Source: Flavobacteriales bacterium (GTDB taxonomy: Bacteria > Bacteroidota > Bacteroidia > Flavobacteriales > TMED113). Taken from it: a DNA stretch of 64,000 bases. The translations under genes and the position numbers were made by a program. The stretch lies in contig PAWM01000008.1 in assembly GCA_002714185.1 (NCBI GenBank), positions 67,091 to 131,090 of the forward strand, written 5' to 3'. Below are positions 1 to 64,000 of this stretch, one piece after another (positions within the stretch are counted from its first letter, which is position 1; each line of letters begins with the position of its first letter). Below the pieces are notes generated by a model. That model made no database searches. It had not been told where the DNA came from and saw only the letters and a program-made list of their open reading frames with translations.

Positions 1-2
1 GC

Positions 3-515
3 AAATTAAATGGGTTACGGTTGTTGATATCAAAGAATGGAAAATTAAAAGAGCAGGAATTTTTTTTAGACGGTAAATTTCATGGTAATCAATTATATTT
101 TTATGATTCGGGTAAGGTTAGTATGAGTATTAGTTATGTTAATGGACTTAAACAAGGCTCTTTATTAAAATATTATAAAAACGGTAAAGTACAAGAAACA
201 GCAGAATATATAAACGATAAAAAAAATGGATATTCTAGATGGTATTTTGATAATGAGCAATTAAGTATTCAATATAAATATTTAAATGGAAATATAATTG
301 ATACTGCATTTGCATATTATAAAACTGGTGAGTTAAAAACAAAATATATTTATTCTGAAAATAAATTAAATGGTGAAAAAACAACATTTTACCCCTCTGG
401 TATCATAAAAGAAAAAGGTAGTTATATGAATGATAAAAAGGAAGGTTATTGGTTTAAATTCGATACTCTTGGTCATCAAATAGATTGTGTAAAATATAAA
501 AATGGGTTAAAGTAA
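3..515 (+). CDS. MORN-repeat protein, YwqK antitoxin-like (5' end outside window)
   Basis: The frame is open from the first complete codon at position 3, so the gene begins upstream of the window; the TTG at 21 is probably an internal codon. The product is a chain of degenerate MORN-type units of about 22-24 residues with the pattern G-x-x-x-x-Y/F-x-x-x-G-x-I/V/L, for example KQGSLLKYYKNGKV, KNGYSRWYFDNEQL and LNGEKTTFYPSGI. Such proteins are often labelled YwqK-family antitoxins, but no toxin is visible and I would not infer a toxin-antitoxin role. The stop overlaps the bshA start by one base (TAATG), so the two are probably co-translated. Confidence 0.75.
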   Translation, partial: KLNGLRLLISKNGKLKEQEFFLDGKFHGNQLYFYDSGKVSMSISYVNGLKQGSLLKYYKNGKVQETAEYINDKKNGYSRWYFDNEQLSIQYKYLNGNIIDTAFAYYKTGELKTKYIYSENKLNGEKTTFYPSGIIKEKGSYMNDKKEGYWFKFDTLGHQIDCVKYKNGLK

Positions 516-1612
516 TGAAAAATATAGGAGTTGTTTGTTATCCTACTTTTGGAGGGAGTGGTATTGTAGCTTCTGAACTTGGTAGTGCCCTGTCATATAA
601 ATATAAAGTACATTTCATAGCTTATAAAAAGCCTGTAAGATTAAACACCTTAAATAAAAATATTTTTTATCATAAAGTATATGTGCCAACTTATCCATTA
701 TTTGAATATCCACCGTACGAATTAGCTTTAACTACAACCATTGTAGAGGTTGTTAAAAAATATAAATTAGATTTAATTCATGTACATTATGCGATTCCTC
801 ATGCATATGCTGCTGTTAATGCACAGCAAATTTTATTAGAGAGTGATATTAAGATACCAATTATTACAACCTTGCATGGAACAGATATTACTTTGGTAGG
901 TAAAAATCCATATGTAGCATCGGCTATTAATTATGCAATTAATCATTCCTCTTTAGTCACTGCAGTTTCAGAAAGTTTAAAGGCAGATACATTAACATAC
1001 TTTAATATAAATCAGGATATTCAAGTGATTCCTAATTTCATTGAATTTAAATCAGATAAAATACCAATAAGAAACAACCAAGAAAAAATTATCACACATA
1101 TATCTAATTTTCGACCTGTGAAAAGAGTTTTAGATGTGATACATGTTTTTTATAATATTCAAAAAAAAATTAATTCTCGTCTAATTATGATTGGTGACGG
1201 TCCTGATTTTCAAATTGCTCAAGAACTTGTTTATTCTAAGGGTCTTAGTGAATTAGTTGATTTTGTAGGTAAAACCAATAAAATAGACGGTATATTAACA
1301 AAAACAGATTTATTTTTATTGCCTTCTGAAACTGAAAGTTTTGGACTTGTTGCCTTAGAGGCAATGTCTTTTGGTGTACCTGTAATTACAACTTGTTCAG
1401 GTGGTATTGTTGATTTAGTAATTAATCAAAAATCTGGCTATACTTGTCAAGTAGGGGATATTAAGGATATGAGTAAAAAAGCTATTAACCTCATACAAGA
1501 TTTAAATTTATATAAAAACATGAGTCAAGAAGCATATAATTCTGCAAAAAAATATGATATTAAAAATATTTTACCTTTATATGATTGTTGTTATAAAAAA
1601 TTTATTGGTTAG
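515..1612 (+). CDS. bshA: N-acetyl-alpha-D-glucosaminyl L-malate synthase BshA
   Basis: A 365-residue GT4-family glycosyltransferase that joins GlcNAc from UDP-GlcNAc to L-malate, the first step of bacillithiol synthesis in the cytoplasm. It opens with the BshA-typical MKNIGVVCYPTFGGSG (glycine-rich nucleotide loop). It also has the HVHYAIPHAYAA segment (89-100), HGTD at 121-124, and the EX7E motif ESFGLVALE (274-282) followed by MSFGVPVI. Length is normal for the family. bshB1, the next enzyme, is at 62849 in the same window; bshC is not seen. The 3' end overlaps the convergent SUI1-type gene by four bases. Confidence 0.93.
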   Translation: MKNIGVVCYPTFGGSGIVASELGSALSYKYKVHFIAYKKPVRLNTLNKNIFYHKVYVPTYPLFEYPPYELALTTTIVEVVKKYKLDLIHVHYAIPHAYAAVNAQQILLESDIKIPIITTLHGTDITLVGKNPYVASAINYAINHSSLVTAVSESLKADTLTYFNINQDIQVIPNFIEFKSDKIPIRNNQEKIITHISNFRPVKRVLDVIHVFYNIQKKINSRLIMIGDGPDFQIAQELVYSKGLSELVDFVGKTNKIDGILTKTDLFLLPSETESFGLVALEAMSFGVPVITTCSGGIVDLVINQKSGYTCQVGDIKDMSKKAINLIQDLNLYKNMSQEAYNSAKKYDIKNILPLYDCCYKKFIG

Positions 1613-1935
1613 CCACCAACTTTTTTACTTTTATAGCCATCTTTTTTATGTATTGAAATAATTTTTTCTTGTATTCTTCCTTGGAGTATAATTTCATGGT
1701 TTTTTATACTTCCACCAATGCCTAAAGTTTTTTTAATTTTTGTTGCTAGTAATGCTAATTCTATCGAATTCCCTGGAAAATCTTTAATTATTGTAACACC
1801 TTTTCCTTTTCTTCCTTTTTTTTCAAAACAGACTGAGATGATACTGTTTTTACTGAAAGTGTGATTATTTTCAATCTTGTTGGTTAAATTTAAATCACGA
1901 TTTGTTGAATAGACTAAGCCTCCTTTATTTTTCAT
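1609..1935 (-). CDS. SUI1/eIF1-family translation factor (YciH-like)
   Basis: A 108-residue protein with the bacterial SUI1/YciH core: KGRKGKGVTIIKDFPG near residue 40, then LATKIKKTLGIGGSIKN and EIILQGRIQEKI. The family is related to eukaryotic initiation factor 1 and is thought to bind the small ribosomal subunit and affect initiation fidelity; its bacterial role is poorly defined. The start ATG overlaps the stop of the upstream oxygenase gene as ATGA, so translation is likely coupled. The 3' end overlaps convergent bshA by four bases. The family assignment is firm, the exact function is not. Confidence 0.85.
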   Translation of the reverse strand: MKNKGGLVYSTNRDLNLTNKIENNHTFSKNSIISVCFEKKGRKGKGVTIIKDFPGNSIELALLATKIKKTLGIGGSIKNHEIILQGRIQEKIISIHKKDGYKSKKVGG

Positions 1936-2882
1936 TTTTTTAAACCTAGTTCTTTAATTCTTTCATTTAAAAAATCACCTGCTGTAATATCTTTGTATTT
2001 TTTTCGATTTGTTTTTGAAATACAAGATTCAAGGCAATTTAGTGACATTTCAGATCTAGGGTGCATAAAAAAAGGTATTGAAAATCTTGGTTTACTCCAT
2101 TCCTCTTTAGGTGGATTAATCACTTGGTGAATAGATGAGTGTAATTTATCATTGGTTAAGCGAGAAAGCATATCTCCTATATTGACTACCACATGATCAG
2201 GTAGTGCTGTTACAGAGATCCACTCTCCATTTCTAGTTTGTATCTCTAAACCTTTTGCACTAGCACCCATTAAAATTGTAATTAAGTTAATGTCACCGTG
2301 AGCTGCTGCTCTGACAGCTCCTTTAGGTTCACTTTGTATAGGTGGATAGTGAATCGCTCTTAATATACTATTGCCTCCCTTTACTTTTTTATCAAAATAA
2401 TTTTCATCTAACTTTAAATGTAGTGCTAAAGCTTGCAGTATTTTTATTCCAGTATTTTCTAAAATATTAAATACGGTTCTCCCAATTTCATTAAAATCGG
2501 GTAGTTCACTACAAATAATGTTGGGTTCGTATTCATGAATTAGTGGGTCATTTTTCTCTAAATTTTGACCAAAGTGCCAAAATTCCTTTAAATCAGATTT
2601 CGTGTGTCCTTTAGCAGTTTCTCTGCCAAATGAAATATAACCTCTTTGTCCGTTTAATTCAGGTTTTTCATATTGAAGTTTTTTTTCTAGAGGAAGATTG
2701 AAAAAATTTTCAACTTCTTTATAAAGTTTTTCTTCAATTTTTTGATTTAATCCATAATTTTTTATTGCGACAAATCCAACTTCTTCATAAGCTTCTCCAA
2801 TTTGTTTAACAAATTTTATTTTTTTTTTGATATCATGATTATCAAAATCTTCAAGATTTAAGGCAGGTATATTTTGTGACAT
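1932..2882 (-). CDS. Isopenicillin N synthase-family 2-oxoglutarate/Fe(II) oxygenase
   Basis: A 316-residue non-heme iron dioxygenase. Residues 5-110 fit the DIOX_N domain and 170-285 the 2OG-FeII_Oxy domain. The iron ligands are visible as H195-x-D197 (AAHGDIN) and H252 (SSIHQV), and the 2-oxoglutarate clamp as R266-x-S268 (PRFSIPFF). These residues support an active enzyme that oxidises a small molecule, but the substrate cannot be read from sequence; antibiotic synthesis should not be inferred from the family name. It is the first gene of a two-gene unit with the SUI1-type gene (ATGA overlap). A TAATTTTG -7-like box at 2932-2939 lies upstream on this strand. Confidence 0.85.
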   Translation of the reverse strand: MSQNIPALNLEDFDNHDIKKKIKFVKQIGEAYEEVGFVAIKNYGLNQKIEEKLYKEVENFFNLPLEKKLQYEKPELNGQRGYISFGRETAKGHTKSDLKEFWHFGQNLEKNDPLIHEYEPNIICSELPDFNEIGRTVFNILENTGIKILQALALHLKLDENYFDKKVKGGNSILRAIHYPPIQSEPKGAVRAAAHGDINLITILMGASAKGLEIQTRNGEWISVTALPDHVVVNIGDMLSRLTNDKLHSSIHQVINPPKEEWSKPRFSIPFFMHPRSEMSLNCLESCISKTNRKKYKDITAGDFLNERIKELGLKK

Positions 2883-2960
2883 AATGTATGGTTCTTAAGT
2901 AGATAATTTTTTATTATCAATAATATATTTACAAAATTAAAGATTAATTACATAATTTTG

Positions 2961-4949
2961 ATGCAAATGAAAATTAATTACGATATAAAAGGTTTAGATA
3001 AGGCATGTTTAATTGATTTATATCAATCAATGTTAAAACCACGAATGATAGAGGAGAAAATGCTGGTGTTGCTTCGTCAAGGAAAAATATCAAAATGGTT
3101 TTCTGGTATAGGTCAAGAAGCTATTTCTGCAGCTGTGATTAATGTTTTAGATAAAAATGAATTTGTTCTACCAATGCATAGAAATTTGGGCATATTTACT
3201 GGTAGGGATATTAATTTATCAAATTTATTTGCTCAATTTCAGGGAAAAAAATCAGGCTTTACTAATGGTCGAGATAGATCTTTTCATTTTGGATCAATTC
3301 CTCACAGTATTGTTGGGATGATTTCTCATTTGGGACCTCAAATGGGTGTAGCTAGTGGTATTGCTCTAGCAAATATGCTTAATAAAAATAATCAAGTATG
3401 TGTAGTGTTTTCTGGCGAAGGAGGTACTAGTGAAGGCGATTTTCATGAAGCATTAAATGTTGCATCTGTGTGGTCTTTACCTGTGATTTTTTTAGTAGAA
3501 AATAATGGATATGGATTATCAACTCCTGTTAGTCAACAATATAAGTGTGAAAAAATATCTGATAGGGCGATAGGTTATGGTATTAAAGGTTATTCTATCG
3601 ATGGTAATAATGTTGTTGAAGTGTATAAAAAACTTGATGAATTAAGAAATATTATCAGAAAGGATCCACAGCCATTCTTATTAGAATGTAATACATTTAG
3701 AATGCGCGGTCACGAAGAGGCATCAGGAGTTAAATATGTTCCAAAAAAATTATTAGAAGATTGGAGTATGAAAGATCCTATCAATAATTTTGAAATATTT
3801 CTATTGAAAAAGAAAATTTTAAACAAAGAACTTATTGCTCAAAAAAGGAAAGAAATTCAATTCGAAATTGAAAATGCTATTCAATTTGCATTTGCTGAAA
3901 AAGAGATTAAGTGTGATATTAATTTTGAATTAAATAGTGTTTTTAAAGAATTCGAATTAAAAAAAATTCCCCCAACATCTAATTATAATGATATTCGTTT
4001 TATAGATTCAATCTCTGAGGGACTTTTAGAGGCTATGAAAAAAAATAAAAATTTAATTTTTATGGGACAAGACATAGCAGATTATGGTGGAGTATTTAAA
4101 ATCTCTGATGGTTTTTTAAAATTATTTGGAAAAGATCGTGTTCGTAATACACCAATTTGTGAATCTATTATTTTAAGTATGGCTTTAGGTTTATCTGTAA
4201 GAGGCTATAAAAGTGTAGTTGAGATGCAATTTGCAGATTTTGTAAGTAGTGGATTTAATGCTGTAGTTAATAATTTAGCAAAATCACACTATCGTTGGGG
4301 TCAATCTTCAGATGTGGTAGTAAGAATGCCATGTGGTGCTGGTGTTGGAGCAGGACCATTTCACTCTCAAACTAATGAGGCTTGGTTTACTCATACACCT
4401 GGTTTAAAAGTCGTTTATCCCGCATTCCCCTATGATGCTAAAGGTCTGCTTTTAACATCCATTGAGGATCCTAACCCAGTAATGTTTTTTGAACATAAAG
4501 CTTTGTATCGTAGTACTACTCAGGAGGTTCCTGAGGGATATTACAATATTCCATTAGGTCAGGCAAATTTAATACATGAGGGTTATGACATTAGTATAAT
4601 CACCTATGGTATGGGAGTACATTGGGCTATGGAATTCATCAATAATAATACTAATCTATCTATAGATTTATTAGATTTAAGAACACTTATTCCTTTAGAT
4701 GTTGATGCAATAAAAAAAACTGTTATAAAGACAGGTAAAGTTTTAATATTGCATGAAGATGCAAATCTTGGTGGTTTTGGTGCAGATATTGCTTCTTTGA
4801 TTTCTCAAGATTTTTTCGAGTTTTTAGATGCACCGATTTATAGAGTTTCAAGTTTAGATACACCTATTCCGTTTGCTTCTGATTTAGAAAAAAATTATTT
4901 AGCTAAAAACAGATTAAAGGAAAAAATTTTAAGCTTATATGCTTATTAA
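2961..4949 (+). CDS. Fused alpha/beta E1 component of a 2-oxo acid dehydrogenase complex
   Basis: About 662 residues joining what are usually two subunits. The N-terminal half (to about 330) is the E1-alpha thiamine-diphosphate domain with the GEGGTSEGD...NN motif at about 152-182. The C-terminal half (about 345-660) is the transketolase-like E1-beta pyrimidine domain (ESIILSMALGLSVRG, EMQFADF) plus the C-terminal domain. It decarboxylates a 2-oxo acid and passes the acyl group to E2 lipoate. Bacteroidota homologues are usually assigned to branched-chain 2-oxo acids, but pyruvate cannot be excluded. A complex-type E3 (lpdA) is at 13935; no E2 is in the window. I chose ATG 2961 over the TTG one codon earlier. 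The 3' end overlaps the next convergent gene by 15 bases. Confidence 0.9.
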   Translation: MQMKINYDIKGLDKACLIDLYQSMLKPRMIEEKMLVLLRQGKISKWFSGIGQEAISAAVINVLDKNEFVLPMHRNLGIFTGRDINLSNLFAQFQGKKSGFTNGRDRSFHFGSIPHSIVGMISHLGPQMGVASGIALANMLNKNNQVCVVFSGEGGTSEGDFHEALNVASVWSLPVIFLVENNGYGLSTPVSQQYKCEKISDRAIGYGIKGYSIDGNNVVEVYKKLDELRNIIRKDPQPFLLECNTFRMRGHEEASGVKYVPKKLLEDWSMKDPINNFEIFLLKKKILNKELIAQKRKEIQFEIENAIQFAFAEKEIKCDINFELNSVFKEFELKKIPPTSNYNDIRFIDSISEGLLEAMKKNKNLIFMGQDIADYGGVFKISDGFLKLFGKDRVRNTPICESIILSMALGLSVRGYKSVVEMQFADFVSSGFNAVVNNLAKSHYRWGQSSDVVVRMPCGAGVGAGPFHSQTNEAWFTHTPGLKVVYPAFPYDAKGLLLTSIEDPNPVMFFEHKALYRSTTQEVPEGYYNIPLGQANLIHEGYDISIITYGMGVHWAMEFINNNTNLSIDLLDLRTLIPLDVDAIKKTVIKTGKVLILHEDANLGGFGADIASLISQDFFEFLDAPIYRVSSLDTPIPFASDLEKNYLAKNRLKEKILSLYAY

Positions 4950-5516
4950 CTTTTGTTGATGTAGCCACATAATTATATTCCATAAGAAAATAAAAAAAAT
5001 ATATACTATTTCTGCAACTCCGTAGCTAGGAAAGGGAATTAGTAATAGTGATGAAAGAAGCATTAAGCTGCCTATTGAAACAGAAAAAATACCTTTTCTC
5101 ACATAAGAAAATGACCTTATGATTCCAAATAAGAAAATAAAAAAATTATATATTAAGAAAAAAAATAATGCTGGAATATGATGAAATGGTCCATAATTCA
5201 TAGGTATTATTCCTGTAATAAATAAGCATATACTTGCAATTGATAATAATAATTTCAAAATAAATTGATGGTTTTTATTTTTTATTAATTTTCGAATTAT
5301 TGTTATTCCATTCCAGAAAATCGCTATAGAAAATATAATAAGAGAAATAAGAAATATCCATGAGGTATTTTTAAGAATACCAAAGTAAGATACTGGGTGT
5401 ATTCTAGGGTCAAATTCTGGAAAAAAAGATATGCAAATTATTGGAGATACAATACCAAAAAGGATAGAAGAAATTAAATATAATTTTCTAAGTTTCTTGA
5501 GAGTTCTTCTTTTCAT
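4935..5516 (-). CDS. DUF998-like integral membrane protein
   Basis: 193 residues, highly hydrophobic, with about six predicted transmembrane segments and a basic N-terminus (KRRTLKKLRK). The pattern resembles the DUF998 family: an early PxxDPRxHPVSYFG loop after the first helix, and a GIIPMNYGPFHHIPALFFF segment before the fourth. No catalytic motif is evident and the function is unknown. Its ATG lies one base from the stop of the downstream ftcD on the same strand only by arrangement: this gene is the last of the minus-strand run hutI, T9SS-type protein, ftcD, DUF998-like, with ftcD ending at 5518. Co-transcription with histidine catabolism is an inference from that spacing. Confidence 0.65.
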   Translation of the reverse strand: MKRRTLKKLRKLYLISSILFGIVSPIICISFFPEFDPRIHPVSYFGILKNTSWIFLISLIIFSIAIFWNGITIIRKLIKNKNHQFILKLLLSIASICLFITGIIPMNYGPFHHIPALFFFLIYNFFIFLFGIIRSFSYVRKGIFSVSIGSLMLLSSLLLIPFPSYGVAEIVYIFFIFLWNIIMWLHQQKLISI

Positions 5517-5517
5517 A

Positions 5518-7218
5518 TTAAGAAGAATTTTTGATTCCTTTTAATGTTAGTTTGAAAATGATTGACTCTTGTTTAATGGCATTTTCTTTAATAGATTCGG
5601 CTTTTTTAATTATTTTATTTCTATGATCGATATTGTGGTATTCTTTAGCATTAATTATTACATTTAAATAGCCGCCTAGTACAGCAGATCTAGCACAGAG
5701 AGCAGCTACTCCAACATCACTTATTGAGTTAGGATTACCAATTTCAACTAATTGTTTAATTAGTTTCATTGATTCTAGCGAAATTTCCATAATATTTAAA
5801 GGAACATTTATTGCATTTAATGTAGCATTTTGTATTGCTAATTGTTTTATTTTTTTTTCTTCTTCAGTCTTCTCATCCAATCTAAAAGAATTAATTATTT
5901 CATTGAATGCTTTAGTGTCTTCATCAACTAGATTTTCTAAATCAATAATATATTGCTGTCCTTTTTCTGCTAAATTAGAGAACTCCTCCCATCTTATATC
6001 CCAGCCTCTTTTGTGACTTGATAAATTAGCTACCATGGTTGCTAAAGCAGCACCTAGAGCTCCAATATATGCAGAAATAGACCCTCCGCCAGGTGCTGGA
6101 CTTTCAGAAGCAGTCTCCTGTAGAAAATCAGTTAATGATAGGTTGCATAATTTTTTATTATTTTTTTGAATTCTATACTCAATGATTTTATCATTTGGGT
6201 CAAATTTTTGTATTTCATCTAATCCCATTGTTTTTTGAGCAATTTTAATAATTTCTTTTTCAGAAACACCTTTGGATCGATTTTGTTTTTCTAGAAAATA
6301 TTTCCCTGCATCAACCATGGATTTGAGAGGTATTAAGCCTACTAATTCAGATCCAGTGACTCTGATGCCTCGTTGGTTTGCTTTTTTACATACTTCATCA
6401 AAAACAATATGAATAGGTGTTTTTTTTATATTTGTTAAATTCATAGAAATTTGAGTAATGCCGTACTCTTCGATAAACCAACCTATTGCTTTAACATGTT
6501 TTAAGGAACCAGGTTTCCATAAGGTGTTACCATTTTTATCTTTTAAAATTTCACCAGTTAAATTATTATCTTTTCTTGCTATCCTACCTTTTTCTCTTAT
6601 GTCAAACGCAATTGCATTAGCTCTTCTAGTAGATGTTGTATTTAAGTTTATATTGTATGCTATTAAAAAATCTCTAGCACCTATAGCAGTCGCACCAGTT
6701 TTCTTAATTGATTTAAATTGTTTTGGACCATAATCAGGGTGCCATTTTTTCGACATTAATTTAGTTTCTATCCCTTCATATTCACCTTCTCTTATGTTAG
6801 CAAGATTTTTTCTATATTTTTTTTGTGCAGAATGTTCATAAAGATATACAGGTATGTTTAGTTCATTTCCTACTTTTTCGGCTAATTTCAAAGAGTATTC
6901 TATAGTTTCTTGCATTGACACACCAGAAATAGGAATTAGTGGACAAACATCTGTTGCTCCCATTCTTGGGTGCTCACCTTGATGTTTCTGCATGTCAATA
7001 AGTTCCGATGCTTTTTTTATTAATTTAAATGCGGCTTCTATAACTGATTCCGGATCACCAACAAATGTAACTACTGTTCTATTAGTTGCTTTTCCTGGAT
7101 CTATATTTAGTAATGTAACACCTTGAGTACTTTCAACTTCAGAAGTAATGCTATGTATAATTTCAGTGTTTTTACCCTCTGAAAAGTTAGGAACGCATTC
7201 AATTAATCTATTAGTCAT
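5518..7218 (-). CDS. ftcD: Bifunctional glutamate formimidoyltransferase / formimidoyl-THF cyclodeaminase
   Basis: 566 residues with the full two-enzyme architecture. Residues 1-180 and about 182-330 are the two formiminotransferase subdomains (RLIECVPNFSEG at the start; catalytic-type His83 in QGEHPRMGATDV; ATAIGARDFLIAYN). Residues about 360-560 are the helical cyclodeaminase domain (SPAPGGGSISAYIGALGAAL). It moves the formimino group of formimidoylglutamate to tetrahydrofolate and deaminates it, ending histidine degradation. hutI lies upstream on the same strand, separated by one T9SS-type gene. hutH and hutU are not in the window. Confidence 0.93.
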   Translation of the reverse strand: MTNRLIECVPNFSEGKNTEIIHSITSEVESTQGVTLLNIDPGKATNRTVVTFVGDPESVIEAAFKLIKKASELIDMQKHQGEHPRMGATDVCPLIPISGVSMQETIEYSLKLAEKVGNELNIPVYLYEHSAQKKYRKNLANIREGEYEGIETKLMSKKWHPDYGPKQFKSIKKTGATAIGARDFLIAYNINLNTTSTRRANAIAFDIREKGRIARKDNNLTGEILKDKNGNTLWKPGSLKHVKAIGWFIEEYGITQISMNLTNIKKTPIHIVFDEVCKKANQRGIRVTGSELVGLIPLKSMVDAGKYFLEKQNRSKGVSEKEIIKIAQKTMGLDEIQKFDPNDKIIEYRIQKNNKKLCNLSLTDFLQETASESPAPGGGSISAYIGALGAALATMVANLSSHKRGWDIRWEEFSNLAEKGQQYIIDLENLVDEDTKAFNEIINSFRLDEKTEEEKKIKQLAIQNATLNAINVPLNIMEISLESMKLIKQLVEIGNPNSISDVGVAALCARSAVLGGYLNVIINAKEYHNIDHRNKIIKKAESIKENAIKQESIIFKLTLKGIKNSS

Positions 7219-7223
7219 ATTAT

Positions 7224-8369
7224 TTATCTACCTAGATATAAACTACCTGTTGAAATTATTGTTGCTTGATGAGGCAGATTGGTGGTGTTATTTATGCCTT
7301 CTAGCATAGGATGAAGGATGTATTCCATTTTATAATAGTATGTTCCTTCCTTACATTCTTTTCCATTTTTATTTTTCCCATTCCAAGGGTCATTGTTTTC
7401 TTTTGACTTCCAAATTTCTCTTCCTATTCGATTATAAATTGTTATTTGATATATTGTTGCTTCACAAGTAGGGTGATTTTCTGTGCCTTCAAAATTTCTA
7501 TTTTCTTCATTTACAGGTTTTTCTGGAAAATAATCATTTTGCCCATCGTCATTTGGTGTAAAAGATGGAAATTGCTGATTATATGTAGTTCCAACACCAT
7601 CACCTTCAATCCATTCATTTTGAGTAAAGGGCTCCCATTTACAAGGTTCACATTGATCATAACCTTCATAAATCGTAATAGTTAGCCAGTCAGATTCTTC
7701 AGCTGAATCATTGAGCATAGTGCAGTAATTAGAAACTGTAAAATAAAAGACATTTTGTGCATTTACATTATAATTTGTATTTGCAAGATCTAAAGATATA
7801 TCATTTTCACCCGGAATTAAATCATTGTTTAAATACCATTGAATCATAGTGTTTGGACCATATGCTGCACCTAGCCCATTCGCAGTTAGTGTTACTAAAT
7901 TTTGTTCACAAATTATTATTTGTTCCTTTGTGTTATATCCATCAAGTTCAATATTTGGATCTGGTGTGTTATAAAATTCTATATTAAACACACATATATC
8001 AGGGAGAATATTTTCATCTTCACTTATATATCCGGTAAAAGTAACAGAAACTTCACTCAGTCCTTCTAAGCAAGGTTCGTTTGAGTCTATAGATAGGAAA
8101 AAATTATTACCAATCCAGTCCCAGTCTTGGCACTCTTCGCCACTATTTGTTTCGTACTCCCATACAGCATCAATGTAACCAGTCGGAGCCCATATGGTAT
8201 CTACAATATTTTCACAATAGAATAATGTAATTTGTCCATTATCGTCAATAGAATAGCCATCATTATTGGCATCAGAATAAATCCAATCACATTGTGATTG
8301 TACTGTTTGTGTTGTAAAACAAATAAGTATTATATGAATTAAGAATTGATGCCAGTTGATATTTTTCAT
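7224..8369 (-). CDS. Secreted T9SS-type protein with type-B gliding-motility C-terminal domain
   Basis: I place the start at ATG 8369, which gives a typical signal peptide (MKNINWHQFLIHIILICF...TVQSQ); an upstream TTG at 8399 would put ten polar residues before it. The mature part is Cys-, Asp- and Asn-rich and looks like immunoglobulin-type extracellular repeats (SVTFTGY, LVTLTANGLG, MIQWYLNN). The C-terminal 90 residues carry the type-B sorting signature: FTPNDDGQNDYF, then ITIYNRIGREIWKS, NDPWNGKN and GTYYYKMEY. Such proteins are exported by the type IX secretion system. Being between hutI (2-bp gap after it) and ftcD (5-bp gap) is unexpected. The ligand and role are unknown. Confidence 0.85.
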   Translation of the reverse strand: MKNINWHQFLIHIILICFTTQTVQSQCDWIYSDANNDGYSIDDNGQITLFYCENIVDTIWAPTGYIDAVWEYETNSGEECQDWDWIGNNFFLSIDSNEPCLEGLSEVSVTFTGYISEDENILPDICVFNIEFYNTPDPNIELDGYNTKEQIIICEQNLVTLTANGLGAAYGPNTMIQWYLNNDLIPGENDISLDLANTNYNVNAQNVFYFTVSNYCTMLNDSAEESDWLTITIYEGYDQCEPCKWEPFTQNEWIEGDGVGTTYNQQFPSFTPNDDGQNDYFPEKPVNEENRNFEGTENHPTCEATIYQITIYNRIGREIWKSKENNDPWNGKNKNGKECKEGTYYYKMEYILHPMLEGINNTTNLPHQATIISTGSLYLGR

Positions 8370-8401
8370 AGATAGTACTTTTCCATCTCTAATATACAAA
8401 C

Positions 8402-9664
8402 TTAATAATTTGTTTCAGAATCGTAGTAGATTTTTCCATTAATTATTACTTTATTGATATTATTTTCACCCATAGAGTAGGGAATGTAGTTTATAGATTT
8501 AATATCTTTTGTTATAATTAAATTCGCTATTTTCCCTTTTTTAATTTCACCAAGGGAATTCTCTAGCCCCATTGCATATGCTCCATTAATAGTTGCTGCA
8601 TTAATCACTTCTGTAGGAGTTAATTTCATATTCACACAGGCTAAAGTCATAATTAATGACATATTGCCGGTTGGACAGGAGCCTGGGTTAAAATCCGTAG
8701 CTAGTGCAATTGGTAATCCAGAATCAACAATTTTTCTAGCAGGAGGATATTTCAATCCTAAAAAAAATGCAGTGCCTGGTAGAAGTGTAGGTATGGTTGA
8801 AGATTTTTTGAGAATTTCAATTTCCTTATTAGATGTAAATTCAAGATGGTCAACTGTTAAGGCATTCATTTTGACACCAATTTGAATTCCACCAGAATAA
8901 TCTAATTCATTTGCATGTATTTTTGGTTGTAGTCCATATTTTTTACCAGCTTCTAAAATCCTCTCTGTTTCTTCTGGATTAAAAAATCCTTTGTCACAGA
9001 ATACATCTATATAGTCGGCCAGTTTTTGCTTATTTATTTCAGGTAACATGTCATTGATTATATTTGATATGTATTGCTCTTTTGTTAGGTTTTTTGGAAC
9101 TGCATGAGCACCTAGAAATGTGGATTTTATTTGTATTGGAAAATTATTTTTTAATTCTTGAATGATTTGGAGCATTTTTATTTCATCTTTAATATTTAGT
9201 CCATATCCACTTTTTATTTCTAAAGCTCCTGTTCCATATTTAATGACTTTTTCAACTCTATTTGCACTTTGTTGATATATTGTTTTTTCATCTGTTTTTG
9301 ATAGTAATTTAGCTGAATTTAATATTCCTCCGCCTCTCTCAGCAATTTCTTCATAAGACAATCCATTAATTCTATCAACAAACTCATTTTCTCTACTCCC
9401 AGCATATACTATGTGAGTATGGCTGTCACACCAAGTGGGTAAGACTATACCGTTTTCTGCATCAATGATTTCTAGATTGTTCCAATCCTCAACACCATTC
9501 CAGTTATCCATGCTGCCGTAATCAACAATTATATTATCTTCTATTAAAATCCACCCATCTTTTATTGACTCAATGAGTTTAAGTTTTTTTCCTTTTTTTA
9601 TATATGATTTCTGATTATTTGATAATCCAATTATTTCTTTTATATTTTTAATTAAGGTTTTCAT
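8402..9664 (-). CDS. hutI: Imidazolonepropionase
   Basis: 420 residues of the amidohydrolase superfamily. It hydrolyses 4-imidazolone-5-propanoate to N-formimidoyl-L-glutamate, the step before FtcD. Visible metal ligands are H82 and H84 in CDSHTHIVYAGSRENEF. The GGGILNSAKLL segment, GAHAVP, KIHANEL, VDHLEF and the late LATDFNPGSCPTGNMSL segment are all HutI-typical. Length matches the family. It is the first gene of the minus-strand run that includes the T9SS-type protein and ftcD, and is divergent from aroC. Confidence 0.95.
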   Translation of the reverse strand: MKTLIKNIKEIIGLSNNQKSYIKKGKKLKLIESIKDGWILIEDNIIVDYGSMDNWNGVEDWNNLEIIDAENGIVLPTWCDSHTHIVYAGSRENEFVDRINGLSYEEIAERGGGILNSAKLLSKTDEKTIYQQSANRVEKVIKYGTGALEIKSGYGLNIKDEIKMLQIIQELKNNFPIQIKSTFLGAHAVPKNLTKEQYISNIINDMLPEINKQKLADYIDVFCDKGFFNPEETERILEAGKKYGLQPKIHANELDYSGGIQIGVKMNALTVDHLEFTSNKEIEILKKSSTIPTLLPGTAFFLGLKYPPARKIVDSGLPIALATDFNPGSCPTGNMSLIMTLACVNMKLTPTEVINAATINGAYAMGLENSLGEIKKGKIANLIITKDIKSINYIPYSMGENNINKVIINGKIYYDSETNY

Positions 9665-9722
9665 TGTAAGTTTTAATAATATATTGCAAAGTAAGTGAAT
9701 ATATAATGATTAATGAAATTGA

Positions 9723-9730
9723 TATATTTG
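9723..9730 (+). promoter_or_regulatory. Candidate -7 box upstream of aroC
   Basis: TATATTTG matches the Bacteroidota -7 consensus TAnnTTTG and lies 7 bases before the aroC ATG. If used, transcription would start almost at the start codon (a leaderless or near-leaderless mRNA). No TTG is present at the expected 17-23 base distance, so this is weak support. Confidence 0.25.
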
Positions 9731-9737
9731 TTTAATT

Positions 9738-10824
9738 ATGTCATCATCAATAGGAACATTATTTAAGTTAAGTACATTTGGAGAATCTCATGGGTTAGCT
9801 ATTGGGGGAGTTATTGATGGTTGTCCATCAGGATTAAAGCTTGATTTCAAGTTGATTCAAGATTTTTTAAATAAGAGAAGACCTGGTTTAGGGTCATTGA
9901 ATAGTCAGCGTCAAGAGTTTGACAAGGTGGAATTTATGTCTGGAATATTTAATGACATAACTTTAGGTACACCTATTGGTTTCATAATTAAAAATATAGA
10001 TTCTAAATCTAAAGATTACGATAATCTAAAAAATATTTTTAGACCATCTCATGCAGATTTTACATATGAAAAGAAATATGGAATTCGCGACTATAGAGGA
10101 GGGGGGAGGTCTTCCGCAAGAGAAACTGCAAATTGGGTTGTTGCGGGTGCTATAGCATCCCAAATATTAAAAATAAAAGGTATTAATATATTTTCGTATG
10201 TATCCTCTGTTGGAGGGGTTGATATTAAAAAAAAAAATAAATAAATTTGATAGTGAATTAATTTATAATAATGATGTTCGTTGCCCTTGTCCTAAAACGG
10301 CACAAAAAATCAGAGAAATAATTGCAATTTGTAAATCTAAAGGAGATACGGTTGGGGGTTGTATTTCAACAGTTGTTAAGGGAGTTCCATTTGGTTTAGG
10401 TGAGCCTGTTTTTAATAAATTCCAATCAGGTATTTCTAAAGCAATTATGGGAATTAATGCATGTAAGGGTATTGCATTTGGTAGTGGATTCAGTTCTTCT
10501 TCAAAAACTGGATCTGAAGAAAATGATGCATTTATTGTAAAATCTGGTTCTGTGTCAACTAGTTCTAATAATTCGGGTGGTGTTCAAGGTGGAATTTCTA
10601 ATGGTCAAGATATATGTTTTCATGCTTCTTTTAAGCCTGTTTCTACAATTATGAAAAAGCAAAAAACTGTAGATGATAAAAATAATGAAATTACTGTTTC
10701 AGTATTTGGGCGTCATGATTCTTGTGTAGTGCCAAGAGCTGTTCCTATTGTAGAGTCTTTAACAGCAATAACTATATTAGATTATTATTTATTAAATAAA
10801 ACAACAAAAATATCAGATATATGA
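9738..10824 (+). CDS. aroC: Chorismate synthase, interrupted by a +1-nt frameshift in a poly-A run
   Basis: The two halves of one chorismate synthase lie in different frames. The first, 9738-10244, has [25 protein letters not shown] and [19 protein letters not shown]. The second, about 10235-10824, has [42 protein letters not shown] and [16 protein letters not shown]. They meet at an 11-A run (10227-10237); removing one A joins them as [12 protein letters not shown]. The joined protein is about 361 residues, normal for AroC, and every expected motif is kept. It makes chorismate from EPSP using reduced FMN. The shift may be a sequencing indel, a recent mutation, or one rescued by slippage. The 3' end overlaps the symporter gene (ATGA). 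Confidence 0.9.
10227..10237 (+). repeat. A11 homopolymer at the aroC frameshift
   Basis: Eleven consecutive A, the longest homopolymer I noticed in a coding region of this window. Ten A restore one continuous aroC frame; eleven lead to a TAA at 10242-10244. Confidence 0.9.
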
Positions 10825-12092
10825 AAAAAATAAGTTTGCATTGGAAAATATTAATTGCTATGTTATTAGGGGTTTTTTGGGCTCTTTTGTCAGAAAATTT
10901 AGGTGATCTTTTTATTACATTTAATATTTCTTGGTTTTCTCCTTTTGGTACTATTTTTTTAAAGCTATTAAAATTAATTGCAGTTCCATTAGTCCTATTT
11001 TCTATAATTAAGGGTGTTTCAGGATTATCAAATATATCTGCATTAGGTAAAATGGGTATTAAAACAATTTCATTGTATTTAATTACTACTTTATGCTCTG
11101 TTACAATTGGTTTGTTTTTAGTTAACCAAATTGGTCCCGGAGAGGGTTTTGATTTTAATTTTAATGAATTTGAAACTGATGATAAATTAATTTCAATTCA
11201 GGAGCAGGTTAAAGTAAATTCTCACAATAGTCCACTTCAATTTCTCGTCAATATGGTGCCTGATAATATTTTTTATGCAATGAGTGACAATAAAGCTATG
11301 CTTCAAATTATATTTTTTGCACTATTCTTTAGTGTAGTTTTAATTTTAATTGATTCAGGTAAAAAGAAAACAATAGATAATTTAATTGATTCATTGAATG
11401 AAGTGTTTTTAAAAATGGTCGATCTTGTAATTAAGTATTCACCTTTTTTTATTTTTTGTTTATTGGCAGGGAATTTATCGGAATTGTCAAATAGTGCAAA
11501 TGGAAGTCTCCTTGATGTAATTACTGGTTTAGCATTGTATACTTTTGTTGTTTTATTAGGTTTACTTTTAATGTTGTTTTGTGTATATCCTATGTTAATG
11601 AAGTTTTTTACTAAAAATTTTTCTTATAGACATTTTTTTCAATCAATTGCTCCTGCTCAAATATTAGCATTTTCGACCTCATCTAGTGCTGCTACATTAC
11701 CTGTAACAATGGATTGTGTAAACAATAACTTAAAGGTTCCTGATAAGGTTACTAGTTTTGTTCTTCCAATTGGTGCTACTATTAATATGGATGGAACAAG
11801 TTTATATCAATGTGTAGCAGTTGTTTTCTTGGCTCAAATATTAGATATCGACTTAAGTTTATCAACACAGATTTTAATTGCCTTAACAGCTGTTTTAGCA
11901 TCTATTGGTTCTGCAGCAATACCAAGTGCAGGTCTATTTATGTTAATTGTAGTTTTAGGGGTCACACCTATAGACCCAAAGTATATTGCGATTATCTTTC
12001 CAGTAGATAGAATTTTAGATATGTGTAGAACTGTAATAAATGTAACGGGTGATGCTACAGTGTCTTCAATTGTAGCAGCTTCTCAAGAATAA
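10821..12092 (+). CDS. Dicarboxylate/amino acid:cation symporter (DAACS family)
   Basis: 423 residues of the glutamate/dicarboxylate carrier family (GltP/DctA/GltPh fold, SLC1-like) in the inner membrane. It has about eight hydrophobic segments, a serine-rich re-entrant loop AFSTSSSAATLPVTMD (about 285-300), the NMDGTSLY cation-binding motif (about 323-330), and the late VDRILDMCRTVINVTGDA segment. These fit Na+- or H+-coupled uptake of glutamate, aspartate or C4-dicarboxylates; the substrate is not resolved. Its ATG overlaps the aroC stop (ATGA). Its stop is one base from the end of convergent rplS. Confidence 0.92.
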   Translation: MKKISLHWKILIAMLLGVFWALLSENLGDLFITFNISWFSPFGTIFLKLLKLIAVPLVLFSIIKGVSGLSNISALGKMGIKTISLYLITTLCSVTIGLFLVNQIGPGEGFDFNFNEFETDDKLISIQEQVKVNSHNSPLQFLVNMVPDNIFYAMSDNKAMLQIIFFALFFSVVLILIDSGKKKTIDNLIDSLNEVFLKMVDLVIKYSPFFIFCLLAGNLSELSNSANGSLLDVITGLALYTFVVLLGLLLMLFCVYPMLMKFFTKNFSYRHFFQSIAPAQILAFSTSSSAATLPVTMDCVNNNLKVPDKVTSFVLPIGATINMDGTSLYQCVAVVFLAQILDIDLSLSTQILIALTAVLASIGSAAIPSAGLFMLIVVLGVTPIDPKYIAIIFPVDRILDMCRTVINVTGDATVSSIVAASQE

Positions 12093-12093
12093 G

Positions 12094-12444
12094 TTATGAT
12101 CTTTTTTGTTTAATTCGAGCACTTTTCCCAGTTCTTTGTCTTAAATAAAAAATCCTTGCTCTTCTTACTTTACCTTCTTTGTTTACCTCTATTTTCTCTA
12201 TACCTGGAGAGTTGATTGGGAAAATTCTTTCAACACCAACACCATTTGATATTTTTCTAATTGTAAAGGTTTCTGTTAATCCTGACCCTTTTCTTTGAAT
12301 AACATCACCTTTAAAGAATTGTATTCTTTCTTTTTCACCTTCTTTAATTTTATAATAAACAGTTATAGTGTCACCAGATTTAAAATTTGGATGCTGTTGT
12401 TTAACTATTAGCTGGTTTTCAATATCATTCTTTAGTAAATCCAT
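12094..12444 (-). CDS. rplS: 50S ribosomal protein L19
   Basis: 116 residues with the bL19 pattern: [35 protein letters not shown], then [30 protein letters not shown] and the basic tail [20 protein letters not shown]. It sits at the 30S-50S interface. It follows trmD on the same strand, as in many bacteria, but has its own good promoter at 12467-12496, so it can be transcribed separately. Confidence 0.97.
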
Positions 12445-12466
12445 AATTACTTTAATTTAAGAAAGG

Positions 12467-12496
12467 CAAAATTAAACATCTTTTTATGATTCACAA
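12467..12496 (-). promoter_or_regulatory. Bacteroidota-type promoter for rplS
   Basis: On the minus strand, TTG (12496-12494), a 19-base spacer, and TAATTTTG (12474-12467) exactly match the Bacteroidota primary promoter consensus TTG-N17-23-TAnnTTTG. The expected start site near 12460 leaves a leader of about 16 nt before the rplS ATG. This is the best promoter match I found in the window and supports the taxonomic assignment. Confidence 0.6.
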
Positions 12497-12515
12497 GAAA
12501 ATAATTTATCATTTT

Positions 12516-13193
12516 TTATTTTTCAAGTAAATCAGGGCGATTTTTTTTTGTTTTCACATAAGATTGTTCATCTCTCCATTCAGATATTTTTTTATTATTG
12601 CCAGATAGTAGTACATCCGGAACTTTATGTCCATGATAATTGCATGGTCTTGTGTAGATAGGTGGTGCAAGTAAATTATCTTGAAAAGAATCTGATAGTG
12701 CACAAGATGAGTTACTCATGCTGCCAGGTAGCAATCTAATAATACAGTCACAGAGTACTAGAGCGGGTAATTCTCCACCGGTTAACACATAATCTCCTAT
12801 AGATATTTCTTTGTTAATAAAAATGTCACGAATTCTTTGATCTATACCTTCATATCTTCCGCATAATATTATGATATTTTTTTCTTGAGAAAGTTGATTA
12901 CATATATTTTGTGTGAGTTTTTTCCCTTCGGGTGTCATAAATATTACGGAATCATAATCTCTCGAGCTTTGTAATTTATTTATACAGCGAGCAATTGGCT
13001 CAATCATTAGAACCATTCCGCCACCACCGCCATATGAATAGTCATCAATTTGTTTCTTGTCACTTTTTGTATAGTCTCTTAAATCGTGAATGTGAATTTC
13101 AATAATTTTTTTTTCAATAGCCTTTGCTAAAATTGATGTTGAAAAAGGTGCCTTAAGTAAGTGGGGTAGTGGTGATAAAATATCAATTCTCAT
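12516..13193 (-). CDS. trmD: tRNA (guanine-N1-)-methyltransferase TrmD
   Basis: About 225 residues from ATG 13193; a TTG three codons upstream is a less likely start. It methylates G37 at N1 in tRNAs, using SAM bound in a trefoil knot. Family motifs are MRIDILSPLPH at the start, DDYSYGGGGGMVLMIEPI, FMTPEGKKLTQ, IILCGRYEGIDQRI and the knot segment ISIGDYVLTGGELPALVLCD. LSGNNKKISEWR lies near the end. It is upstream of rplS with 71 bases between, and downstream of a long non-coding gap. Confidence 0.96.
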   Translation of the reverse strand: MRIDILSPLPHLLKAPFSTSILAKAIEKKIIEIHIHDLRDYTKSDKKQIDDYSYGGGGGMVLMIEPIARCINKLQSSRDYDSVIFMTPEGKKLTQNICNQLSQEKNIIILCGRYEGIDQRIRDIFINKEISIGDYVLTGGELPALVLCDCIIRLLPGSMSNSSCALSDSFQDNLLAPPIYTRPCNYHGHKVPDVLLSGNNKKISEWRDEQSYVKTKKNRPDLLEK

Positions 13194-13934
13194 AGTTAAC
13201 AAATTTACTTATTTTTTAATGATAAAATTCATTAAATATTGTCAATTTTTTTCTAAAACCAATATTGACATTATGTCAGTTTAGTTATATAAAATACTAA
13301 TAATCAGATATTTATTTAATTTAAAGTAAAGTTTAGATTTAATTTAAAAAAAAATATAATTTAATATTACTTTTAAATAATAAGTATGTTAAAATTTCAA
13401 ATTATTATTGTCATTAATGATTATATAAGTATATTTTTTATCAAAATTTATTTTATTATAATATAAGTTATGTATACACTTTTAGTAATTATTTTACTGT
13501 CTATTTAAATTTTTATCATTGTTAATTTTAGATTTTGATAATGATTTAATTTGTGAAAGATTTCATTATTTTATTTACACTTGGATGTCTGATATTAAAA
13601 TAAATAATTGAGATGTAATAATTATGATGTTGATATATGTAATTATTTTTCTGGCTTCTAATAATAATTTTTAAGCTAGATATGGATAAATTTATGAAGT
13701 AATTTTGAAGAGGAATTTATAAAAATATAACAGTATTTTTATAATATATTGCGAATGTGTATGTATTAATGACTTATATAATATGTGATACATGGAGATA
13801 ATGCATCTGTTAAATGACTAAAAATAAAAGATATTAGTCAAATTAATAAATTAATATAGGGAGGGTTTTCATAATAGATTACACATATACGAATATTATA
13901 AAGATAGCTTGCAGATATATATTATTCTGTAGAA
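13194..13934. other. 741-bp AT-extreme intergenic gap, content unknown
   Basis: This is by far the longest gene-free stretch in the window. Sample lines contain only about 4-14 G+C per 60 bases, well below neighbouring genes. I found no frame longer than about 40 codons, no tRNA-like B box, no GC-rich hairpin, no perfect DnaA box (TTATCCACA) and no convincing dif site. The right-hand half (about 13540-13900) is richer in G than C on the plus strand, which could be residual coding bias or an RNA transcribed rightwards. It lies 5' of trmD and 3' of lpdA, both on the minus strand. A weak TAAATTTG box at 13200-13207 faces trmD. Confidence 0.6.
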
Positions 13935-15323
13935 TTATAAATGTATAACTTCACCATAGGCAGCTGCAGTTGCTTCCATAACAGCTTCGCTCATAGTAGG
14001 ATGAGGGTGAATACTTTTTAAAATTTCATGTCCAGTAGTTTCCAATTTTTTTGCAGCTACAATTTCCGCAATCATTTCTGTTACATTATAACCTATCATA
14101 TGTGCTCCAAGCAGTTCTCCATATTTTGCATCATATATGATTTTAACAAAACCTTCTTTATGACCTGCTGCAGTTGCTTTTCCAGAGGCAGAAAACGGAA
14201 ATTTACCAATTTTTAACTTGTAACCTTTTTCTTTTGCTTTTTCTTCAGTTAATCCAACAGATGCAATTTCTGGTGAGCAATATGTGCAGCCAGGAATATT
14301 ATTATAATCAATCGTCTCAGGATTATCTCCAGCAATTTTTTCGACACATATAATTCCTTCTGCAGATGCAACATGAGCTAATGCTGGTCCAGGAATTACA
14401 TCTCCAATAGCATAATATCCAGGAACATTTGTTTCGTAAAATTCATTTACAAGTATTCTTCCTTTATCAGTGGCTATTTTTAAGTCTTCTAAGCCAATAT
14501 TTTCAATATTTGGAGTAATACCAACAGCTGAAAGAATAATATCAGCTTCAATAGTTTCTGATCCATTCTTAGTTTGAATAGTTGCAGTAATTTTTTTGTT
14601 TGATTCATTAATATTTACTATACTAGAATCCTTCATTATTTTAATTCCTTTCTTTTTTAGATTTTTTTCTAATTCTTTAGACACATCACTATCTTCATTG
14701 GGAACAATATTAGGTAGGTATTCAATCAAGGTTACATCAGATCCCATAGCATTATAGAAGTATGCAAATTCCACACCAATTGCACCAGAACCAACAATAA
14801 TTAATGATTTTGGAAGTTCTTCGAGAATCAATGCCTCTCTGTAACCAATAATATTTTTTTTATTTTGTTTTAAATTAGGTAGCTCTCTAGATCTTGCACC
14901 TGTCGATATTATAATATTTTTTGCGGTATATGAGTTTTGTTGATTATTTACATCAGTAACTTTTACTGTTTTATTGTCCCCTAATATTGCAGTTCCATTA
15001 ATTACAGTAATTTTATTTTTTTTCATTAAGAATTGGATGCCTTTACTCATATTATTAGCAGTATCTCTACTTCTACTAATGACATTTTGAAAATTTGCAC
15101 TATAATCTTTAACATCAATTCCAAATTCATCAGCATGTTGAATATATTCAAAGACTTGAGCACTTTTTAAAAGGGCTTTAGTAGGTATGCAGCCCCAATT
15201 TAAACAAATCCCACCTAAACTTTCTCTTTCTATAATTGCGGTTTTTAATCCTAGTTGAGAGGCTCTTATTGCTGCAACATATCCCCCTGGTCCACTGCCG
15301 ATTATAATAATGTCAAAATTCAT
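13935..15323 (-). CDS. lpdA: Dihydrolipoyl dehydrogenase (E3)
   Basis: About 462 residues from ATG 15323 (MNFDIIIIGSGPGGYVAA); an in-frame TTG upstream would add eleven low-complexity residues. It reoxidises dihydrolipoamide of 2-oxo acid dehydrogenase complexes and the glycine cleavage system using FAD and NAD+. Visible elements are the FAD GxGxxG motif, the redox disulfide in GGICLNWGCIPTKALLK, the NAD motif IIVGSGAIGVEFAYF, GDVIPGPALAHVA, and the C-terminal base motif IHPHPTMSEAVMEA. It probably serves the E1 at 2961 among others. ridA lies 39 bases upstream on the same strand. Confidence 0.96.
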   Translation of the reverse strand: MNFDIIIIGSGPGGYVAAIRASQLGLKTAIIERESLGGICLNWGCIPTKALLKSAQVFEYIQHADEFGIDVKDYSANFQNVISRSRDTANNMSKGIQFLMKKNKITVINGTAILGDNKTVKVTDVNNQQNSYTAKNIIISTGARSRELPNLKQNKKNIIGYREALILEELPKSLIIVGSGAIGVEFAYFYNAMGSDVTLIEYLPNIVPNEDSDVSKELEKNLKKKGIKIMKDSSIVNINESNKKITATIQTKNGSETIEADIILSAVGITPNIENIGLEDLKIATDKGRILVNEFYETNVPGYYAIGDVIPGPALAHVASAEGIICVEKIAGDNPETIDYNNIPGCTYCSPEIASVGLTEEKAKEKGYKLKIGKFPFSASGKATAAGHKEGFVKIIYDAKYGELLGAHMIGYNVTEMIAEIVAAKKLETTGHEILKSIHPHPTMSEAVMEATAAAYGEVIHL

Positions 15324-15362
15324 ATTCTTAGTATTTTTGTTCAAATTTAAATTCAAAGATAA

Positions 15363-15743
15363 TTATTTACAAATTGCAATAGCAGATATTTCTACATTAA
15401 CATTTTTTGGTAGGCAACTTACTTCCACTGTTTCTCTTGCAGGGTATGGTTCAGTAAAATAATTACCGTATACTTCATTAACAGATTTAAATAACTCCAT
15501 TTTAGATAAAAAGATTGTACATTTAACAACTTGGTTAAAAGTACAATTACATTCATGTAAAATGGCTTGTAAATTATTCATTACTATTTTAGTTTCTTCT
15601 TCAATATTTTTATTAATTAAATTATTTGTCTTTGGATCAATAGCAATTTGGCCTGAGATAAATATCATTTTACCACTTTTAATTGCTTGGCTATATGGTC
15701 CAATAGGTGAAGGAGCATTATTTGATTGTATTTTTTGTTTCAT
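15363..15743 (-). CDS. ridA: RidA-family enamine/imine deaminase
   Basis: 126 residues of the YjgF/YER057c/UK114 family, cytosolic trimers that hydrolyse reactive 2-aminoacrylate formed by PLP enzymes. Family features are SPIGPYSQAIKSGKMIFISGQIAIDP at the start, the active-site arginine in EPYPARETVEVSCLPK, and the terminal VEISAIAICK. Length is standard. Its start codon is only 32 bases from the divergent amidotransferase gene, so the two promoters must overlap or lie within the genes. Confidence 0.95.
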   Translation of the reverse strand: MKQKIQSNNAPSPIGPYSQAIKSGKMIFISGQIAIDPKTNNLINKNIEEETKIVMNNLQAILHECNCTFNQVVKCTIFLSKMELFKSVNEVYGNYFTEPYPARETVEVSCLPKNVNVEISAIAICK

Positions 15744-15775
15744 CTAAAAATATTTTATTGAAATTTACAAAATAT

Positions 15776-16339
15776 ATGAAACTACTAATAATTGATAATT
15801 ATGATTCTTTCACATTTAACTTGAAACATATGTGCGAACCATATGTTAGCAATATACATGTTGTGAGAAATAATCAAATTAATGTAAATGATATATTTAT
15901 TTATGATAAAATAATTATTTCACCTGGACCTGGTCTGCCTCAAGATGCTGGTTTATCTATCAACATTATTAATAAATTTGTTGGCATCAAACCTATTTTA
16001 GGTGTTTGCTTAGGTGCACAGGCCATTGCCGTTGCTTTTGATTTACCACTTTATAATTTAAAAAATGTTATGCATGGTAAAATGTCAAAAATTAAAATTT
16101 TACAATCAAATTCTACTATTTACAAAGGAATACCTAAAGAAATTAATGTTGGTAGATATCATTCTTGGGCAGTCAAAATTAATAATGAAGAGAAATTTTC
16201 AATAACATCATTAGATGAGCAAAATACAGTAATGTCCTTTGAGCATAAATTATACCCTTTAACGGGAATACAATATCATCCAGAATCAGTTTTAACAAAA
16301 TATGGTGGAAAAATATTAAAAAATTGGTTAAAAATTTAA
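15776..16339 (+). CDS. Glutamine amidotransferase subunit of anthranilate / aminodeoxychorismate synthase
   Basis: 187 residues from ATG 15776 (MKLLIIDNYDSFTFNL); a longer frame would run into divergent ridA. It is a class I glutaminase that supplies ammonia to TrpE or PabB. The triad is intact: nucleophile C78 in GVCLGAQ, and H168 and E170 in GIQYHPESVLT; the oxyanion-type loop SPGPGLP is at 49-55. The usual His after LG in the CLGHQ motif is Ala here, outside the triad. Without a trpE or pabB neighbour, TrpG and PabA cannot be told apart, and it may serve both. The stop overlaps convergent lptD by four bases. Confidence 0.9.
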   Translation: MKLLIIDNYDSFTFNLKHMCEPYVSNIHVVRNNQINVNDIFIYDKIIISPGPGLPQDAGLSINIINKFVGIKPILGVCLGAQAIAVAFDLPLYNLKNVMHGKMSKIKILQSNSTIYKGIPKEINVGRYHSWAVKINNEEKFSITSLDEQNTVMSFEHKLYPLTGIQYHPESVLTKYGGKILKNWLKI

Positions 16340-18693
16340 TAGTCGTAAAAATCTCTTTTTTTAGTTAATTTCAAATCTTGAAGGATAGATGATTTGACTC
16401 TAATTACAAAATTATAGCTTTGATGAAAACCAATGGGAATCCAGTTAAAAGTCATTTCCCAGCAATGTAAGTCTCTATAAACATCAATTGCAGTATATGT
16501 AAAATCTTTATTTTTAATATCATACCCAGACCTAAATCCAATTTTCCATTTATCTGTAATATTTAAATCACCGTTAAAATTAATTGATTGAATTAATTCT
16601 GAATCTAGTTGTGGTTTATTATATGAAAAATTATAAAAGAATCTTAATGACCAAGGAACTGTGAAGTCAACGAACTGGTCAAGATGCTGATTTATGTAAT
16701 CAAGTTCTTCTTTTGAACCATAATCAGATTGTTTTTTATTATCAGCATTATTTAAGTTTACACCAATATCAAAATTAAAATTTGTTAATCTGCCAACTTT
16801 ACCAGAAGAAATTAAATAATCATTTAATCTATTACCATCTTGATCCATTGCATATGGATCAATAATACTTCTTGCTTTAAAATCTATTTTATTCAATAAT
16901 TGTGTTCTTAGTTCAATATTAATTGTACTCATACTAAATTCATCAACAGTGTTATCATAATACCCTCCTATGTTTAGAGATTCAATTAATTTAATTTTTT
17001 TATCTTCTCCGTTTGTATTAACCTTCATTTCAAAATTATTATTGAAATTAAAACTTAACCTACTTTGTTTACTTGAGTTATATACACCATAGATGCCGAT
17101 AAGATTATTGGCTTCATCTTTAGACCAATCTGGTCTATATGTATAGCTTATAGATGGGGTAAATACATGTCTAAATTGTTTCTTTTTAGTAGCAAGAAAA
17201 CCATAAATTTTTGTACTTAACTGTGTAGAATACTGAAGGTCTCTTACTGCCCAAAAGCCTGTAATAGTATCTGAGTTTAGTGTGTTCAGTTTTTTAAAAT
17301 ACCATTTTTCATTATATCTTATTGAGGGGTTTATATTTATGTGCTTCAACAAATTAAAAGATGTTGAAATAGGAATAGAGTGTTGAGCTCCATTTCTCAT
17401 ATTATCTGTTATATTACTAAAAAGTAAGCTATCAGGTCTAGATAATGTATTTTTTGTATTTAATGTATAGCTAATTCCTAGATTTTTATACCATGTATTT
17501 TTAATTGTGTTTTTAAAAGGAAAAATTCTATTAACACTAAATGTTAACTCAGGTATGGTTAAGTCTACTTGTTTTGTTAGAGTATTCTGAGTGTGTCTTA
17601 AATTTACTGATAGATTATATGGTTTATTATCCCATTTTCTTCTAAAAGATATATTGGAAGATAATGTATTTTGCAAGTAATCAGTATTATATGAGTTATT
17701 TTGCATATATGAACTTGTAGCTAAATTTACTGAAGCTGAAAATTGATTATTTGGATGTGCTTTTTGATCTTGTTGATGGGTCCATTTAATTTTAAAGTCT
17801 TTAGATAAACTATAGTCATTTCTCCCAATTTCTCCAATTTTTGTTTTTGCAAAATTAATTTGAAGATTACCGTCATATTTATATCTTTTTTTATAATCTG
17901 ATATAATTCCAACTCTCCAACTTCCTCTGCTGTACAAATCACTATTTAATGATAAGTTAATATTATCATTGATACTGAAATGATAGCCAAATCCTCTTAA
18001 ATTATATCCTAGGTTATTAGATTGACCATATGTTGGTAAAATAAATCCTGAACTTCTTTGATTTTCAATTGGAAATATACCAAAAGGAATAAATAATGGA
18101 GTGGGGAAGTCAGCTAAAACTAGATTAGATGGACCAGTAATTATTTTTTCACCAGCAATTAGTTTGATTTTTTTTGAATTAATAAAAAAATGTGGTTCAT
18201 CTAGAGAACAGGTTGTATATTGTCCGTTTTTTAAATAATAAATTTTTTCATTTTCTTTTTTTATTTCTTTTCCATGAAGATAGCCTCCATCCTTTTCTGT
18301 AATAAGTTTCTTTATTGTAGCTTTTTTCGACTTATAATTATATTTGATTGTATCTGAAATGTATTCATCTCCTTTTTCTTTTAAAATAGGCCTTTGAGTA
18401 TAATCATTTAATGAATCCTTAATACCCGTAGCATAAATGATGTTGTTATTAAAATTGATTAATATAAATCCTGCTTTTAACTCAGTGTTTTTATAATTCA
18501 CTTGAGCATAATTATATAGCAAAACTTCATTTTTTTTTATATCGAATAATACTGAATCTTTTGCTGAATATATTATTTTATCCTCTTCATTGTTTTGAGA
18601 ATATAATACTTGTTCTTGTGAATATATATAATTCACAAAAATTAAAATTAAGAAAACAGCTATTTTATAAAATTTTCGTTCCAGTTTTATCAA
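16336..18693 (-). CDS. lptD: LPS-assembly outer-membrane protein LptD
   Basis: 785 residues. A signal peptide (MIKLERKFYKIAVFLILIFVNYIYSQ) is followed by an N-terminal OstA/LptA-like beta-jellyroll (about 40-150) and a long aromatic-rich beta-barrel region ending in FNFVIRVK. Diagnostic is the LptD core near 190-245: TTCSLDEPHFFINSKK, PLFIPFGIFPIENQRSSGF and LPTYGQSNNLGYNLRGFGY. It inserts LPS into the outer leaflet and usually pairs with LptE. No ATG precedes the signal peptide, so the TTG at 18693 is the probable start. An OstA/LptA-like gene is at 24690 and LptF/G at 48120. It is divergent from the amidase gene. Confidence 0.88.
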   Translation of the reverse strand: MIKLERKFYKIAVFLILIFVNYIYSQEQVLYSQNNEEDKIIYSAKDSVLFDIKKNEVLLYNYAQVNYKNTELKAGFILINFNNNIIYATGIKDSLNDYTQRPILKEKGDEYISDTIKYNYKSKKATIKKLITEKDGGYLHGKEIKKENEKIYYLKNGQYTTCSLDEPHFFINSKKIKLIAGEKIITGPSNLVLADFPTPLFIPFGIFPIENQRSSGFILPTYGQSNNLGYNLRGFGYHFSINDNINLSLNSDLYSRGSWRVGIISDYKKRYKYDGNLQINFAKTKIGEIGRNDYSLSKDFKIKWTHQQDQKAHPNNQFSASVNLATSSYMQNNSYNTDYLQNTLSSNISFRRKWDNKPYNLSVNLRHTQNTLTKQVDLTIPELTFSVNRIFPFKNTIKNTWYKNLGISYTLNTKNTLSRPDSLLFSNITDNMRNGAQHSIPISTSFNLLKHININPSIRYNEKWYFKKLNTLNSDTITGFWAVRDLQYSTQLSTKIYGFLATKKKQFRHVFTPSISYTYRPDWSKDEANNLIGIYGVYNSSKQSRLSFNFNNNFEMKVNTNGEDKKIKLIESLNIGGYYDNTVDEFSMSTINIELRTQLLNKIDFKARSIIDPYAMDQDGNRLNDYLISSGKVGRLTNFNFDIGVNLNNADNKKQSDYGSKEELDYINQHLDQFVDFTVPWSLRFFYNFSYNKPQLDSELIQSINFNGDLNITDKWKIGFRSGYDIKNKDFTYTAIDVYRDLHCWEMTFNWIPIGFHQSYNFVIRVKSSILQDLKLTKKRDFYDY

Positions 18694-18735
18694 ACTTTTA
18701 TTTATATTAATCGAATTAACATAATATTTTTGTAA

Positions 18736-19827
18736 GTGAAACGATTAATTCAATTATTTCTTGCACTTTTCATTGTTCATTCTTTTACTTATTTACATGC
18801 ACAGACTACAAATTTAGGTGTAAAAAAGATTGTTATTGACCCAGGACATGGTGGAAAGGATCCTGGAACTTTAGGGACAGGTCGCTATAAACAGGCAGAA
18901 AAAGATGTTGTTTTAGATGTATCTCTGATGCTGGGCAAATATTTAAAATCTGAATTCAGTGATGTTGAAGTAATTTATACCAGAGATACAGATGAATTTA
19001 TTAAGCTTTCTCAACGTACAAGAATTGCAAATGAAGCAAAAGCAGATTTATTTATTTCTATTCATTGTGATGCATTTAGGGATAGTAATGTATATGGATC
19101 TTCTACTTATGTTATGGGGATGCATAAAACTGAAAGTAATCTAAGTGTTGCAATTCGTGAAAATTCATCTATTTTAATGGAAAATGATTATGAAATGGAT
19201 TACGAGGGTTTTAATCCTGCTGAGCCTGAATCATATATTGCATTATCAATGTATCAATCTTCATATCTTTCCAATAGTTTATTAATTGCTTCTAAAATAC
19301 AAAGTCAATTTAAGAACAGAGTTAATCGTAAGGACAGAGGTGTTAAGCAAGCTGGTTTTCTTGTTTTAAGTAGAGCTACAATGCCAAGTGTTTTAATTGA
19401 ATTAGGTTTTTTAACTAACAAAAATGAGGAAGATTTTTTAAACTATGAAAAAGGTAAAGTTTATATGTCTTCTGCAATTTTCCGAGCAATTAAAGAATAT
19501 AAAATTGAATTAGAAGCTTTAATATTAGAAAGTCAAGACAAAACAAAATTTACTGATTTATCAAATCAGTTATTTTATAGTGTTCAATTTTTAACATCCA
19601 AATCTATGATAGATATAGAAAGTTTAGGTATTTCAAATGTTGATGTTATATATGAGTTTCAAGATAAAAATCAATATAAGTATTCTTATGGAAAAGTTGA
19701 GACTTTAAAAGAAGTAAATCTACTCAAAAAAGAATTAAGATCTTATGGATTTCACGATTGTTTTACAATAGCAATATTAAATGGTGAAAAAATGTCTTTG
19801 TCTGATGCATTATCAATTTTAAAGTAA
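18736..19827 (+). CDS. N-acetylmuramoyl-L-alanine amidase (Amidase_3 family)
   Basis: 363 residues. A signal peptide (KRLIQLFLALFIVHSFTYLHAQ) is followed by the zinc amidase domain (about 30-255). Zinc ligands are H38 (VIDPGHGGKDPG), E55 (QAEKDVVLDV) and H110 (FISIHCDA), and the catalytic Glu is E222 (IELGFLTN). It cleaves the bond between MurNAc and the stem peptide in the periplasm. The C-terminal 100 residues (TDLSNQLFYSVQFLTS onward) look like a SPOR-type domain. The start is GTG at 18736. It heads a plus-strand run through 23789. Confidence 0.93.
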   Translation: MKRLIQLFLALFIVHSFTYLHAQTTNLGVKKIVIDPGHGGKDPGTLGTGRYKQAEKDVVLDVSLMLGKYLKSEFSDVEVIYTRDTDEFIKLSQRTRIANEAKADLFISIHCDAFRDSNVYGSSTYVMGMHKTESNLSVAIRENSSILMENDYEMDYEGFNPAEPESYIALSMYQSSYLSNSLLIASKIQSQFKNRVNRKDRGVKQAGFLVLSRATMPSVLIELGFLTNKNEEDFLNYEKGKVYMSSAIFRAIKEYKIELEALILESQDKTKFTDLSNQLFYSVQFLTSKSMIDIESLGISNVDVIYEFQDKNQYKYSYGKVETLKEVNLLKKELRSYGFHDCFTIAILNGEKMSLSDALSILK

Positions 19828-19859
19828 TTTTATTATCTTAACTTAAAATCATCTTAATT

Positions 19860-20753
19860 GTGAATAAATCAAAAGAATTAATAATAGGTATTTTTGCATG
19901 TATTTCTCTAGCAATTCTATACTGGGGTATCAATTTTTTAAAAGGTGAAAATGTTTTTTCACAAAAAAATGTTTTTTATGCTGTATATGAAAATGTTGAC
20001 GGATTAACTATATCTCGTCCAGTTACTGTAAATGGATTTAAAGTAGGACAAGTATCAAATATTAATTTACATTCTAAACAAATTGCAGATTTAATTGTTG
20101 AAGTAACTATTGAAGAGGATATTAATTTTTCTACAAGTTCTTTGTTAGAAATTTATGATTCAGATATTTTAGGTGCTAAATCCTTAGAATTAATAATGAT
20201 TCAAGGTGCAAAGATTGCTCAAAGTGGTGATACATTAAAGGGTTCAATTGCTACAGGATTAACCAGTGAAGTTAGTGAGCAATTTGGATCTGTTAAAGTT
20301 GGTCTTGATCAATTAATAATCTCATTTGATAAAGTGTTAAAAGAAGTTAAAGATTTGTCTAATACTGCAAATCGAATTTTACTTAATAATGAAGAAAAAC
20401 TAAACACAAGTATATATAGTATAGAATCTATTGCTTCTGAAATTGATAATCAAGCAATTAATATTAACAATATAATAGATAATTTATCTTCATTTACAGA
20501 CACTCTTAATTCTATTGATGTCCATTCATTTTCAAATAAAATAATAAATATTTCAAATCAATTAGAAATGATGTTAGTACAATTAAATAAAGGGGATGGT
20601 AGTTTAGCAAAAGTTTTAAATGAAGATTCAATTTATATTGATTTATCAAATACAATTAAAAGTATGGATGAATTGTTAAATGATGTAAGACAAAATCCAA
20701 AAAAATATATTAATATATCTTTATGGGGTGGTGACAAGAAAAATGCAAAGTGA
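19860..20753 (+). CDS. MCE/MlaD-family lipid transport protein
   Basis: 297 residues, GTG start. One N-terminal transmembrane anchor (ELIIGIFACISLAILYWGINFL) is followed by a single MCE domain at about 38-118 (FYAVYENVDGLTISRPVTVNGFKVGQV, SLLEIYDSDILGAKSLELI), and then by a long polar helical tail. MCE proteins form periplasmic hexamers that move lipids between inner and outer membranes. No MlaE/MlaF ABC partners are adjacent, which is usual in flavobacteria. It follows the amidase by 32 bases and precedes the Fe-S genes. Confidence 0.9.
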   Translation: MNKSKELIIGIFACISLAILYWGINFLKGENVFSQKNVFYAVYENVDGLTISRPVTVNGFKVGQVSNINLHSKQIADLIVEVTIEEDINFSTSSLLEIYDSDILGAKSLELIMIQGAKIAQSGDTLKGSIATGLTSEVSEQFGSVKVGLDQLIISFDKVLKEVKDLSNTANRILLNNEEKLNTSIYSIESIASEIDNQAININNIIDNLSSFTDTLNSIDVHSFSNKIINISNQLEMMLVQLNKGDGSLAKVLNEDSIYIDLSNTIKSMDELLNDVRQNPKKYINISLWGGDKKNAK

Positions 20754-20768
20754 AATTATCTTTAGTTT

Positions 20769-22085
20769 ATGAATTTGATAAGTAATTTTATTTTTTTATT
20801 TATACTATCATTTAGTTTAATTCTTTTTTATAAAAATATTAAAAAGATTATTGACAATATTAATCTTGGTAAACCTGGTAAGGATATTGATAATACTAGG
20901 AAGAGATGGAAAAAAGTTTTTTTTATTGCTTTTGGCCAATCTAAAATGTTTAAGAAACCGCTTGTTGCAATATTACATTTAATTGTTTATGCAGGATTTG
21001 TTATTATCAATATTGAAATTTTAGAAATCATCATTGATGGTGTTTTTGGTACTCATAGAGTTTTTTCCTTTTTAGGAGGATTCTATAATTTTCTTATCGG
21101 GTCTTTTGAAATCTTAGCTCTTTTAGTGTTAGTATCTTGTGTTATTTTCTTGATAAGAAGAAATATTTTAAGGATAAAAAGATTTTGGAGTCCTGAAATG
21201 AAAGGTTGGCCGACATCAGATGCTAACTTAATTTTGATTTTTGAAATATTATTAATGTCGGCTTTTTTATTTATGGATGCAGCTGACTTAATTTTACAGG
21301 AAAGAGGACATTATATGCAAGCTGGAAGTTTTCCTGTAAGTCAATTAATTATTTCTCCTTTTTTAAATGGATTATCAAATTCAGCACTTATATTTATTGA
21401 GCGTTTTTGTTGGTGGTTTCATATTATTGGAATTTTTGGCTTTCTAAATTATTTGGTAATATCTAAACATTTACATATTATTTTAGCTTTCCCTAATACC
21501 TTCTATTCAAATTTAAATCCTAAAGGTCAATTTAATAATATGGTTTCAGTTACAAATGAAGTAAAAATGATGTTAGATCCAAATAGTGATCCATATGCTT
21601 CAAATAATGACAATGTTAATTCCGATGTTTTTGGTGCTAAAGATGTTAAAGATTTAAAAAGAATTCAATTATTAAATGCATATTCTTGTACAGAATGTGG
21701 TCGTTGTACCGCAGAGTGTCCCGCAAATGTTACAGGTAAAAAATTATCTCCAAGAAAAATTATGATGGATGTTCGTGATAGAGTGGAGGAGGTAGGTAAA
21801 AATATTCGTAAATCAGGATTAGACTATGATGATGGAAAATCTTTATTAAATGATTATATCACAAAAGAAGAGATATGGGCTTGTACATCATGTAATGCAT
21901 GTGTGGAAGCTTGTCCAATTAGTATTGATCCACTTTCAATTATTATGGAATTAAGGAGATTTTCAGTAATGGAAGAGTCTAGTGCCCCAACTGAAATAAA
22001 TACAGTGTTTTCAAACATAGAAAATAATGGTGCTCCCTGGCAATTTCCTGCTTCTGATCGTTTAAAATGGAAAGATAATGAATAA
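20769..22085 (+). CDS. Membrane-bound 2[4Fe-4S] protein, HdrC/GlpC-like
   Basis: 438 residues. The N-terminal half has about five membrane segments (around 5-22, 63-90, 100-130, 152-175 and 205-240). The soluble C-terminal part holds two ferredoxin-type clusters: C307-x2-C310-x2-C313-x3-C317 (SCTECGRCTAECP) and C372-x2-C375-x2-C378-x3-C382 (ACTSCNACVEACP). Together with the CCG-domain protein at 22502 it resembles a quinone-linked heterodisulfide-reductase-like electron carrier. The electron donor and acceptor are not known from sequence. A HAD gene sits between the two Fe-S genes, overlapping this one by eight bases. Confidence 0.88.
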   Translation: MNLISNFIFLFILSFSLILFYKNIKKIIDNINLGKPGKDIDNTRKRWKKVFFIAFGQSKMFKKPLVAILHLIVYAGFVIINIEILEIIIDGVFGTHRVFSFLGGFYNFLIGSFEILALLVLVSCVIFLIRRNILRIKRFWSPEMKGWPTSDANLILIFEILLMSAFLFMDAADLILQERGHYMQAGSFPVSQLIISPFLNGLSNSALIFIERFCWWFHIIGIFGFLNYLVISKHLHIILAFPNTFYSNLNPKGQFNNMVSVTNEVKMMLDPNSDPYASNNDNVNSDVFGAKDVKDLKRIQLLNAYSCTECGRCTAECPANVTGKKLSPRKIMMDVRDRVEEVGKNIRKSGLDYDDGKSLLNDYITKEEIWACTSCNACVEACPISIDPLSIIMELRRFSVMEESSAPTEINTVFSNIENNGAPWQFPASDRLKWKDNE

Positions 22086-22500
22086 AAAAGTACAACTAAT
22101 TAATAAAGTAATTGAGGGTAAATATATTAGTCCTGTTTTACCAAAGAATACAAAAAATTATCTTATAGATATAGATGGAACTATTTGTGATGATATTCCA
22201 AATGAAGAGCCTGAAAGAATGTTACATGCAAAATTATATCCTGAAGCTCTTAAAACTTTAAATAAATGGTATAATGAAGGACATATTATTACTTTTTTTA
22301 CATCAAGATTAGAAGATCATAGAGATGTTACTGAAAAATGGTTAGATAAAAATGGATTTAAATATCATGCTTTATTAATGAATAAACCAAGAGGAGGTAA
22401 TTATCATTGGATAGATAATCATATGGTTAGAGCTACTAGATACGAGGGTAATTTCACAGATTTAGTTGAAAAAAATGTTAAAATTCAAGTTTTTAAATAA
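22078..22500 (+). CDS. HAD-like hydrolase, small
   Basis: 140 residues with a compact HAD core: D31-x-D33-G-T (LIDIDGTICDD), motif II FFTSRLEDHRD near 80, and NKPRGGNYHWIDNH towards the end. Flavobacterial relatives are often annotated as phosphoheptose isomerase, which the motifs do not support; a phosphatase or nucleotidase is more likely. It is embedded between the two Fe-S genes, with an eight-base overlap upstream and one base between its stop and the next ATG, so it is translated with them. The substrate is unknown. Confidence 0.85.
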   Translation: MNKKVQLINKVIEGKYISPVLPKNTKNYLIDIDGTICDDIPNEEPERMLHAKLYPEALKTLNKWYNEGHIITFFTSRLEDHRDVTEKWLDKNGFKYHALLMNKPRGGNYHWIDNHMVRATRYEGNFTDLVEKNVKIQVFK

Positions 22501-22501
22501 T

Positions 22502-23281
22502 ATGGATTTACAAGTAAAAACAATGTTAGATTGGAAGAATGAAGGAGTAAATCCTGAAATATTATTTTGGGTTGGATCTGCTGGAAGTTTTGATGATAGA
22601 GCAAAAAAAATTACTAGAGCTTTTGTAAAGATAATGAATAAGGCAAATGTCCAATTCGGAGTGTTAGGTGTTGAAGAAACAGCAAGTGGTGATGTAGCAA
22701 AACGTGCAGGTAATGAATTTCTTTTTCAAATGCAAGCAATGATGAATATTGAAGTCATGAATAATTACAATGTGAAACAAATTGTAACTACTTGTCCACA
22801 TGATTTCAATACTATCAAAAATGAATATAAATCATTAGGTGGTACTTATGAAGTTTATCACCATACAGAGTTTATTTACAAATTAATTAAAGATAAAAGA
22901 TTTGTACTTTCTAATAATATTAGTGGAAGAAAAATAACTTACCACGACCCTTGTTACTTGGGTAGGGGAAATAATATTTTTGATGCACCTAGAAAATTAA
23001 TTAAACTTTTAGGTTTAGATTTAATTGAAATGAAGCGATCTAAGGCTACATCTTTTTGCTGTGGAGCTGGAGGAGCCCAAATGTTTAAAGAGCCAGAAAA
23101 GGGCATAGAAGACATTAATATAAACAGAACCAGGGAAGCTTTAGCTACAAAAGCTAATATTATTGCTACTGGTTGTCCATTTTGCAATACTATGATTAGA
23201 GATGGAGTTAAATATTTAGACGAAGATTCTGCAGAAGTTCTTGATATTGCAGAATTAATTTCTGATACAGAACAATTATAA
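22502..23281 (+). CDS. CCG-domain Fe-S oxidoreductase subunit (HdrB/GlpC-like)
   Basis: About 259 residues from ATG 22502 (MDLQVKTMLDWKNEG); an in-frame ATG at 22466 lies inside the HAD gene. It has two cysteine-rich CCG-type modules: an atypical first one around TTCPHDFNTIKNEY, with YHHTEF following, and a clear second one with YHDPCYLGRGN, SFCCGAGGAQM and TGCPFCNTM. Such domains bind non-cubane or [4Fe-4S] clusters in heterodisulfide reductase and relatives. It is the soluble partner expected for the membrane Fe-S protein at 20769. Confidence 0.88.
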   Translation: MDLQVKTMLDWKNEGVNPEILFWVGSAGSFDDRAKKITRAFVKIMNKANVQFGVLGVEETASGDVAKRAGNEFLFQMQAMMNIEVMNNYNVKQIVTTCPHDFNTIKNEYKSLGGTYEVYHHTEFIYKLIKDKRFVLSNNISGRKITYHDPCYLGRGNNIFDAPRKLIKLLGLDLIEMKRSKATSFCCGAGGAQMFKEPEKGIEDININRTREALATKANIIATGCPFCNTMIRDGVKYLDEDSAEVLDIAELISDTEQL

Positions 23282-23282
23282 T

Positions 23283-23789
23283 ATGAAACTTTCTAATTTT
23301 TTGTCTAATAATAAAAGTGATAGAATTTTTATATTTCAATCCTCGGTTAGATTAAATGTTAAACAACTTAAATTTATTAATGATGCATTAAAGAATGGTT
23401 TTTTTCCAAAATGGGCATCTCACAGTAAAAAATTAAATCCAGAATTATTATTATTATGTAATCACTTTATAGTTATTTCATCTTGTGAAGATAGGATCTC
23501 TGGTTGCTCAATGGATAGTTTGTCAAGAGAAATGAAAAAAATTGCTTCTGATTTATGTATTGAATTATTCGATAGAATGAATATAGCTACTTGTGTAATG
23601 ACGAATAATCAAATTAAATCAGTTGATGAATTAAATACTATGCACATAGATATTGTAAAATATAGATACTTAATAAATAATTATGACAATACAAAGAAGA
23701 ATTTGTTTGTATTTGATAACACCATTACTAATGCTGAGGACAATTGGATTATTCCATTTAAACAATGGTTCCTAAAGAATAAAAGTTGA
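23283..23789 (+). CDS. Conserved flavobacterial protein of unknown function (often mislabelled ABC transporter ATPase)
   Basis: 168 residues, soluble, no signal peptide. Recognisable features are the early RIFIFQSSVRLN, then FIVISSCEDRISGCSMDSLSREM and DLCIELFDRMNIATCVM. I recall similar proteins of about 160 residues at this place in flavobacterial genomes that carry an ABC transporter ATPase label, yet there is no Walker A, Walker B or signature motif here, so that label should not be used. It begins one base after the CCG Fe-S gene and ends the run that a terminator closes. Function is unknown; by position it may belong to the Fe-S cluster. Confidence 0.75.
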   Translation: MKLSNFLSNNKSDRIFIFQSSVRLNVKQLKFINDALKNGFFPKWASHSKKLNPELLLLCNHFIVISSCEDRISGCSMDSLSREMKKIASDLCIELFDRMNIATCVMTNNQIKSVDELNTMHIDIVKYRYLINNYDNTKKNLFVFDNTITNAEDNWIIPFKQWFLKNKS

Positions 23790-23814
23790 TAGTATTTTTT
23801 ATATAATTTAAATC

Positions 23815-23844
23815 AAAAAAAAAGGGCTCAAATGAGCCCTTTTT
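23815..23844. terminator. Bidirectional intrinsic terminator
   Basis: A 9-bp perfect stem AAAGGGCTC / GAGCCCTTT with an AAAT loop, flanked by an A run on the left and a T run on the right. It lies between the convergent ends of the gene at 23283 and the beta-barrel gene at 23867, so it can end transcripts from both sides. Confidence 0.93.
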
Positions 23845-23866
23845 AATGTATTTACTTTGTTCTTAA

Positions 23867-24550
23867 TTAAAAGAATAAGCTAAAGTTTACACCTGCAATA
23901 AACTCAGAACCTGAAAGGTCTGTAGTTTCTGCACTACCCATTAAACCAGTACCTGGTTTAACATTTTCACCATCAACAATTAAGTCTAAGTGAACATAAG
24001 GTTCAACAGCGAAGTGTTCTCTCCATACTAATGTGTAACCCATACCTAATCTTACATTAGAGTGCGATGTTCTTTCTTGAACAACCATATTTTGAGTTAC
24101 AGGACCTGTTGCTGTGTAAGAAGTTACTTCATCCCACTCTTCGTCTTGTGAAGTTGTACTACTTAAACTTACTTCCATAAATAAATTTCGTGCTGCATAA
24201 TATCTTGCAAATACACCAAATTTTCTTATGTTGTCAGTAAGAGTGTAGTCACCATGTGCACCTACTGTTGTTGGTACTGGTGGAGTTCCTACTAATTGAG
24301 TGTAACCTGGAAAAGCAGGGTAGTACTCATCATCAGTATCAAAATGAATTTCAGCACCAATTGCTAAACCATCTTGAATAAAGTAACCAATTTTTGGAGT
24401 TAGTGACCAATTTGTCCATGCTCTTTCATCAACAGCATTGCCAGAAAATTCACTACCTGCACCTAAAAGTACAGTTCCTTTTTTTGTTTGAGCGTTTGCA
24501 GAAAATGTTATCAAACATAAAGCAGCAAACATTAAAATAAACTTTTTCAT
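23867..24550 (-). CDS. Outer-membrane beta-barrel protein (OmpX/OmpA-like porin family)
   Basis: 227 residues. A clear signal peptide (MKKFILMFAALCLITFSANAQ) is followed by alternating aromatic strands typical of an eight-stranded barrel: WSLTPKIGYFIQDGLAIGAEI, RKFGVFARYYAARNLFMEVSL, VRLGMGYTLVWREHFAVEPYVHL, with the terminal strand GSEFIAGVNFSLFF ending in Phe. The coding sequence looks less AT-rich than its neighbours, and it has its own promoter and terminator, so strong expression is likely. The role is probably structural or adhesive; no ligand can be read. Confidence 0.88.
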   Translation of the reverse strand: MKKFILMFAALCLITFSANAQTKKGTVLLGAGSEFSGNAVDERAWTNWSLTPKIGYFIQDGLAIGAEIHFDTDDEYYPAFPGYTQLVGTPPVPTTVGAHGDYTLTDNIRKFGVFARYYAARNLFMEVSLSSTTSQDEEWDEVTSYTATGPVTQNMVVQERTSHSNVRLGMGYTLVWREHFAVEPYVHLDLIVDGENVKPGTGLMGSAETTDLSGSEFIAGVNFSLFF

Positions 24551-24581
24551 AGTAATAATAATTATATAATTTTCTTAGTTA

Positions 24582-24620
24582 ACAGGAACAAATATATATT
24601 AAAAAAACTATTACAGGAAC
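24582..24620 (-). promoter_or_regulatory. Promoter and direct repeats upstream of the beta-barrel gene
   Basis: A -7 box TATATTTG (24596-24589 on the minus strand) has CTG, one mismatch from TTG, 17 bases upstream. It predicts a start near 24582 and a leader of about 31 nt. An 8-bp perfect direct repeat, ACAGGAAC on the plus strand, occurs at 24582-24589 and 24613-24620. The copies are 31 bp apart (about three helical turns) and flank the promoter core, which would suit a regulator binding two sites. Confidence 0.45.
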
Positions 24621-24689
24621 TTTTTTTCAATTTATTACATATTTTTTATTAAAAAACCTCTGTTAAACAAAAACCTTAATCTGTTAAAA

Positions 24690-27873
<3,184 letters not shown>

Positions 27874-27890
27874 TTTAATTTATTTATAAA

Positions 27891-30104
27891 TTACTCATTT
27901 ATTCTATTAACATATTCTACTCCTTCAATTTTTTTAATCTGTTTCATTACTTTAGTTAAATGTTTATTGTTTTTAATGGATAAATTTATTCGTCCATAAA
28001 ATAATCCATCATCGCTATTAAAATTAACTAATTTCATATTTACATTCATATTACTTGATATAACATTAGTTATCTTATTGACAAGGCCAACAGAATCTAT
28101 ACCTTTTATTTCAATTAATGCATCAAATTCAATATTTTTTGAACTTTTCCATTTACAATTTACAATTCTATATGCAAAGTTAGTTCTTAATCGAATTGCA
28201 TTTGGACATGCGATAGAATGAATTTTAATTCCTTCTTTCACAGTTACAAATCCAAAAACTTTATCACCAGAAATAGGTTGACAACAAGGTGCAATTTTAT
28301 AATCTAAAATTTCTTCTTCATCACCAAAAACTAATAATTTACTTTGTTCTTGCTTTATTACAATTTTATCTTTTTTTGCTCTTTTGATGAATTTAGATTT
28401 TATAAATTCATACCAGCTATCTCTTTTTGATTTGAATTCCTTTAATTGATCATTTGATATTTTTGCAATACCTACTCTATAAAATAATTCTAGGCTATCA
28501 TTTAATTCAAAATATATTTGTAAATCATTTACTATTGACTCATTAAATTTAATTTTTAGATGTTTAAGTTTTCTTATTAATGTTTCTTTACCATCTTTAG
28601 CAATTTCTTTTTTTTCTTGTTTTAATGAATTTTTTATTTTATTTCTTGCTTTTGTAGTAATAACAAAATCTAACCAATCCTCTTTAGGAGTTTGTTTTCT
28701 GGAGCTAATAATTTCTATTTGATCACCACTCTTTAATTTATGACTTAATGGAACAAGTTTTCCATTTACTTTTGTACCTAGACAACTTTTTCCTAAATCA
28801 GTATGTATTTGAAATGCAAAATCTAAAGATGTAGCACCATTAGGAAGAGTTACTAAATCTCCAGTAGGAGAAAAAACAAATATTTCTTCAGAAAATAGAT
28901 TTAACTTGAAATCATCAACAAACTCTATAGCAGTTTCTTGTTCATCTTCTAATGTATCACGAATTCTATTTATCCAACTATCTAAATTATTTTGAATTTT
29001 TTTATTTAAATTTTTATTTTCTTTGTATTTCCAATGAGCTGCATATCCTTTTTCTGCAATTTCATCCATTCTTTGACTTCTAACTTGTACCTCAACCCAT
29101 GATCCATCCATCCCCATTACTGTAGTATGTAGAGATTCATAGCCATTAAATTTCATATTTGATATCCAATCTCTTAATCTATCGGGATTTGGTTTGTAAA
29201 AATCTGTAACAATTGAATATACTTTCCAGCATAATTCTTTTTCTTTTTCTTCCGAACAATCAATAATAATCCTAATCGCAAATTTGTCAAATACTTCTTC
29301 AAATTCTATTTCTTTTTCAATCATTTTTTTTCTAATTGAAAAAATTGATTTTGGTCGTCCTTTAATTGAGCATTTTATATTTTCTAATTTCAATTTTTCT
29401 TTAATTGGACGAGTAAATTTCTTGATGTATTTTTCTCTGTTGTCCTTTGTTTCATTAAGTTTTTTAGAAATGTCAAAATAAGTATTTGGCTCTGTGTATT
29501 TTAAACTTAAATCTTCTAATTCAGTTTTAATTGAATATAATCCAATTCGATGTGCAAGAGGAGCATAAAGATATAATGTTTCAGAAGAAATTCTTTGTTG
29601 TTTTTTTTGATTTAAATATTCTAAAGATCTCATATTATCTAATCTATCCGCAATTTTTATTAAAACAACCCTAATGTCATTTGATAATGTTAAAATCATT
29701 TTTCTAAAGTTTTCAGCTTGTAGAGAAACATCTGCATCTACCACACCTGAAATTTTAGTTAAACCATCTATAATAAGTGATACTTCTTTACCAAATATTT
29801 TTTCAATATCGTCTAATGTAGTGTCAGTATCTTCTACTACATCATGCAATAGGCTACATATAATAGAAGTTGATCCTAATCCAATGTCATTAGAAACAAT
29901 CTTAGCAACTGCTATAGGATGTGTTATAAATAACTGGCCAGATTTTCTTCTAGAATTTTTATGAGCTTCAATTGCTAGATTGAATGCTTTTCTGATGTTT
30001 TTTTTTTCGACAACACTAGTTTTTTTACTAATAGTGCGAATCAATGATCTATATTCATTTATAATAATTTGATTTTCCGATATTTCCGATTTTTTTTTAT
30101 TCAT
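27891..30104 (-). CDS. spoT: RelA/SpoT-type (p)ppGpp synthetase/hydrolase
   Basis: 737 residues with the long RSH layout. The HD hydrolase domain (about 35-190) has FITHPIAVAKI, SLLHDVVEDTD and KIADRLDNMRSL. The synthetase domain (about 225-360) has KGRPKSIFSIRKKM and MKFNGYESLHTTVMG. The TGS domain (about 400-460) includes VFSPTGDLVTLPNGATSLDFAF, followed by a zinc-finger-like CCQPISGDKVFGF segment and a C-terminal ACT domain from about 665. The HD motif is intact, so both making and hydrolysing the alarmone are expected. A 10-A run inside the gene stays in frame. Confidence 0.95.
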   Translation of the reverse strand: MNKKKSEISENQIIINEYRSLIRTISKKTSVVEKKNIRKAFNLAIEAHKNSRRKSGQLFITHPIAVAKIVSNDIGLGSTSIICSLLHDVVEDTDTTLDDIEKIFGKEVSLIIDGLTKISGVVDADVSLQAENFRKMILTLSNDIRVVLIKIADRLDNMRSLEYLNQKKQQRISSETLYLYAPLAHRIGLYSIKTELEDLSLKYTEPNTYFDISKKLNETKDNREKYIKKFTRPIKEKLKLENIKCSIKGRPKSIFSIRKKMIEKEIEFEEVFDKFAIRIIIDCSEEKEKELCWKVYSIVTDFYKPNPDRLRDWISNMKFNGYESLHTTVMGMDGSWVEVQVRSQRMDEIAEKGYAAHWKYKENKNLNKKIQNNLDSWINRIRDTLEDEQETAIEFVDDFKLNLFSEEIFVFSPTGDLVTLPNGATSLDFAFQIHTDLGKSCLGTKVNGKLVPLSHKLKSGDQIEIISSRKQTPKEDWLDFVITTKARNKIKNSLKQEKKEIAKDGKETLIRKLKHLKIKFNESIVNDLQIYFELNDSLELFYRVGIAKISNDQLKEFKSKRDSWYEFIKSKFIKRAKKDKIVIKQEQSKLLVFGDEEEILDYKIAPCCQPISGDKVFGFVTVKEGIKIHSIACPNAIRLRTNFAYRIVNCKWKSSKNIEFDALIEIKGIDSVGLVNKITNVISSNMNVNMKLVNFNSDDGLFYGRINLSIKNNKHLTKVMKQIKKIEGVEYVNRINE

Positions 30105-30147
30105 CAGGGCATATTATTTGCTGATACAATTTAAAAATTTATTCAAA

Positions 30148-31422
30148 TTATCCAATTATTTGATTTTTCACTTCTCCAAAGCCAATTTTTATATATTTAT
30201 TTTGTGCACAACCTCGCATGATTAGTGTGTCATCATCCATTAAAAATTTTCGACTTTCACCATTTTTTAATTTCACTTCTTGTGTTCCAGCCCATGATAA
30301 TTCTAACATAGAACCATATTCTTCCTTTTTTGGTCCAGAAATTGTACCTGATGCCATAAGATCACCTGCATTGATATTGCAGCCATTAATTGTATGATGA
30401 GCAAGCTGTTGACACATATTCCAGTACATGTATTTAAAGTTAGAATTTGATATTTTAGTGTTAATTCCATCTAATGTTTGAATAATAACTTCTAGATTTA
30501 CATCATAATTTTTCAAACCATTAAAATTCAAATATGGACTAATAGGTTGTTGTTGAGTTTCACCTTTTGTTTTAAAGGGTTCTAGTGCATCTAAAGTAAT
30601 AATCCAGGGAGAAATACTAGATGCAAAACTTTTCCCTAAAAATGGACCTAGAGGAACATATTCAAACTTTTGAATATCTCTAGCGGACCAATCATTAAAC
30701 AAACATAGTCCAAAAATATATTTTTCTGCTTCATCAGTTGAAATACTATTTCCCAAGGGTTTTCCTTGACCGGTTATAAATGCCATTTCAAGTTCAAAGT
30801 CAAGTAATTTTGATTTAGAAAATATTGGAATTTTAGATCCTTTTGGTAAAATTTGTCCTGAGGGTCTTTTTATTTTTTCACCGGATAATATTATTGACGA
30901 TGCTCTACCGTGGTATCCTACTGGTATATGTAGCCAATTTGGTAAAAGAGCATTTTCTGGATCTCTAAACATTTTGCCAACATTCATTGCATGATCTTTA
31001 CTGGAGTAAAAATCGGTATAGTCGCCTATTTTAACAGGCATTATTGATTGAATTTCATTAATAGGAAAAAGAACTTCTTTGTTAATAATATTTTCTTTTA
31101 TTTTCTGATTTTTTTCATCAAATATTTCTGCAATTTCATCTCTAATTAATCTCCATATCTTTTTATTTTGTTTTAAAAATTCATTTAGATTCGTATTGTT
31201 TGTAAAAGTTCCTTTTTTTAAAGGAAGTGCATCAAAATAATGTAATTGTTCTAGCCTTGATAAGCTAATTGCGGTTTCACCAATTCTACTTCCTATATGA
31301 ATTGTTTCGTTGTCATTTTTTTTAGATTTAAACACTCCAAAAGGGATATTTTGTATTGGAAAATGAGAATTGTGATCATATTTAATCCAAGATTTTCTAG
31401 TGATGTCATTTGCTTTAATCAT
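30148..31422 (-). CDS. fahA: Fumarylacetoacetase
   Basis: 424 residues, the size of the eukaryotic-type FAH. It hydrolyses 4-fumarylacetoacetate to fumarate and acetoacetate, the last step of tyrosine and homogentisate degradation. Seen are the N-terminal SH3-like region (SHFPIQNIPFGVF), YTDFYSSKDHAMNVG with the metal-binding Asp and catalytic His, LPIGYHGRASSI-like HIPVGYHGRASSI, LDFELEMAFITGQG, LFNDWSARDIQKFEY, PLGPFLGKSF and GDLMASGTISGP. It is 43 bases upstream of spoT on the same strand and divergent from glyA. Confidence 0.96.
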   Translation of the reverse strand: MIKANDITRKSWIKYDHNSHFPIQNIPFGVFKSKKNDNETIHIGSRIGETAISLSRLEQLHYFDALPLKKGTFTNNTNLNEFLKQNKKIWRLIRDEIAEIFDEKNQKIKENIINKEVLFPINEIQSIMPVKIGDYTDFYSSKDHAMNVGKMFRDPENALLPNWLHIPVGYHGRASSIILSGEKIKRPSGQILPKGSKIPIFSKSKLLDFELEMAFITGQGKPLGNSISTDEAEKYIFGLCLFNDWSARDIQKFEYVPLGPFLGKSFASSISPWIITLDALEPFKTKGETQQQPISPYLNFNGLKNYDVNLEVIIQTLDGINTKISNSNFKYMYWNMCQQLAHHTINGCNINAGDLMASGTISGPKKEEYGSMLELSWAGTQEVKLKNGESRKFLMDDDTLIMRGCAQNKYIKIGFGEVKNQIIG

Positions 31423-31481
31423 TATGCATTTTTTATATTTAAAATAAATATATTTAATTTTTTATTTCAAAAACATAAATT

Positions 31482-32759
31482 ATGAAAAACTTAGATGCAG
31501 ATGTTTTTAAATTAATACAAAAAGAGCATGAAAGACAAAATAAAGGAGTGGAATTAATTGCTTCTGAAAATTATGTTAGCCAGGATGTTTTGGATGCAGC
31601 AGGATCTATTTTAACTAACAAATATGCCGAAGGTTATCCAGATAAAAGATACTACGGAGGATGCGAATTTGTTGATGAGATTGAGAATTTAGCAATTAAA
31701 AGATTACAATTATTGTTTAATGCAGAATATGTAAATGTACAACCTCACTCTGGTTCTCAAGCAAATAGTGCTGTATATCTTGCTTGTTTACAACCTGGTG
31801 ATAAAATTTTAGGTTTTGATTTAGCACATGGAGGCCATTTGACACATGGTTCACCAGTGAATTTTTCAGGTAAATTATATTCAACTAGTTTTTATGGAGT
31901 GTCACAAGAAACAGGTTTAATTGATTACGAAAAAATGCGTTCTACTGCATTAAAAGAAAAGCCTAGTATGATTATTTGTGGTGCCTCTGCTTATTCTAGG
32001 GATTGGGATTATAAAGCTTTTAGAGAAGTTGCTAACGAAGTTAATGCAATATTATTGGCTGACATATCACATCCTTCTGGCTTAATAGCAAAAGGCTTGT
32101 TAAATGACCCTTTTGAATTTTGTGACATTATAACTACTACAACTCATAAAACCTTAAGAGGCCCTAGAGGTGGTATTATTATGATGGGTAAGGATTATGA
32201 GAATCCATTTGGTCATAAAAATAAAAAAGGAGATTTAAAGATGATGTCTAATATTTTAAATTCAGGTGTTTTTCCTGGTTCACAAGGTGGGCCTCTCGAA
32301 CATATTATTGCTGCTAAAGCAGTTGCTTTTAATGAAGCTTTACAAGATGAGTTTTTTCATTATATGATGCAGGTTAAAAAAAATGCAAATTATTTATCAA
32401 CAGGTTTGTCTAATTTAGGATATAATATTGTTTCTGGTGGAACTGATAATCATTGTTTACTAATAGATTTAAGGTCTAAAAATATTACAGGTAAAGATGC
32501 AGAATTTGCTTTAGGTCAAGCTCATATTACAGTAAATAAAAATATGGTTCCTTTTGATGATAAATCTCCTTTTATTACTTCAGTAATAAGAATAGGTACT
32601 GCGGCAATAACAACTCGAGGTTTACTGGAAAAAGACATTGAATCAATCGTTGAATATATAGATGAAGCATTATTTTTATATAAAAATCAAAAATCGCTTT
32701 TATCTTTGGGGAAAAAAGTCAATGATAAAATGACTAAATTCCCAATTTTTAAATATTAA
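31482..32759 (+). CDS. glyA: Serine hydroxymethyltransferase
   Basis: 425 residues, PLP-dependent. It interconverts serine and glycine with tetrahydrofolate and supplies one-carbon units. Motifs are [60 protein letters not shown], the PLP lysine in [14 protein letters not shown], and [14 protein letters not shown]. It is five bases upstream of ychF, so the two are probably one transcript. The folate link to FtcD is metabolic only. Confidence 0.97.
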
Positions 32760-32764
32760 TTATT

Positions 32765-33847
32765 ATGAAATGTGGAATAGTTGGCCTACCAAATGTAGGA
32801 AAATCAACATTATTTAATTGTTTATCCAATGCAAAAGCATTAGCTGCAAATTATCCATTTGCTACGATTGAACCTAATATTGGTATCATTCCTGTTCCAG
32901 ATAAAAGATTAGATGAATTAGTTAAGATGATAAATCCTAAAAATGTACAGTCTGCAATAGTTGAAATAGTTGATATTGCTGGACTTGTTAAGGGTGCTAG
33001 TAAAGGTGAGGGATTGGGAAATAAATTTTTAGCTAATATTAGAGAAACAAATGCAATTATTCATGTCTTAAGATGTTTTGAAGATTCTAATATTACTCAT
33101 GTAGATGGTGTTATTGATCCTGTTGCAGATAAAGAAACAGTTGAATTTGAGTTGCAATTAAAGGACATTGAAACTCTTGAAAAAAGACAAGAAAATTTAA
33201 AAAGAATAGCTAATTCAGGTGATAAAAATGCACTAAAAGAGCTAAAGTTAATTAATCAATATCATAATTATATTTCATCTGGAAATTCAGCAAGAAATTT
33301 AATTCTTGACGACAATGATTGTATTTTGAAATTAAATTTATTAACAAATAAACCAGTTTTATATGTTTGTAATGTAGATGAAAAATCAATTAATGGAAAT
33401 CAATATACTGCATCTGTTAAAGAGTCGTTATCTAAATGTGATTCAAAAATGCTTATTATTTCTGCCGCTATAGAGGCTGACATAAATGAATTGGATTCTA
33501 CAAGTGATAAATATGAATTTCTCGAGTCTGTTGGACTTGAAGAACCAGGTGTTAATAAAGTGATTAAGTCTGCATATTCCTTGTTAGGATTACATACATT
33601 TTTTACGGCAGGTGAAAAAGAGGTCAGGGCATGGACAATAAAACAAGGTGCAAAAGCACCACAAGCTGCAGGTGTAATTCATACAGATTTTGAAAAAGGT
33701 TTTATTAGAGCAGAAGTTATTACATATAAAGATAGAATTCAATATAAAACAGAACAAGCATGTAGAGAAGCTGGAAAAGTATCAATTGAAGGAAAAAACT
33801 ACGAAGTTTGTGATGGTGATGTAGTTCATTTCAGATTTAATGTTTAA
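32765..33847 (+). CDS. ychF: YchF-family P-loop ATPase
   Basis: 360 residues of the Obg-like YchF/OLA1 family, which binds ATP rather than GTP and associates with ribosomes. The P-loop is GIVGLPNVGKSTLFN (4-18), followed by NYPFATIEPNIG and VDIAGLVKGASKGEGLGNKFL. A central coiled-coil region lies at about 130-170, and the C-terminal TGS domain has TFFTAGEKEVRAWTI and GVIHTDFEKGFIRAEV. Length and motif set are normal. Confidence 0.96.
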   Translation: MKCGIVGLPNVGKSTLFNCLSNAKALAANYPFATIEPNIGIIPVPDKRLDELVKMINPKNVQSAIVEIVDIAGLVKGASKGEGLGNKFLANIRETNAIIHVLRCFEDSNITHVDGVIDPVADKETVEFELQLKDIETLEKRQENLKRIANSGDKNALKELKLINQYHNYISSGNSARNLILDDNDCILKLNLLTNKPVLYVCNVDEKSINGNQYTASVKESLSKCDSKMLIISAAIEADINELDSTSDKYEFLESVGLEEPGVNKVIKSAYSLLGLHTFFTAGEKEVRAWTIKQGAKAPQAAGVIHTDFEKGFIRAEVITYKDRIQYKTEQACREAGKVSIEGKNYEVCDGDVVHFRFNV

Positions 33848-33914
33848 CTAAATTAGTTTGACTTTGAATTATTTTTTTAAATTAAAAAAAAAGAAACAAC
33901 TGACTAATGTGTAA

Positions 33915-33945
33915 TTGTTAATAAGTTTTATATTTTCTTTATTTG
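33915..33945 (+). promoter_or_regulatory. Candidate promoter for parE-parC
   Basis: TTG at 33915-33917, a 20-base spacer and TTTATTTG (one mismatch from TAnnTTTG) at 33938-33945 lie in the 144-base gap before parE. A start site near 33952 would leave a leader of about 40 nt. Confidence 0.3.
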
Positions 33946-33991
33946 CTTAATTTTTAATCTTTTGTAGATTTATTACATCTATTAATTTAAC

Positions 33992-35863
33992 ATGGTATTA
34001 GATATGGCTAAACATCAATATACAGAGGATAGTATAAAGTCCTTGGATTGGAAGGAGCATATTAGAATGCGACCTGGAATGTATATTGGTAAAATTGGAG
34101 ATGGTAGTTCTCATGACGATGGAATATATGTTCTTTTAAAAGAGGTTCTTGATAATTCTATGGACGAGTTTGTGATGGGATATGGAAAGACTATCGAAAT
34201 AAGTGTGAGAGGTCAAAAGGTAATTGTGAGAGATTATGGAAGAGGAATTCCCTTGGGAAAAGTTCTTGATTGTGTTTCAAAAATTAATACTGGTGGAAAA
34301 TATGATACGAAGGCCTTTAAAAAAGCAGTTGGTTTAAATGGTGTTGGTACAAAAGCAGTAAATGCATTATCCGAGTATTTTAAAATTCAGAGTTTTCGTG
34401 AAAAAGAATTTAAGAATATTGAATTTGAGAGAGGAGAAATCATGCAGGAAGATATAATTAGTGAAACATCTCAAAGAAATGGAACTAAAGTTATATTTAT
34501 ACCTGACTCTAATATATTTGGTAAATATAGATTTTTAGATGACTATATAGTAACTATGATTTGGAACTATGTATATCTAAATCCTGGTTTAAGCATTTAT
34601 TATAATGGTCAAAAATATTTTTCTGAGAATGGATTACATGATTTGTTACAAGCTAATATTGATTCAAAATTAGCTTATCCAATTATTCATTTAAAGGGTC
34701 ATGATATTGAAGTAGCATTAAGTCATTCTACACAAAAATATGGTGAAACCTATTTTTCATTTGTAAATGGTCAACATACTACTCAAGGAGGAACACATCA
34801 GTCTGCACTAAGAGAAACTGTTGTGAAAACATTAAGAGAATTTTATAAAAAAAACTATGATGCATCAGATATAAGGCAGTCTATAATTGCTTCAATAAGT
34901 TTAAAAGTAATGGAACCTGTATTTGAGTCGCAAACAAAAACAAAACTAGGTTCTTCAGAAATGGGGGGTGGGTTACCAACAATTAGAACCTACATTAATG
35001 ATTTTATTAAAAATAATCTAGATAACTTTTTGCATAAAAATCAGGAAATATCAACTTTACTTCATTCTAAAATTCAACAATCAGAAAAGGAGAGAAAAGA
35101 ATTATCTGGGATAAAAAAAATTAGTAGAGAGAGAGCGAAAAAAGCTAATTTACATAATCGTAAATTGAGAGACTGTAAAATACACTATAATGATTCAAAA
35201 GGCGATAGAAGATTGGAAACTACTATTTTTATAACTGAGGGTGATTCTGCAAGTGGATCTATTACAAAATCAAGAGATGTACAAACACAAGCTGTATTTA
35301 GTTTGAAAGGAAAACCACTAAATTCTTATGGTTTAACTAAACGAATTGTGTATGAAAATGAAGAATTTAATTTGCTGCAGAGTGCATTAAATATTGAAGA
35401 TGGATTAGATAATTTAAGATATAATAATATAGTAATCGCAACAGATGCGGATGTAGATGGTATGCACATCAGATTATTGCTAATAACATTTTTTCTTCAA
35501 TTTTTCCCTGATTTAGTTAAAGAAAAACATTTATATATCCTTCAAACTCCTTTATTTCGTGTTAGAAATAAGTATGAAACAGTATATTGTTATGATAAAT
35601 ATGAAAAAAAGATTGCCGAAGATAAATTAAAAGGTAAAATTGAAATTACTAGATTCAAGGGTTTAGGTGAAATTTCTCCGTCAGAATTTAAAGAATTTAT
35701 AGGTGAGAAAATGAGAATTGACCCTGTAATTTTAAAAGGCAATACAACAATTGATGATTTATTAAAATTTTATATGGGTAAAAACACACCTCAAAGACAA
35801 CAGTTTATTATTGATAACCTCAAATTAGAAGAAAATTTAATTATAGATAATAATGATGAGTGA
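33992..35863 (+). CDS. parE: DNA topoisomerase IV subunit B
   Basis: 623 residues. The GHKL ATPase has [24 protein letters not shown] and [14 protein letters not shown], the transducer domain follows, and the TOPRIM domain has [11 protein letters not shown] and [15 protein letters not shown]. The opening [31 protein letters not shown] is typical of Bacteroidota ParE rather than GyrB. The enzyme decatenates daughter chromosomes. Translation may begin at ATG 33992 or at ATG 34004 (MAKHQYTED), which matches relatives better. The 3' end overlaps parC by 11 bases. Confidence 0.94.
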
Positions 35864-38441
35864 AGAAAATAATTATATTGAAGATATTAATGATACTGAT
35901 GAATCTCTCAATAAGTTAGCTTCATTATCGGATATGTATGAAGATTGGTTTTTAGACTATGCTTCTTATGTTATTCTTGAACGATCAGTTCCTTTCATAC
36001 TAGATGGATTAAAACCAGTTCAAAGAAGAATATTACATTCTTTAAAGGAAATGCATGATGGTCGCTATCATAAAGTTGCAAATTTGATTGGAAACACAAT
36101 GAAATATCACCCTCATGGTGATGCTTCAATTGCTGATGCGTTAGTGAAAGTAGCTCAAAAAGAATTACTTATTGATATGCAAGGAAATTGGGGTAATATT
36201 TTTACTGGTGACAGAGCTGCAGCACCTAGATACATTGAAGCTAGATTATCTCAGTTTGCTTTAGATGTTGTTTTTAGTCCTAAAGTTACAGATTGGCAGT
36301 ATTCCTATGATGGTAGAACCAAAGAACCTGTATCACTTCCTATTAAATTTCCTCTTCTTCTTAATCAAGGTGCAGAAGGAATAGCTGTTGGTTTATCAAC
36401 CAAGATTCTTCCTCATAATTTCATTGAGCTTATAAATGCCTCAATATCAATACTTAAAGGTAAAGGTAAAAGAATTTTTCCTGATTTTTTAACTGGAGGA
36501 ATAGCTGATTTTTCAGATTATAATGATGGGAAAAGAGGTGGAAAAGTTCTTGTGAGAGCAAAAATTAATTTAATTGAGAATAATCTGTTAAAAATTACTG
36601 AAATTCCATTTAGCACCAGTACAACTAGTTTAATTGATTCCATTGTTCGTGCAAATGATAAAGGTAAAATTAGAATTAAAAAAATAGAAGATAATACTGC
36701 TGAAAATGTAGAAATCTTAATTTATCTTCCAAATGGAGTTTCCACTGATAAAACAATTGATGCATTATATGCATTTACTGATTGTCAAATCTCTATTTCT
36801 CCTTTATCTTGTATTATTAGTGATAATAAGCCTGTTTTTCTAGGGGTTAGTGAATTATTGAAATTGTCAACAGAAAACACTAAGATTATACTAAAAAAAG
36901 AATTAGAAATTCAATTAAAAGAGTTAGAAGGGCGTTGGCAAGCATTGACATTAGAACAAATTTTTATTGAAAAGAGAATTTATAGAAAAATTGAGGAAAT
37001 TGCATCTTGGGATGAGGTGATAAAAATAATCTATCATTCATTATTACCTTATGAGAATAATTTAATTAGAAAAATAACAAATGATGATATTATTCAATTA
37101 ACTGAGCTAAGGATTAAGAAAATCACTCGTTACGATCTTGAAAAAGAAAAAGATAAAATCAAAAATATAGAAGAATTAATTCAACAAACTAAGTTTAATA
37201 TTAATAATTTGGTTGATTATGCAATAGATTATTTTAAAAATTTAAAAAAGAAGCATAGCCTTGGTAAGGAAAGAAAGACAGAAATTAAAATTTTTGATAA
37301 AATTGTTGCCTCAAAAGTTGCTATAGCTAATAAGAAATTATATGTCAATAAACAAGATGGATTTGTAGGTACATCTTTAAGAAAAGAAGAGTTTGTTTGT
37401 GAATGTTCTGACATTGATGATTTGATCGTTTTTAAATCTGATGGAACAATGGTGGTTACAAAAGTAGCTGCTAAAGTATTTGTTGGCAAGGATATTATAT
37501 ATGTAAATGTATTTAAAAAAAATGATGACAGGACAATTTATAATATGATATACAGAGATAATATTACTAATAAATCATATATTAAGAGATTTCCTGTTAA
37601 AGGAATTACTAGAGATAAACAATATATTTTAACAAAATCATCTAAATCTTCTGTTTTATATTTTACTGCTAATTTAAATGGAGAAGCTGAAACAGTCTCC
37701 GTTATATTAAGGGCTAAATCGAAATTAAAAAAATTAAAGTTAGATGTAGATTTTTCTCATACTTTAATTAAAAATAGGAGTGTCAAAGGTAATCTAGTTA
37801 CTCCACACAGTATTAATAGAATTGAGCTAAAATCTACAGGAGTTTCTACTCTTTCTGGTCAAAAAATATGGTTTGATCAGTCTATTCATAGAATTAACAA
37901 TGAAGAAAGAGGCGATTATCTTGGAGAATTTACTGGTGATGATAAAATTTTAATTATCACTGCTTCTGGATATTGTGAACTTATTACATATGATTTAGCA
38001 AATCATTTTCCGGATGATATTATTTTGTTGGAAAAATATTCATCAACTAAACCAATTACTGCAATTTATTTTCATGGAGATAAAAAACAGTATTATATAA
38101 AAAGATTTATTCCATCTCCTGGTCAAAAGAGAATAAGTATTATTAATCAAAGTAAAAATAGTTATTTAGAATTAGCATTTTCAGACTTAACATATAATTT
38201 AAAATTAGAATTTATTAAGCCAAGAAATAAAGATCCTAGAAATGATGAATTTCTTGACCCTAAAGATTTTATATCTGTAAAAGGTATAAGTACACTAGGA
38301 AATCAAATAAGTCGTTACTCAATTAAGTCAATTTCTATTGTGGAAAATAACAAAATTGAAAACACAGTAAATAATAATCAAATTACAGATGATAATATTG
38401 ATAGTGAAGAACAAAACAGTCAAATCAAAATGAATTTTTAA
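35853..38441 (+). CDS. parC: DNA topoisomerase IV subunit A
   Basis: 862 residues. The breakage-reunion core (about 30-480) contains [33 protein letters not shown] and the catalytic Tyr127 in [13 protein letters not shown]. The C-terminal part (about 500-830) consists of divergent beta-propeller repeats of the Bacteroidota ParC type. The tail is acidic and Asn-rich. It overlaps parE, so the two subunits are coupled. Two tandem ATGs (35853 and 35856) can start it. Confidence 0.95.
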
Positions 38442-38492
38442 TTGAGATTTTTTTTTTCATTTTAAAAAAGTAATTATATTAAAATTAGATTT

Positions 38493-39488
38493 ATGAAAAA
38501 ATATTCAATTTTAGAAATATTCACTATGTTAATAGTAGGTTGTAAAAAATATAATTTTGTTTTTTTTCTATTTGCATGTTTTTCTATTTCAAGTTTTTCT
38601 TTTTCCCAACAACTTCCATTACATAATCAATATATATATAATCCTTTGGTAATAAATCCTTCATTTGCTGGTGTAAGTAGCCTTTCGAGTATCAATCTGA
38701 CTACAAGAAGTCAATGGATAGGTTTTTCTGATGGAATTACAACATTATCATTATCTGGTAATTATCCTATTTCCGAAAATCAGGGAGTAGGGGGTACATT
38801 ATTTCAAGATAATACAGGTGCAATCTCAATAACTGGATTAGAAATAGATTATTCTTTTAAATTCCCATTAATTTTAGATTATAGTCTTTCTCTAGGACTT
38901 GGATTAGTTCCATATCAATATCTTTACGATGCTAATCAGGTTAATCCAAATAGTCCACAGCCCTTTGACCCTGCTTTAGATATCTCGGACAAATCTACAA
39001 GTTTTGATATGAATTTTGGTATGTTTGTGTATAGTGATTTTATGTTTGCAGGTTTTTCTGTTTTAAATTTAATTCAATCTTCTACAATCCCTAATGTAAG
39101 CTCTAATAACGATGTTCCAAATCAGCTAGTGAGAAATTATTATGCTTTAGCTGGGTATCATTATTTCAATGAAGCATCAAGAGTTGGATTAGAACAGTCT
39201 ATTTTAATGCGAAGCACTACATACTCAGGTGTTCAGTTTGACTTTAACTTTAAAGCAGAATTTAATGATTCTTTTTATTTATTGTGTGGATATAGAACAA
39301 ACCAAGAAATTTTAGCTGGTTTTGGAATTAAATACGGAAAAATAGGTTTTGTTTATAATATTGATATAAATTATGGTGAAATTGGCGAATATTCTAATTC
39401 TTCTCACGAAATAGGTTTAATTTTTTACTTAAATAATAATAGAAACATTTTTAATTGGACTCGTGATCTCAATCTACAATACAAATAA
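38493..39488 (+). CDS. PorP/SprF-family type IX secretion membrane protein
   Basis: 331 residues. A hydrophobic signal (FVFFLFACFSISSFSFSQ) is followed by the family hallmark QLPLHNQYIYNPLVINPSFAG, and TTRSQWIGFSDG, GGTLFQDNTGAIS and repeated barrel strands up to GLIFYLNN. PorP/SprF proteins are outer-membrane barrels that help attach or export type-B CTD adhesins. The first ATG (38493) gives a long n-region; ATG 38526 gives a more usual signal peptide, so the start is uncertain. No adhesin gene is adjacent; a type-B CTD protein is at 7224. Confidence 0.9.
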   Translation: MKKYSILEIFTMLIVGCKKYNFVFFLFACFSISSFSFSQQLPLHNQYIYNPLVINPSFAGVSSLSSINLTTRSQWIGFSDGITTLSLSGNYPISENQGVGGTLFQDNTGAISITGLEIDYSFKFPLILDYSLSLGLGLVPYQYLYDANQVNPNSPQPFDPALDISDKSTSFDMNFGMFVYSDFMFAGFSVLNLIQSSTIPNVSSNNDVPNQLVRNYYALAGYHYFNEASRVGLEQSILMRSTTYSGVQFDFNFKAEFNDSFYLLCGYRTNQEILAGFGIKYGKIGFVYNIDINYGEIGEYSNSSHEIGLIFYLNNNRNIFNWTRDLNLQYK

Positions 39489-39510
39489 AAAATAAGAATA
39501 ATTTATTTTT
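39488..39510. terminator. Possible AT-only hairpin between convergent genes
   Basis: An 8-bp stem AAAAATAA / TTATTTTT with a 7-base loop lies between the ends of the PorP/SprF gene and tsaD and is flanked by A and T runs. With no G:C pairs it is at best a weak terminator. Confidence 0.25.
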
Positions 39511-40551
39511 TTATTCACTATATCTATTAATATGATACCTGGGGTCAACATTAATTTCTAAATTAGTTAATGCATTTTCTTTGTATTTATAATACCCTGA
39601 TAAAGCAATCATAGCTGCATTATCTGTAGCATATTCTTTTTTAGGAATTAATACATTAAGTCTATATTTTTCTTCTAATTTCTTTATTGATTGTCTAAAT
39701 TTTTCATTTGCTGCAACACCACCTGAAATAGCAATATTTTTTGGTTTATATTTTATAATTGCAACATTTAACTTATTTAAAAGTATTTCAATGATAGTGG
39801 ATTGAATTGATGCACATAAATCTTCTATATTATCCTGAATAAATGTATTGTTTAGTGTTGATTCTTTTTTAATTAATTGTAGAAAATTAGTCTTTAGACC
39901 ACTAAAGCTAAAATTTAAATTTTTTACTTTAGGTTTTGTGAAAGTAAATGCAAGTGGATTGCCGTATTTTGCTTTTTTTTCAATCTCAGGTCCCCCTGGA
40001 TAATTTAAGCCCAATATTTTAGCACATTTATCAAATGTTTCTCCAGCTGAATCATCTAGAGTTTCACCTAGTATATTGATTTTTTTGACACTTTCTACTT
40101 TTACAATTTGTGTATGACCGCCTGAAACAGTTAAGCAAATTAGAGGAAATTCTGGGATATGATCAATAAAATTAGCTATCACATGTGCCTCCATGTGATT
40201 CACTTCAATTAGTGGTATATTTAAAGATAATGCTAAGCTTTTCGCAAAAGATGATCCAACTAATAATGAGCCCATTAGTCCAGGTCCTCTTGTGAATGCA
40301 ATTGCATCGATATCATCCATTGAAATTTTAGCTTTTTTTATTGCTAAAGAAATTGTAGGGATGATATTTTTTTGATGTTCTCTTGATGCTAGTTCTGGTA
40401 TTACACCTCCATATTCTTTATGCACTTTTTGATTGGATACTATATTAGAAAGAATCCTGTTATTTTGTGCAATTGATACAGATGTATCATCGCATGAAGA
40501 TTCAATACCTAAAATAATAGTATCTTTATTACCTTTGTGTAACATAATCAT
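39511..40551 (-). CDS. tsaD: tRNA N6-adenosine threonylcarbamoyltransferase TsaD
   Basis: 346 residues of the Kae1/Qri7/TsaD ASKHA family. It transfers threonylcarbamoyl from TC-AMP to A37 of ANN-decoding tRNAs with TsaB and TsaE. Motifs are ILGIESSCDDTSVSI, GGVIPELASREHQKNI, the metal-binding HMEAH, CLTVSGGHTQIV, DDSAGETFDKCAKILGL, NFSFSGLKTNF and the late AISGGVAANEKFR. Its start is only six bases from that of divergent tamB. Confidence 0.96.
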   Translation of the reverse strand: MIMLHKGNKDTIILGIESSCDDTSVSIAQNNRILSNIVSNQKVHKEYGGVIPELASREHQKNIIPTISLAIKKAKISMDDIDAIAFTRGPGLMGSLLVGSSFAKSLALSLNIPLIEVNHMEAHVIANFIDHIPEFPLICLTVSGGHTQIVKVESVKKINILGETLDDSAGETFDKCAKILGLNYPGGPEIEKKAKYGNPLAFTFTKPKVKNLNFSFSGLKTNFLQLIKKESTLNNTFIQDNIEDLCASIQSTIIEILLNKLNVAIIKYKPKNIAISGGVAANEKFRQSIKKLEEKYRLNVLIPKKEYATDNAAMIALSGYYKYKENALTNLEINVDPRYHINRYSE

Positions 40552-40557
40552 CTTGAC

Positions 40558-43500
40558 TTGAATATAAACCTACAAAAAATATTATTTGGATTTTTATTTT
40601 GTTTTATAATTATACTTCTATTGTTGAATAATTCTAATTTTCAATCTAAAATAATATCTAATTACTTAAATACATATTATTTAAGTGATCGATTAGTTTC
40701 ATTAGATAATTTTGAATATAATTTTTTTACAGGAAACTGTAATAGTGATCTAATTTTTATGAATGACATACATAATAATAATGATACTATTATTTTGATT
40801 AAGGATTTGGAAATTGAGTTAGATTTTTTTGATTTAGTAATGTTTAAAGAAATTAATTTAAAAAATATATATCTAGATTCAACATTAATTAATTTATCTA
40901 ATATAGAAAATAATCAAAAAATTGATTTTTCTAATTTCTTTTCGTTCAATTATCAACTTACCATTAATAAATTAGAGTTATCGAATTTGATGATTTTAAC
41001 TGACCAACAAATTTTAGACAATATAGACCTTTTAATAGATGACATTATAATTAATGAAAATAATTTTAGTATTCAAGATATTTCTATCAAGAATGATAGT
41101 TTTATCTTAAATGCAAATTCTTCAATCAAGGATGAACATCTAATAGTTAATATAGAAAAGTTAAATTTATATGATGATAATGTATTTTTTAAAAAGCATA
41201 AGCTTGATAATATTCTATCAGAAAATAAACTTGCAGTTAATGGAGTTATCTTAATAAATAGTGATTCAATTTTAGGTTCAACATCTATATGTTCAGGTGA
41301 CAGTAAACTTCATTTGGACATTATTCAAAAAAACAATATATCTAGTATAGATTATTTGTGTGAATTAAAGCCAAATGATGTACAGTTTTCTCTTCTTAAA
41401 TCTCAACAATTAGATAGTCTTATTTTTCAAGGTAATTTAGATATAAGAACAAATAAATTACTCAATGAATATAATGGTTTTATTACTTCACAATTTGGTT
41501 CAATTCATTTTAATGCAGAAAATTATGAAAAAAATACTACTATCAATTTTGATCTAATTGATTTTGATTTAGACTTATTCAGTGACAATATTGAAATAAA
41601 AAATATTAATTCAAAAGGTATGTTAAGTTTTAGTGATAGTGATTTAACTTATTTGGATATGGATATTATAAATGGATTATTTCATGATTATAATTATCAA
41701 AATATTCATATTCAAAGTTTACCATCTAATAACGATACTTTATCTTATAGTATTCAAATAGATGACAATAATTTGAAATTTAATGGCAGACTTAATATTG
41801 ATTATTTTTATAATACAAATTCAGTAATTTACCAACCAGTTTTATCTGGAAATATTAATATGATTAATACTAATAATTTAAATATTAATATGAATACTGC
41901 ATTAAATTCTATTTCTACAAGTATTATGGTTAGTGGATTTAATGTTGCCTCTTTAGATAATAGATTTTTTATTAAGTTGCTTCATCCTCAGATTCAACTA
42001 CAAGATTTCAGTTATAAAATTGAAGATAATAATAAAAGTTTATCTTTTATTAAGATGACTTCTAATAATAATTTAAACCAATTTTCTTTAAATTCTTCAA
42101 TTGGTAATATTCATTTAATGTATGATAATGACTCTTCTAAAAACGGATTTAAATATAATACACCTTTTAGATTAGATCTTGATTTAAATAAGGCATCAGT
42201 TATTTCAGATTTATTTTTAACAAACATTAAGTTAGCTGATAATTTAAAAATTAATGCAGATTTTCAAAATAAAAATTTTTCTATAATTAATGTATATTCT
42301 CCTTGGATTACTTATTCAAATTTATCATTGTTTAATATTGATTTTTCTACAGTAAATAATAATACAGGTCAATATATTTTTTCTGTTGACAGTATGCTTA
42401 TTTCTGACAAGTTGTCTCTTGAAGATATTTCACTTACTTCATCAATGGTTCAGCCAAATAAAAGTAATTATCACCTTACTTATTCTTCAGGTGTTAATCA
42501 AGGTGAGTTAAAAGGTAATCTTTTTTTTAACAGTGATATTGTTACTGTCAATTTCAATTCCGAATCAATTATTAATTTTTTTAATCAATCTTGGAAGGTG
42601 AACACATTGTCAAAATTATCTTTAGCAAATAAGCAAATTAATTTTCAAAATTTTTCTCTTAATATGGATGGCCAAAAATTAATACTAGATGGCTTCTTAA
42701 ATAACAGTCCAAAAATTAATTTTTCATTTATAGACTTTAAACTTCACTATCTTAATCCTTTTTTAAATAATGAATCCTTTTATTTTGATGGAGTATTAGA
42801 CGGAGATATCTTATTTTATGCAAATACATTTCCAATGATGTCTGGTAATTTTGAAGTTGATAATTTTAAACTTAACGACGTTTTATTAGGAAAATTAACA
42901 TTAACTAATATGTCTAATCAAGGTAATGATTCAATTTTTACTAACGGAATTATTAGAAGTAATAAGGAAATTTTAACTTTTTTAGCAAGATATCCATTAG
43001 ATGGAACGAAAAATATTAATGCAAATATTTTATTTAATGATTTTCCTGCTAACATTTTTGATACCATTCTAAACCCAATTTCTAATTTAAGTGGACTTTC
43101 ATATGGTAATATTAAGGTTGATGGAGTAATAGATGATTATAGTATTAACGGTGAAACTTTTATTAATAATCTAGAATTTAATATACCTTACTTAGGAACA
43201 AATTATTATAGTGGTAATAATAGTTTAATTTTAAATTTTGATAATGATTCTATTTTTATAAATAGTTTAAGTCTTTATGATAAAGAGCATAGTACTAGTG
43301 CTATAATTGAAGGCAATATTGCACATTCATCTTTAAAAGATATGCATTATAATTTATTTATTAAATCTGATAGTTTATATGCATTAAATAAATTTAGAAA
43401 TATTAACAAAAATTATTATGGTAAAGCATTTTTAGGTGGTAATATGTCTATAAAAGGTGAGCCAAAAACTGTTCAATTAGATATAGACGGAGCATCAAAA

Positions 43501-44586
43501 AAAGGTTCAAAAATACTGATACCTTTGACGAATTCTAAAGAAGTCCAAAAAAATGAATTTATACAATTTGTTAATTCTAATTTTACTAAACAGACCTCAT
43601 CTTTAGCATTAAGTACTAAACCTAAATTTACTATGGATTTTAATCTTTTAATAGACACTCAATCTGAAATAAAGTTAATTTTCGATGAAGAAGTTGGTGA
43701 TATTATTACTGGTTACGGACAAGGAGATTTATCTTTAAAAATAAATAAAGAAGTAGATTTTAAAGTTTATGGTGATTTTGAAATTGAGAAGGGAGATTAT
43801 TTATTTACATTACAAGATGTAATTACTAAAAGTTTTCAAATCGAAAAAGGAGGTGTTATTAATTTTGATGGAGATCCATACAATGCAAATATTAATTTGA
43901 ATTTACTATATAATGTTCAAGCTTCTTTGAATCCATTGAATTCAGATTTTGATAGAGATAAAAAGTCTCCTGTAGTTTGTAAAATGAAAATGTCCGGTCC
44001 TTTATTAAATCCAGAAATAAGTTTTGATATTAATATATTAAACAGCGATCAAATTGCAGAAACTTCTTTAGAGGCAATAACTAATACAGATCAAAAATTA
44101 TTAGAACAGTTTTTATATTTGCTAATTGCAAATAGTTTTTTAGTAGAAAATGATCCTACTATAGATTATTTAGGAAATACTTTAGCTACAACAGGAACAG
44201 AATTGTTATCTAATCAATTATCAAATTGGCTATCACAAACAACTGATGCATTTGATTTAGGTTTTAAATGGATTCCTGGAACAGGTGATTCTTTAAGTTA
44301 TCAACAGATTGAACTTGCCGTAAGTAAAAAATTTTTGGATGATAGAGTAGTTGTTAATGGTAATGTTGGTACACCACCAGAACAATCTGAAGCCAATATA
44401 GTAGGGGATTTAGATATTGAATATGATTTCTTTAAAGACGGTAAATTTAAACTTAGAGTTTTTAATAGAACTAAAGATTATGACCCATTATCTGAATCTT
44501 TAGGATATGAGCAAGGTTTTGGTATTTTTTTTAAAAAACAATTTAATAATTTCAAGGAAATATTTATTATCGATCAAAATGAATGA
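40558..44586 (+). CDS. tamB: TamB-like translocation/assembly module protein (DUF490)
   Basis: 1342 residues. An N-terminal membrane anchor (ILFGFLFCFIIILLLL) is followed by about 1000 residues of beta-rich AsmA-like repeats. The C-terminal DUF490/TamB domain (from about 990) has GYGQGDLSLKINKEVDFKVYGDFEI, EKGDYLFTLQD and KGGVINFDGDPYNANINL. TamB-type proteins span the periplasm and are implicated in phospholipid transport and outer-membrane protein insertion with TamA, which is not seen here. TTG at 40558 is the only start that keeps the whole anchor. The gene is extremely Asn- and Ile-rich. Its end is three bases from convergent ribBA. Confidence 0.88.
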   Translation: MNINLQKILFGFLFCFIIILLLLNNSNFQSKIISNYLNTYYLSDRLVSLDNFEYNFFTGNCNSDLIFMNDIHNNNDTIILIKDLEIELDFFDLVMFKEINLKNIYLDSTLINLSNIENNQKIDFSNFFSFNYQLTINKLELSNLMILTDQQILDNIDLLIDDIIINENNFSIQDISIKNDSFILNANSSIKDEHLIVNIEKLNLYDDNVFFKKHKLDNILSENKLAVNGVILINSDSILGSTSICSGDSKLHLDIIQKNNISSIDYLCELKPNDVQFSLLKSQQLDSLIFQGNLDIRTNKLLNEYNGFITSQFGSIHFNAENYEKNTTINFDLIDFDLDLFSDNIEIKNINSKGMLSFSDSDLTYLDMDIINGLFHDYNYQNIHIQSLPSNNDTLSYSIQIDDNNLKFNGRLNIDYFYNTNSVIYQPVLSGNINMINTNNLNINMNTALNSISTSIMVSGFNVASLDNRFFIKLLHPQIQLQDFSYKIEDNNKSLSFIKMTSNNNLNQFSLNSSIGNIHLMYDNDSSKNGFKYNTPFRLDLDLNKASVISDLFLTNIKLADNLKINADFQNKNFSIINVYSPWITYSNLSLFNIDFSTVNNNTGQYIFSVDSMLISDKLSLEDISLTSSMVQPNKSNYHLTYSSGVNQGELKGNLFFNSDIVTVNFNSESIINFFNQSWKVNTLSKLSLANKQINFQNFSLNMDGQKLILDGFLNNSPKINFSFIDFKLHYLNPFLNNESFYFDGVLDGDILFYANTFPMMSGNFEVDNFKLNDVLLGKLTLTNMSNQGNDSIFTNGIIRSNKEILTFLARYPLDGTKNINANILFNDFPANIFDTILNPISNLSGLSYGNIKVDGVIDDYSINGETFINNLEFNIPYLGTNYYSGNNSLILNFDNDSIFINSLSLYDKEHSTSAIIEGNIAHSSLKDMHYNLFIKSDSLYALNKFRNINKNYYGKAFLGGNMSIKGEPKTVQLDIDGASKKGSKILIPLTNSKEVQKNEFIQFVNSNFTKQTSSLALSTKPKFTMDFNLLIDTQSEIKLIFDEEVGDIITGYGQGDLSLKINKEVDFKVYGDFEIEKGDYLFTLQDVITKSFQIEKGGVINFDGDPYNANINLNLLYNVQASLNPLNSDFDRDKKSPVVCKMKMSGPLLNPEISFDINILNSDQIAETSLEAITNTDQKLLEQFLYLLIANSFLVENDPTIDYLGNTLATTGTELLSNQLSNWLSQTTDAFDLGFKWIPGTGDSLSYQQIELAVSKKFLDDRVVVNGNVGTPPEQSEANIVGDLDIEYDFFKDGKFKLRVFNRTKDYDPLSESLGYEQGFGIFFKKQFNNFKEIFIIDQNE

Positions 44587-44589
44587 ATT

Positions 44590-45792
44590 TTAAATTTCAT
44601 GTTTCATTTTTTTCTTTTTTGTTTCTAAGTATTTTTCATTATATATATTTGTTTGTGCAATTATTGGAATATTATCAACTATCTCGATTCCATAAGAAAT
44701 CAATCCGGTTCTTTTAGTTGGATTATTAGTTAGTAATTTTAATTTAGAAGCACCTAGGTCTCTTAAGATTTGTGCTCCCACTCCATAATCTCTTTCGTCC
44801 ATTTCAAAACCTAATTTAATATTAGCTTCTACAGTATCTAATCCTTCTTGTTGTAATTTATATGATTTTAATTTATTTAGGAGCCCTATGCCTCTTCCTT
44901 CTTGATTAATGTATAAAACAATACCTTTTCCTTCTTTCTCTATTTGTTTAAGTGCTAATTCTAATTGATCTCCACAATCACATTTTAACGATCCTAATAT
45001 ATCTCCCGTGAAACAAGATGAGTGTACTCTGGTTAAGATGGGTTCATTTTTTTTCCATTTTCCTTTTACTATTGCTAGATGCTCCTCATTTGTATTAATC
45101 TGTTTGTATGCAATTAATTTAAAGTGTCCAAATTTAGTTGGTAAATCAACTGTAACCTCTTTTTTAATTAATGATTCATTTCTTAATCTATATGCGATTA
45201 AATCCTCAATAGAAATAATTTTTAGGTTATGTGTTTTAGCAATCTTTTTAAGATCTTTTAGCTTAGCCATAGTTCCATTTGCATTCATAACCTCTACAAT
45301 CAGTCCACAAGGTTCTAAATTTGCTAATTTAGCTAAATCAACAGCAGCTTCTGTGTGACCAGCACGTCTTAATACACCACCATTTATTGCTTTTAATGGA
45401 AATATATGCCCTGGTCTAGATAATTCATTTATTTTAGTGTTTGGATTAGCTAATGCTTTAACAGTTTGAGATCTGTCGTATGCAGATATTCCCGTTGTAC
45501 AATCTTCTCCAATTTTATCTACAGATATGGTGAATTGAGTTTTCATTGGATCAGTATTTTTACCAACCATTAAATTTAAATCCAATTCTTTACATCTTTT
45601 TTCTAATAGTGGTACACAAATTAAACCTCTCCCGTGAGTAGCCATAAAATTAATCATTGATGGAGTTACTTTTTCAGCCGCAGCAACAAAATCTCCTTCA
45701 TTTTCTCTATTTTCATCATCTACCACAATTACAATTTTTCCATTTTTTATGTCGGATATTGCTTCTGAAACTGTATTTAATTTCTGTGTCAT
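44590..45792 (-). CDS. ribBA: Bifunctional DHBP synthase / GTP cyclohydrolase II
   Basis: 400 residues. Residues 1-205 are RibB (VVDDENRENEGDFVAAAE, FMATHGRGLICVPL, RPGHIFPL, RRAGHTEAAVDLA), which makes 3,4-dihydroxy-2-butanone 4-phosphate. Residues 206-400 are RibA, with the zinc cysteines in SSCFTGDILGSLKCDCGDQL and the YINQEGRGIGLLNKLKSY motif; it opens GTP for the other branch of riboflavin synthesis. It is the last gene of a minus-strand run; the upstream glycosyltransferase ends five bases before its ATG. Confidence 0.96.
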   Translation of the reverse strand: MTQKLNTVSEAISDIKNGKIVIVVDDENRENEGDFVAAAEKVTPSMINFMATHGRGLICVPLLEKRCKELDLNLMVGKNTDPMKTQFTISVDKIGEDCTTGISAYDRSQTVKALANPNTKINELSRPGHIFPLKAINGGVLRRAGHTEAAVDLAKLANLEPCGLIVEVMNANGTMAKLKDLKKIAKTHNLKIISIEDLIAYRLRNESLIKKEVTVDLPTKFGHFKLIAYKQINTNEEHLAIVKGKWKKNEPILTRVHSSCFTGDILGSLKCDCGDQLELALKQIEKEGKGIVLYINQEGRGIGLLNKLKSYKLQQEGLDTVEANIKLGFEMDERDYGVGAQILRDLGASKLKLLTNNPTKRTGLISYGIEIVDNIPIIAQTNIYNEKYLETKKKKMKHEI

Positions 45793-45797
45793 TTTTT

Positions 45798-46964
45798 TTA
45801 TTTAAACATTAAACTTAAATTATTATTAATTTTTTTCCAATCATATTTTTCATGAATAAATTTTAAGCCTGCATTTTTTAATTGCTCAGCTTTTTCTTTA
45901 TTCTTTAATATTTGAATACAAGCATTAGCAAAATCTACTTTATTATTTGCAATAATAATTTGATGTGAGTTAGCTAATAGTGCATCATTTGCTAATTTAG
46001 TTGTTATACATGGAATTCCCATTGCCATTGCTTCTAAAAGTTTATTTTGAAGCCCCGTTCCCATAAACATAGGAGCAACAAATATGTTTCCCGATGCATA
46101 TATTTTTCTAATATCTTTAGTCCACCCTGATACTTTAATATGTTTACTGCTTAAATTTTTAATAATTTGATGTGGATTAGTTCCTCCAATTAATATTTTA
46201 CATTGTTTATAATTTCTTTTAATTATAGGACTAATTTCTTCACATATGTACCTTGCTGCTTCTATGTTAGGTGGATAGCTCATATTCCCAACAAATACAA
46301 TATCATATTTTTTCAATGTGTTATCCATTGGCTTAAAATATTGTGTATCTACACCGTTGGGAATTACTTTAATTTTTTTAAAGTGTGCATGATCTATAAA
46401 ATTTCTATCATTTTCTGTAATTATAGTATGTTTATTAAAATAATTAAATACTTTAGTTTCATATGCCTTGGTAATTAATGCTTCTCTTTTTATAAGTGGT
46501 CTTAGTATTCGTGGGAACTTTGTGATTCTTCTTTCTAGACCCTTTGAAAATGCATCCATATAATCAATTATATTATTATTATTATGGTTGGCATATTTAG
46601 CTGTTCTAATTAACTGATGGTAAATCCAATCTGGTTGAATTTCATTAGTTAAAGAAATAATTTTACTGTGTGCTTTTTTTGAATAAAAATATCCTACTTG
46701 TAAAGGTTCCCGATATAGTAATGATTTAAAAATATTAATTCCTTTTGTTAAAAAATTTATATTAATTATATGAATATCCTTACAGTATTTTTTTAATTCA
46801 ATTAAACACTCTTTTTTTATTTTTTTTTCTGTATTCAATGAAATTAAGTATATGTCATGATATTTTGAAATGTATTTTATTTGATGATACATTCTAAGTT
46901 TATCTCCTTTGTTTAAAGGATATGGAAAGCGAGATGTAATAATGATAATTTTTTTCTTTTCCAC
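45798..46964 (-). CDS. GT4-family glycosyltransferase (TIGR03087-like)
   Basis: 388 residues with a two-domain GT-B fold. The start IIIITSRFPYPLNKGDKLRMYHQIKYIS and the IDYMDAFSKGLERRI segment resemble the sugar transferases of the TIGR03087 group. The acceptor-donor hinge VIPNGVDTQYF is followed by DIVFVGNMSYPPNIEAARYI and the donor motif VAPMFMGTGLQNKLLEAMAMGIPCITT. It probably adds a sugar to an envelope polysaccharide or LPS. It is four bases after the second glycosyltransferase and five bases before ribBA. Confidence 0.85.
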   Translation of the reverse strand: MEKKKIIIITSRFPYPLNKGDKLRMYHQIKYISKYHDIYLISLNTEKKIKKECLIELKKYCKDIHIININFLTKGINIFKSLLYREPLQVGYFYSKKAHSKIISLTNEIQPDWIYHQLIRTAKYANHNNNNIIDYMDAFSKGLERRITKFPRILRPLIKREALITKAYETKVFNYFNKHTIITENDRNFIDHAHFKKIKVIPNGVDTQYFKPMDNTLKKYDIVFVGNMSYPPNIEAARYICEEISPIIKRNYKQCKILIGGTNPHQIIKNLSSKHIKVSGWTKDIRKIYASGNIFVAPMFMGTGLQNKLLEAMAMGIPCITTKLANDALLANSHQIIIANNKVDFANACIQILKNKEKAEQLKNAGLKFIHEKYDWKKINNNLSLMFK

Positions 46965-46968
46965 TATA

Positions 46969-48138
46969 TTAAATTATGTTATTTAATTTTTCATTTACTA
47001 CTAAATCCGAAAAGTGTGATTCTATTAATTTTTTTCCGTTATCACCTATGGTTTTAGCTAATTTTTTATTTTTTATTAGCCTAATGATTGACATTGTAAA
47101 TTCATTTTTATCATCTGCTATTAGTATATTTTTCTCATTAGTATATGGTATGCCTTGTGCACCTTTACTCGTGCTCACTACAGGAATACCATATGCCATA
47201 GCTTCAAGTATCTTAATTCGTATTCCACTGCCAGAAAATATAGGTACAAAAAGAATTTCCTTATCTTTAATATAAGTTTCTACATGCTTTATATCACTTT
47301 CAATAATTGTATTATGATTTTTATAATTATAGAAGTATTTGGGCATGTTTTTTCCGGCAATATATATGCTGATATTTTCTTTATTTAATGATGGAAGAAC
47401 TTGACTCATAAACCATTTTAAACCCTGTATATTCGGCTTCCAATCCATTGCACCTAAATGATAAATGCTATTCGGAATTTTTCTTATATTATTTTTATAT
47501 GTTCTAAAAGTAACAGGAATATTAAATGTTTTTTTAGGAAATAATTGGCTAAAGTATTTTTTATCAAAATCAGATATTGTAAATATAAAATCTACAAAAT
47601 GACCAATATTTTCTTCATTTTTTTTTATTTGACTAGATAAAAATAGAAAGATAATTTTTTTAATTATTTTATTATTTGCTAAATCTGTCCAAATTTTATG
47701 TTCAACATTATGAGCTCTTAAAATGGTTTTAGTATTTTTATTAATCTTTAACTTGCTTAAATATATAGTTGAAAAAATACTTTCAAAAATTATTATTTCA
47801 TATAAATTTTCATCAATTAATTTTTGTATATAATCTTTAATATAAATATCATAGAATCTAATTGCTTGATAAGCATTTGTTGTGAATAAACTAGTAATAA
47901 GTGAATTAAAATTAAAACACATATTTTTTTCAAATGTAATTTGTGTGATGTAATTATTTATTGTAAGCTTTTTAGGTTGATTCGAATTTTTTACTTTGTT
48001 ATTTTTGGAAATAGAGACAATATCAATTTTATAATTTCTATTTTGTAGTATCATTGCTAGATTACTCATTGCCATTGAGCCACCATCTGAAGTTGGGAAA
48101 ATAACTTTATTTGCAATAGTTAGTATTTTTTTAGCCAT
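46969..48138 (-). CDS. GT4-family glycosyltransferase
   Basis: 389 residues with a GT-B layout. The N-terminal domain begins KKILTIANKVIFPTSDGGSMAM and holds ILRAHNVEHKIW; the donor domain has SIYHLGAMDWKPNIQGLKWF and FVPIFSGSGIRIKILEAMAYGIPVVSTSKGAQGI. It is related to but distinct from the neighbour at 45798. The sugar and acceptor are unknown; position after LptF/G (19-base overlap) suggests LPS or capsule assembly. Confidence 0.85.
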   Translation of the reverse strand: MAKKILTIANKVIFPTSDGGSMAMSNLAMILQNRNYKIDIVSISKNNKVKNSNQPKKLTINNYITQITFEKNMCFNFNSLITSLFTTNAYQAIRFYDIYIKDYIQKLIDENLYEIIIFESIFSTIYLSKLKINKNTKTILRAHNVEHKIWTDLANNKIIKKIIFLFLSSQIKKNEENIGHFVDFIFTISDFDKKYFSQLFPKKTFNIPVTFRTYKNNIRKIPNSIYHLGAMDWKPNIQGLKWFMSQVLPSLNKENISIYIAGKNMPKYFYNYKNHNTIIESDIKHVETYIKDKEILFVPIFSGSGIRIKILEAMAYGIPVVSTSKGAQGIPYTNEKNILIADDKNEFTMSIIRLIKNKKLAKTIGDNGKKLIESHFSDLVVNEKLNNII

Positions 48139-49439
48139 ATTTTTTCCAAATAATTGTTATTTACAATAATAATTAATATGATTCCAAATGCAAACATAAT
48201 AAATGTTGATGACCACATACCTATTATAGGCTCAATCAAATCTTTTTTCACCATTTTTTCACCTGTAATTGATATAATATGATATATTAAAAATAAAAAT
48301 ATTGAAAATACTACGGGTAATCCAAATCCCCCTTTTTTAATAATTGTACCAATTGTTGAGCCGATAATTAACATAATTATACATGCGATTGGTAATGTTA
48401 ATTTTCTATGTAATTCCACTTCAAATTTATTTATTTTTTTTGTAATGATATTTTGTTTGTTATTATAATTTTTTTCATCAATAGTAAAATCAGTTTTTTT
48501 ATTCTTTAATAATTCTTTAATATCAGATGCCTGTTTTATAAAGCGATTTTTATTTAAGTTATCATTAGTTTCTATAAAATTATATGGAGATAAAAAAGCA
48601 TTAATTAAGTTAAGTTTTTCATTTTGTAAAGAATCTATATTATTCATTAATTGTGATATGTTCATAGTTTTAGCTCTATTACTAAATCTATCTGATTCAG
48701 ATCTTTCCATTTTAAATGAGGATAAATCAAGTGACATATTATATTCTTTAAATGTATTAATTACATCATACTCTTTTGATTTATTTTCAACCTCTTGAAA
48801 ACTTTGACCGTTGTAAAGTTTTATAATTAATAATTTATTATCGTTGGTAATGGACATTTTTCCACTTTCTGCAGTAAACACTTGAGTTACACCTTGTTTG
48901 TCACTGTAATCGTATATAATAATATCTTGAATAGTATTTTCAGCTTGTTTTTTATCTACTCTAATGCTATAGCCTTCAATTTCAGAAAAAAAGACTTTTT
49001 CTTTTATATTAATACTTAGTTTTTTTTGCATAATATCATACATTAATGTGGTAGCTCTTAAATTTGCATATGGAATAGTGTAGTTTGATATAATAAATGA
49101 ACTTATGGTTATTAATAAGCTAAATAAAAATAGTGGACTAATAATATATGTAAAAGGTTTTCCTATAGAGTTTATCGCTGTAATTTCTGATTTTTCAGAT
49201 AGGCTACCTGTCAACATCATTGATGCAAGTAAAGTTGCCAATGGAAGAGCAAGGGGAATTAATGTTATACTAGAGTACCATAATAATTCAAAGATTATAT
49301 AAATATCTAGCCCTTTGCCAATTAAGTCATCAATATATTTCCACAGAAATTGCATTAAAAGTATAAAGATTACAACAGAAAATGTCAAAAAAAATGGTCG
49401 GATAAATGAATAAAAAATAAATTTTTTAAAAATGTTCAA
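48120..49439 (-). CDS. LptF/LptG-family LPS export permease
   Basis: 439 residues of the YjgP/YjgQ family. Six membrane helices are arranged as three near the N-terminus (FSVVIFILLMQFLWKYID, LWYSSITLIPLALPLATLLASMM, FSLLITISSFII) and three near the C-terminus (LTLPIACIIMLIIGSTIGTII, GLPVVFSIFLFLIYHI, MFAFGIILIII). They enclose a large periplasmic beta-jellyroll. It works with LptB and a second LptF/G to pull LPS from the inner membrane; no partner is adjacent. The likely start is TTG 49439. Confidence 0.9.
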   Translation of the reverse strand: MNIFKKFIFYSFIRPFFLTFSVVIFILLMQFLWKYIDDLIGKGLDIYIIFELLWYSSITLIPLALPLATLLASMMLTGSLSEKSEITAINSIGKPFTYIISPLFLFSLLITISSFIISNYTIPYANLRATTLMYDIMQKKLSINIKEKVFFSEIEGYSIRVDKKQAENTIQDIIIYDYSDKQGVTQVFTAESGKMSITNDNKLLIIKLYNGQSFQEVENKSKEYDVINTFKEYNMSLDLSSFKMERSESDRFSNRAKTMNISQLMNNIDSLQNEKLNLINAFLSPYNFIETNDNLNKNRFIKQASDIKELLKNKKTDFTIDEKNYNNKQNIITKKINKFEVELHRKLTLPIACIIMLIIGSTIGTIIKKGGFGLPVVFSIFLFLIYHIISITGEKMVKKDLIEPIIGMWSSTFIMFAFGIILIIIVNNNYLEKIWLKKY

Positions 49440-49459
49440 ATCAAATTGAAAATTAAAAA

Positions 49460-49831
49460 TTATGACCCAAGTTGTTTCATTAGTGTATGAATTTGACTAG
49501 TCCAAAGATCTTTACCTTCTTGAACTTCATCTTCCTCTGCAAAATCGGTAACTTTTAAGATGACATCATTTGTGATGTCATCAATTTCTATTCGGAATTC
49601 AAAAAAAGTATTTTCTGGAAAATCAAGCCATCTGAATTTTACAAAATAATTATTTGAATTTGCAATTAGTTTTGCTTGCTGTTCAGAATCTCCCCAGAAA
49701 AATATATAAATGTCACGATTACAATTAACATCATCCGCAAACCATTCTGATAGTCCACTAGGAGTACTTAAACAATTAAATAGAATATTAACTGAAGACC
49801 TAATTTGAAATTCTAATTCGTATTTTATCAT
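49460..49831 (-). CDS. START-like/SRPBCC domain protein
   Basis: 123 residues forming one helix-grip domain: YELEFQIRSSVNILFNCLSTPSGLSEWFADDVN, FFWGDSEQQAKLI, VKFRWLDFPENTFFEFRIEIDDI and ILKVTDFAEEDEVQEGKDLWTSQI. I recognise the sequence type as a strongly conserved flavobacterial family. The fold binds a hydrophobic ligand or acts as a chaperone-like cavity; the ligand is unknown. It is first in the run that continues with LptF/G, 20 bases away. A perfect inverted repeat lies inside it at 49559-49582. Confidence 0.85.
   Translation of the reverse strand: MIKYELEFQIRSSVNILFNCLSTPSGLSEWFADDVNCNRDIYIFFWGDSEQQAKLIANSNNYFVKFRWLDFPENTFFEFRIEIDDITNDVILKVTDFAEEDEVQEGKDLWTSQIHTLMKQLGS
49559..49582. 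repeat. 24-bp perfect inverted repeat inside the START-like gene
   Basis: The 10-base arms GATGACATCA and TGATGTCATC are exact reverse complements around a TTTG loop. The stretch encodes D-D-I-T-N-D-V-I. It would form a stable hairpin in the mRNA of the START-like gene, or serve as a dyad-symmetric binding site. Confidence 0.8.
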
Positions 49832-49923
49832 CTTTTGAATTGTTATTTTTTTTCAATATACATTTATTTTACCATAATTTTATTTGTATATATGGAAATT
49901 ATAAATGTTATATATTTATTATT

Positions 49924-51318
49924 ATGATTAAATTTTTTTTATTCTTTTCTTCATTCTTTTTTTGTACATATTCGTTATCTCAAAATATATATAATTTAAG
50001 TGTTAAATTAAATATGTTAGATAGTATTGTATTTTATTCTAAAAATCATATAAATAACAAAATCACTATTTATAACGATACACTTATGAGTATTAATACT
50101 TCTAATAATAATTTATATTTTCTTAAAGATGATGAGCAGTGTCATTATTTATTTTTAACAAATGAAGCACTACTTGAAGTTGAATTACAACAAGATAATA
50201 TCGTTTTTTTTGATGGAGAAAATGCTAATTTTTCTAGTTTTTTAAATGATTTTTATAATCTATACAGTAATCAAATGAATTTACTTTCGTCAGAAAAATT
50301 ATTATCAGATGAATTTGAAATAAAATTATATAAATTAATTAATGAAGACATATTTAATTTTTATAAAAATCATCAATTTTCTAATTCAATGACTTCTTTT
50401 CAAAAAGAGTATTTTAAAGATTTATTAACATTCAAGTATTTAAATAGAATATCAAATTATTTAATTCATCAAAACCGAGACACATTGCAAGGTTTGCCAT
50501 TTTATACTGATGTGAATATCAATTTATTGAACTGGGATATGTTAATAGATAATATGAATAATGACATGTATTATGAGTTAGATATTTATCAAAATTATAT
50601 TTTCAATTCATTAATTTTATTTGCATTAAATAAATATAAATATATTGAAAAAAGTACTTTTCATAAATTCAATAATTATCTTTTCTCATTTGTTTTAGAA
50701 CATTTACCGCACCAACTAATAATACCCTTTTTTAGAAATTATTTAGTTAAGTATTCAAAGTTTTTAGATAATATTATTTTAAAATCAGTTGAGAATTTTT
50801 TAAAAAACACTAATATTAGTAAAAGTGAAATGAATATTTTATTAGCTTATGTTAAGTTAAATGACAATACATTAGATAAAAAGAGTGAAAAGAAAATTAA
50901 TCATCAATTTTATTTAGAAGATATAAATGGACATTCTGCCTCTTTAAATGACTTTGTAGGCAAAGTCTTATATGTGGATTTATGGGCTAGTTGGTGTGGG
51001 CCTTGTAGAAGCCAATTCCCTTATGCCCAGCAACTTAAATCCAAATTATCAAAACGTCAGCTAAAAAAAATTAAATTCATATATATATCTATTGATAATG
51101 ATTATGATAAATGGAAAGCAAGTGTTGATCAACTTTCAATAGGTGGTTTTCATTTCATATCTCCAGCAAATAAAGAAAATAGTGCAGGACAATATTTTTC
51201 TGTGTCAAGTATTCCTCGTTATATTATAATTAATCAGGAAGGTATAGTGGTTCAGGAAAATGCAAAGAGACCAAGTGATGATAGCTTGTTAGACGACCTG
51301 ATACGTTTGATTAAATAA
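49924..51318 (+). CDS. TlpA-like thioredoxin-fold lipid-envelope or periplasmic protein
   Basis: About 464 residues from ATG 49924, which starts a clean signal peptide (MIKFFLFFSSFFFCTYSLSQ); the frame upstream of it is low-complexity. Residues 20-320 are an all-helical, Asn- and Leu-rich region without a recognised family. The C-terminal 140 residues are a TlpA/ResA-like thioredoxin domain with LNDFVGKVLYVDLWASWCGPCRSQFP (CxxC active site WCGPC) and the cis-Pro loop SSIPRYIII. It probably reduces disulfides in the periplasm, perhaps of apocytochromes. It is divergent from the START-like gene and followed by tRNA-Met on the other strand. Confidence 0.85.
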   Translation: MIKFFLFFSSFFFCTYSLSQNIYNLSVKLNMLDSIVFYSKNHINNKITIYNDTLMSINTSNNNLYFLKDDEQCHYLFLTNEALLEVELQQDNIVFFDGENANFSSFLNDFYNLYSNQMNLLSSEKLLSDEFEIKLYKLINEDIFNFYKNHQFSNSMTSFQKEYFKDLLTFKYLNRISNYLIHQNRDTLQGLPFYTDVNINLLNWDMLIDNMNNDMYYELDIYQNYIFNSLILFALNKYKYIEKSTFHKFNNYLFSFVLEHLPHQLIIPFFRNYLVKYSKFLDNIILKSVENFLKNTNISKSEMNILLAYVKLNDNTLDKKSEKKINHQFYLEDINGHSASLNDFVGKVLYVDLWASWCGPCRSQFPYAQQLKSKLSKRQLKKIKFIYISIDNDYDKWKASVDQLSIGGFHFISPANKENSAGQYFSVSSIPRYIIINQEGIVVQENAKRPSDDSLLDDLIRLIK

Positions 51319-51325
51319 TATATAG

Positions 51326-51399
51326 TAGCGAGGGGGAGATTTGAACTCCCGACCTCAGGGTTATGAATCCTGCGCTCTAACCAACTGAGCTACCTCGCC
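51326..51399 (-). tRNA. tRNA-Met(CAT), elongator
   Basis: A 74-nt cloverleaf on the minus strand, 5' G at 51399. The acceptor is GGCGAGG/CCTCGCT (terminal G-T wobble), the D stem GCTC/GAGC, the anticodon loop TTCATAA with CAT at 51363-51365, the T stem GGGAG/CTCCC with loop TTCAAAT, and the discriminator A. CCA is not encoded. The anticodon stem CAGGA/CCCTG has an A-C closing pair. It lacks the unpaired 1-72 bases and GC-rich anticodon stem of an initiator, so an elongator is more likely. Confidence 0.93.
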
Positions 51400-51413
51400 A
51401 TCTATTTATTCAG

Positions 51414-51443
51414 TTGCACAAAGATAATTATTTTTTATATTTA
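51414..51443. promoter_or_regulatory. Overlapping divergent promoter signals, tRNA-Met and SBP gene
   Basis: Plus strand: TTG at 51414-51416, a 19-base spacer and TATATTTA (one mismatch from TAnnTTTG) at 51436-51443, ten bases before the SBP start. Minus strand: TATCTTTG at 51426-51419, a full -7 match, about 20 bases before the tRNA 5' end, without a clear -33 TTG. The two signals interleave in 53 bases. Confidence 0.35.
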
Positions 51444-51452
51444 GCTATAAGT

Positions 51453-53045
51453 ATGTATTATTTTCATTTATTTTTTTTCTTATTTTGTATTATATCTTGT
51501 TCAAAGAAACAAATAGATCAGTATAATATTTTCAGATATAATGAAGCAAATTCAATTACTTCTTTAGATCCAATATTTTCTAATACTCAATCTAATATTT
51601 GGGCTACAAATCAAATTTTCAATACATTAGTTGAATTAGATCAGAATCTGATTGTTAAACCTTCAATTGCAAAAAAATGGATTCAGTCCAGTGATGGTTT
51701 AAAGTATACATTTATTATACATGATAATATATATTATCATAAATCTCATTGTTTTGGTAATGATTCGACACGTAAATTAGTAGCATCAGATTTTATTTAT
51801 AGTATTTCTAGGTTATATGATAAAGATATAGTTTCTCCAGGCGGATGGGTTCTTGATTATATAGATTTAGAGAATACTTATGCAATTAATGACACTATGA
51901 TTGAAATTAGATTAAAGCAACCTTTTCCAGGTATTTTAGGATTATTATCAATGAATTACTTTTCATTTACACCCTATGAGGCTGTTGAATATTATGGTGA
52001 TTCTTTTTCTAAAAATCCAATTGGCACTGGTCCTTTTAAATTTAAGTATTGGAAACAAAATGAAAAATTGATTTTATCTAAAAATTTAAATTATTTTGAA
52101 TATGAAGATAATAATCGGTTACCTTATTTAGATGGAGTTGCAATTTCTTTTATTACTCAAAAAGAATCTGTGTTTATGAATTTAATTTTAGGTAATTTTG
52201 ACTTTGTTTCAGGTTTAGATAGTAGTTTTAAAGATGAGTTTTTAAATCAAAATGGTGAATTAGTTAGTGAATATAAAAATCAATTTTATCTTTCAAAAAC
52301 ACCTTATTTAAATACTGAGTATTTAGGCATTAATATCTCTAAAGCAAAAATCGAATCTAGTTTACTAGCAGACAAGAACTATAGAAAAGCATTGAATTAT
52401 AGTTTTGATAGAGCCTTAATGGTTAAATATTTAAGAAATGATATAGTAACAGCTGCTAATAGTGGAATTGTTCCAGATATATTATCTACTTGTTATAATG
52501 TAGATGGTTATTTTTATAGTCCAGATTCTGTGGAGAAATATTTATCTAGAATACCTGATTTTACAAAGTCTATTACCTTAAATACTACCCAAGATTATTT
52601 AGATGTATGTGAATTTATTCAACATAGTGCTTCTAAATTCGGTATAAATATAGATATTGAAATTTCTTCACCTGCTATACATCGGGAGTTGTTTTCCTCA
52701 AGTATGTGCGATTTTTTTAGAGCCTCCTGGATTGGTGATTATCCAGATCCTGAAAATTTTCTTTCATTATTTTATTCTAAAAATAAAAGTCCATTTGGCC
52801 CTAATTATACTCATTTTAATAATGTTATTTATGATAGTTTATATTTGCAGTCTTTTAATCAGCAGAATAATATGATGAGATGTGACTTATTTAAGAAAAT
52901 GGAGTCAATTTTAATTGATGAAGCAACATTGATTCCATTGTACTATGATCATGTTGTGAGATTGGTTTCAAAAAATATTTCAGGTATGTCAATTAATAGT
53001 ATGAATACCTTATCGTTAAAAAAAGTTAAAAAAAATCATTTTTGA
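51453..53045 (+). CDS. Extracellular solute-binding lipoprotein, family 5 (OppA/DppA-like)
   Basis: About 530 residues from ATG 51453, which gives a lipoprotein signal (MYYFHLFFFLFCIISC) with a Cys in the lipobox. SBP_bac_5 features are NSITSLDPIFSNTQSNIWATNQIFNTLVELD, KPSIAKKW, YTFIIHDNIYYH, KNPIGTGPFKFKYWKQNEKLILSKN and the late FRASWIGDYPDPENFLSLFYS. It would capture peptides or similar solutes for an ABC importer, but no permease or ATPase gene is nearby. It overlaps the convergent rhomboid gene by 10 bases. Confidence 0.9.
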   Translation: MYYFHLFFFLFCIISCSKKQIDQYNIFRYNEANSITSLDPIFSNTQSNIWATNQIFNTLVELDQNLIVKPSIAKKWIQSSDGLKYTFIIHDNIYYHKSHCFGNDSTRKLVASDFIYSISRLYDKDIVSPGGWVLDYIDLENTYAINDTMIEIRLKQPFPGILGLLSMNYFSFTPYEAVEYYGDSFSKNPIGTGPFKFKYWKQNEKLILSKNLNYFEYEDNNRLPYLDGVAISFITQKESVFMNLILGNFDFVSGLDSSFKDEFLNQNGELVSEYKNQFYLSKTPYLNTEYLGINISKAKIESSLLADKNYRKALNYSFDRALMVKYLRNDIVTAANSGIVPDILSTCYNVDGYFYSPDSVEKYLSRIPDFTKSITLNTTQDYLDVCEFIQHSASKFGINIDIEISSPAIHRELFSSSMCDFFRASWIGDYPDPENFLSLFYSKNKSPFGPNYTHFNNVIYDSLYLQSFNQQNNMMRCDLFKKMESILIDEATLIPLYYDHVVRLVSKNISGMSINSMNTLSLKKVKKNHF

Positions 53046-53863
53046 TTAAATAATATTTCTTTTTCTTCTTTTGATAGACTTTCATAACCAGATTTTGAAA
53101 TTTTTTCTAACACAGAGTTGAGTTCATTGATTTCTTTATTTTTTCTTGCATTATAATCATAATCATTTTCTCTTTTAAATTTAAATGCCTTTTGTTTATT
53201 TATAGTTAACAAATCTATTATATAATCTGTGCACCAATTTATATTATAATTATATTTTTTTAGATATATATAAAAAAATCCATAAATAGCCCCTGAAAGA
53301 TGTGCTATATGTCCCCCAGTATTTCCATTTGTTATGCTTAGTAAATCTACTAGAACTGCTAAAAAAGCAATATGTTTTAATTTTAAATTAGCTATGTTAA
53401 TACTAAGATTAGGAACAAATGTGGCAATGGCTATTAATATTGCTAATACAGATGCAGAAGATCCAATAGCTAAAGATGAACCTTTGACTATTTCAAATAC
53501 AGGGAATATATTATAACTGATAATATAAACAACTGCACCAAAAATGCCTCCCATAATGTAGGTCGATAAAAATTCATTATTATTTAAGTATTGTATAAAT
53601 ATTCTTCCCCCAAAAATTAACCAACATAGATTAATTGCAAGATGAAATAAATCAGTGTGAATAAAAATATGTGAAAAAATTACCCAAGGTTTTTTAATTA
53701 ATGAATCTAAATCTGCAGATAAACCTAAGTAATTTATAATTTGATTATTTTGTTCTAAATTGAACAGATATGGAATGATAATGCTAAATAAATTAACTAA
53801 AATAAAAATTGCAATATTTAAATATATGATGTATTGAAAGTAGTTTATTTTTCTTATTTCCAT
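53036..53863 (-). CDS. Rhomboid-family intramembrane serine protease (longer paralogue)
   Basis: 275 residues with about six to seven membrane helices. Rhomboid elements are HTDLFHLAINLCWLIFGGRIF, the serine motif AIGSSASVLAILIA (catalytic Ser in GSSAS, where the usual Gly after it is Ala) and the histidine motif GGHIAHLSGAIYGF. The C-terminal 80 residues form a polar tail ending SKEEKEILFNQK. It probably cleaves membrane proteins within the bilayer; substrates are unknown. It is last in the minus-strand run from 59696 and follows its paralogue by two bases. Confidence 0.88.
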   Translation of the reverse strand: MEIRKINYFQYIIYLNIAIFILVNLFSIIIPYLFNLEQNNQIINYLGLSADLDSLIKKPWVIFSHIFIHTDLFHLAINLCWLIFGGRIFIQYLNNNEFLSTYIMGGIFGAVVYIISYNIFPVFEIVKGSSLAIGSSASVLAILIAIATFVPNLSINIANLKLKHIAFLAVLVDLLSITNGNTGGHIAHLSGAIYGFFYIYLKKYNYNINWCTDYIIDLLTINKQKAFKFKRENDYDYNARKNKEINELNSVLEKISKSGYESLSKEEKEILFNQK

Positions 53864-53865
53864 AA

Positions 53866-54525
53866 TTAGTATTTATTATTCCATTGCCAATATTTAATTA
53901 TTAAAAAGCCAAATAACATGCCTCCAAGGTGAGCAAAGTGAGCTATATTATCATTTGGATTATTTTGTAATCCGTAATATAATTCTGCTATTCCATATAT
54001 AATAACGAAGTATTTTGCTTTTATTGGAAAAGGAATAAATAAAAAAAATAGTAAAGTATTAGGGAATAATAATCCAAATGCGATTAAAAGACCAAATAAA
54101 CATCCCGATGCACCTAAAACAGTATGTTTAATAATTAAAATATTTTGAATATCATTATTGTAACTAGGTAATTCAAAAAAGTGAAATATCGAAAAATGCA
54201 GAATTGCTGCACCTAGTCCAGTCATTAAATAATAATTTAAAAATCTTTTGGATCCCCACAAGTTTTCAAGTTGTGCGCCAAACATCCAAACAGCAAACAT
54301 ATTGAAGAATAAATGAGTAAAATCACCATGCATAAACATGTGTGATATAATTTGCCATGTTTCGAAATCTGGAGATTGCCAATGATGTAACCCTAAGATG
54401 CTTTTTAAATTAATGCCTTGGCTCATTAATGTTATAGTCGCTAAAAAAAGTAAGCCATTTATGATAAGTAAATTTTTAACAATCGGAGGTAGTATATTAA
54501 ATCTTCTTGGTCTAAAATTATTCAT
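53866..54525 (-). CDS. Rhomboid-family intramembrane serine protease (shorter paralogue)
   Basis: 219 residues, six membrane helices and almost no tail. Conserved parts are FMHGDFTHLFFNMFAVWMFGAQLE, the serine motif VLGASGCLFGLLIAFG (full GxSG) and HFAHLGGMLFGF with the catalytic His. Both catalytic residues are present, so it should be active. Tandem rhomboids downstream of mutL are a layout I recall from flavobacteria. It is two bases after mutL. Confidence 0.92.
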   Translation of the reverse strand: MNNFRPRRFNILPPIVKNLLIINGLLFLATITLMSQGINLKSILGLHHWQSPDFETWQIISHMFMHGDFTHLFFNMFAVWMFGAQLENLWGSKRFLNYYLMTGLGAAILHFSIFHFFELPSYNNDIQNILIIKHTVLGASGCLFGLLIAFGLLFPNTLLFFLFIPFPIKAKYFVIIYGIAELYYGLQNNPNDNIAHFAHLGGMLFGFLIIKYWQWNNKY

Positions 54526-54527
54526 AT

Positions 54528-56279
54528 TTAGTTATTAAAAATTATATTGGGTTCAATATTAATTACACATGGCTGACCATTAATTCCAATAAAAGGTGTT
54601 TTGCAATTTAGTAACTTAGTAATTATAGATTTCAATTCTTTATTATCCACTGAATTTATGGATTTAGATTTTCTATATTTATTATGTGTAATTTTAATTA
54701 TAGTCTTATCGATTATATTTTGTTCAATATTTATATTTCCTGTCTTTAATTCCTCTATAAAACACTCAAATAAATCTTGAATATCATTATTTTCTATACC
54801 AGTAGGGGTGGAAGTGATTTCTAAATTTTTATCTGATGTTGTACGGAATTTATATCCAACTTTTTCAATTTTATCACGATAATTTTCTATAATTTGCAAA
54901 TCTGATATATTTACATCTAATTTAATTGGATATAGTAAATTTTGAGATAAGAATTTTTTACTACTAAGTTGTGTTAATGTTGTTTCATATATTATTCTTT
55001 CCAATGCTCTTTTTTTATCAATTAAATTACATGAAATACTGTTGTTTGCAATAAATGTAAACAACCCATAATTTTCATCAATATTCATACAATTAATGAT
55101 GTTAATTTCCGGATATTTTGAGTCTAAATTTAGAGAAACTGGAGTCTTTTTGTTGAGTTGTTCATTTTTTTCAAGAAAAGGATTAAAATCAGAGTTAATT
55201 TTAATTTTAGGTTCTTTAGGTGTGCTTTTTTGTATATCTATCGGAATTTCAAAACTTTCTTCAGTGGTAAAATCAAGACTAGGAGTTATATTATACATGC
55301 CAATCGGTTTCTTACAAGCTGATTTAAGAATTTGATAAATAGATTTTTCATCCTCAAATTTGATTTCTGTTTTATTTGGATGAATATTTACATCAATAGT
55401 TTTAGGGTCAACTGATAGAAAAATAAAATAAGAAGGATGTTGGTCATTTGTTATAATGTTATGCATTGAATTCTTTACTGCATGATTTAAATATGAAGAT
55501 TTTATAAATCTATTGTTTACATATAAAAATTGTTCCCCTCTAGTTTTTTTAGCATCAAATGGATTACCTATGAATCCATTAATTGACACAATACTGGTTT
55601 CTTCTTTTATGGGAAGAATTTTTTGATTATATCTGCTTCCAAAGAGTTGAATAATTCTTTGTTTTAAATTAGTTGCTTTAAGATGATGTAAAGTTTTTGA
55701 ATCATCATTTAATTTAAATTCAATTTCACAATTTGCAATTGATAATTGCATAAATACTTCTAGAATATGTTTCATTTCTATTCTGTCAGATTTTAAAAAT
55801 TTTTTTCTTGCAGGTACATTGAAAAAAAGATTTTTCACAGCAATAGATGTTCCTTTAGATATAGCAACTTTTAGATTTTTATTCATAATAGAATTCTCAA
55901 TATGGATGAGTGTACCTATTTCATCTTCTTCTCTTTTTGTTTTTAATTCTACTTTAGCTATCGATGAAATGGATGCTAGTGCTTCACCTCTAAATCCCAT
56001 GGTTGATATTGACATCACATCAGTAATATTTTTAATTTTGGAAGTAGTATGCTTTTGAAAACAAATTGTTGCATCTTGATTGTTCATTCCTATCCCATCA
56101 TCAATTAATTGCACTAATGTTTTTCCAGCATCTTTAATAATTATTTCTATTTTTTTTGCACCTGCATCTATTGAGTTTTCAATTAATTCTTTGACAATTG
56201 AAGCAGGTCTTTGAATAACTTCACCAGCAGCTATTTGATTTATTACTTCTTTAGATAATATGTTTATAGATTTTTTCAA
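54528..56279 (-). CDS. mutL: DNA mismatch repair protein MutL
   Basis: 583 residues. The GHKL ATPase domain is complete: QIAAGEVIQRPASIVKELIENSIDAGA, IQLIDDGIGM-type LVQLIDDGIGMNN, and STMGFRGEALASISSIA. A long linker follows, and a C-terminal dimerisation domain from about 390. The place of the canonical endonuclease motif DQHA-x2-E-x4-E reads IDKKRALERIIYE, and the late CPHGRP site reads GINGQP. The ATPase role in coupling MutS to downstream steps is clear; nicking activity is doubtful. The start is TTG 56279, three bases after the microprotein stop. Confidence 0.92.
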   Translation of the reverse strand: MKKSINILSKEVINQIAAGEVIQRPASIVKELIENSIDAGAKKIEIIIKDAGKTLVQLIDDGIGMNNQDATICFQKHTTSKIKNITDVMSISTMGFRGEALASISSIAKVELKTKREEDEIGTLIHIENSIMNKNLKVAISKGTSIAVKNLFFNVPARKKFLKSDRIEMKHILEVFMQLSIANCEIEFKLNDDSKTLHHLKATNLKQRIIQLFGSRYNQKILPIKEETSIVSINGFIGNPFDAKKTRGEQFLYVNNRFIKSSYLNHAVKNSMHNIITNDQHPSYFIFLSVDPKTIDVNIHPNKTEIKFEDEKSIYQILKSACKKPIGMYNITPSLDFTTEESFEIPIDIQKSTPKEPKIKINSDFNPFLEKNEQLNKKTPVSLNLDSKYPEINIINCMNIDENYGLFTFIANNSISCNLIDKKRALERIIYETTLTQLSSKKFLSQNLLYPIKLDVNISDLQIIENYRDKIEKVGYKFRTTSDKNLEITSTPTGIENNDIQDLFECFIEELKTGNINIEQNIIDKTIIKITHNKYRKSKSINSVDNKELKSIITKLLNCKTPFIGINGQPCVINIEPNIIFNN

Positions 56280-56282
56280 TAT

Positions 56283-56438
56283 TTAATAAAAAATAAAATA
56301 TACAAGTAAAAATAGTATTATTAGTGTTATTATTATTCTAAAATTTGAATTATGATTATTTAGGTTTTTTTTAAAATAAGTCCGTTTTTCCTTATTGTAT
56401 CTTGTAATGTAATTGAAGTTTTTATTTTTTTTAAGCAT
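56283..56438 (-). CDS. 51-residue single-pass membrane microprotein
   Basis: A short frame in what would otherwise be a 158-base gap. It starts at ATG 56438, sharing one base with the nhaC stop (TAATG), and its stop is three bases before mutL. The product has a strongly basic, Tyr- and Asn-rich N-terminus (MLKKNKNFNYITRYNKEK) and one C-terminal transmembrane helix (IIITLIILFLLVYFIFY). The KNKxFxYxxRY pattern recalls small proteins near flavobacterial mutL that databases often mislabel as riboflavin synthase beta subunit. Spacing, topology and resemblance support a real gene; its function is unknown. Confidence 0.7.
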   Translation of the reverse strand: MLKKNKNFNYITRYNKEKRTYFKKNLNNHNSNFRIIITLIILFLLVYFIFY

Positions 56439-57856
56439 TATTTTAGCTGTTTAATTTTAATATTGTAATATGCAAATAATAAGGTCATAAAGGGAGATAT
56501 AATATTAAAGAAACAGTATGGAATAAATGAAAGTGGTTCAACACCTAAAGTATTTGCATGATATGCTGAACAAGTATTCCATGGTACAAGAACAGATGTC
56601 ACTGTGCCACTATCTTCTATTGTTCTACTGAGATTAACGGGTTCTAGTTGATGTTCTTCATAAATTTCTTTAAACATTCTTCCCGGAATTACTATGGCTA
56701 GATATTGATCACAAGTACTAATATTAAAAAATAAGCATGACCCACTTGTATATGAAATTAGTTGTATATATGATGATGATTTAGAAATTAACAATGTTGT
56801 TATCTCTTTTAAAAAACCACCAGCATACATAATTCCACCAAATGTCATAGCACTTAGAACAAGTAGAATAATCCAAATCATGCCTAATACTCCACTTTTA
56901 TTAAGTAAATGGTTCATATTTTCATTATTTAAGTCAATATTGGTACCTAAAAAAATTGTATTTATTATTGTTTCAAATGAATTAGTATTTGAGTTAACAT
57001 TAATTTTACCAATTAATTCTGGCTGAAAAATATATGCAAATATTCCCCCAAGAACAAGTCCTATTAATAATGTCTTTATAGCACTTGTTTTATTATAAAT
57101 TAAAAGAATAATAATTAATGGTAATAAAAATAATTCTACACCAATAAAAAAATTTGATTTTATTGCATTTAAAAATATATTCATATTATCCAATGAAGCA
57201 GGTTCAGGTTGTATATTTAGTCCTATTAATAAGAAAATTAACAATGTAATTAAGATTGAAGGAAAAGTTGTGTATGTCATATACTTAATATGATTAATTA
57301 AATCACTACCTGAAACCGAAGGAGCAAGATTAGTGGTTTCTGATAAGGGAGACATCTTGTCACCAAAATATGCTCCGGATAAAATAGCACCTGCTACTAA
57401 TCCAATGTTAACTGTAAGTAATTCGCCGATTCCAATTAATGCTACACCAATTGTTGCAGATGTTGTCCATGAGCTTCCAGTTGATAGAGATACTATTGCA
57501 CAAATTATACATGTTGAAACAAGAAAAAAATTAGGATTAATTAGTTCTACCCCATAATAGATCATGGCTGGTACTACGCCTGACAGAATCCATGTTGCAG
57601 TTAATCCACCGATTATCAAAAGTATTATCATTGCATTTAGGGATGTTTTGATACTATCATATATACCATAAATTAATTGAGTAAAGTTTACTGATCTATT
57701 TATAGCTATTAGACCACCAATAGCAGCAGAAATTAACAGAGCAATTTGATTAGGTCCTTCAAGAGAATTTTCAAAATATAAAACATTAAAAAAAAGCATT
57801 ATAATAAGGATTATAATAGGTGTTATTGTGATATATATATTATGAATGGAATTCAT
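56438..57856 (-). CDS. NhaC-family Na+/H+ antiporter
   Basis: 472 residues with about eleven to twelve membrane helices. Family features are the repeated Gly/Ser/Thr-rich segments IVSLSTGSSWTTSATIGVALIGIG and ILSGAYFGDKMSPLSETTNLAPSVSG, and the late DSGTVTSVLVPWNTCSAYHANTLGV. It exchanges Na+ for H+ (or a malate/lactate-type counter-substrate in some relatives) at the inner membrane. Its start overlaps the maf stop (ATGA) and its stop overlaps the microprotein start. Confidence 0.92.
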   Translation of the reverse strand: MNSIHNIYITITPIIILIIMLFFNVLYFENSLEGPNQIALLISAAIGGLIAINRSVNFTQLIYGIYDSIKTSLNAMIILLIIGGLTATWILSGVVPAMIYYGVELINPNFFLVSTCIICAIVSLSTGSSWTTSATIGVALIGIGELLTVNIGLVAGAILSGAYFGDKMSPLSETTNLAPSVSGSDLINHIKYMTYTTFPSILITLLIFLLIGLNIQPEPASLDNMNIFLNAIKSNFFIGVELFLLPLIIILLIYNKTSAIKTLLIGLVLGGIFAYIFQPELIGKINVNSNTNSFETIINTIFLGTNIDLNNENMNHLLNKSGVLGMIWIILLVLSAMTFGGIMYAGGFLKEITTLLISKSSSYIQLISYTSGSCLFFNISTCDQYLAIVIPGRMFKEIYEEHQLEPVNLSRTIEDSGTVTSVLVPWNTCSAYHANTLGVEPLSFIPYCFFNIISPFMTLLFAYYNIKIKQLK

Positions 57857-58443
57857 TTGATAGTTGTTTTAGATAATTCAAGTATTTTATTGTAAACTTT
57901 TTCTGTAGGTAGTCCCATTACATTATAAAATGATCCTACAATTTTATTTATTGCTATTAAACCAAACCATTCTTGTATTCCATATCCTCCAGCTTTATCT
58001 AGAGGTTGATAATTATTGATGTAATATTGAATTTCTGAATTAGTGAGTTTATTTACATACACAGTGCTTGTATCAAAAAATGAAATTTCTTTTTTTATAG
58101 TTTTTAAAGTGACTCCAGTTACTACAAAATGTTTTTTATTCGAAATCATTTTTAACATATTAGTAGCTTCTTGTTTTGTATTTGGTTTTTCAAGAATAAT
58201 CTTATTCATATATACAATAGTATCTGCACATATTAAAACTTCATTCTTATTAATCTTATAGGAGTTAGCTTTTTTTTTAGAAAGGAAAACAGCTATTTGA
58301 GTAGGTGTTAATGAATTTGGATAACTTTCGTCAATATCTAGTTGTTGTATCTTAAAATTGAATCCCATTAACTTTAATAATTCAATTCTTCTTGGAGATT
58401 TTGATCCTAGAATAATATTGAAATTAGTATTTAATTTTTCCAT
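57853..58443 (-). CDS. maf: Maf-family nucleoside triphosphate pyrophosphatase
   Basis: 196 residues. Motifs are IILGSKSPRRIELLKLMGF at 10-28, the VLICADTIVYMN metal-binding Asp near 72, GVTLKTIKK, and DKAGGYGIQEWFGLIAINKIVGSFYNVMGLP near the end. The enzyme hydrolyses non-canonical or excess dTTP/UTP-type nucleotides to monophosphates. It overlaps the KdsC-like gene by 20 bases and nhaC by four. Confidence 0.95.
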   Translation of the reverse strand: MEKLNTNFNIILGSKSPRRIELLKLMGFNFKIQQLDIDESYPNSLTPTQIAVFLSKKKANSYKINKNEVLICADTIVYMNKIILEKPNTKQEATNMLKMISNKKHFVVTGVTLKTIKKEISFFDTSTVYVNKLTNSEIQYYINNYQPLDKAGGYGIQEWFGLIAINKIVGSFYNVMGLPTEKVYNKILELSKTTIK

Positions 58444-58948
58444 TTAAATCCCATTTTTTATTTACTTTCATTGTTTGTTCTATGATATCTCGAACACAAC
58501 CTTCTCCACCATTTTTACTAGAAATATAATTGCAAATATTTTTAACTTCATTAACTGCATTCTTTGGGCAACAACTTACATATGCATATTTTAAAACTTC
58601 GATATCTGGAATATCATCTCCCATATATAAAATTTGGTCTTGCTTTAGGTTGTTTTTTTTCATAAAATCAATCAATTTAGGTAATTTATCATTTGCATTT
58701 AAATAAACTTCGTGAACACCTAATTGTTCAAATCTTAATTTAATTTCCTCATCTCTACCCCCTGTAATTATACCCACTTTATATCCTTTTTGAATTGCTA
58801 ATTTTAATGCATATCCATCTTTTGCATTCATTTTTCTAATAAATTTTCCTCCGGGGAATACATATAAGTTACCATTAGTAAGTACTCCGTCAACATCAAA
58901 TACAAATGCTTTAATTTGTTTTAAATCTTTTTTAAATTCACTTTTCAT
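58424..58948 (-). CDS. KdsC-like HAD phosphatase (Kdo-8-phosphate phosphatase)
   Basis: 174 residues of the C0-type HAD family without a cap domain. Nucleophile D18 and acid D20 are in FVFDVDGVLTNG, motif II is GIITGGRDEE, and the acidic motif is YMGDDIPDIEVLKYA. KdsC frees Kdo from its 8-phosphate for LPS core synthesis, which fits the LPS export genes elsewhere in the window. Other HAD substrates remain possible. It overlaps the DUF2520 gene by 11 bases. Confidence 0.88.
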   Translation of the reverse strand: MKSEFKKDLKQIKAFVFDVDGVLTNGNLYVFPGGKFIRKMNAKDGYALKLAIQKGYKVGIITGGRDEEIKLRFEQLGVHEVYLNANDKLPKLIDFMKKNNLKQDQILYMGDDIPDIEVLKYAYVSCCPKNAVNEVKNICNYISSKNGGEGCVRDIIEQTMKVNKKWDLNGKIKY

Positions 58949-59696
58949 ACTCTTCTAAAATATTTTGAGATAATAATTGATATATTTTTTTGTAATTTTT
59001 ATTTTTCATCATTTTCAAGTGTTCATTTATGATTTTATTGTCACCTCTTTTTGCAGGTCCAGTTTGATTATCTATAGGATCACTTTCTGTTATATTATTT
59101 GCGGTTTTAATAATTAAAGGAATTAATAATGAAAAATCTATTTCATAATTATCTAAATGTTTTTTAGCAATTATGTAGCAAAAGTTCGAAAAATTTGAAA
59201 CAATAACTGCAGCTAAATGAATATGTTTTCTTTGAAAAGAGTTTAAATAATAAATTTTATTTGAAATTTTATTACCTAAACTAATTAATTTTTTTTTAAA
59301 TACTTCATTATTAGCTTCTATACATATGGGAATAGATTTGAATTCAATTTTTATTTCTTTTTTTAAAGTCTGTACAGGATATAAAACTCCTGTATTTTTT
59401 CGACCATCAAAAACACTTATATCTGTACTTCCAGAGGTGTGGATCATTGATATGTTAGGTAGTTTTTTGATAACTTCTTTGATATTATCGTCTTTTACAC
59501 AAATAATTATTAAATCTGTTTTTAAAAAATTTGCAAATTGATTATTAAACATACAATCTAATTTTTTTGATAATGCAAATCCACTTTCTTTATTTCTTGA
59601 AATTATTTCCTGTATTTTAACCCCAGAATACTTAAATGCTAATCCTAAATGTGTTGCAACATTACCTGAACCAATAATTGAAATTTTTTTAATCAT
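58938..59696 (-). CDS. Rossmann-fold/DUF2520 protein (NADP oxidoreductase-like)
   Basis: 252 residues. An N-terminal NAD(P)-binding GxGxxA motif (IIGSGNVATHLGLAF) and IICVKDDNI are followed by HTSGSTDISVF and GVLYPVQTLKKE, and a C-terminal helical DUF2520 domain with KHIHLAAVIVSNFSNFCYIIA and TGPAKRGDN. The layout resembles ketopantoate or pyrroline reductases, but the substrate is not known. It heads the long minus-strand run that includes KdsC-like, maf, nhaC, the microprotein, mutL and the rhomboids. Confidence 0.88.
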   Translation of the reverse strand: MIKKISIIGSGNVATHLGLAFKYSGVKIQEIISRNKESGFALSKKLDCMFNNQFANFLKTDLIIICVKDDNIKEVIKKLPNISMIHTSGSTDISVFDGRKNTGVLYPVQTLKKEIKIEFKSIPICIEANNEVFKKKLISLGNKISNKIYYLNSFQRKHIHLAAVIVSNFSNFCYIIAKKHLDNYEIDFSLLIPLIIKTANNITESDPIDNQTGPAKRGDNKIINEHLKMMKNKNYKKIYQLLSQNILEEYEK

Positions 59697-59725
59697 ATAA
59701 TTAGTAATATAATCATAAAATTAAA

Positions 59726-59733
59726 TACTTTTG
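59726..59733 (+). promoter_or_regulatory. Candidate -7 box upstream of ccsB
   Basis: TACTTTTG matches TAnnTTTG. TTA (one mismatch from TTG) lies 22 bases upstream at 59701-59703. A start near 59740 would leave about 16 nt before the TTG start of ccsB. Confidence 0.3.
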
Positions 59734-59755
59734 TTGTCTAAATATATATAAAACA

Positions 59756-61141
59756 TTGAATAAATATTTTAATTACTTATTTTCCATCAAATCAGCATTA
59801 TTATTAATGTTTTTATTTGCTATTGCTATTGCTATTGCAACTTTCATTGAAAACGACTATGGAACTACTACAGCTAGAGCTTTAGTGTTTAATAGTTGGT
59901 GGTTAGAGTTAATACTCATTTTTTTATGCTCAATTTTTATATATAATATTTTTGAATATAGGTTATTTCACATTAATAAGTTACCTGTTTTGTTTTTACA
60001 TTTATCGTTTATATTTATTATTATAGGTGCCGGAATAACTAGATATATTAGTAACGAAGGTGTTATGAGGATAAGAGAAGGAACATTAAATAATCAATTT
60101 ATTTCGACTAATTTATTTTTAGAATACAAGATTCATAATAGTATTAGTCAATATTCTGGTCAAAAAGAATTAATTCTGTCTTCCAAATCAAATAATTCTT
60201 TTTCAATACCGATGAGTTTTGATAATAAAAATATAAAGATTCAATATGTTAATTTTATACATGATCCAGTTGAGGAACTAGTTGATTCCCAGGAAGGAGG
60301 TGGTGAAATAATAGAATTAATTATTCCTTCTGAATCTGGTGGTATGCAATCAGAATACATATTAAAAAACAGTCAAAAGTATATTAAAAATTTGAATGTT
60401 AATTATCAAAGTAATCTTAAAACAGATTTAAATATTTATCAGGAAGATTCATTATTTTATTTTGATTCAAAATTTGATGTTCATTTTATGAAAATGTCGG
60501 ATCGTTCTACAGGTGTGTTAATGAATAATTCAAGTCATTTATTGAATAATAAAGTCTTGTATACTATTGATAGTCAAAATATAGTATTTAAAAATTATTT
60601 TCAAAATGCTATTCTTAAACAAGTTCCTGCAAATATTAAAAATGATGCTGCTAAATTAGATTTATTGAAAATTATTTTAACAGTAGCTAATCAGGATACA
60701 ATTATTGATTTATATGGTGCTGAAGGTGTGTTATCTTCAAAAAATTATTTTCAATTTAATGATTTATATTTTTCATTATCTTATGGCCCAAGAGTACATA
60801 CTTTACCATTTGGTATCTTTTTAAAAGATTTTCAATTAGAAAGATATCCCGGATCTGAAAGTCCTTCATCATTTGCTAGTGAAATTCAGATTATGGACGG
60901 AACAGAGAATATAGATTATCGAATTTTTATGAACAATGTTTTAAATTATAAGGGTTATAGATTTTTTCAATCTTCTTATGATAATGATGAGAAGGGAACA
61001 ATACTATCTGTTAATCAAGATAGATTGGGGACAGGAGTAACATATTTTGGATATTTTTCATTGCTTTGTTCCGTGTTAAGTTTATTGATATCAAGGTTTT
61101 CAAGAATAAGTATTCTTGGTAAACAACACAAAACTGTTTAA
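59756..61141 (+). CDS. ccsB: ResB/CcsB-like cytochrome c biogenesis protein
   Basis: 461 residues from TTG 59756. Three N-terminal membrane helices (SALLLMFLFAIAIAIATF, LELILIFLCSIFIYNIF, LPVLFLHLSFIFIIIGAGITRY) are followed by a large periplasmic region and a final helix near 430-450. The RYISNEGVMRIREG and YKGYRFFQSSYDNDEKG segments are ResB-type. With CcsA it moves heme across the membrane and ligates it to apocytochrome c (system II). ccsA starts two bases later. A GCTATT tandem repeat encodes part of the first helix. Confidence 0.9.
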   Translation: MNKYFNYLFSIKSALLLMFLFAIAIAIATFIENDYGTTTARALVFNSWWLELILIFLCSIFIYNIFEYRLFHINKLPVLFLHLSFIFIIIGAGITRYISNEGVMRIREGTLNNQFISTNLFLEYKIHNSISQYSGQKELILSSKSNNSFSIPMSFDNKNIKIQYVNFIHDPVEELVDSQEGGGEIIELIIPSESGGMQSEYILKNSQKYIKNLNVNYQSNLKTDLNIYQEDSLFYFDSKFDVHFMKMSDRSTGVLMNNSSHLLNNKVLYTIDSQNIVFKNYFQNAILKQVPANIKNDAAKLDLLKIILTVANQDTIIDLYGAEGVLSSKNYFQFNDLYFSLSYGPRVHTLPFGIFLKDFQLERYPGSESPSSFASEIQIMDGTENIDYRIFMNNVLNYKGYRFFQSSYDNDEKGTILSVNQDRLGTGVTYFGYFSLLCSVLSLLISRFSRISILGKQHKTV

Positions 61142-61143
61142 TT

Positions 61144-62844
61144 ATGAATTATAAGTTTATTAATTTTCTGTTTTTTACTTTATTAATTTCATTTTTATCT
61201 GCATCTAATTTGCCTTTAGATAGTTTATTAATGGATAGAAAAATCCCTAAAGAACACGCCGAATTATTTTCTAAGATACTTACTCAAGATAATGAAGGTA
61301 GAATTAAACCTTTTAATACATTTAGTTCAGAAATTTTGAGAAAAATAGCAAGAAAAGATAAGCTTTTTAATCAAAATTCAGACCAAATTGTAATTGGTAT
61401 GATTTTAGATCCATTATTATGGCAAATGATTCCTATAATTAAGGTAGCAGATGAGGAAGTTTCTACTATTATTAATCAGCAATCAGATTATGTTTCATTT
61501 ATTTCTTTTTTTAGTGAAAAAAGTCAATATCTTTTAACTCCATATGTTGAAGCAGCATATGCAAAAAGACCTATTGATAGAACAAAGTTTGATAAAAAAA
61601 TTCTAGAAATTGATGAACGGGTAAATATTTGCTCGATGATCTTTTCAGATAATTTAATTAGAATTTTCCCATCAAAATCATCTCTTAATGCTCCTTGGAC
61701 CCCAGATGTATCAATGTCAGTCCCAGGTGTTGACTCCTTGAAAACAAATAGTTTTAAAATGATATATAGAGATTTAGTTTATACTTCTTTTTCAGATGGT
61801 AATTGGAATTCTAGTAATTCAATAATTTCATTCATTTCAAATTATCAGAATGAATATGCATTCTCTCTTTTACCATCTAACATTAAAGTTAAGTTAGAAA
61901 TATTTTATAATAAATTAAAACCTTTTGGGTGGACTAGATTATTTTTATTTTACTTTTTAGTTGGATTTTTTTTATTATTTATTCTATTATTTGAAATTTT
62001 TTATAACTCAAACCAAATAATTAATAGGTTGTCATCTTTTAGTAAGTATTTGATTTTTTTGGGATTTATTTTTCATCTTCTCTGTCTTGCCTTAAGATGG
62101 TATATCTCAGGACATGCTCCCTGGAGTAATGCTTACGAATCAGTAATTTTTATTGCATTTGCTACTATGCTTGCTGGAATCCTATTTTCAAAAAAAACAA
62201 ACTTCACATTAGTTGCTGCTTCTATAGTAGCAGCAATGTTACTTTTTGTTGCTAATTTGAATTGGTTAAATCCTGAAATCACAAACTTAGTACCAGTATT
62301 GAAATCCTATTGGTTAATGATACATGTCTCAGTAATTACCTCAAGTTATGGATTTTTTGGATTGTGTGCATTTCTTGGCTTATTGAATTTATTATTAATT
62401 CTAGCTAATCGTACAAAAAAAATAGAATCTAATATATCCAATTTAACAATCATTAATGAGCAGTCTATGATGATAGGCTTGTTTCTATTAACTATTGGCA
62501 CTTTTTTAGGTGGTGTATGGGCAAATGAATCGTGGGGTAGATACTGGGGATGGGACCCTAAGGAAACTTGGGCTTTGGTTAGTTGTCTTGTTTATGCTTT
62601 AATACTTCATGTAAGATTATTAAAAACAAAAAAATATATTTATTTCTTTAATATGTTATCATTATTTGGTTTTAGCTCAATTTTAATGACTTATTTTGGT
62701 GTTAATTACTATTTAGATGGATTACATTCTTATGCTGCAGGAGATGCATTTCCAGTACCTGACTTTGTTTTACCTGTATTCCTTTCTTTTTTATTTATAT
62801 CAATTTTAAGTTATTTTAGATTTAATAAATGGATTAATCAGTAA
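61144..62844 (+). CDS. ccsA: CcsA-like cytochrome c biogenesis protein
   Basis: 566 residues. An N-terminal signal-anchor helix and a periplasmic stretch (PKEHAELFSKILTQDNEGRIKPFNTFSSEILRKI) are followed by about eight membrane helices. The heme-handling WWD-type motif is clear as WGRYWGWDPKETWALVS near 460-476, and HAPWSNAYESVIFIAF is another conserved part. In many Bacteroidota ResB and CcsA are fused in one protein of about 1000 residues; here they are separate, adjacent genes. It is 4 bases upstream of bshB1. Confidence 0.93.
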   Translation: MNYKFINFLFFTLLISFLSASNLPLDSLLMDRKIPKEHAELFSKILTQDNEGRIKPFNTFSSEILRKIARKDKLFNQNSDQIVIGMILDPLLWQMIPIIKVADEEVSTIINQQSDYVSFISFFSEKSQYLLTPYVEAAYAKRPIDRTKFDKKILEIDERVNICSMIFSDNLIRIFPSKSSLNAPWTPDVSMSVPGVDSLKTNSFKMIYRDLVYTSFSDGNWNSSNSIISFISNYQNEYAFSLLPSNIKVKLEIFYNKLKPFGWTRLFLFYFLVGFFLLFILLFEIFYNSNQIINRLSSFSKYLIFLGFIFHLLCLALRWYISGHAPWSNAYESVIFIAFATMLAGILFSKKTNFTLVAASIVAAMLLFVANLNWLNPEITNLVPVLKSYWLMIHVSVITSSYGFFGLCAFLGLLNLLLILANRTKKIESNISNLTIINEQSMMIGLFLLTIGTFLGGVWANESWGRYWGWDPKETWALVSCLVYALILHVRLLKTKKYIYFFNMLSLFGFSSILMTYFGVNYYLDGLHSYAAGDAFPVPDFVLPVFLSFLFISILSYFRFNKWINQ

Positions 62845-62848
62845 TCAA

Positions 62849-63568
62849 ATGAGTAAAGTAGATATTTTAGCTGTTGGTGCACATCCAGATGATGTCGAAT
62901 TAGGTTGTGGAGGAACATTATTACTCCAAAGATCTCTCGGTTATAGTATTGGTGTTATTGATTTAACTGAGGGTGAACTTGGAACAAGAGGTTCTGCTAA
63001 GATAAGAATTGAAGAGTCTAAAATTGCGGCCAAAAAAATGGGATTATCTTTTAGAGCAAATTTATCTTTTCAAGATGGTTTTTTTGAGAATAATAGAATT
63101 AATAAATTAGAATTAATAAAAAGAATTAGAATGTGTCAGCCCTCTATTGTTTTAGCTAACACATTATATGATAGACATCCAGATCATGGGAGAGCTGCTG
63201 ATTTAATTTATGAAGCTTGTTTTCTAGCAGGTTTAGAGAAAATAGAAACAGAGTTTGATGGCCAGTTACAAAATCCATTTAGACCTAAAGTTATCTATAA
63301 TTATATTCAATATAATAACCAGCAACCAGATTTTCTTATTGATATTTCTGATTTTATGATGAAAAAAATGGAACTTATTAAATCATATTCTTCACAATTT
63401 TATAATCCCAATTCAAAAGAAAGTGAAACTATAATATCTAAAAAAAATTTTCTTGATTTAGTTATGTCTCGTTCTTCCGATTTAGGTAGATTTATCTCCG
63501 TAGATTATGCGGAAGGATTTTGTGTTAATAGATATCTGGGAACGAAAGATTTATATAATTTGATATAA
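62849..63568 (+). CDS. bshB1: Bacillithiol biosynthesis deacetylase BshB1
   Basis: 239 residues of the LmbE/PIG-L zinc deacetylase family. Metal ligands are H12 and D15 in VGAHPDDVELGCGG and the later His in DRHPDHGRAADLIYEA. LTEGELGTRGS and QDGFFENN are BshB1-typical. It removes acetate from GlcNAc-malate made by BshA (515-1612), giving GlcN-malate, to which BshC adds cysteine. It follows ccsA by four bases and may share its transcript. Confidence 0.94.
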   Translation: MSKVDILAVGAHPDDVELGCGGTLLLQRSLGYSIGVIDLTEGELGTRGSAKIRIEESKIAAKKMGLSFRANLSFQDGFFENNRINKLELIKRIRMCQPSIVLANTLYDRHPDHGRAADLIYEACFLAGLEKIETEFDGQLQNPFRPKVIYNYIQYNNQQPDFLIDISDFMMKKMELIKSYSSQFYNPNSKESETIISKKNFLDLVMSRSSDLGRFISVDYAEGFCVNRYLGTKDLYNLI

Positions 63569-63574
63569 TCAATA

Positions 63575-64000
63575 TTATTTGACTCTTATTTTAAATACTT
63601 GTTTGTCTTCAATATAACCTTCTAAAATATCATTTTTATTTACTTTATCAACTCCACTAGGTGTACCCGTGAAGATTAAATCTCCTTTTTTCAAAGTAAT
63701 GTATTTAGAAACATATGATATTATATTATCAATTTTAAAAATCATATTTTTAGTATTACCACTTTGTTTTATTTTACTATTTACTAATAACTTAAAATAT
63801 AGATTATTTAAATCTGCAATATTTTCTTTATTAATAAATGTTCCAATTACTGCAGAACCATCAAAAGCTTTTGCTTTTTCCCATGGATAACCATCTTGTT
63901 TTAATTGTTGTTGAATATCTCTTGCTGTAAAATCAATTCCTACAGTTAATTCATTATAATAATTGTAGGAGAATTTTTCATTAATATGTTTTCCGGATTT
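63575..64000 (-). CDS. FAH-family hydrolase (5' part outside window)
   Basis: 141 residues of a minus-strand gene whose start lies beyond the right edge; the frame is open at 64000. FAH-family elements are VGIDFTARDIQQQLKQDGYPWEKAKAFDGSAVIG and KKGDLIFTGTPSGVD near the end. The family includes acylpyruvases and oxaloacetate decarboxylase-like enzymes, usually about 200 residues, so about 60 N-terminal residues are missing. It is distinct from fahA at 30148. The end is six bases from convergent bshB1. Confidence 0.9.
   Translation of the reverse strand, partial: KSGKHINEKFSYNYYNELTVGIDFTARDIQQQLKQDGYPWEKAKAFDGSAVIGTFINKENIADLNNLYFKLLVNSKIKQSGNTKNMIFKIDNIISYVSKYITLKKGDLIFTGTPSGVDKVNKNDILEGYIEDKQVFKIRVK

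Follow-up and report, generated by a model that had tools for sequence, protein, structure and literature searches.

EtfD is a membrane protein that acts as an ETF:menaquinone oxidoreductase and brings electrons from fat breakdown into respiration; the M. smegmatis structure (PDB 9OJN) is described in PMC13083937. According to the same source and to PMC8593149, mycobacterial EtfD (Rv0338c / MSMEG_0690) is the product of a single gene, and its chain runs to residue 1042, with residues 778-1042 disordered. In PMC13083937, the question of which EtfD cluster takes electrons from ETF is stated as open, and B. subtilis FadF and P. aeruginosa DgcB are presented as EtfD homologues devoid of cluster D1. 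For EMO of Syntrophus, an ETF:methylmenaquinone oxidoreductase, the same reaction from ETF to menaquinone has been proposed (PMC8805022). Homologous ferredoxin-like and CCG domains are also found in the HdrDE and HdrBC enzymes of methanogens, which consist of several subunits as well. In HdrDE, the split falls between the cytochrome and the Fe-S part.

We analysed a window of 64,000 nucleotides from a Flavobacteriales bacterium in which such an enzyme is probably encoded in two pieces. We consider it quite likely (probability of roughly 0.84) that two Fe-S proteins, called here FeS1 and FeS2, together make up an ETF:quinone oxidoreductase of the EtfD type as its two subunits, within a composite cluster of envelope genes and an EtfD module. 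This reading is based on homology, on cluster ligands, on gene order and on the fact that the genome encodes EtfAB and fatty-acid oxidation enzymes. No description of a two-gene EtfD in Bacteroidota was found in the literature searched, whose coverage was partial, so that this absence is weak evidence of novelty.

Organization of the cluster

Six open reading frames on the + strand, with verified coordinates, occupy positions 18736-23789 and encode, in this order, an amidase, an MCE protein, FeS1, a HAD-type protein, FeS2 and a protein referred to below as the last protein. As the initial annotation had noted, they are separated by short gaps or small overlaps (32, 15, -8, 1 and 1 bases, the start of FeS2 being taken as the ATG at 22502 and not as an upstream TTG). 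Its statement that the strongest terminator of the window closes the cluster also holds: a terminator-like hairpin readable on both strands (23819-23844), located between convergent genes, has a stem of 11 pairs, 5 of them G-C, and the next best of the sites listed by scans of positions 1-15499, 15500-27000, 27001-46000 and 46001-64000 has 10. The hairpin scan of the region detected no terminator-like site inside the cluster, and this region shows no excess of such sites (3, vs a mean of 2.5 in shuffled sequences).

FeS1 and FeS2 correspond to the two halves of EtfD

FeS1 (20769..22085, + strand) corresponds to the N-terminal half of EtfD, with the cytochrome b membrane domain and two [4Fe-4S] sites, and FeS2 (22502..23281, + strand) to the C-terminal half, with two CCG domains. 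Pfam searches returned Fer4_9 for FeS1 (4e-12) and CCG for FeS2 (1.2e-23); no NCBIfam model among those shown passed its cut-off for either protein. Searches of solved structures returned one EtfD entry, 9OJN, which FeS1 matches over residues 44-333 and 404-476 (E 2e-39) and FeS2 over residues 496-742 (E 2e-69). Unlike the mycobacterial chain, FeS2 stops where this match ends, at EtfD residue 742. The predicted FeS1 model contains five long helices, as does the cytochrome b domain of EtfD, and it resembles 9OJN closely (Foldseek E 4.0e-12; superposition Z 26.9 over 395 residues at 3.3 A), the next best structure reaching a Z of 9.5. A pair to which no function had been ascribed thus matches the two halves of EtfD, and its earlier description as a heterodisulfide-reductase-like electron carrier was right.

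The residues named in PMC13083937 were mapped by hand onto FeS1 from alignments to EtfD. The heme histidines (H70 and H236), the quinone-site phenylalanines (F77 and F225, equivalent to Phe85 and Phe230 of EtfD) and the eight cysteines of cubanes D3 and D4 (C307, C310, C313, C317, C372, C375, C378 and C382) are all present, and are invariant in both FeS1 alignments, of 23 and of 33 sequences. Arg150 of EtfD, which contacts a heme propionate, aligns uncleanly with FeS1. These residues agree with a single heme b, as in 9OJN, whereas EMO, compared here by description, is reported in PMC8805022 to be diheme. In FeS2, the six ligands of the noncubane cluster D2 (H100, C151, C186, C187, C225 and C228) were found in 158/158 sequences, that of the window included. 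H100 aligns with His583 of EtfD and is a histidine in all 158.

The wider family of both proteins includes enzymes acting on other substrates. FeS1 and FeS2 could accordingly be an Hdr-, LdhH- or GlpC-like enzyme that uses a thiol, lactate or glycerol phosphate instead of ETF; they share domains with such enzymes and give NCBIfam matches to TfrB, LdhH, DsrK and GlpC, all below the cut-offs. However, EtfD is the best of the solved relatives by a wide margin, ETF genes are found close to fused homologues, and the cysteine that bridges D2 in catalytic heterodisulfide reductases (HdrB/HdrD; PMC13083937) is replaced in FeS2 by the EtfD-type histidine. We therefore regard this alternative as very unlikely. 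The partition of the chain also differs from that of HdrDE: in the window, FeS1 combines the membrane part with the ferredoxin-like one, and FeS2 holds the CCG part by itself.

Outside the class, 41 of the genomes sampled encode EtfD as a single long frame, and six such loci (L190-L194 and L196) were read with both domain models. Besides being split into two genes, the EtfD of the window differs from the mycobacterial protein, with which it shares the heme, quinone-site, D2, D3 and D4 residues, in cluster D1, a linear [3Fe-4S] cluster. The D1 positions Cys503, 538, 581 and 584 of EtfD are S, A, C and D in FeS2, so that three of the four cysteines are gone and the mycobacterial D1-bearing type is not found here. 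All four are kept in 125/158 FeS2 sequences, a set that contains near-copies, with L089 and L034 apparently derived from the same record. Within this set the D1 ligands are lost together and never singly, and the loss includes the clade of the window. Independent losses were considered but are not demonstrated: on a tree built after masking of the D1 columns, only two changes account for the 33 sequences that lack D1, one of them in a divergent set, family f9. A history of the two-piece EtfD with a single D1 loss inside Flavobacteriales would therefore be compatible with the tree. FadF and DgcB likewise miss the D1 cysteines, according to their description in PMC13083937; the window differs in having two subunits whose genes are separated by a HAD gene.

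ETF, fatty-acid oxidation and the quinone

The genome contains two ETF matches (EtfAB) and four acyl-CoA dehydrogenase matches. It also has a fatty-acid oxidation operon that encodes an acyl-CoA ligase, a FadB-type protein, a thiolase and a FadE-type protein; the thiolase and FadE matches pass curated cut-offs. The model passed by the FadE-like gene is named after Bacillus FadE, and FadF is linked to beta-oxidation (PMC13083937). Among 44 relatives at least 90% complete, EtfD and ETF were both present or both absent in 42, counting the divergent f9 pairs as EtfD; five, from two families only, have neither. The exceptions are G027, with EtfD and without ETF, and G031, with ETF and without EtfD. 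G031 also lacks matches to the MCE and last proteins, which suggests a missing stretch.

The domain of ETF-QO, the mitochondrial/alphaproteobacterial type (Fer4_ETF_QO, PF05187), was detected in 0/60 relatives, this genome included, and in 3/14 control genomes; the two-piece EtfD is the sole candidate found in these relatives for a route from ETF to a quinone. A concrete and testable function is thereby proposed for a conserved pair, matched in 37/37 genomes of the class in a sample of the phylum and closely in 47/60 relatives. In the phylum sample, ETF was found in 147/148 genomes, whereas only 94/148 gave an EtfD match counted as strong (E 1e-49 or better), so that a different route must operate in many genomes outside the class. 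In 11/148 genomes, ten of them from one genus, EtfD has an ETF match on the same strand no more than about 3 kb away. The genes after a fused EtfD in G116 resemble a peptidase gene, etfB and etfA; these names were assigned by eye, and an ETF match was obtained.

By comparison with EtfD, we infer a transfer of electrons in which acyl-CoA dehydrogenases would reduce EtfAB, which would in turn hand electrons to cluster D2 in FeS2. From there they would reach a membrane quinone by way of D3, D4 and heme b, all in FeS1. Since the split separates the ferredoxin-like from the CCG domains, FeS2 would have to dock on membrane-bound FeS1 to form the complex. In the clade of the window D1 should be absent, in which case D2 would be the entry point, as PMC13083937 suggests for FadF and DgcB. 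Close homologues exist with and without the D1 ligands, and the CCG half is a separate chain without membrane segments, which would make the question of the entry cluster accessible to simple reconstitution.

The suggestion of the initial annotation that a quinone accepts the electrons is plausible. As regards a menaquinone route, MenD was sought in the window's family (12 genomes) and in families f8 (5 genomes), f11 (5) and f14 (2) without a match, and a radical-SAM motif of the MqnC/MqnE type was not found in the approximately 921 of 1524 kb of the genome scanned (about 60%). The motif scan gave only a lipoyl-synthase-like frame and a chance match.

Conservation of gene order suggests two modules

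The envelope genes of the cluster have the identities initially proposed. The amidase gene (18736..19827, + strand) encodes an N-acetylmuramoyl-L-alanine amidase (Amidase_3, Pfam E 2e-53) with an export-signal-like N-terminus (hydrophobic segment 4-22), and the next gene (19860..20753, + strand) an MCE/MlaD protein (PF02470, Pfam E 2.9e-11) that combines the MlaD domain with a single N-terminal membrane anchor (hydrophobic 4-27). Upstream and divergent lies an lptD-like gene (16336..18693, - strand; LptD_2, Pfam E 4.1e-141). The MCE protein gives the only MCE match of the genome (PF02470 and profile A3), and 47/60 relatives have exactly one PF02470 match. One MlaE permease gene with an ABC ATPase gene sits elsewhere in the genome (G000:C14). 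Mla lipid transport (MlaD/E/F) is similar in its MCE domain protein; the difference is that the MCE gene here adjoins an amidase gene and not the mlaE-like one.

Gene order was compared at the loci of relatives and at named loci, which are the best 80 of 587 confirmed and therefore lean to Flavobacteriales; denominators are loci with enough flank. Four f9 genomes (G019, G032, G043 and G051; FeS2 match 33-35%) were left out of the relative-locus counts and tallied apart, locus L077 of that tally carrying no FeS2 label. With an allowed gap of -80 to 450 bases, mce directly precedes FeS1 in 45/45 relative loci and in 74/74 named loci (among the best 80 of 587), and the arrangement is therefore not due to chance. 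The amidase-mce pair recurs in 39/45 relative loci and 64/72 named loci (best 80 of 587), and lptD is divergent from the amidase gene in 37/38 and 57/60 (same best 80), respectively. The similar order that the initial annotation mentioned for flavobacterial genomes indeed recurs across Flavobacteriales and extends beyond close relatives.

Of 20 genomes sampled from other orders of the class, 18 have MCE and EtfD at separate places, and at 8/11 loci of these orders the amidase gene precedes mce without EtfD nearby. EtfD travels with the last protein instead, which is linked to FeS2 across the class. The relative G022 carries the amidase-MCE pair without EtfD or ETF. These observations suggest that the cluster is a composite in which module A (lptD / amidase-MCE) stands beside module B (FeS1, FeS2 and the last protein), the two being joined in Flavobacteriales. 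Since the modules occur apart in other orders, a shared envelope-redox function was not retained as the principal interpretation, and a function shared with envelope lipids is not supported.

The whole cluster might still work as one unit, in which MCE/Mla would retrieve outer-membrane phospholipids, their fatty acids would be burned and EtfD would pass on the electrons, co-transcription matching retrieval to respiration. The invariable mce-FeS1 adjacency is consistent with this, as is the single MCE match in this genome and in 47/60 relatives, which makes the MCE of the cluster the likely partner of MlaE; in four f6 genomes (G016, G029, G040 and G056), a stretch of about 20-23 kb holds MlaE, an acyl-CoA dehydrogenase gene and the cluster. 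Given the separation in other orders and in G022, we regard this alternative as improbable. Highly improbable is a fuller version, in which the amidase would open a path through peptidoglycan, the sole MCE retrieve phospholipid, the co-transcribed EtfD send fatty-acid electrons to respiration and the last protein be an assembly or docking factor replacing the C-terminal extension of mycobacterial EtfD.

Conversely, the order could be a frozen accident of slow rearrangement, without meaning at any level, as the independence of both modules elsewhere in the class might indicate. We consider this unlikely: the genes that flank the cluster outside lptD and the last gene vary between families whereas the inner order is constant, other genomes encode FeS1 and FeS2 as domains of a single frame, and the last gene lies at most 1.4 kb downstream of FeS2 in 30/37 genomes of the class. 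A frozen accident fits solely the junction between modules A and B of the composite cluster.

The HAD gene and the last protein

The small HAD-type hydrolase gene (22078..22500, + strand; modest Pfam match, 5.9e-07) does lie between the EtfD halves in the window, as first described, but is not an integral part of the pair: it occupies this place in 32/47 relative loci, in 29/77 named loci (among the best 80 of 587) and in 0/17 loci of other orders. It is optional, probably a dispensable insertion in the EtfD module.

The last protein (23283..23789, + strand) is a class-wide partner without family match in Pfam, NCBIfam or PHROG. Its model (pLDDT 86.3) has a predicted ferredoxin-like alpha/beta fold. 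A fold search gave no PDB match at E <= 0.001, the best, VIA, being within background (Z 7.9), and this lack of a better match is no evidence of a new fold.

A role as strict EtfD subunit was considered and is weakened. The last protein is present in G022 without EtfD and ETF, and in none of the 14 genomes outside the class with a match to it (one of them weak, G127, 1.1e-4) is it near EtfD. Of these 14, six (G062, G067, G085, G105, G111 and G138) gave no FeS2 match, and two more (G148 and G199) do not appear among the matching genomes. One long-frame match, at L199, looks like a GC-rich frame artefact. Neighbourhoods outside the class, named by eye, follow no clear theme: the last gene comes after cytochrome-oxidase-like genes at L205 and after a CcmA-like ATPase gene at L204, and L203 and L206-L208 differ from both.

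EtfD correspondence and cofactor ligands

We searched FeS1 and FeS2 against Protein Data Bank sequences. Each gave a single outstanding match, 9ojn_A (E 2e-39 for FeS1 and 2e-69 for FeS2), followed by heterodisulfide reductase and fumarate reductase subunits. According to PMC13083937, 9OJN is EtfD of M. smegmatis. FeS1 aligned to EtfD residues 44-333 and 404-476, and FeS2 to residues 496-742. Since the two proteins cover EtfD in order and without overlap, the pair is, as judged from these alignments, EtfD split in two, with the ferredoxin-like part on one side of the cut and the CCG part on the other. The model of FeS1 (mean pLDDT 78.1), whose membrane part contains five long helices, superposed on 395 residues of 9OJN at 3.3 A (Z score 26.9; Foldseek E 4.0e-12), while the second-best chain, an HdrC, reached a Z score of 9.5. 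EtfD itself is already known; a partial literature search retrieved no description of a two-gene EtfD cut between the ferredoxin and CCG parts, or of its association with the last protein and amidase-MCE.

The ligand residues named in PMC13083937 were transferred by hand through the FeS1 and FeS2 alignments to EtfD. The heme histidine pair, the quinone-site phenylalanine pair and the eight cubane cysteines of FeS1 were all found in the window protein, and were invariant in two alignments (n=23 and n=33). The six ligands of the noncubane cluster D2 were kept in 158/158 FeS2 or fused sequences, and all four cysteines of the linear [3Fe-4S] cluster D1 in 125 of the 158. The other 33 lacked at least two D1 cysteines, the equivalents of Cys503 and Cys584 always among them, and loss of exactly one was seen in none of the 158. 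The window FeS2 has Ser, Ala, Cys and Asp at the four positions. Within this set, then, the D1 ligands are lost together and those of D2 are always retained. PMC13083937 describes the D1 cysteines as absent in FadF and DgcB and proposes D2 as a possible initial acceptor; the D1-loss series, read from aligned residues, agrees with this proposal, short of proof.

Several independent losses of D1 were not supported by the tree, and no description of the D1-less EtfD clade was found in the partial literature search. Named loci lacking D1 were L089-L092, L094, L098, L099, L101, L103, L115, L139, L141 and L151; those named to genus included Tenacibaculum, Polaribacter, Muricauda, Wenyingzhuangia, Winogradskyella and others, genera which we take to be marine. 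D1 loss in these genera may represent one or two events only, and might save iron.

Distribution of split and fused EtfD

In the phylum sample (148 genomes), all 37 genomes of the class Bacteroidia and three genomes of family f30 carried FeS2 frames no longer than 341 residues; one of the short-frame genomes, G117, has a stop within the match. In 41 genomes outside the class (matches of 1.0e-118 to 1.9e-97), the frames measured 665-731 residues, and both domain models fell on one frame at six loci outside the class (L190-L194, L196). In genome G116, the genes after fused EtfD are peptidase-like and then etfB- and etfA-like (etf names assigned by eye). Judged by position, at least 11 of the 148 genomes, ten of them from genus g71, plus G187, have an ETF match about 3 kb or less from EtfD on the same strand.

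At loci L077-L080 (family f9), mce is followed by a divergent EtfD-like pair with 33-35% identity, which looks like a replacement in place. At L077 and L079 lptD and amidase also come before this pair, and the EtfD-like gene of L077 has a 606-residue frame. The f9 genomes carry two to three ETF matches, with the top ETF scores among the 60 relatives.

Co-occurrence with ETF and quinone genes

The ETF domain and FeS2 were each detected in 51/60 relatives, the latter count including four from the divergent f9 set; ETF-QO was found in 0/60. Among 44 well-covered genomes (at least 90% complete, at most 5% contaminated), EtfD and ETF were both present in 37 and both absent in five, the mismatches being G027 (EtfD only) and G031 (ETF only). 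Because the five double absences come from two families only (f12 and f16), they represent few independent events. In the window's genome ETF matched twice and acyl-CoA dehydrogenase four times, and one operon holds genes for acyl-CoA ligase, thiolase and FadB- and FadE-type proteins. The EtfD-ETF tie is looser across the phylum sample than among the relatives: ETF was present in 147/148 genomes and EtfD matched strongly (E 1e-49 or better) in 94/148, so routes other than EtfD must be in use outside the class.

MenD was not found in the 12 genomes of the window's family f1 (several incomplete), nor in families f8 (5 genomes), f11 (5) and f14 (2); menD is present in other families of Flavobacteriales. 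EtfD in the families without MenD still has the quinone-site residues. No futalosine-pathway radical-SAM proteins were found by a motif scan over part of the window's genome.

Gene order and modules

The initial annotation had described six tightly packed genes, closed by the strongest terminator of the window. Both points were confirmed: the genes occupy 18736-23789, all on the + strand, and the hairpin at 23819-23844, terminator-like on both strands and lying between convergent genes, has the most pairs among such sites listed across the window. The lptD gene is transcribed away from the amidase, and an OstA/LptA-like gene lies farther downstream of the cluster on the opposite strand.

Gene order was counted only at loci with room to test, in 47 orthologue loci of the relatives and in the best 80 of 587 named loci (Flavobacterium, Chryseobacterium, Tenacibaculum, Maribacter, Aquimarina and others), together with 20 genomes from other orders of the class. 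In relatives and in these best 80 of 587 named loci respectively, mce preceded FeS1 in 45/45 and 74/74 (2/17 in other orders), amidase preceded mce in 39/45 and 64/72, and lptD was divergent in 37/38 and 57/60. The last gene lay within 300 bases of FeS2 in 31/44 relatives, 59/77 named loci (best 80 of 587) and 11/19 loci of other orders, and within 1.4 kb in 35/44, 69/77 and 15/19. By coordinates in the phylum sample, MCE was directly upstream of EtfD in 17/17 genomes of the order and 2/20 from the rest of the class; the last gene was within 1.4 kb of EtfD in 30/37 class genomes and 0/14 matching genomes outside it. Amidase directly preceded mce, with EtfD not near, at 8/11 other-order loci (L237-L240, L243, L245, L247 and L248; not L244, L246 and L250), and also in G022, a genome that lacks both EtfD and ETF. 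These observations indicate two modules, amidase-MCE and FeS1-FeS2-last, joined in Flavobacteriales. Extra frames occur between FeS2 and last at L095, L106 and L131, and between HAD and FeS2 at L049, L051, L064 and L066; they are lineage-specific, secreted- or lipoprotein-like, and about 175-210 residues long.

MCE, HAD and last proteins

PF02470 had exactly one match in 47/60 relatives, two in G013, G028, G040 and G055, and none in nine. With a profile built from the MCE of the cluster itself, the window's genome gave one match and some other Flavobacteriales up to six. MlaE was detected in 51/60 relatives, and in the window's genome its gene is followed by an ABC ATPase gene. From these counts and the presence of MlaE and ATPase, the cluster MCE protein is the likely MlaD partner.

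HAD models of the acid-phosphatase, LNS2 and BT0820 types matched the HAD enzyme modestly or weakly, as did a phage family labelled phosphoheptose isomerase. At the tallied loci its best match always lay between FeS1 and FeS2, yet was often missing (present in 32/47 relatives, 29/77 of the best 80 of 587 named loci and 0/17 in other orders). The enzyme is therefore outside the electron path.

The last protein, found in 45/60 relatives and in some genomes without EtfD, had no Pfam, NCBIfam or PHROG match. Residues F40, W44, H47, G74, C75 and D78 were invariant in 58 sequences, which suggests a functional site. Its model (pLDDT 86.3, fairly confident) looks like a ferredoxin-type alpha/beta fold, and fold searches with it returned background matches only. 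Our guess is that it could be a respiratory-chain biogenesis or docking factor.

Among last-protein genes that lie away from EtfD, the one at L205 (6131-6598) comes after cytochrome-oxidase-like genes and the one at L204 (6129-6725) after a CcmA-like ATPase gene, these neighbours being named by eye. Elsewhere in the window, chorismate synthase (named by eye) is found in two overlapping ORFs, 9738-10244 (+) and 10198-10824 (+); this split at 9738-10824 looks like a frameshift or an assembly error.
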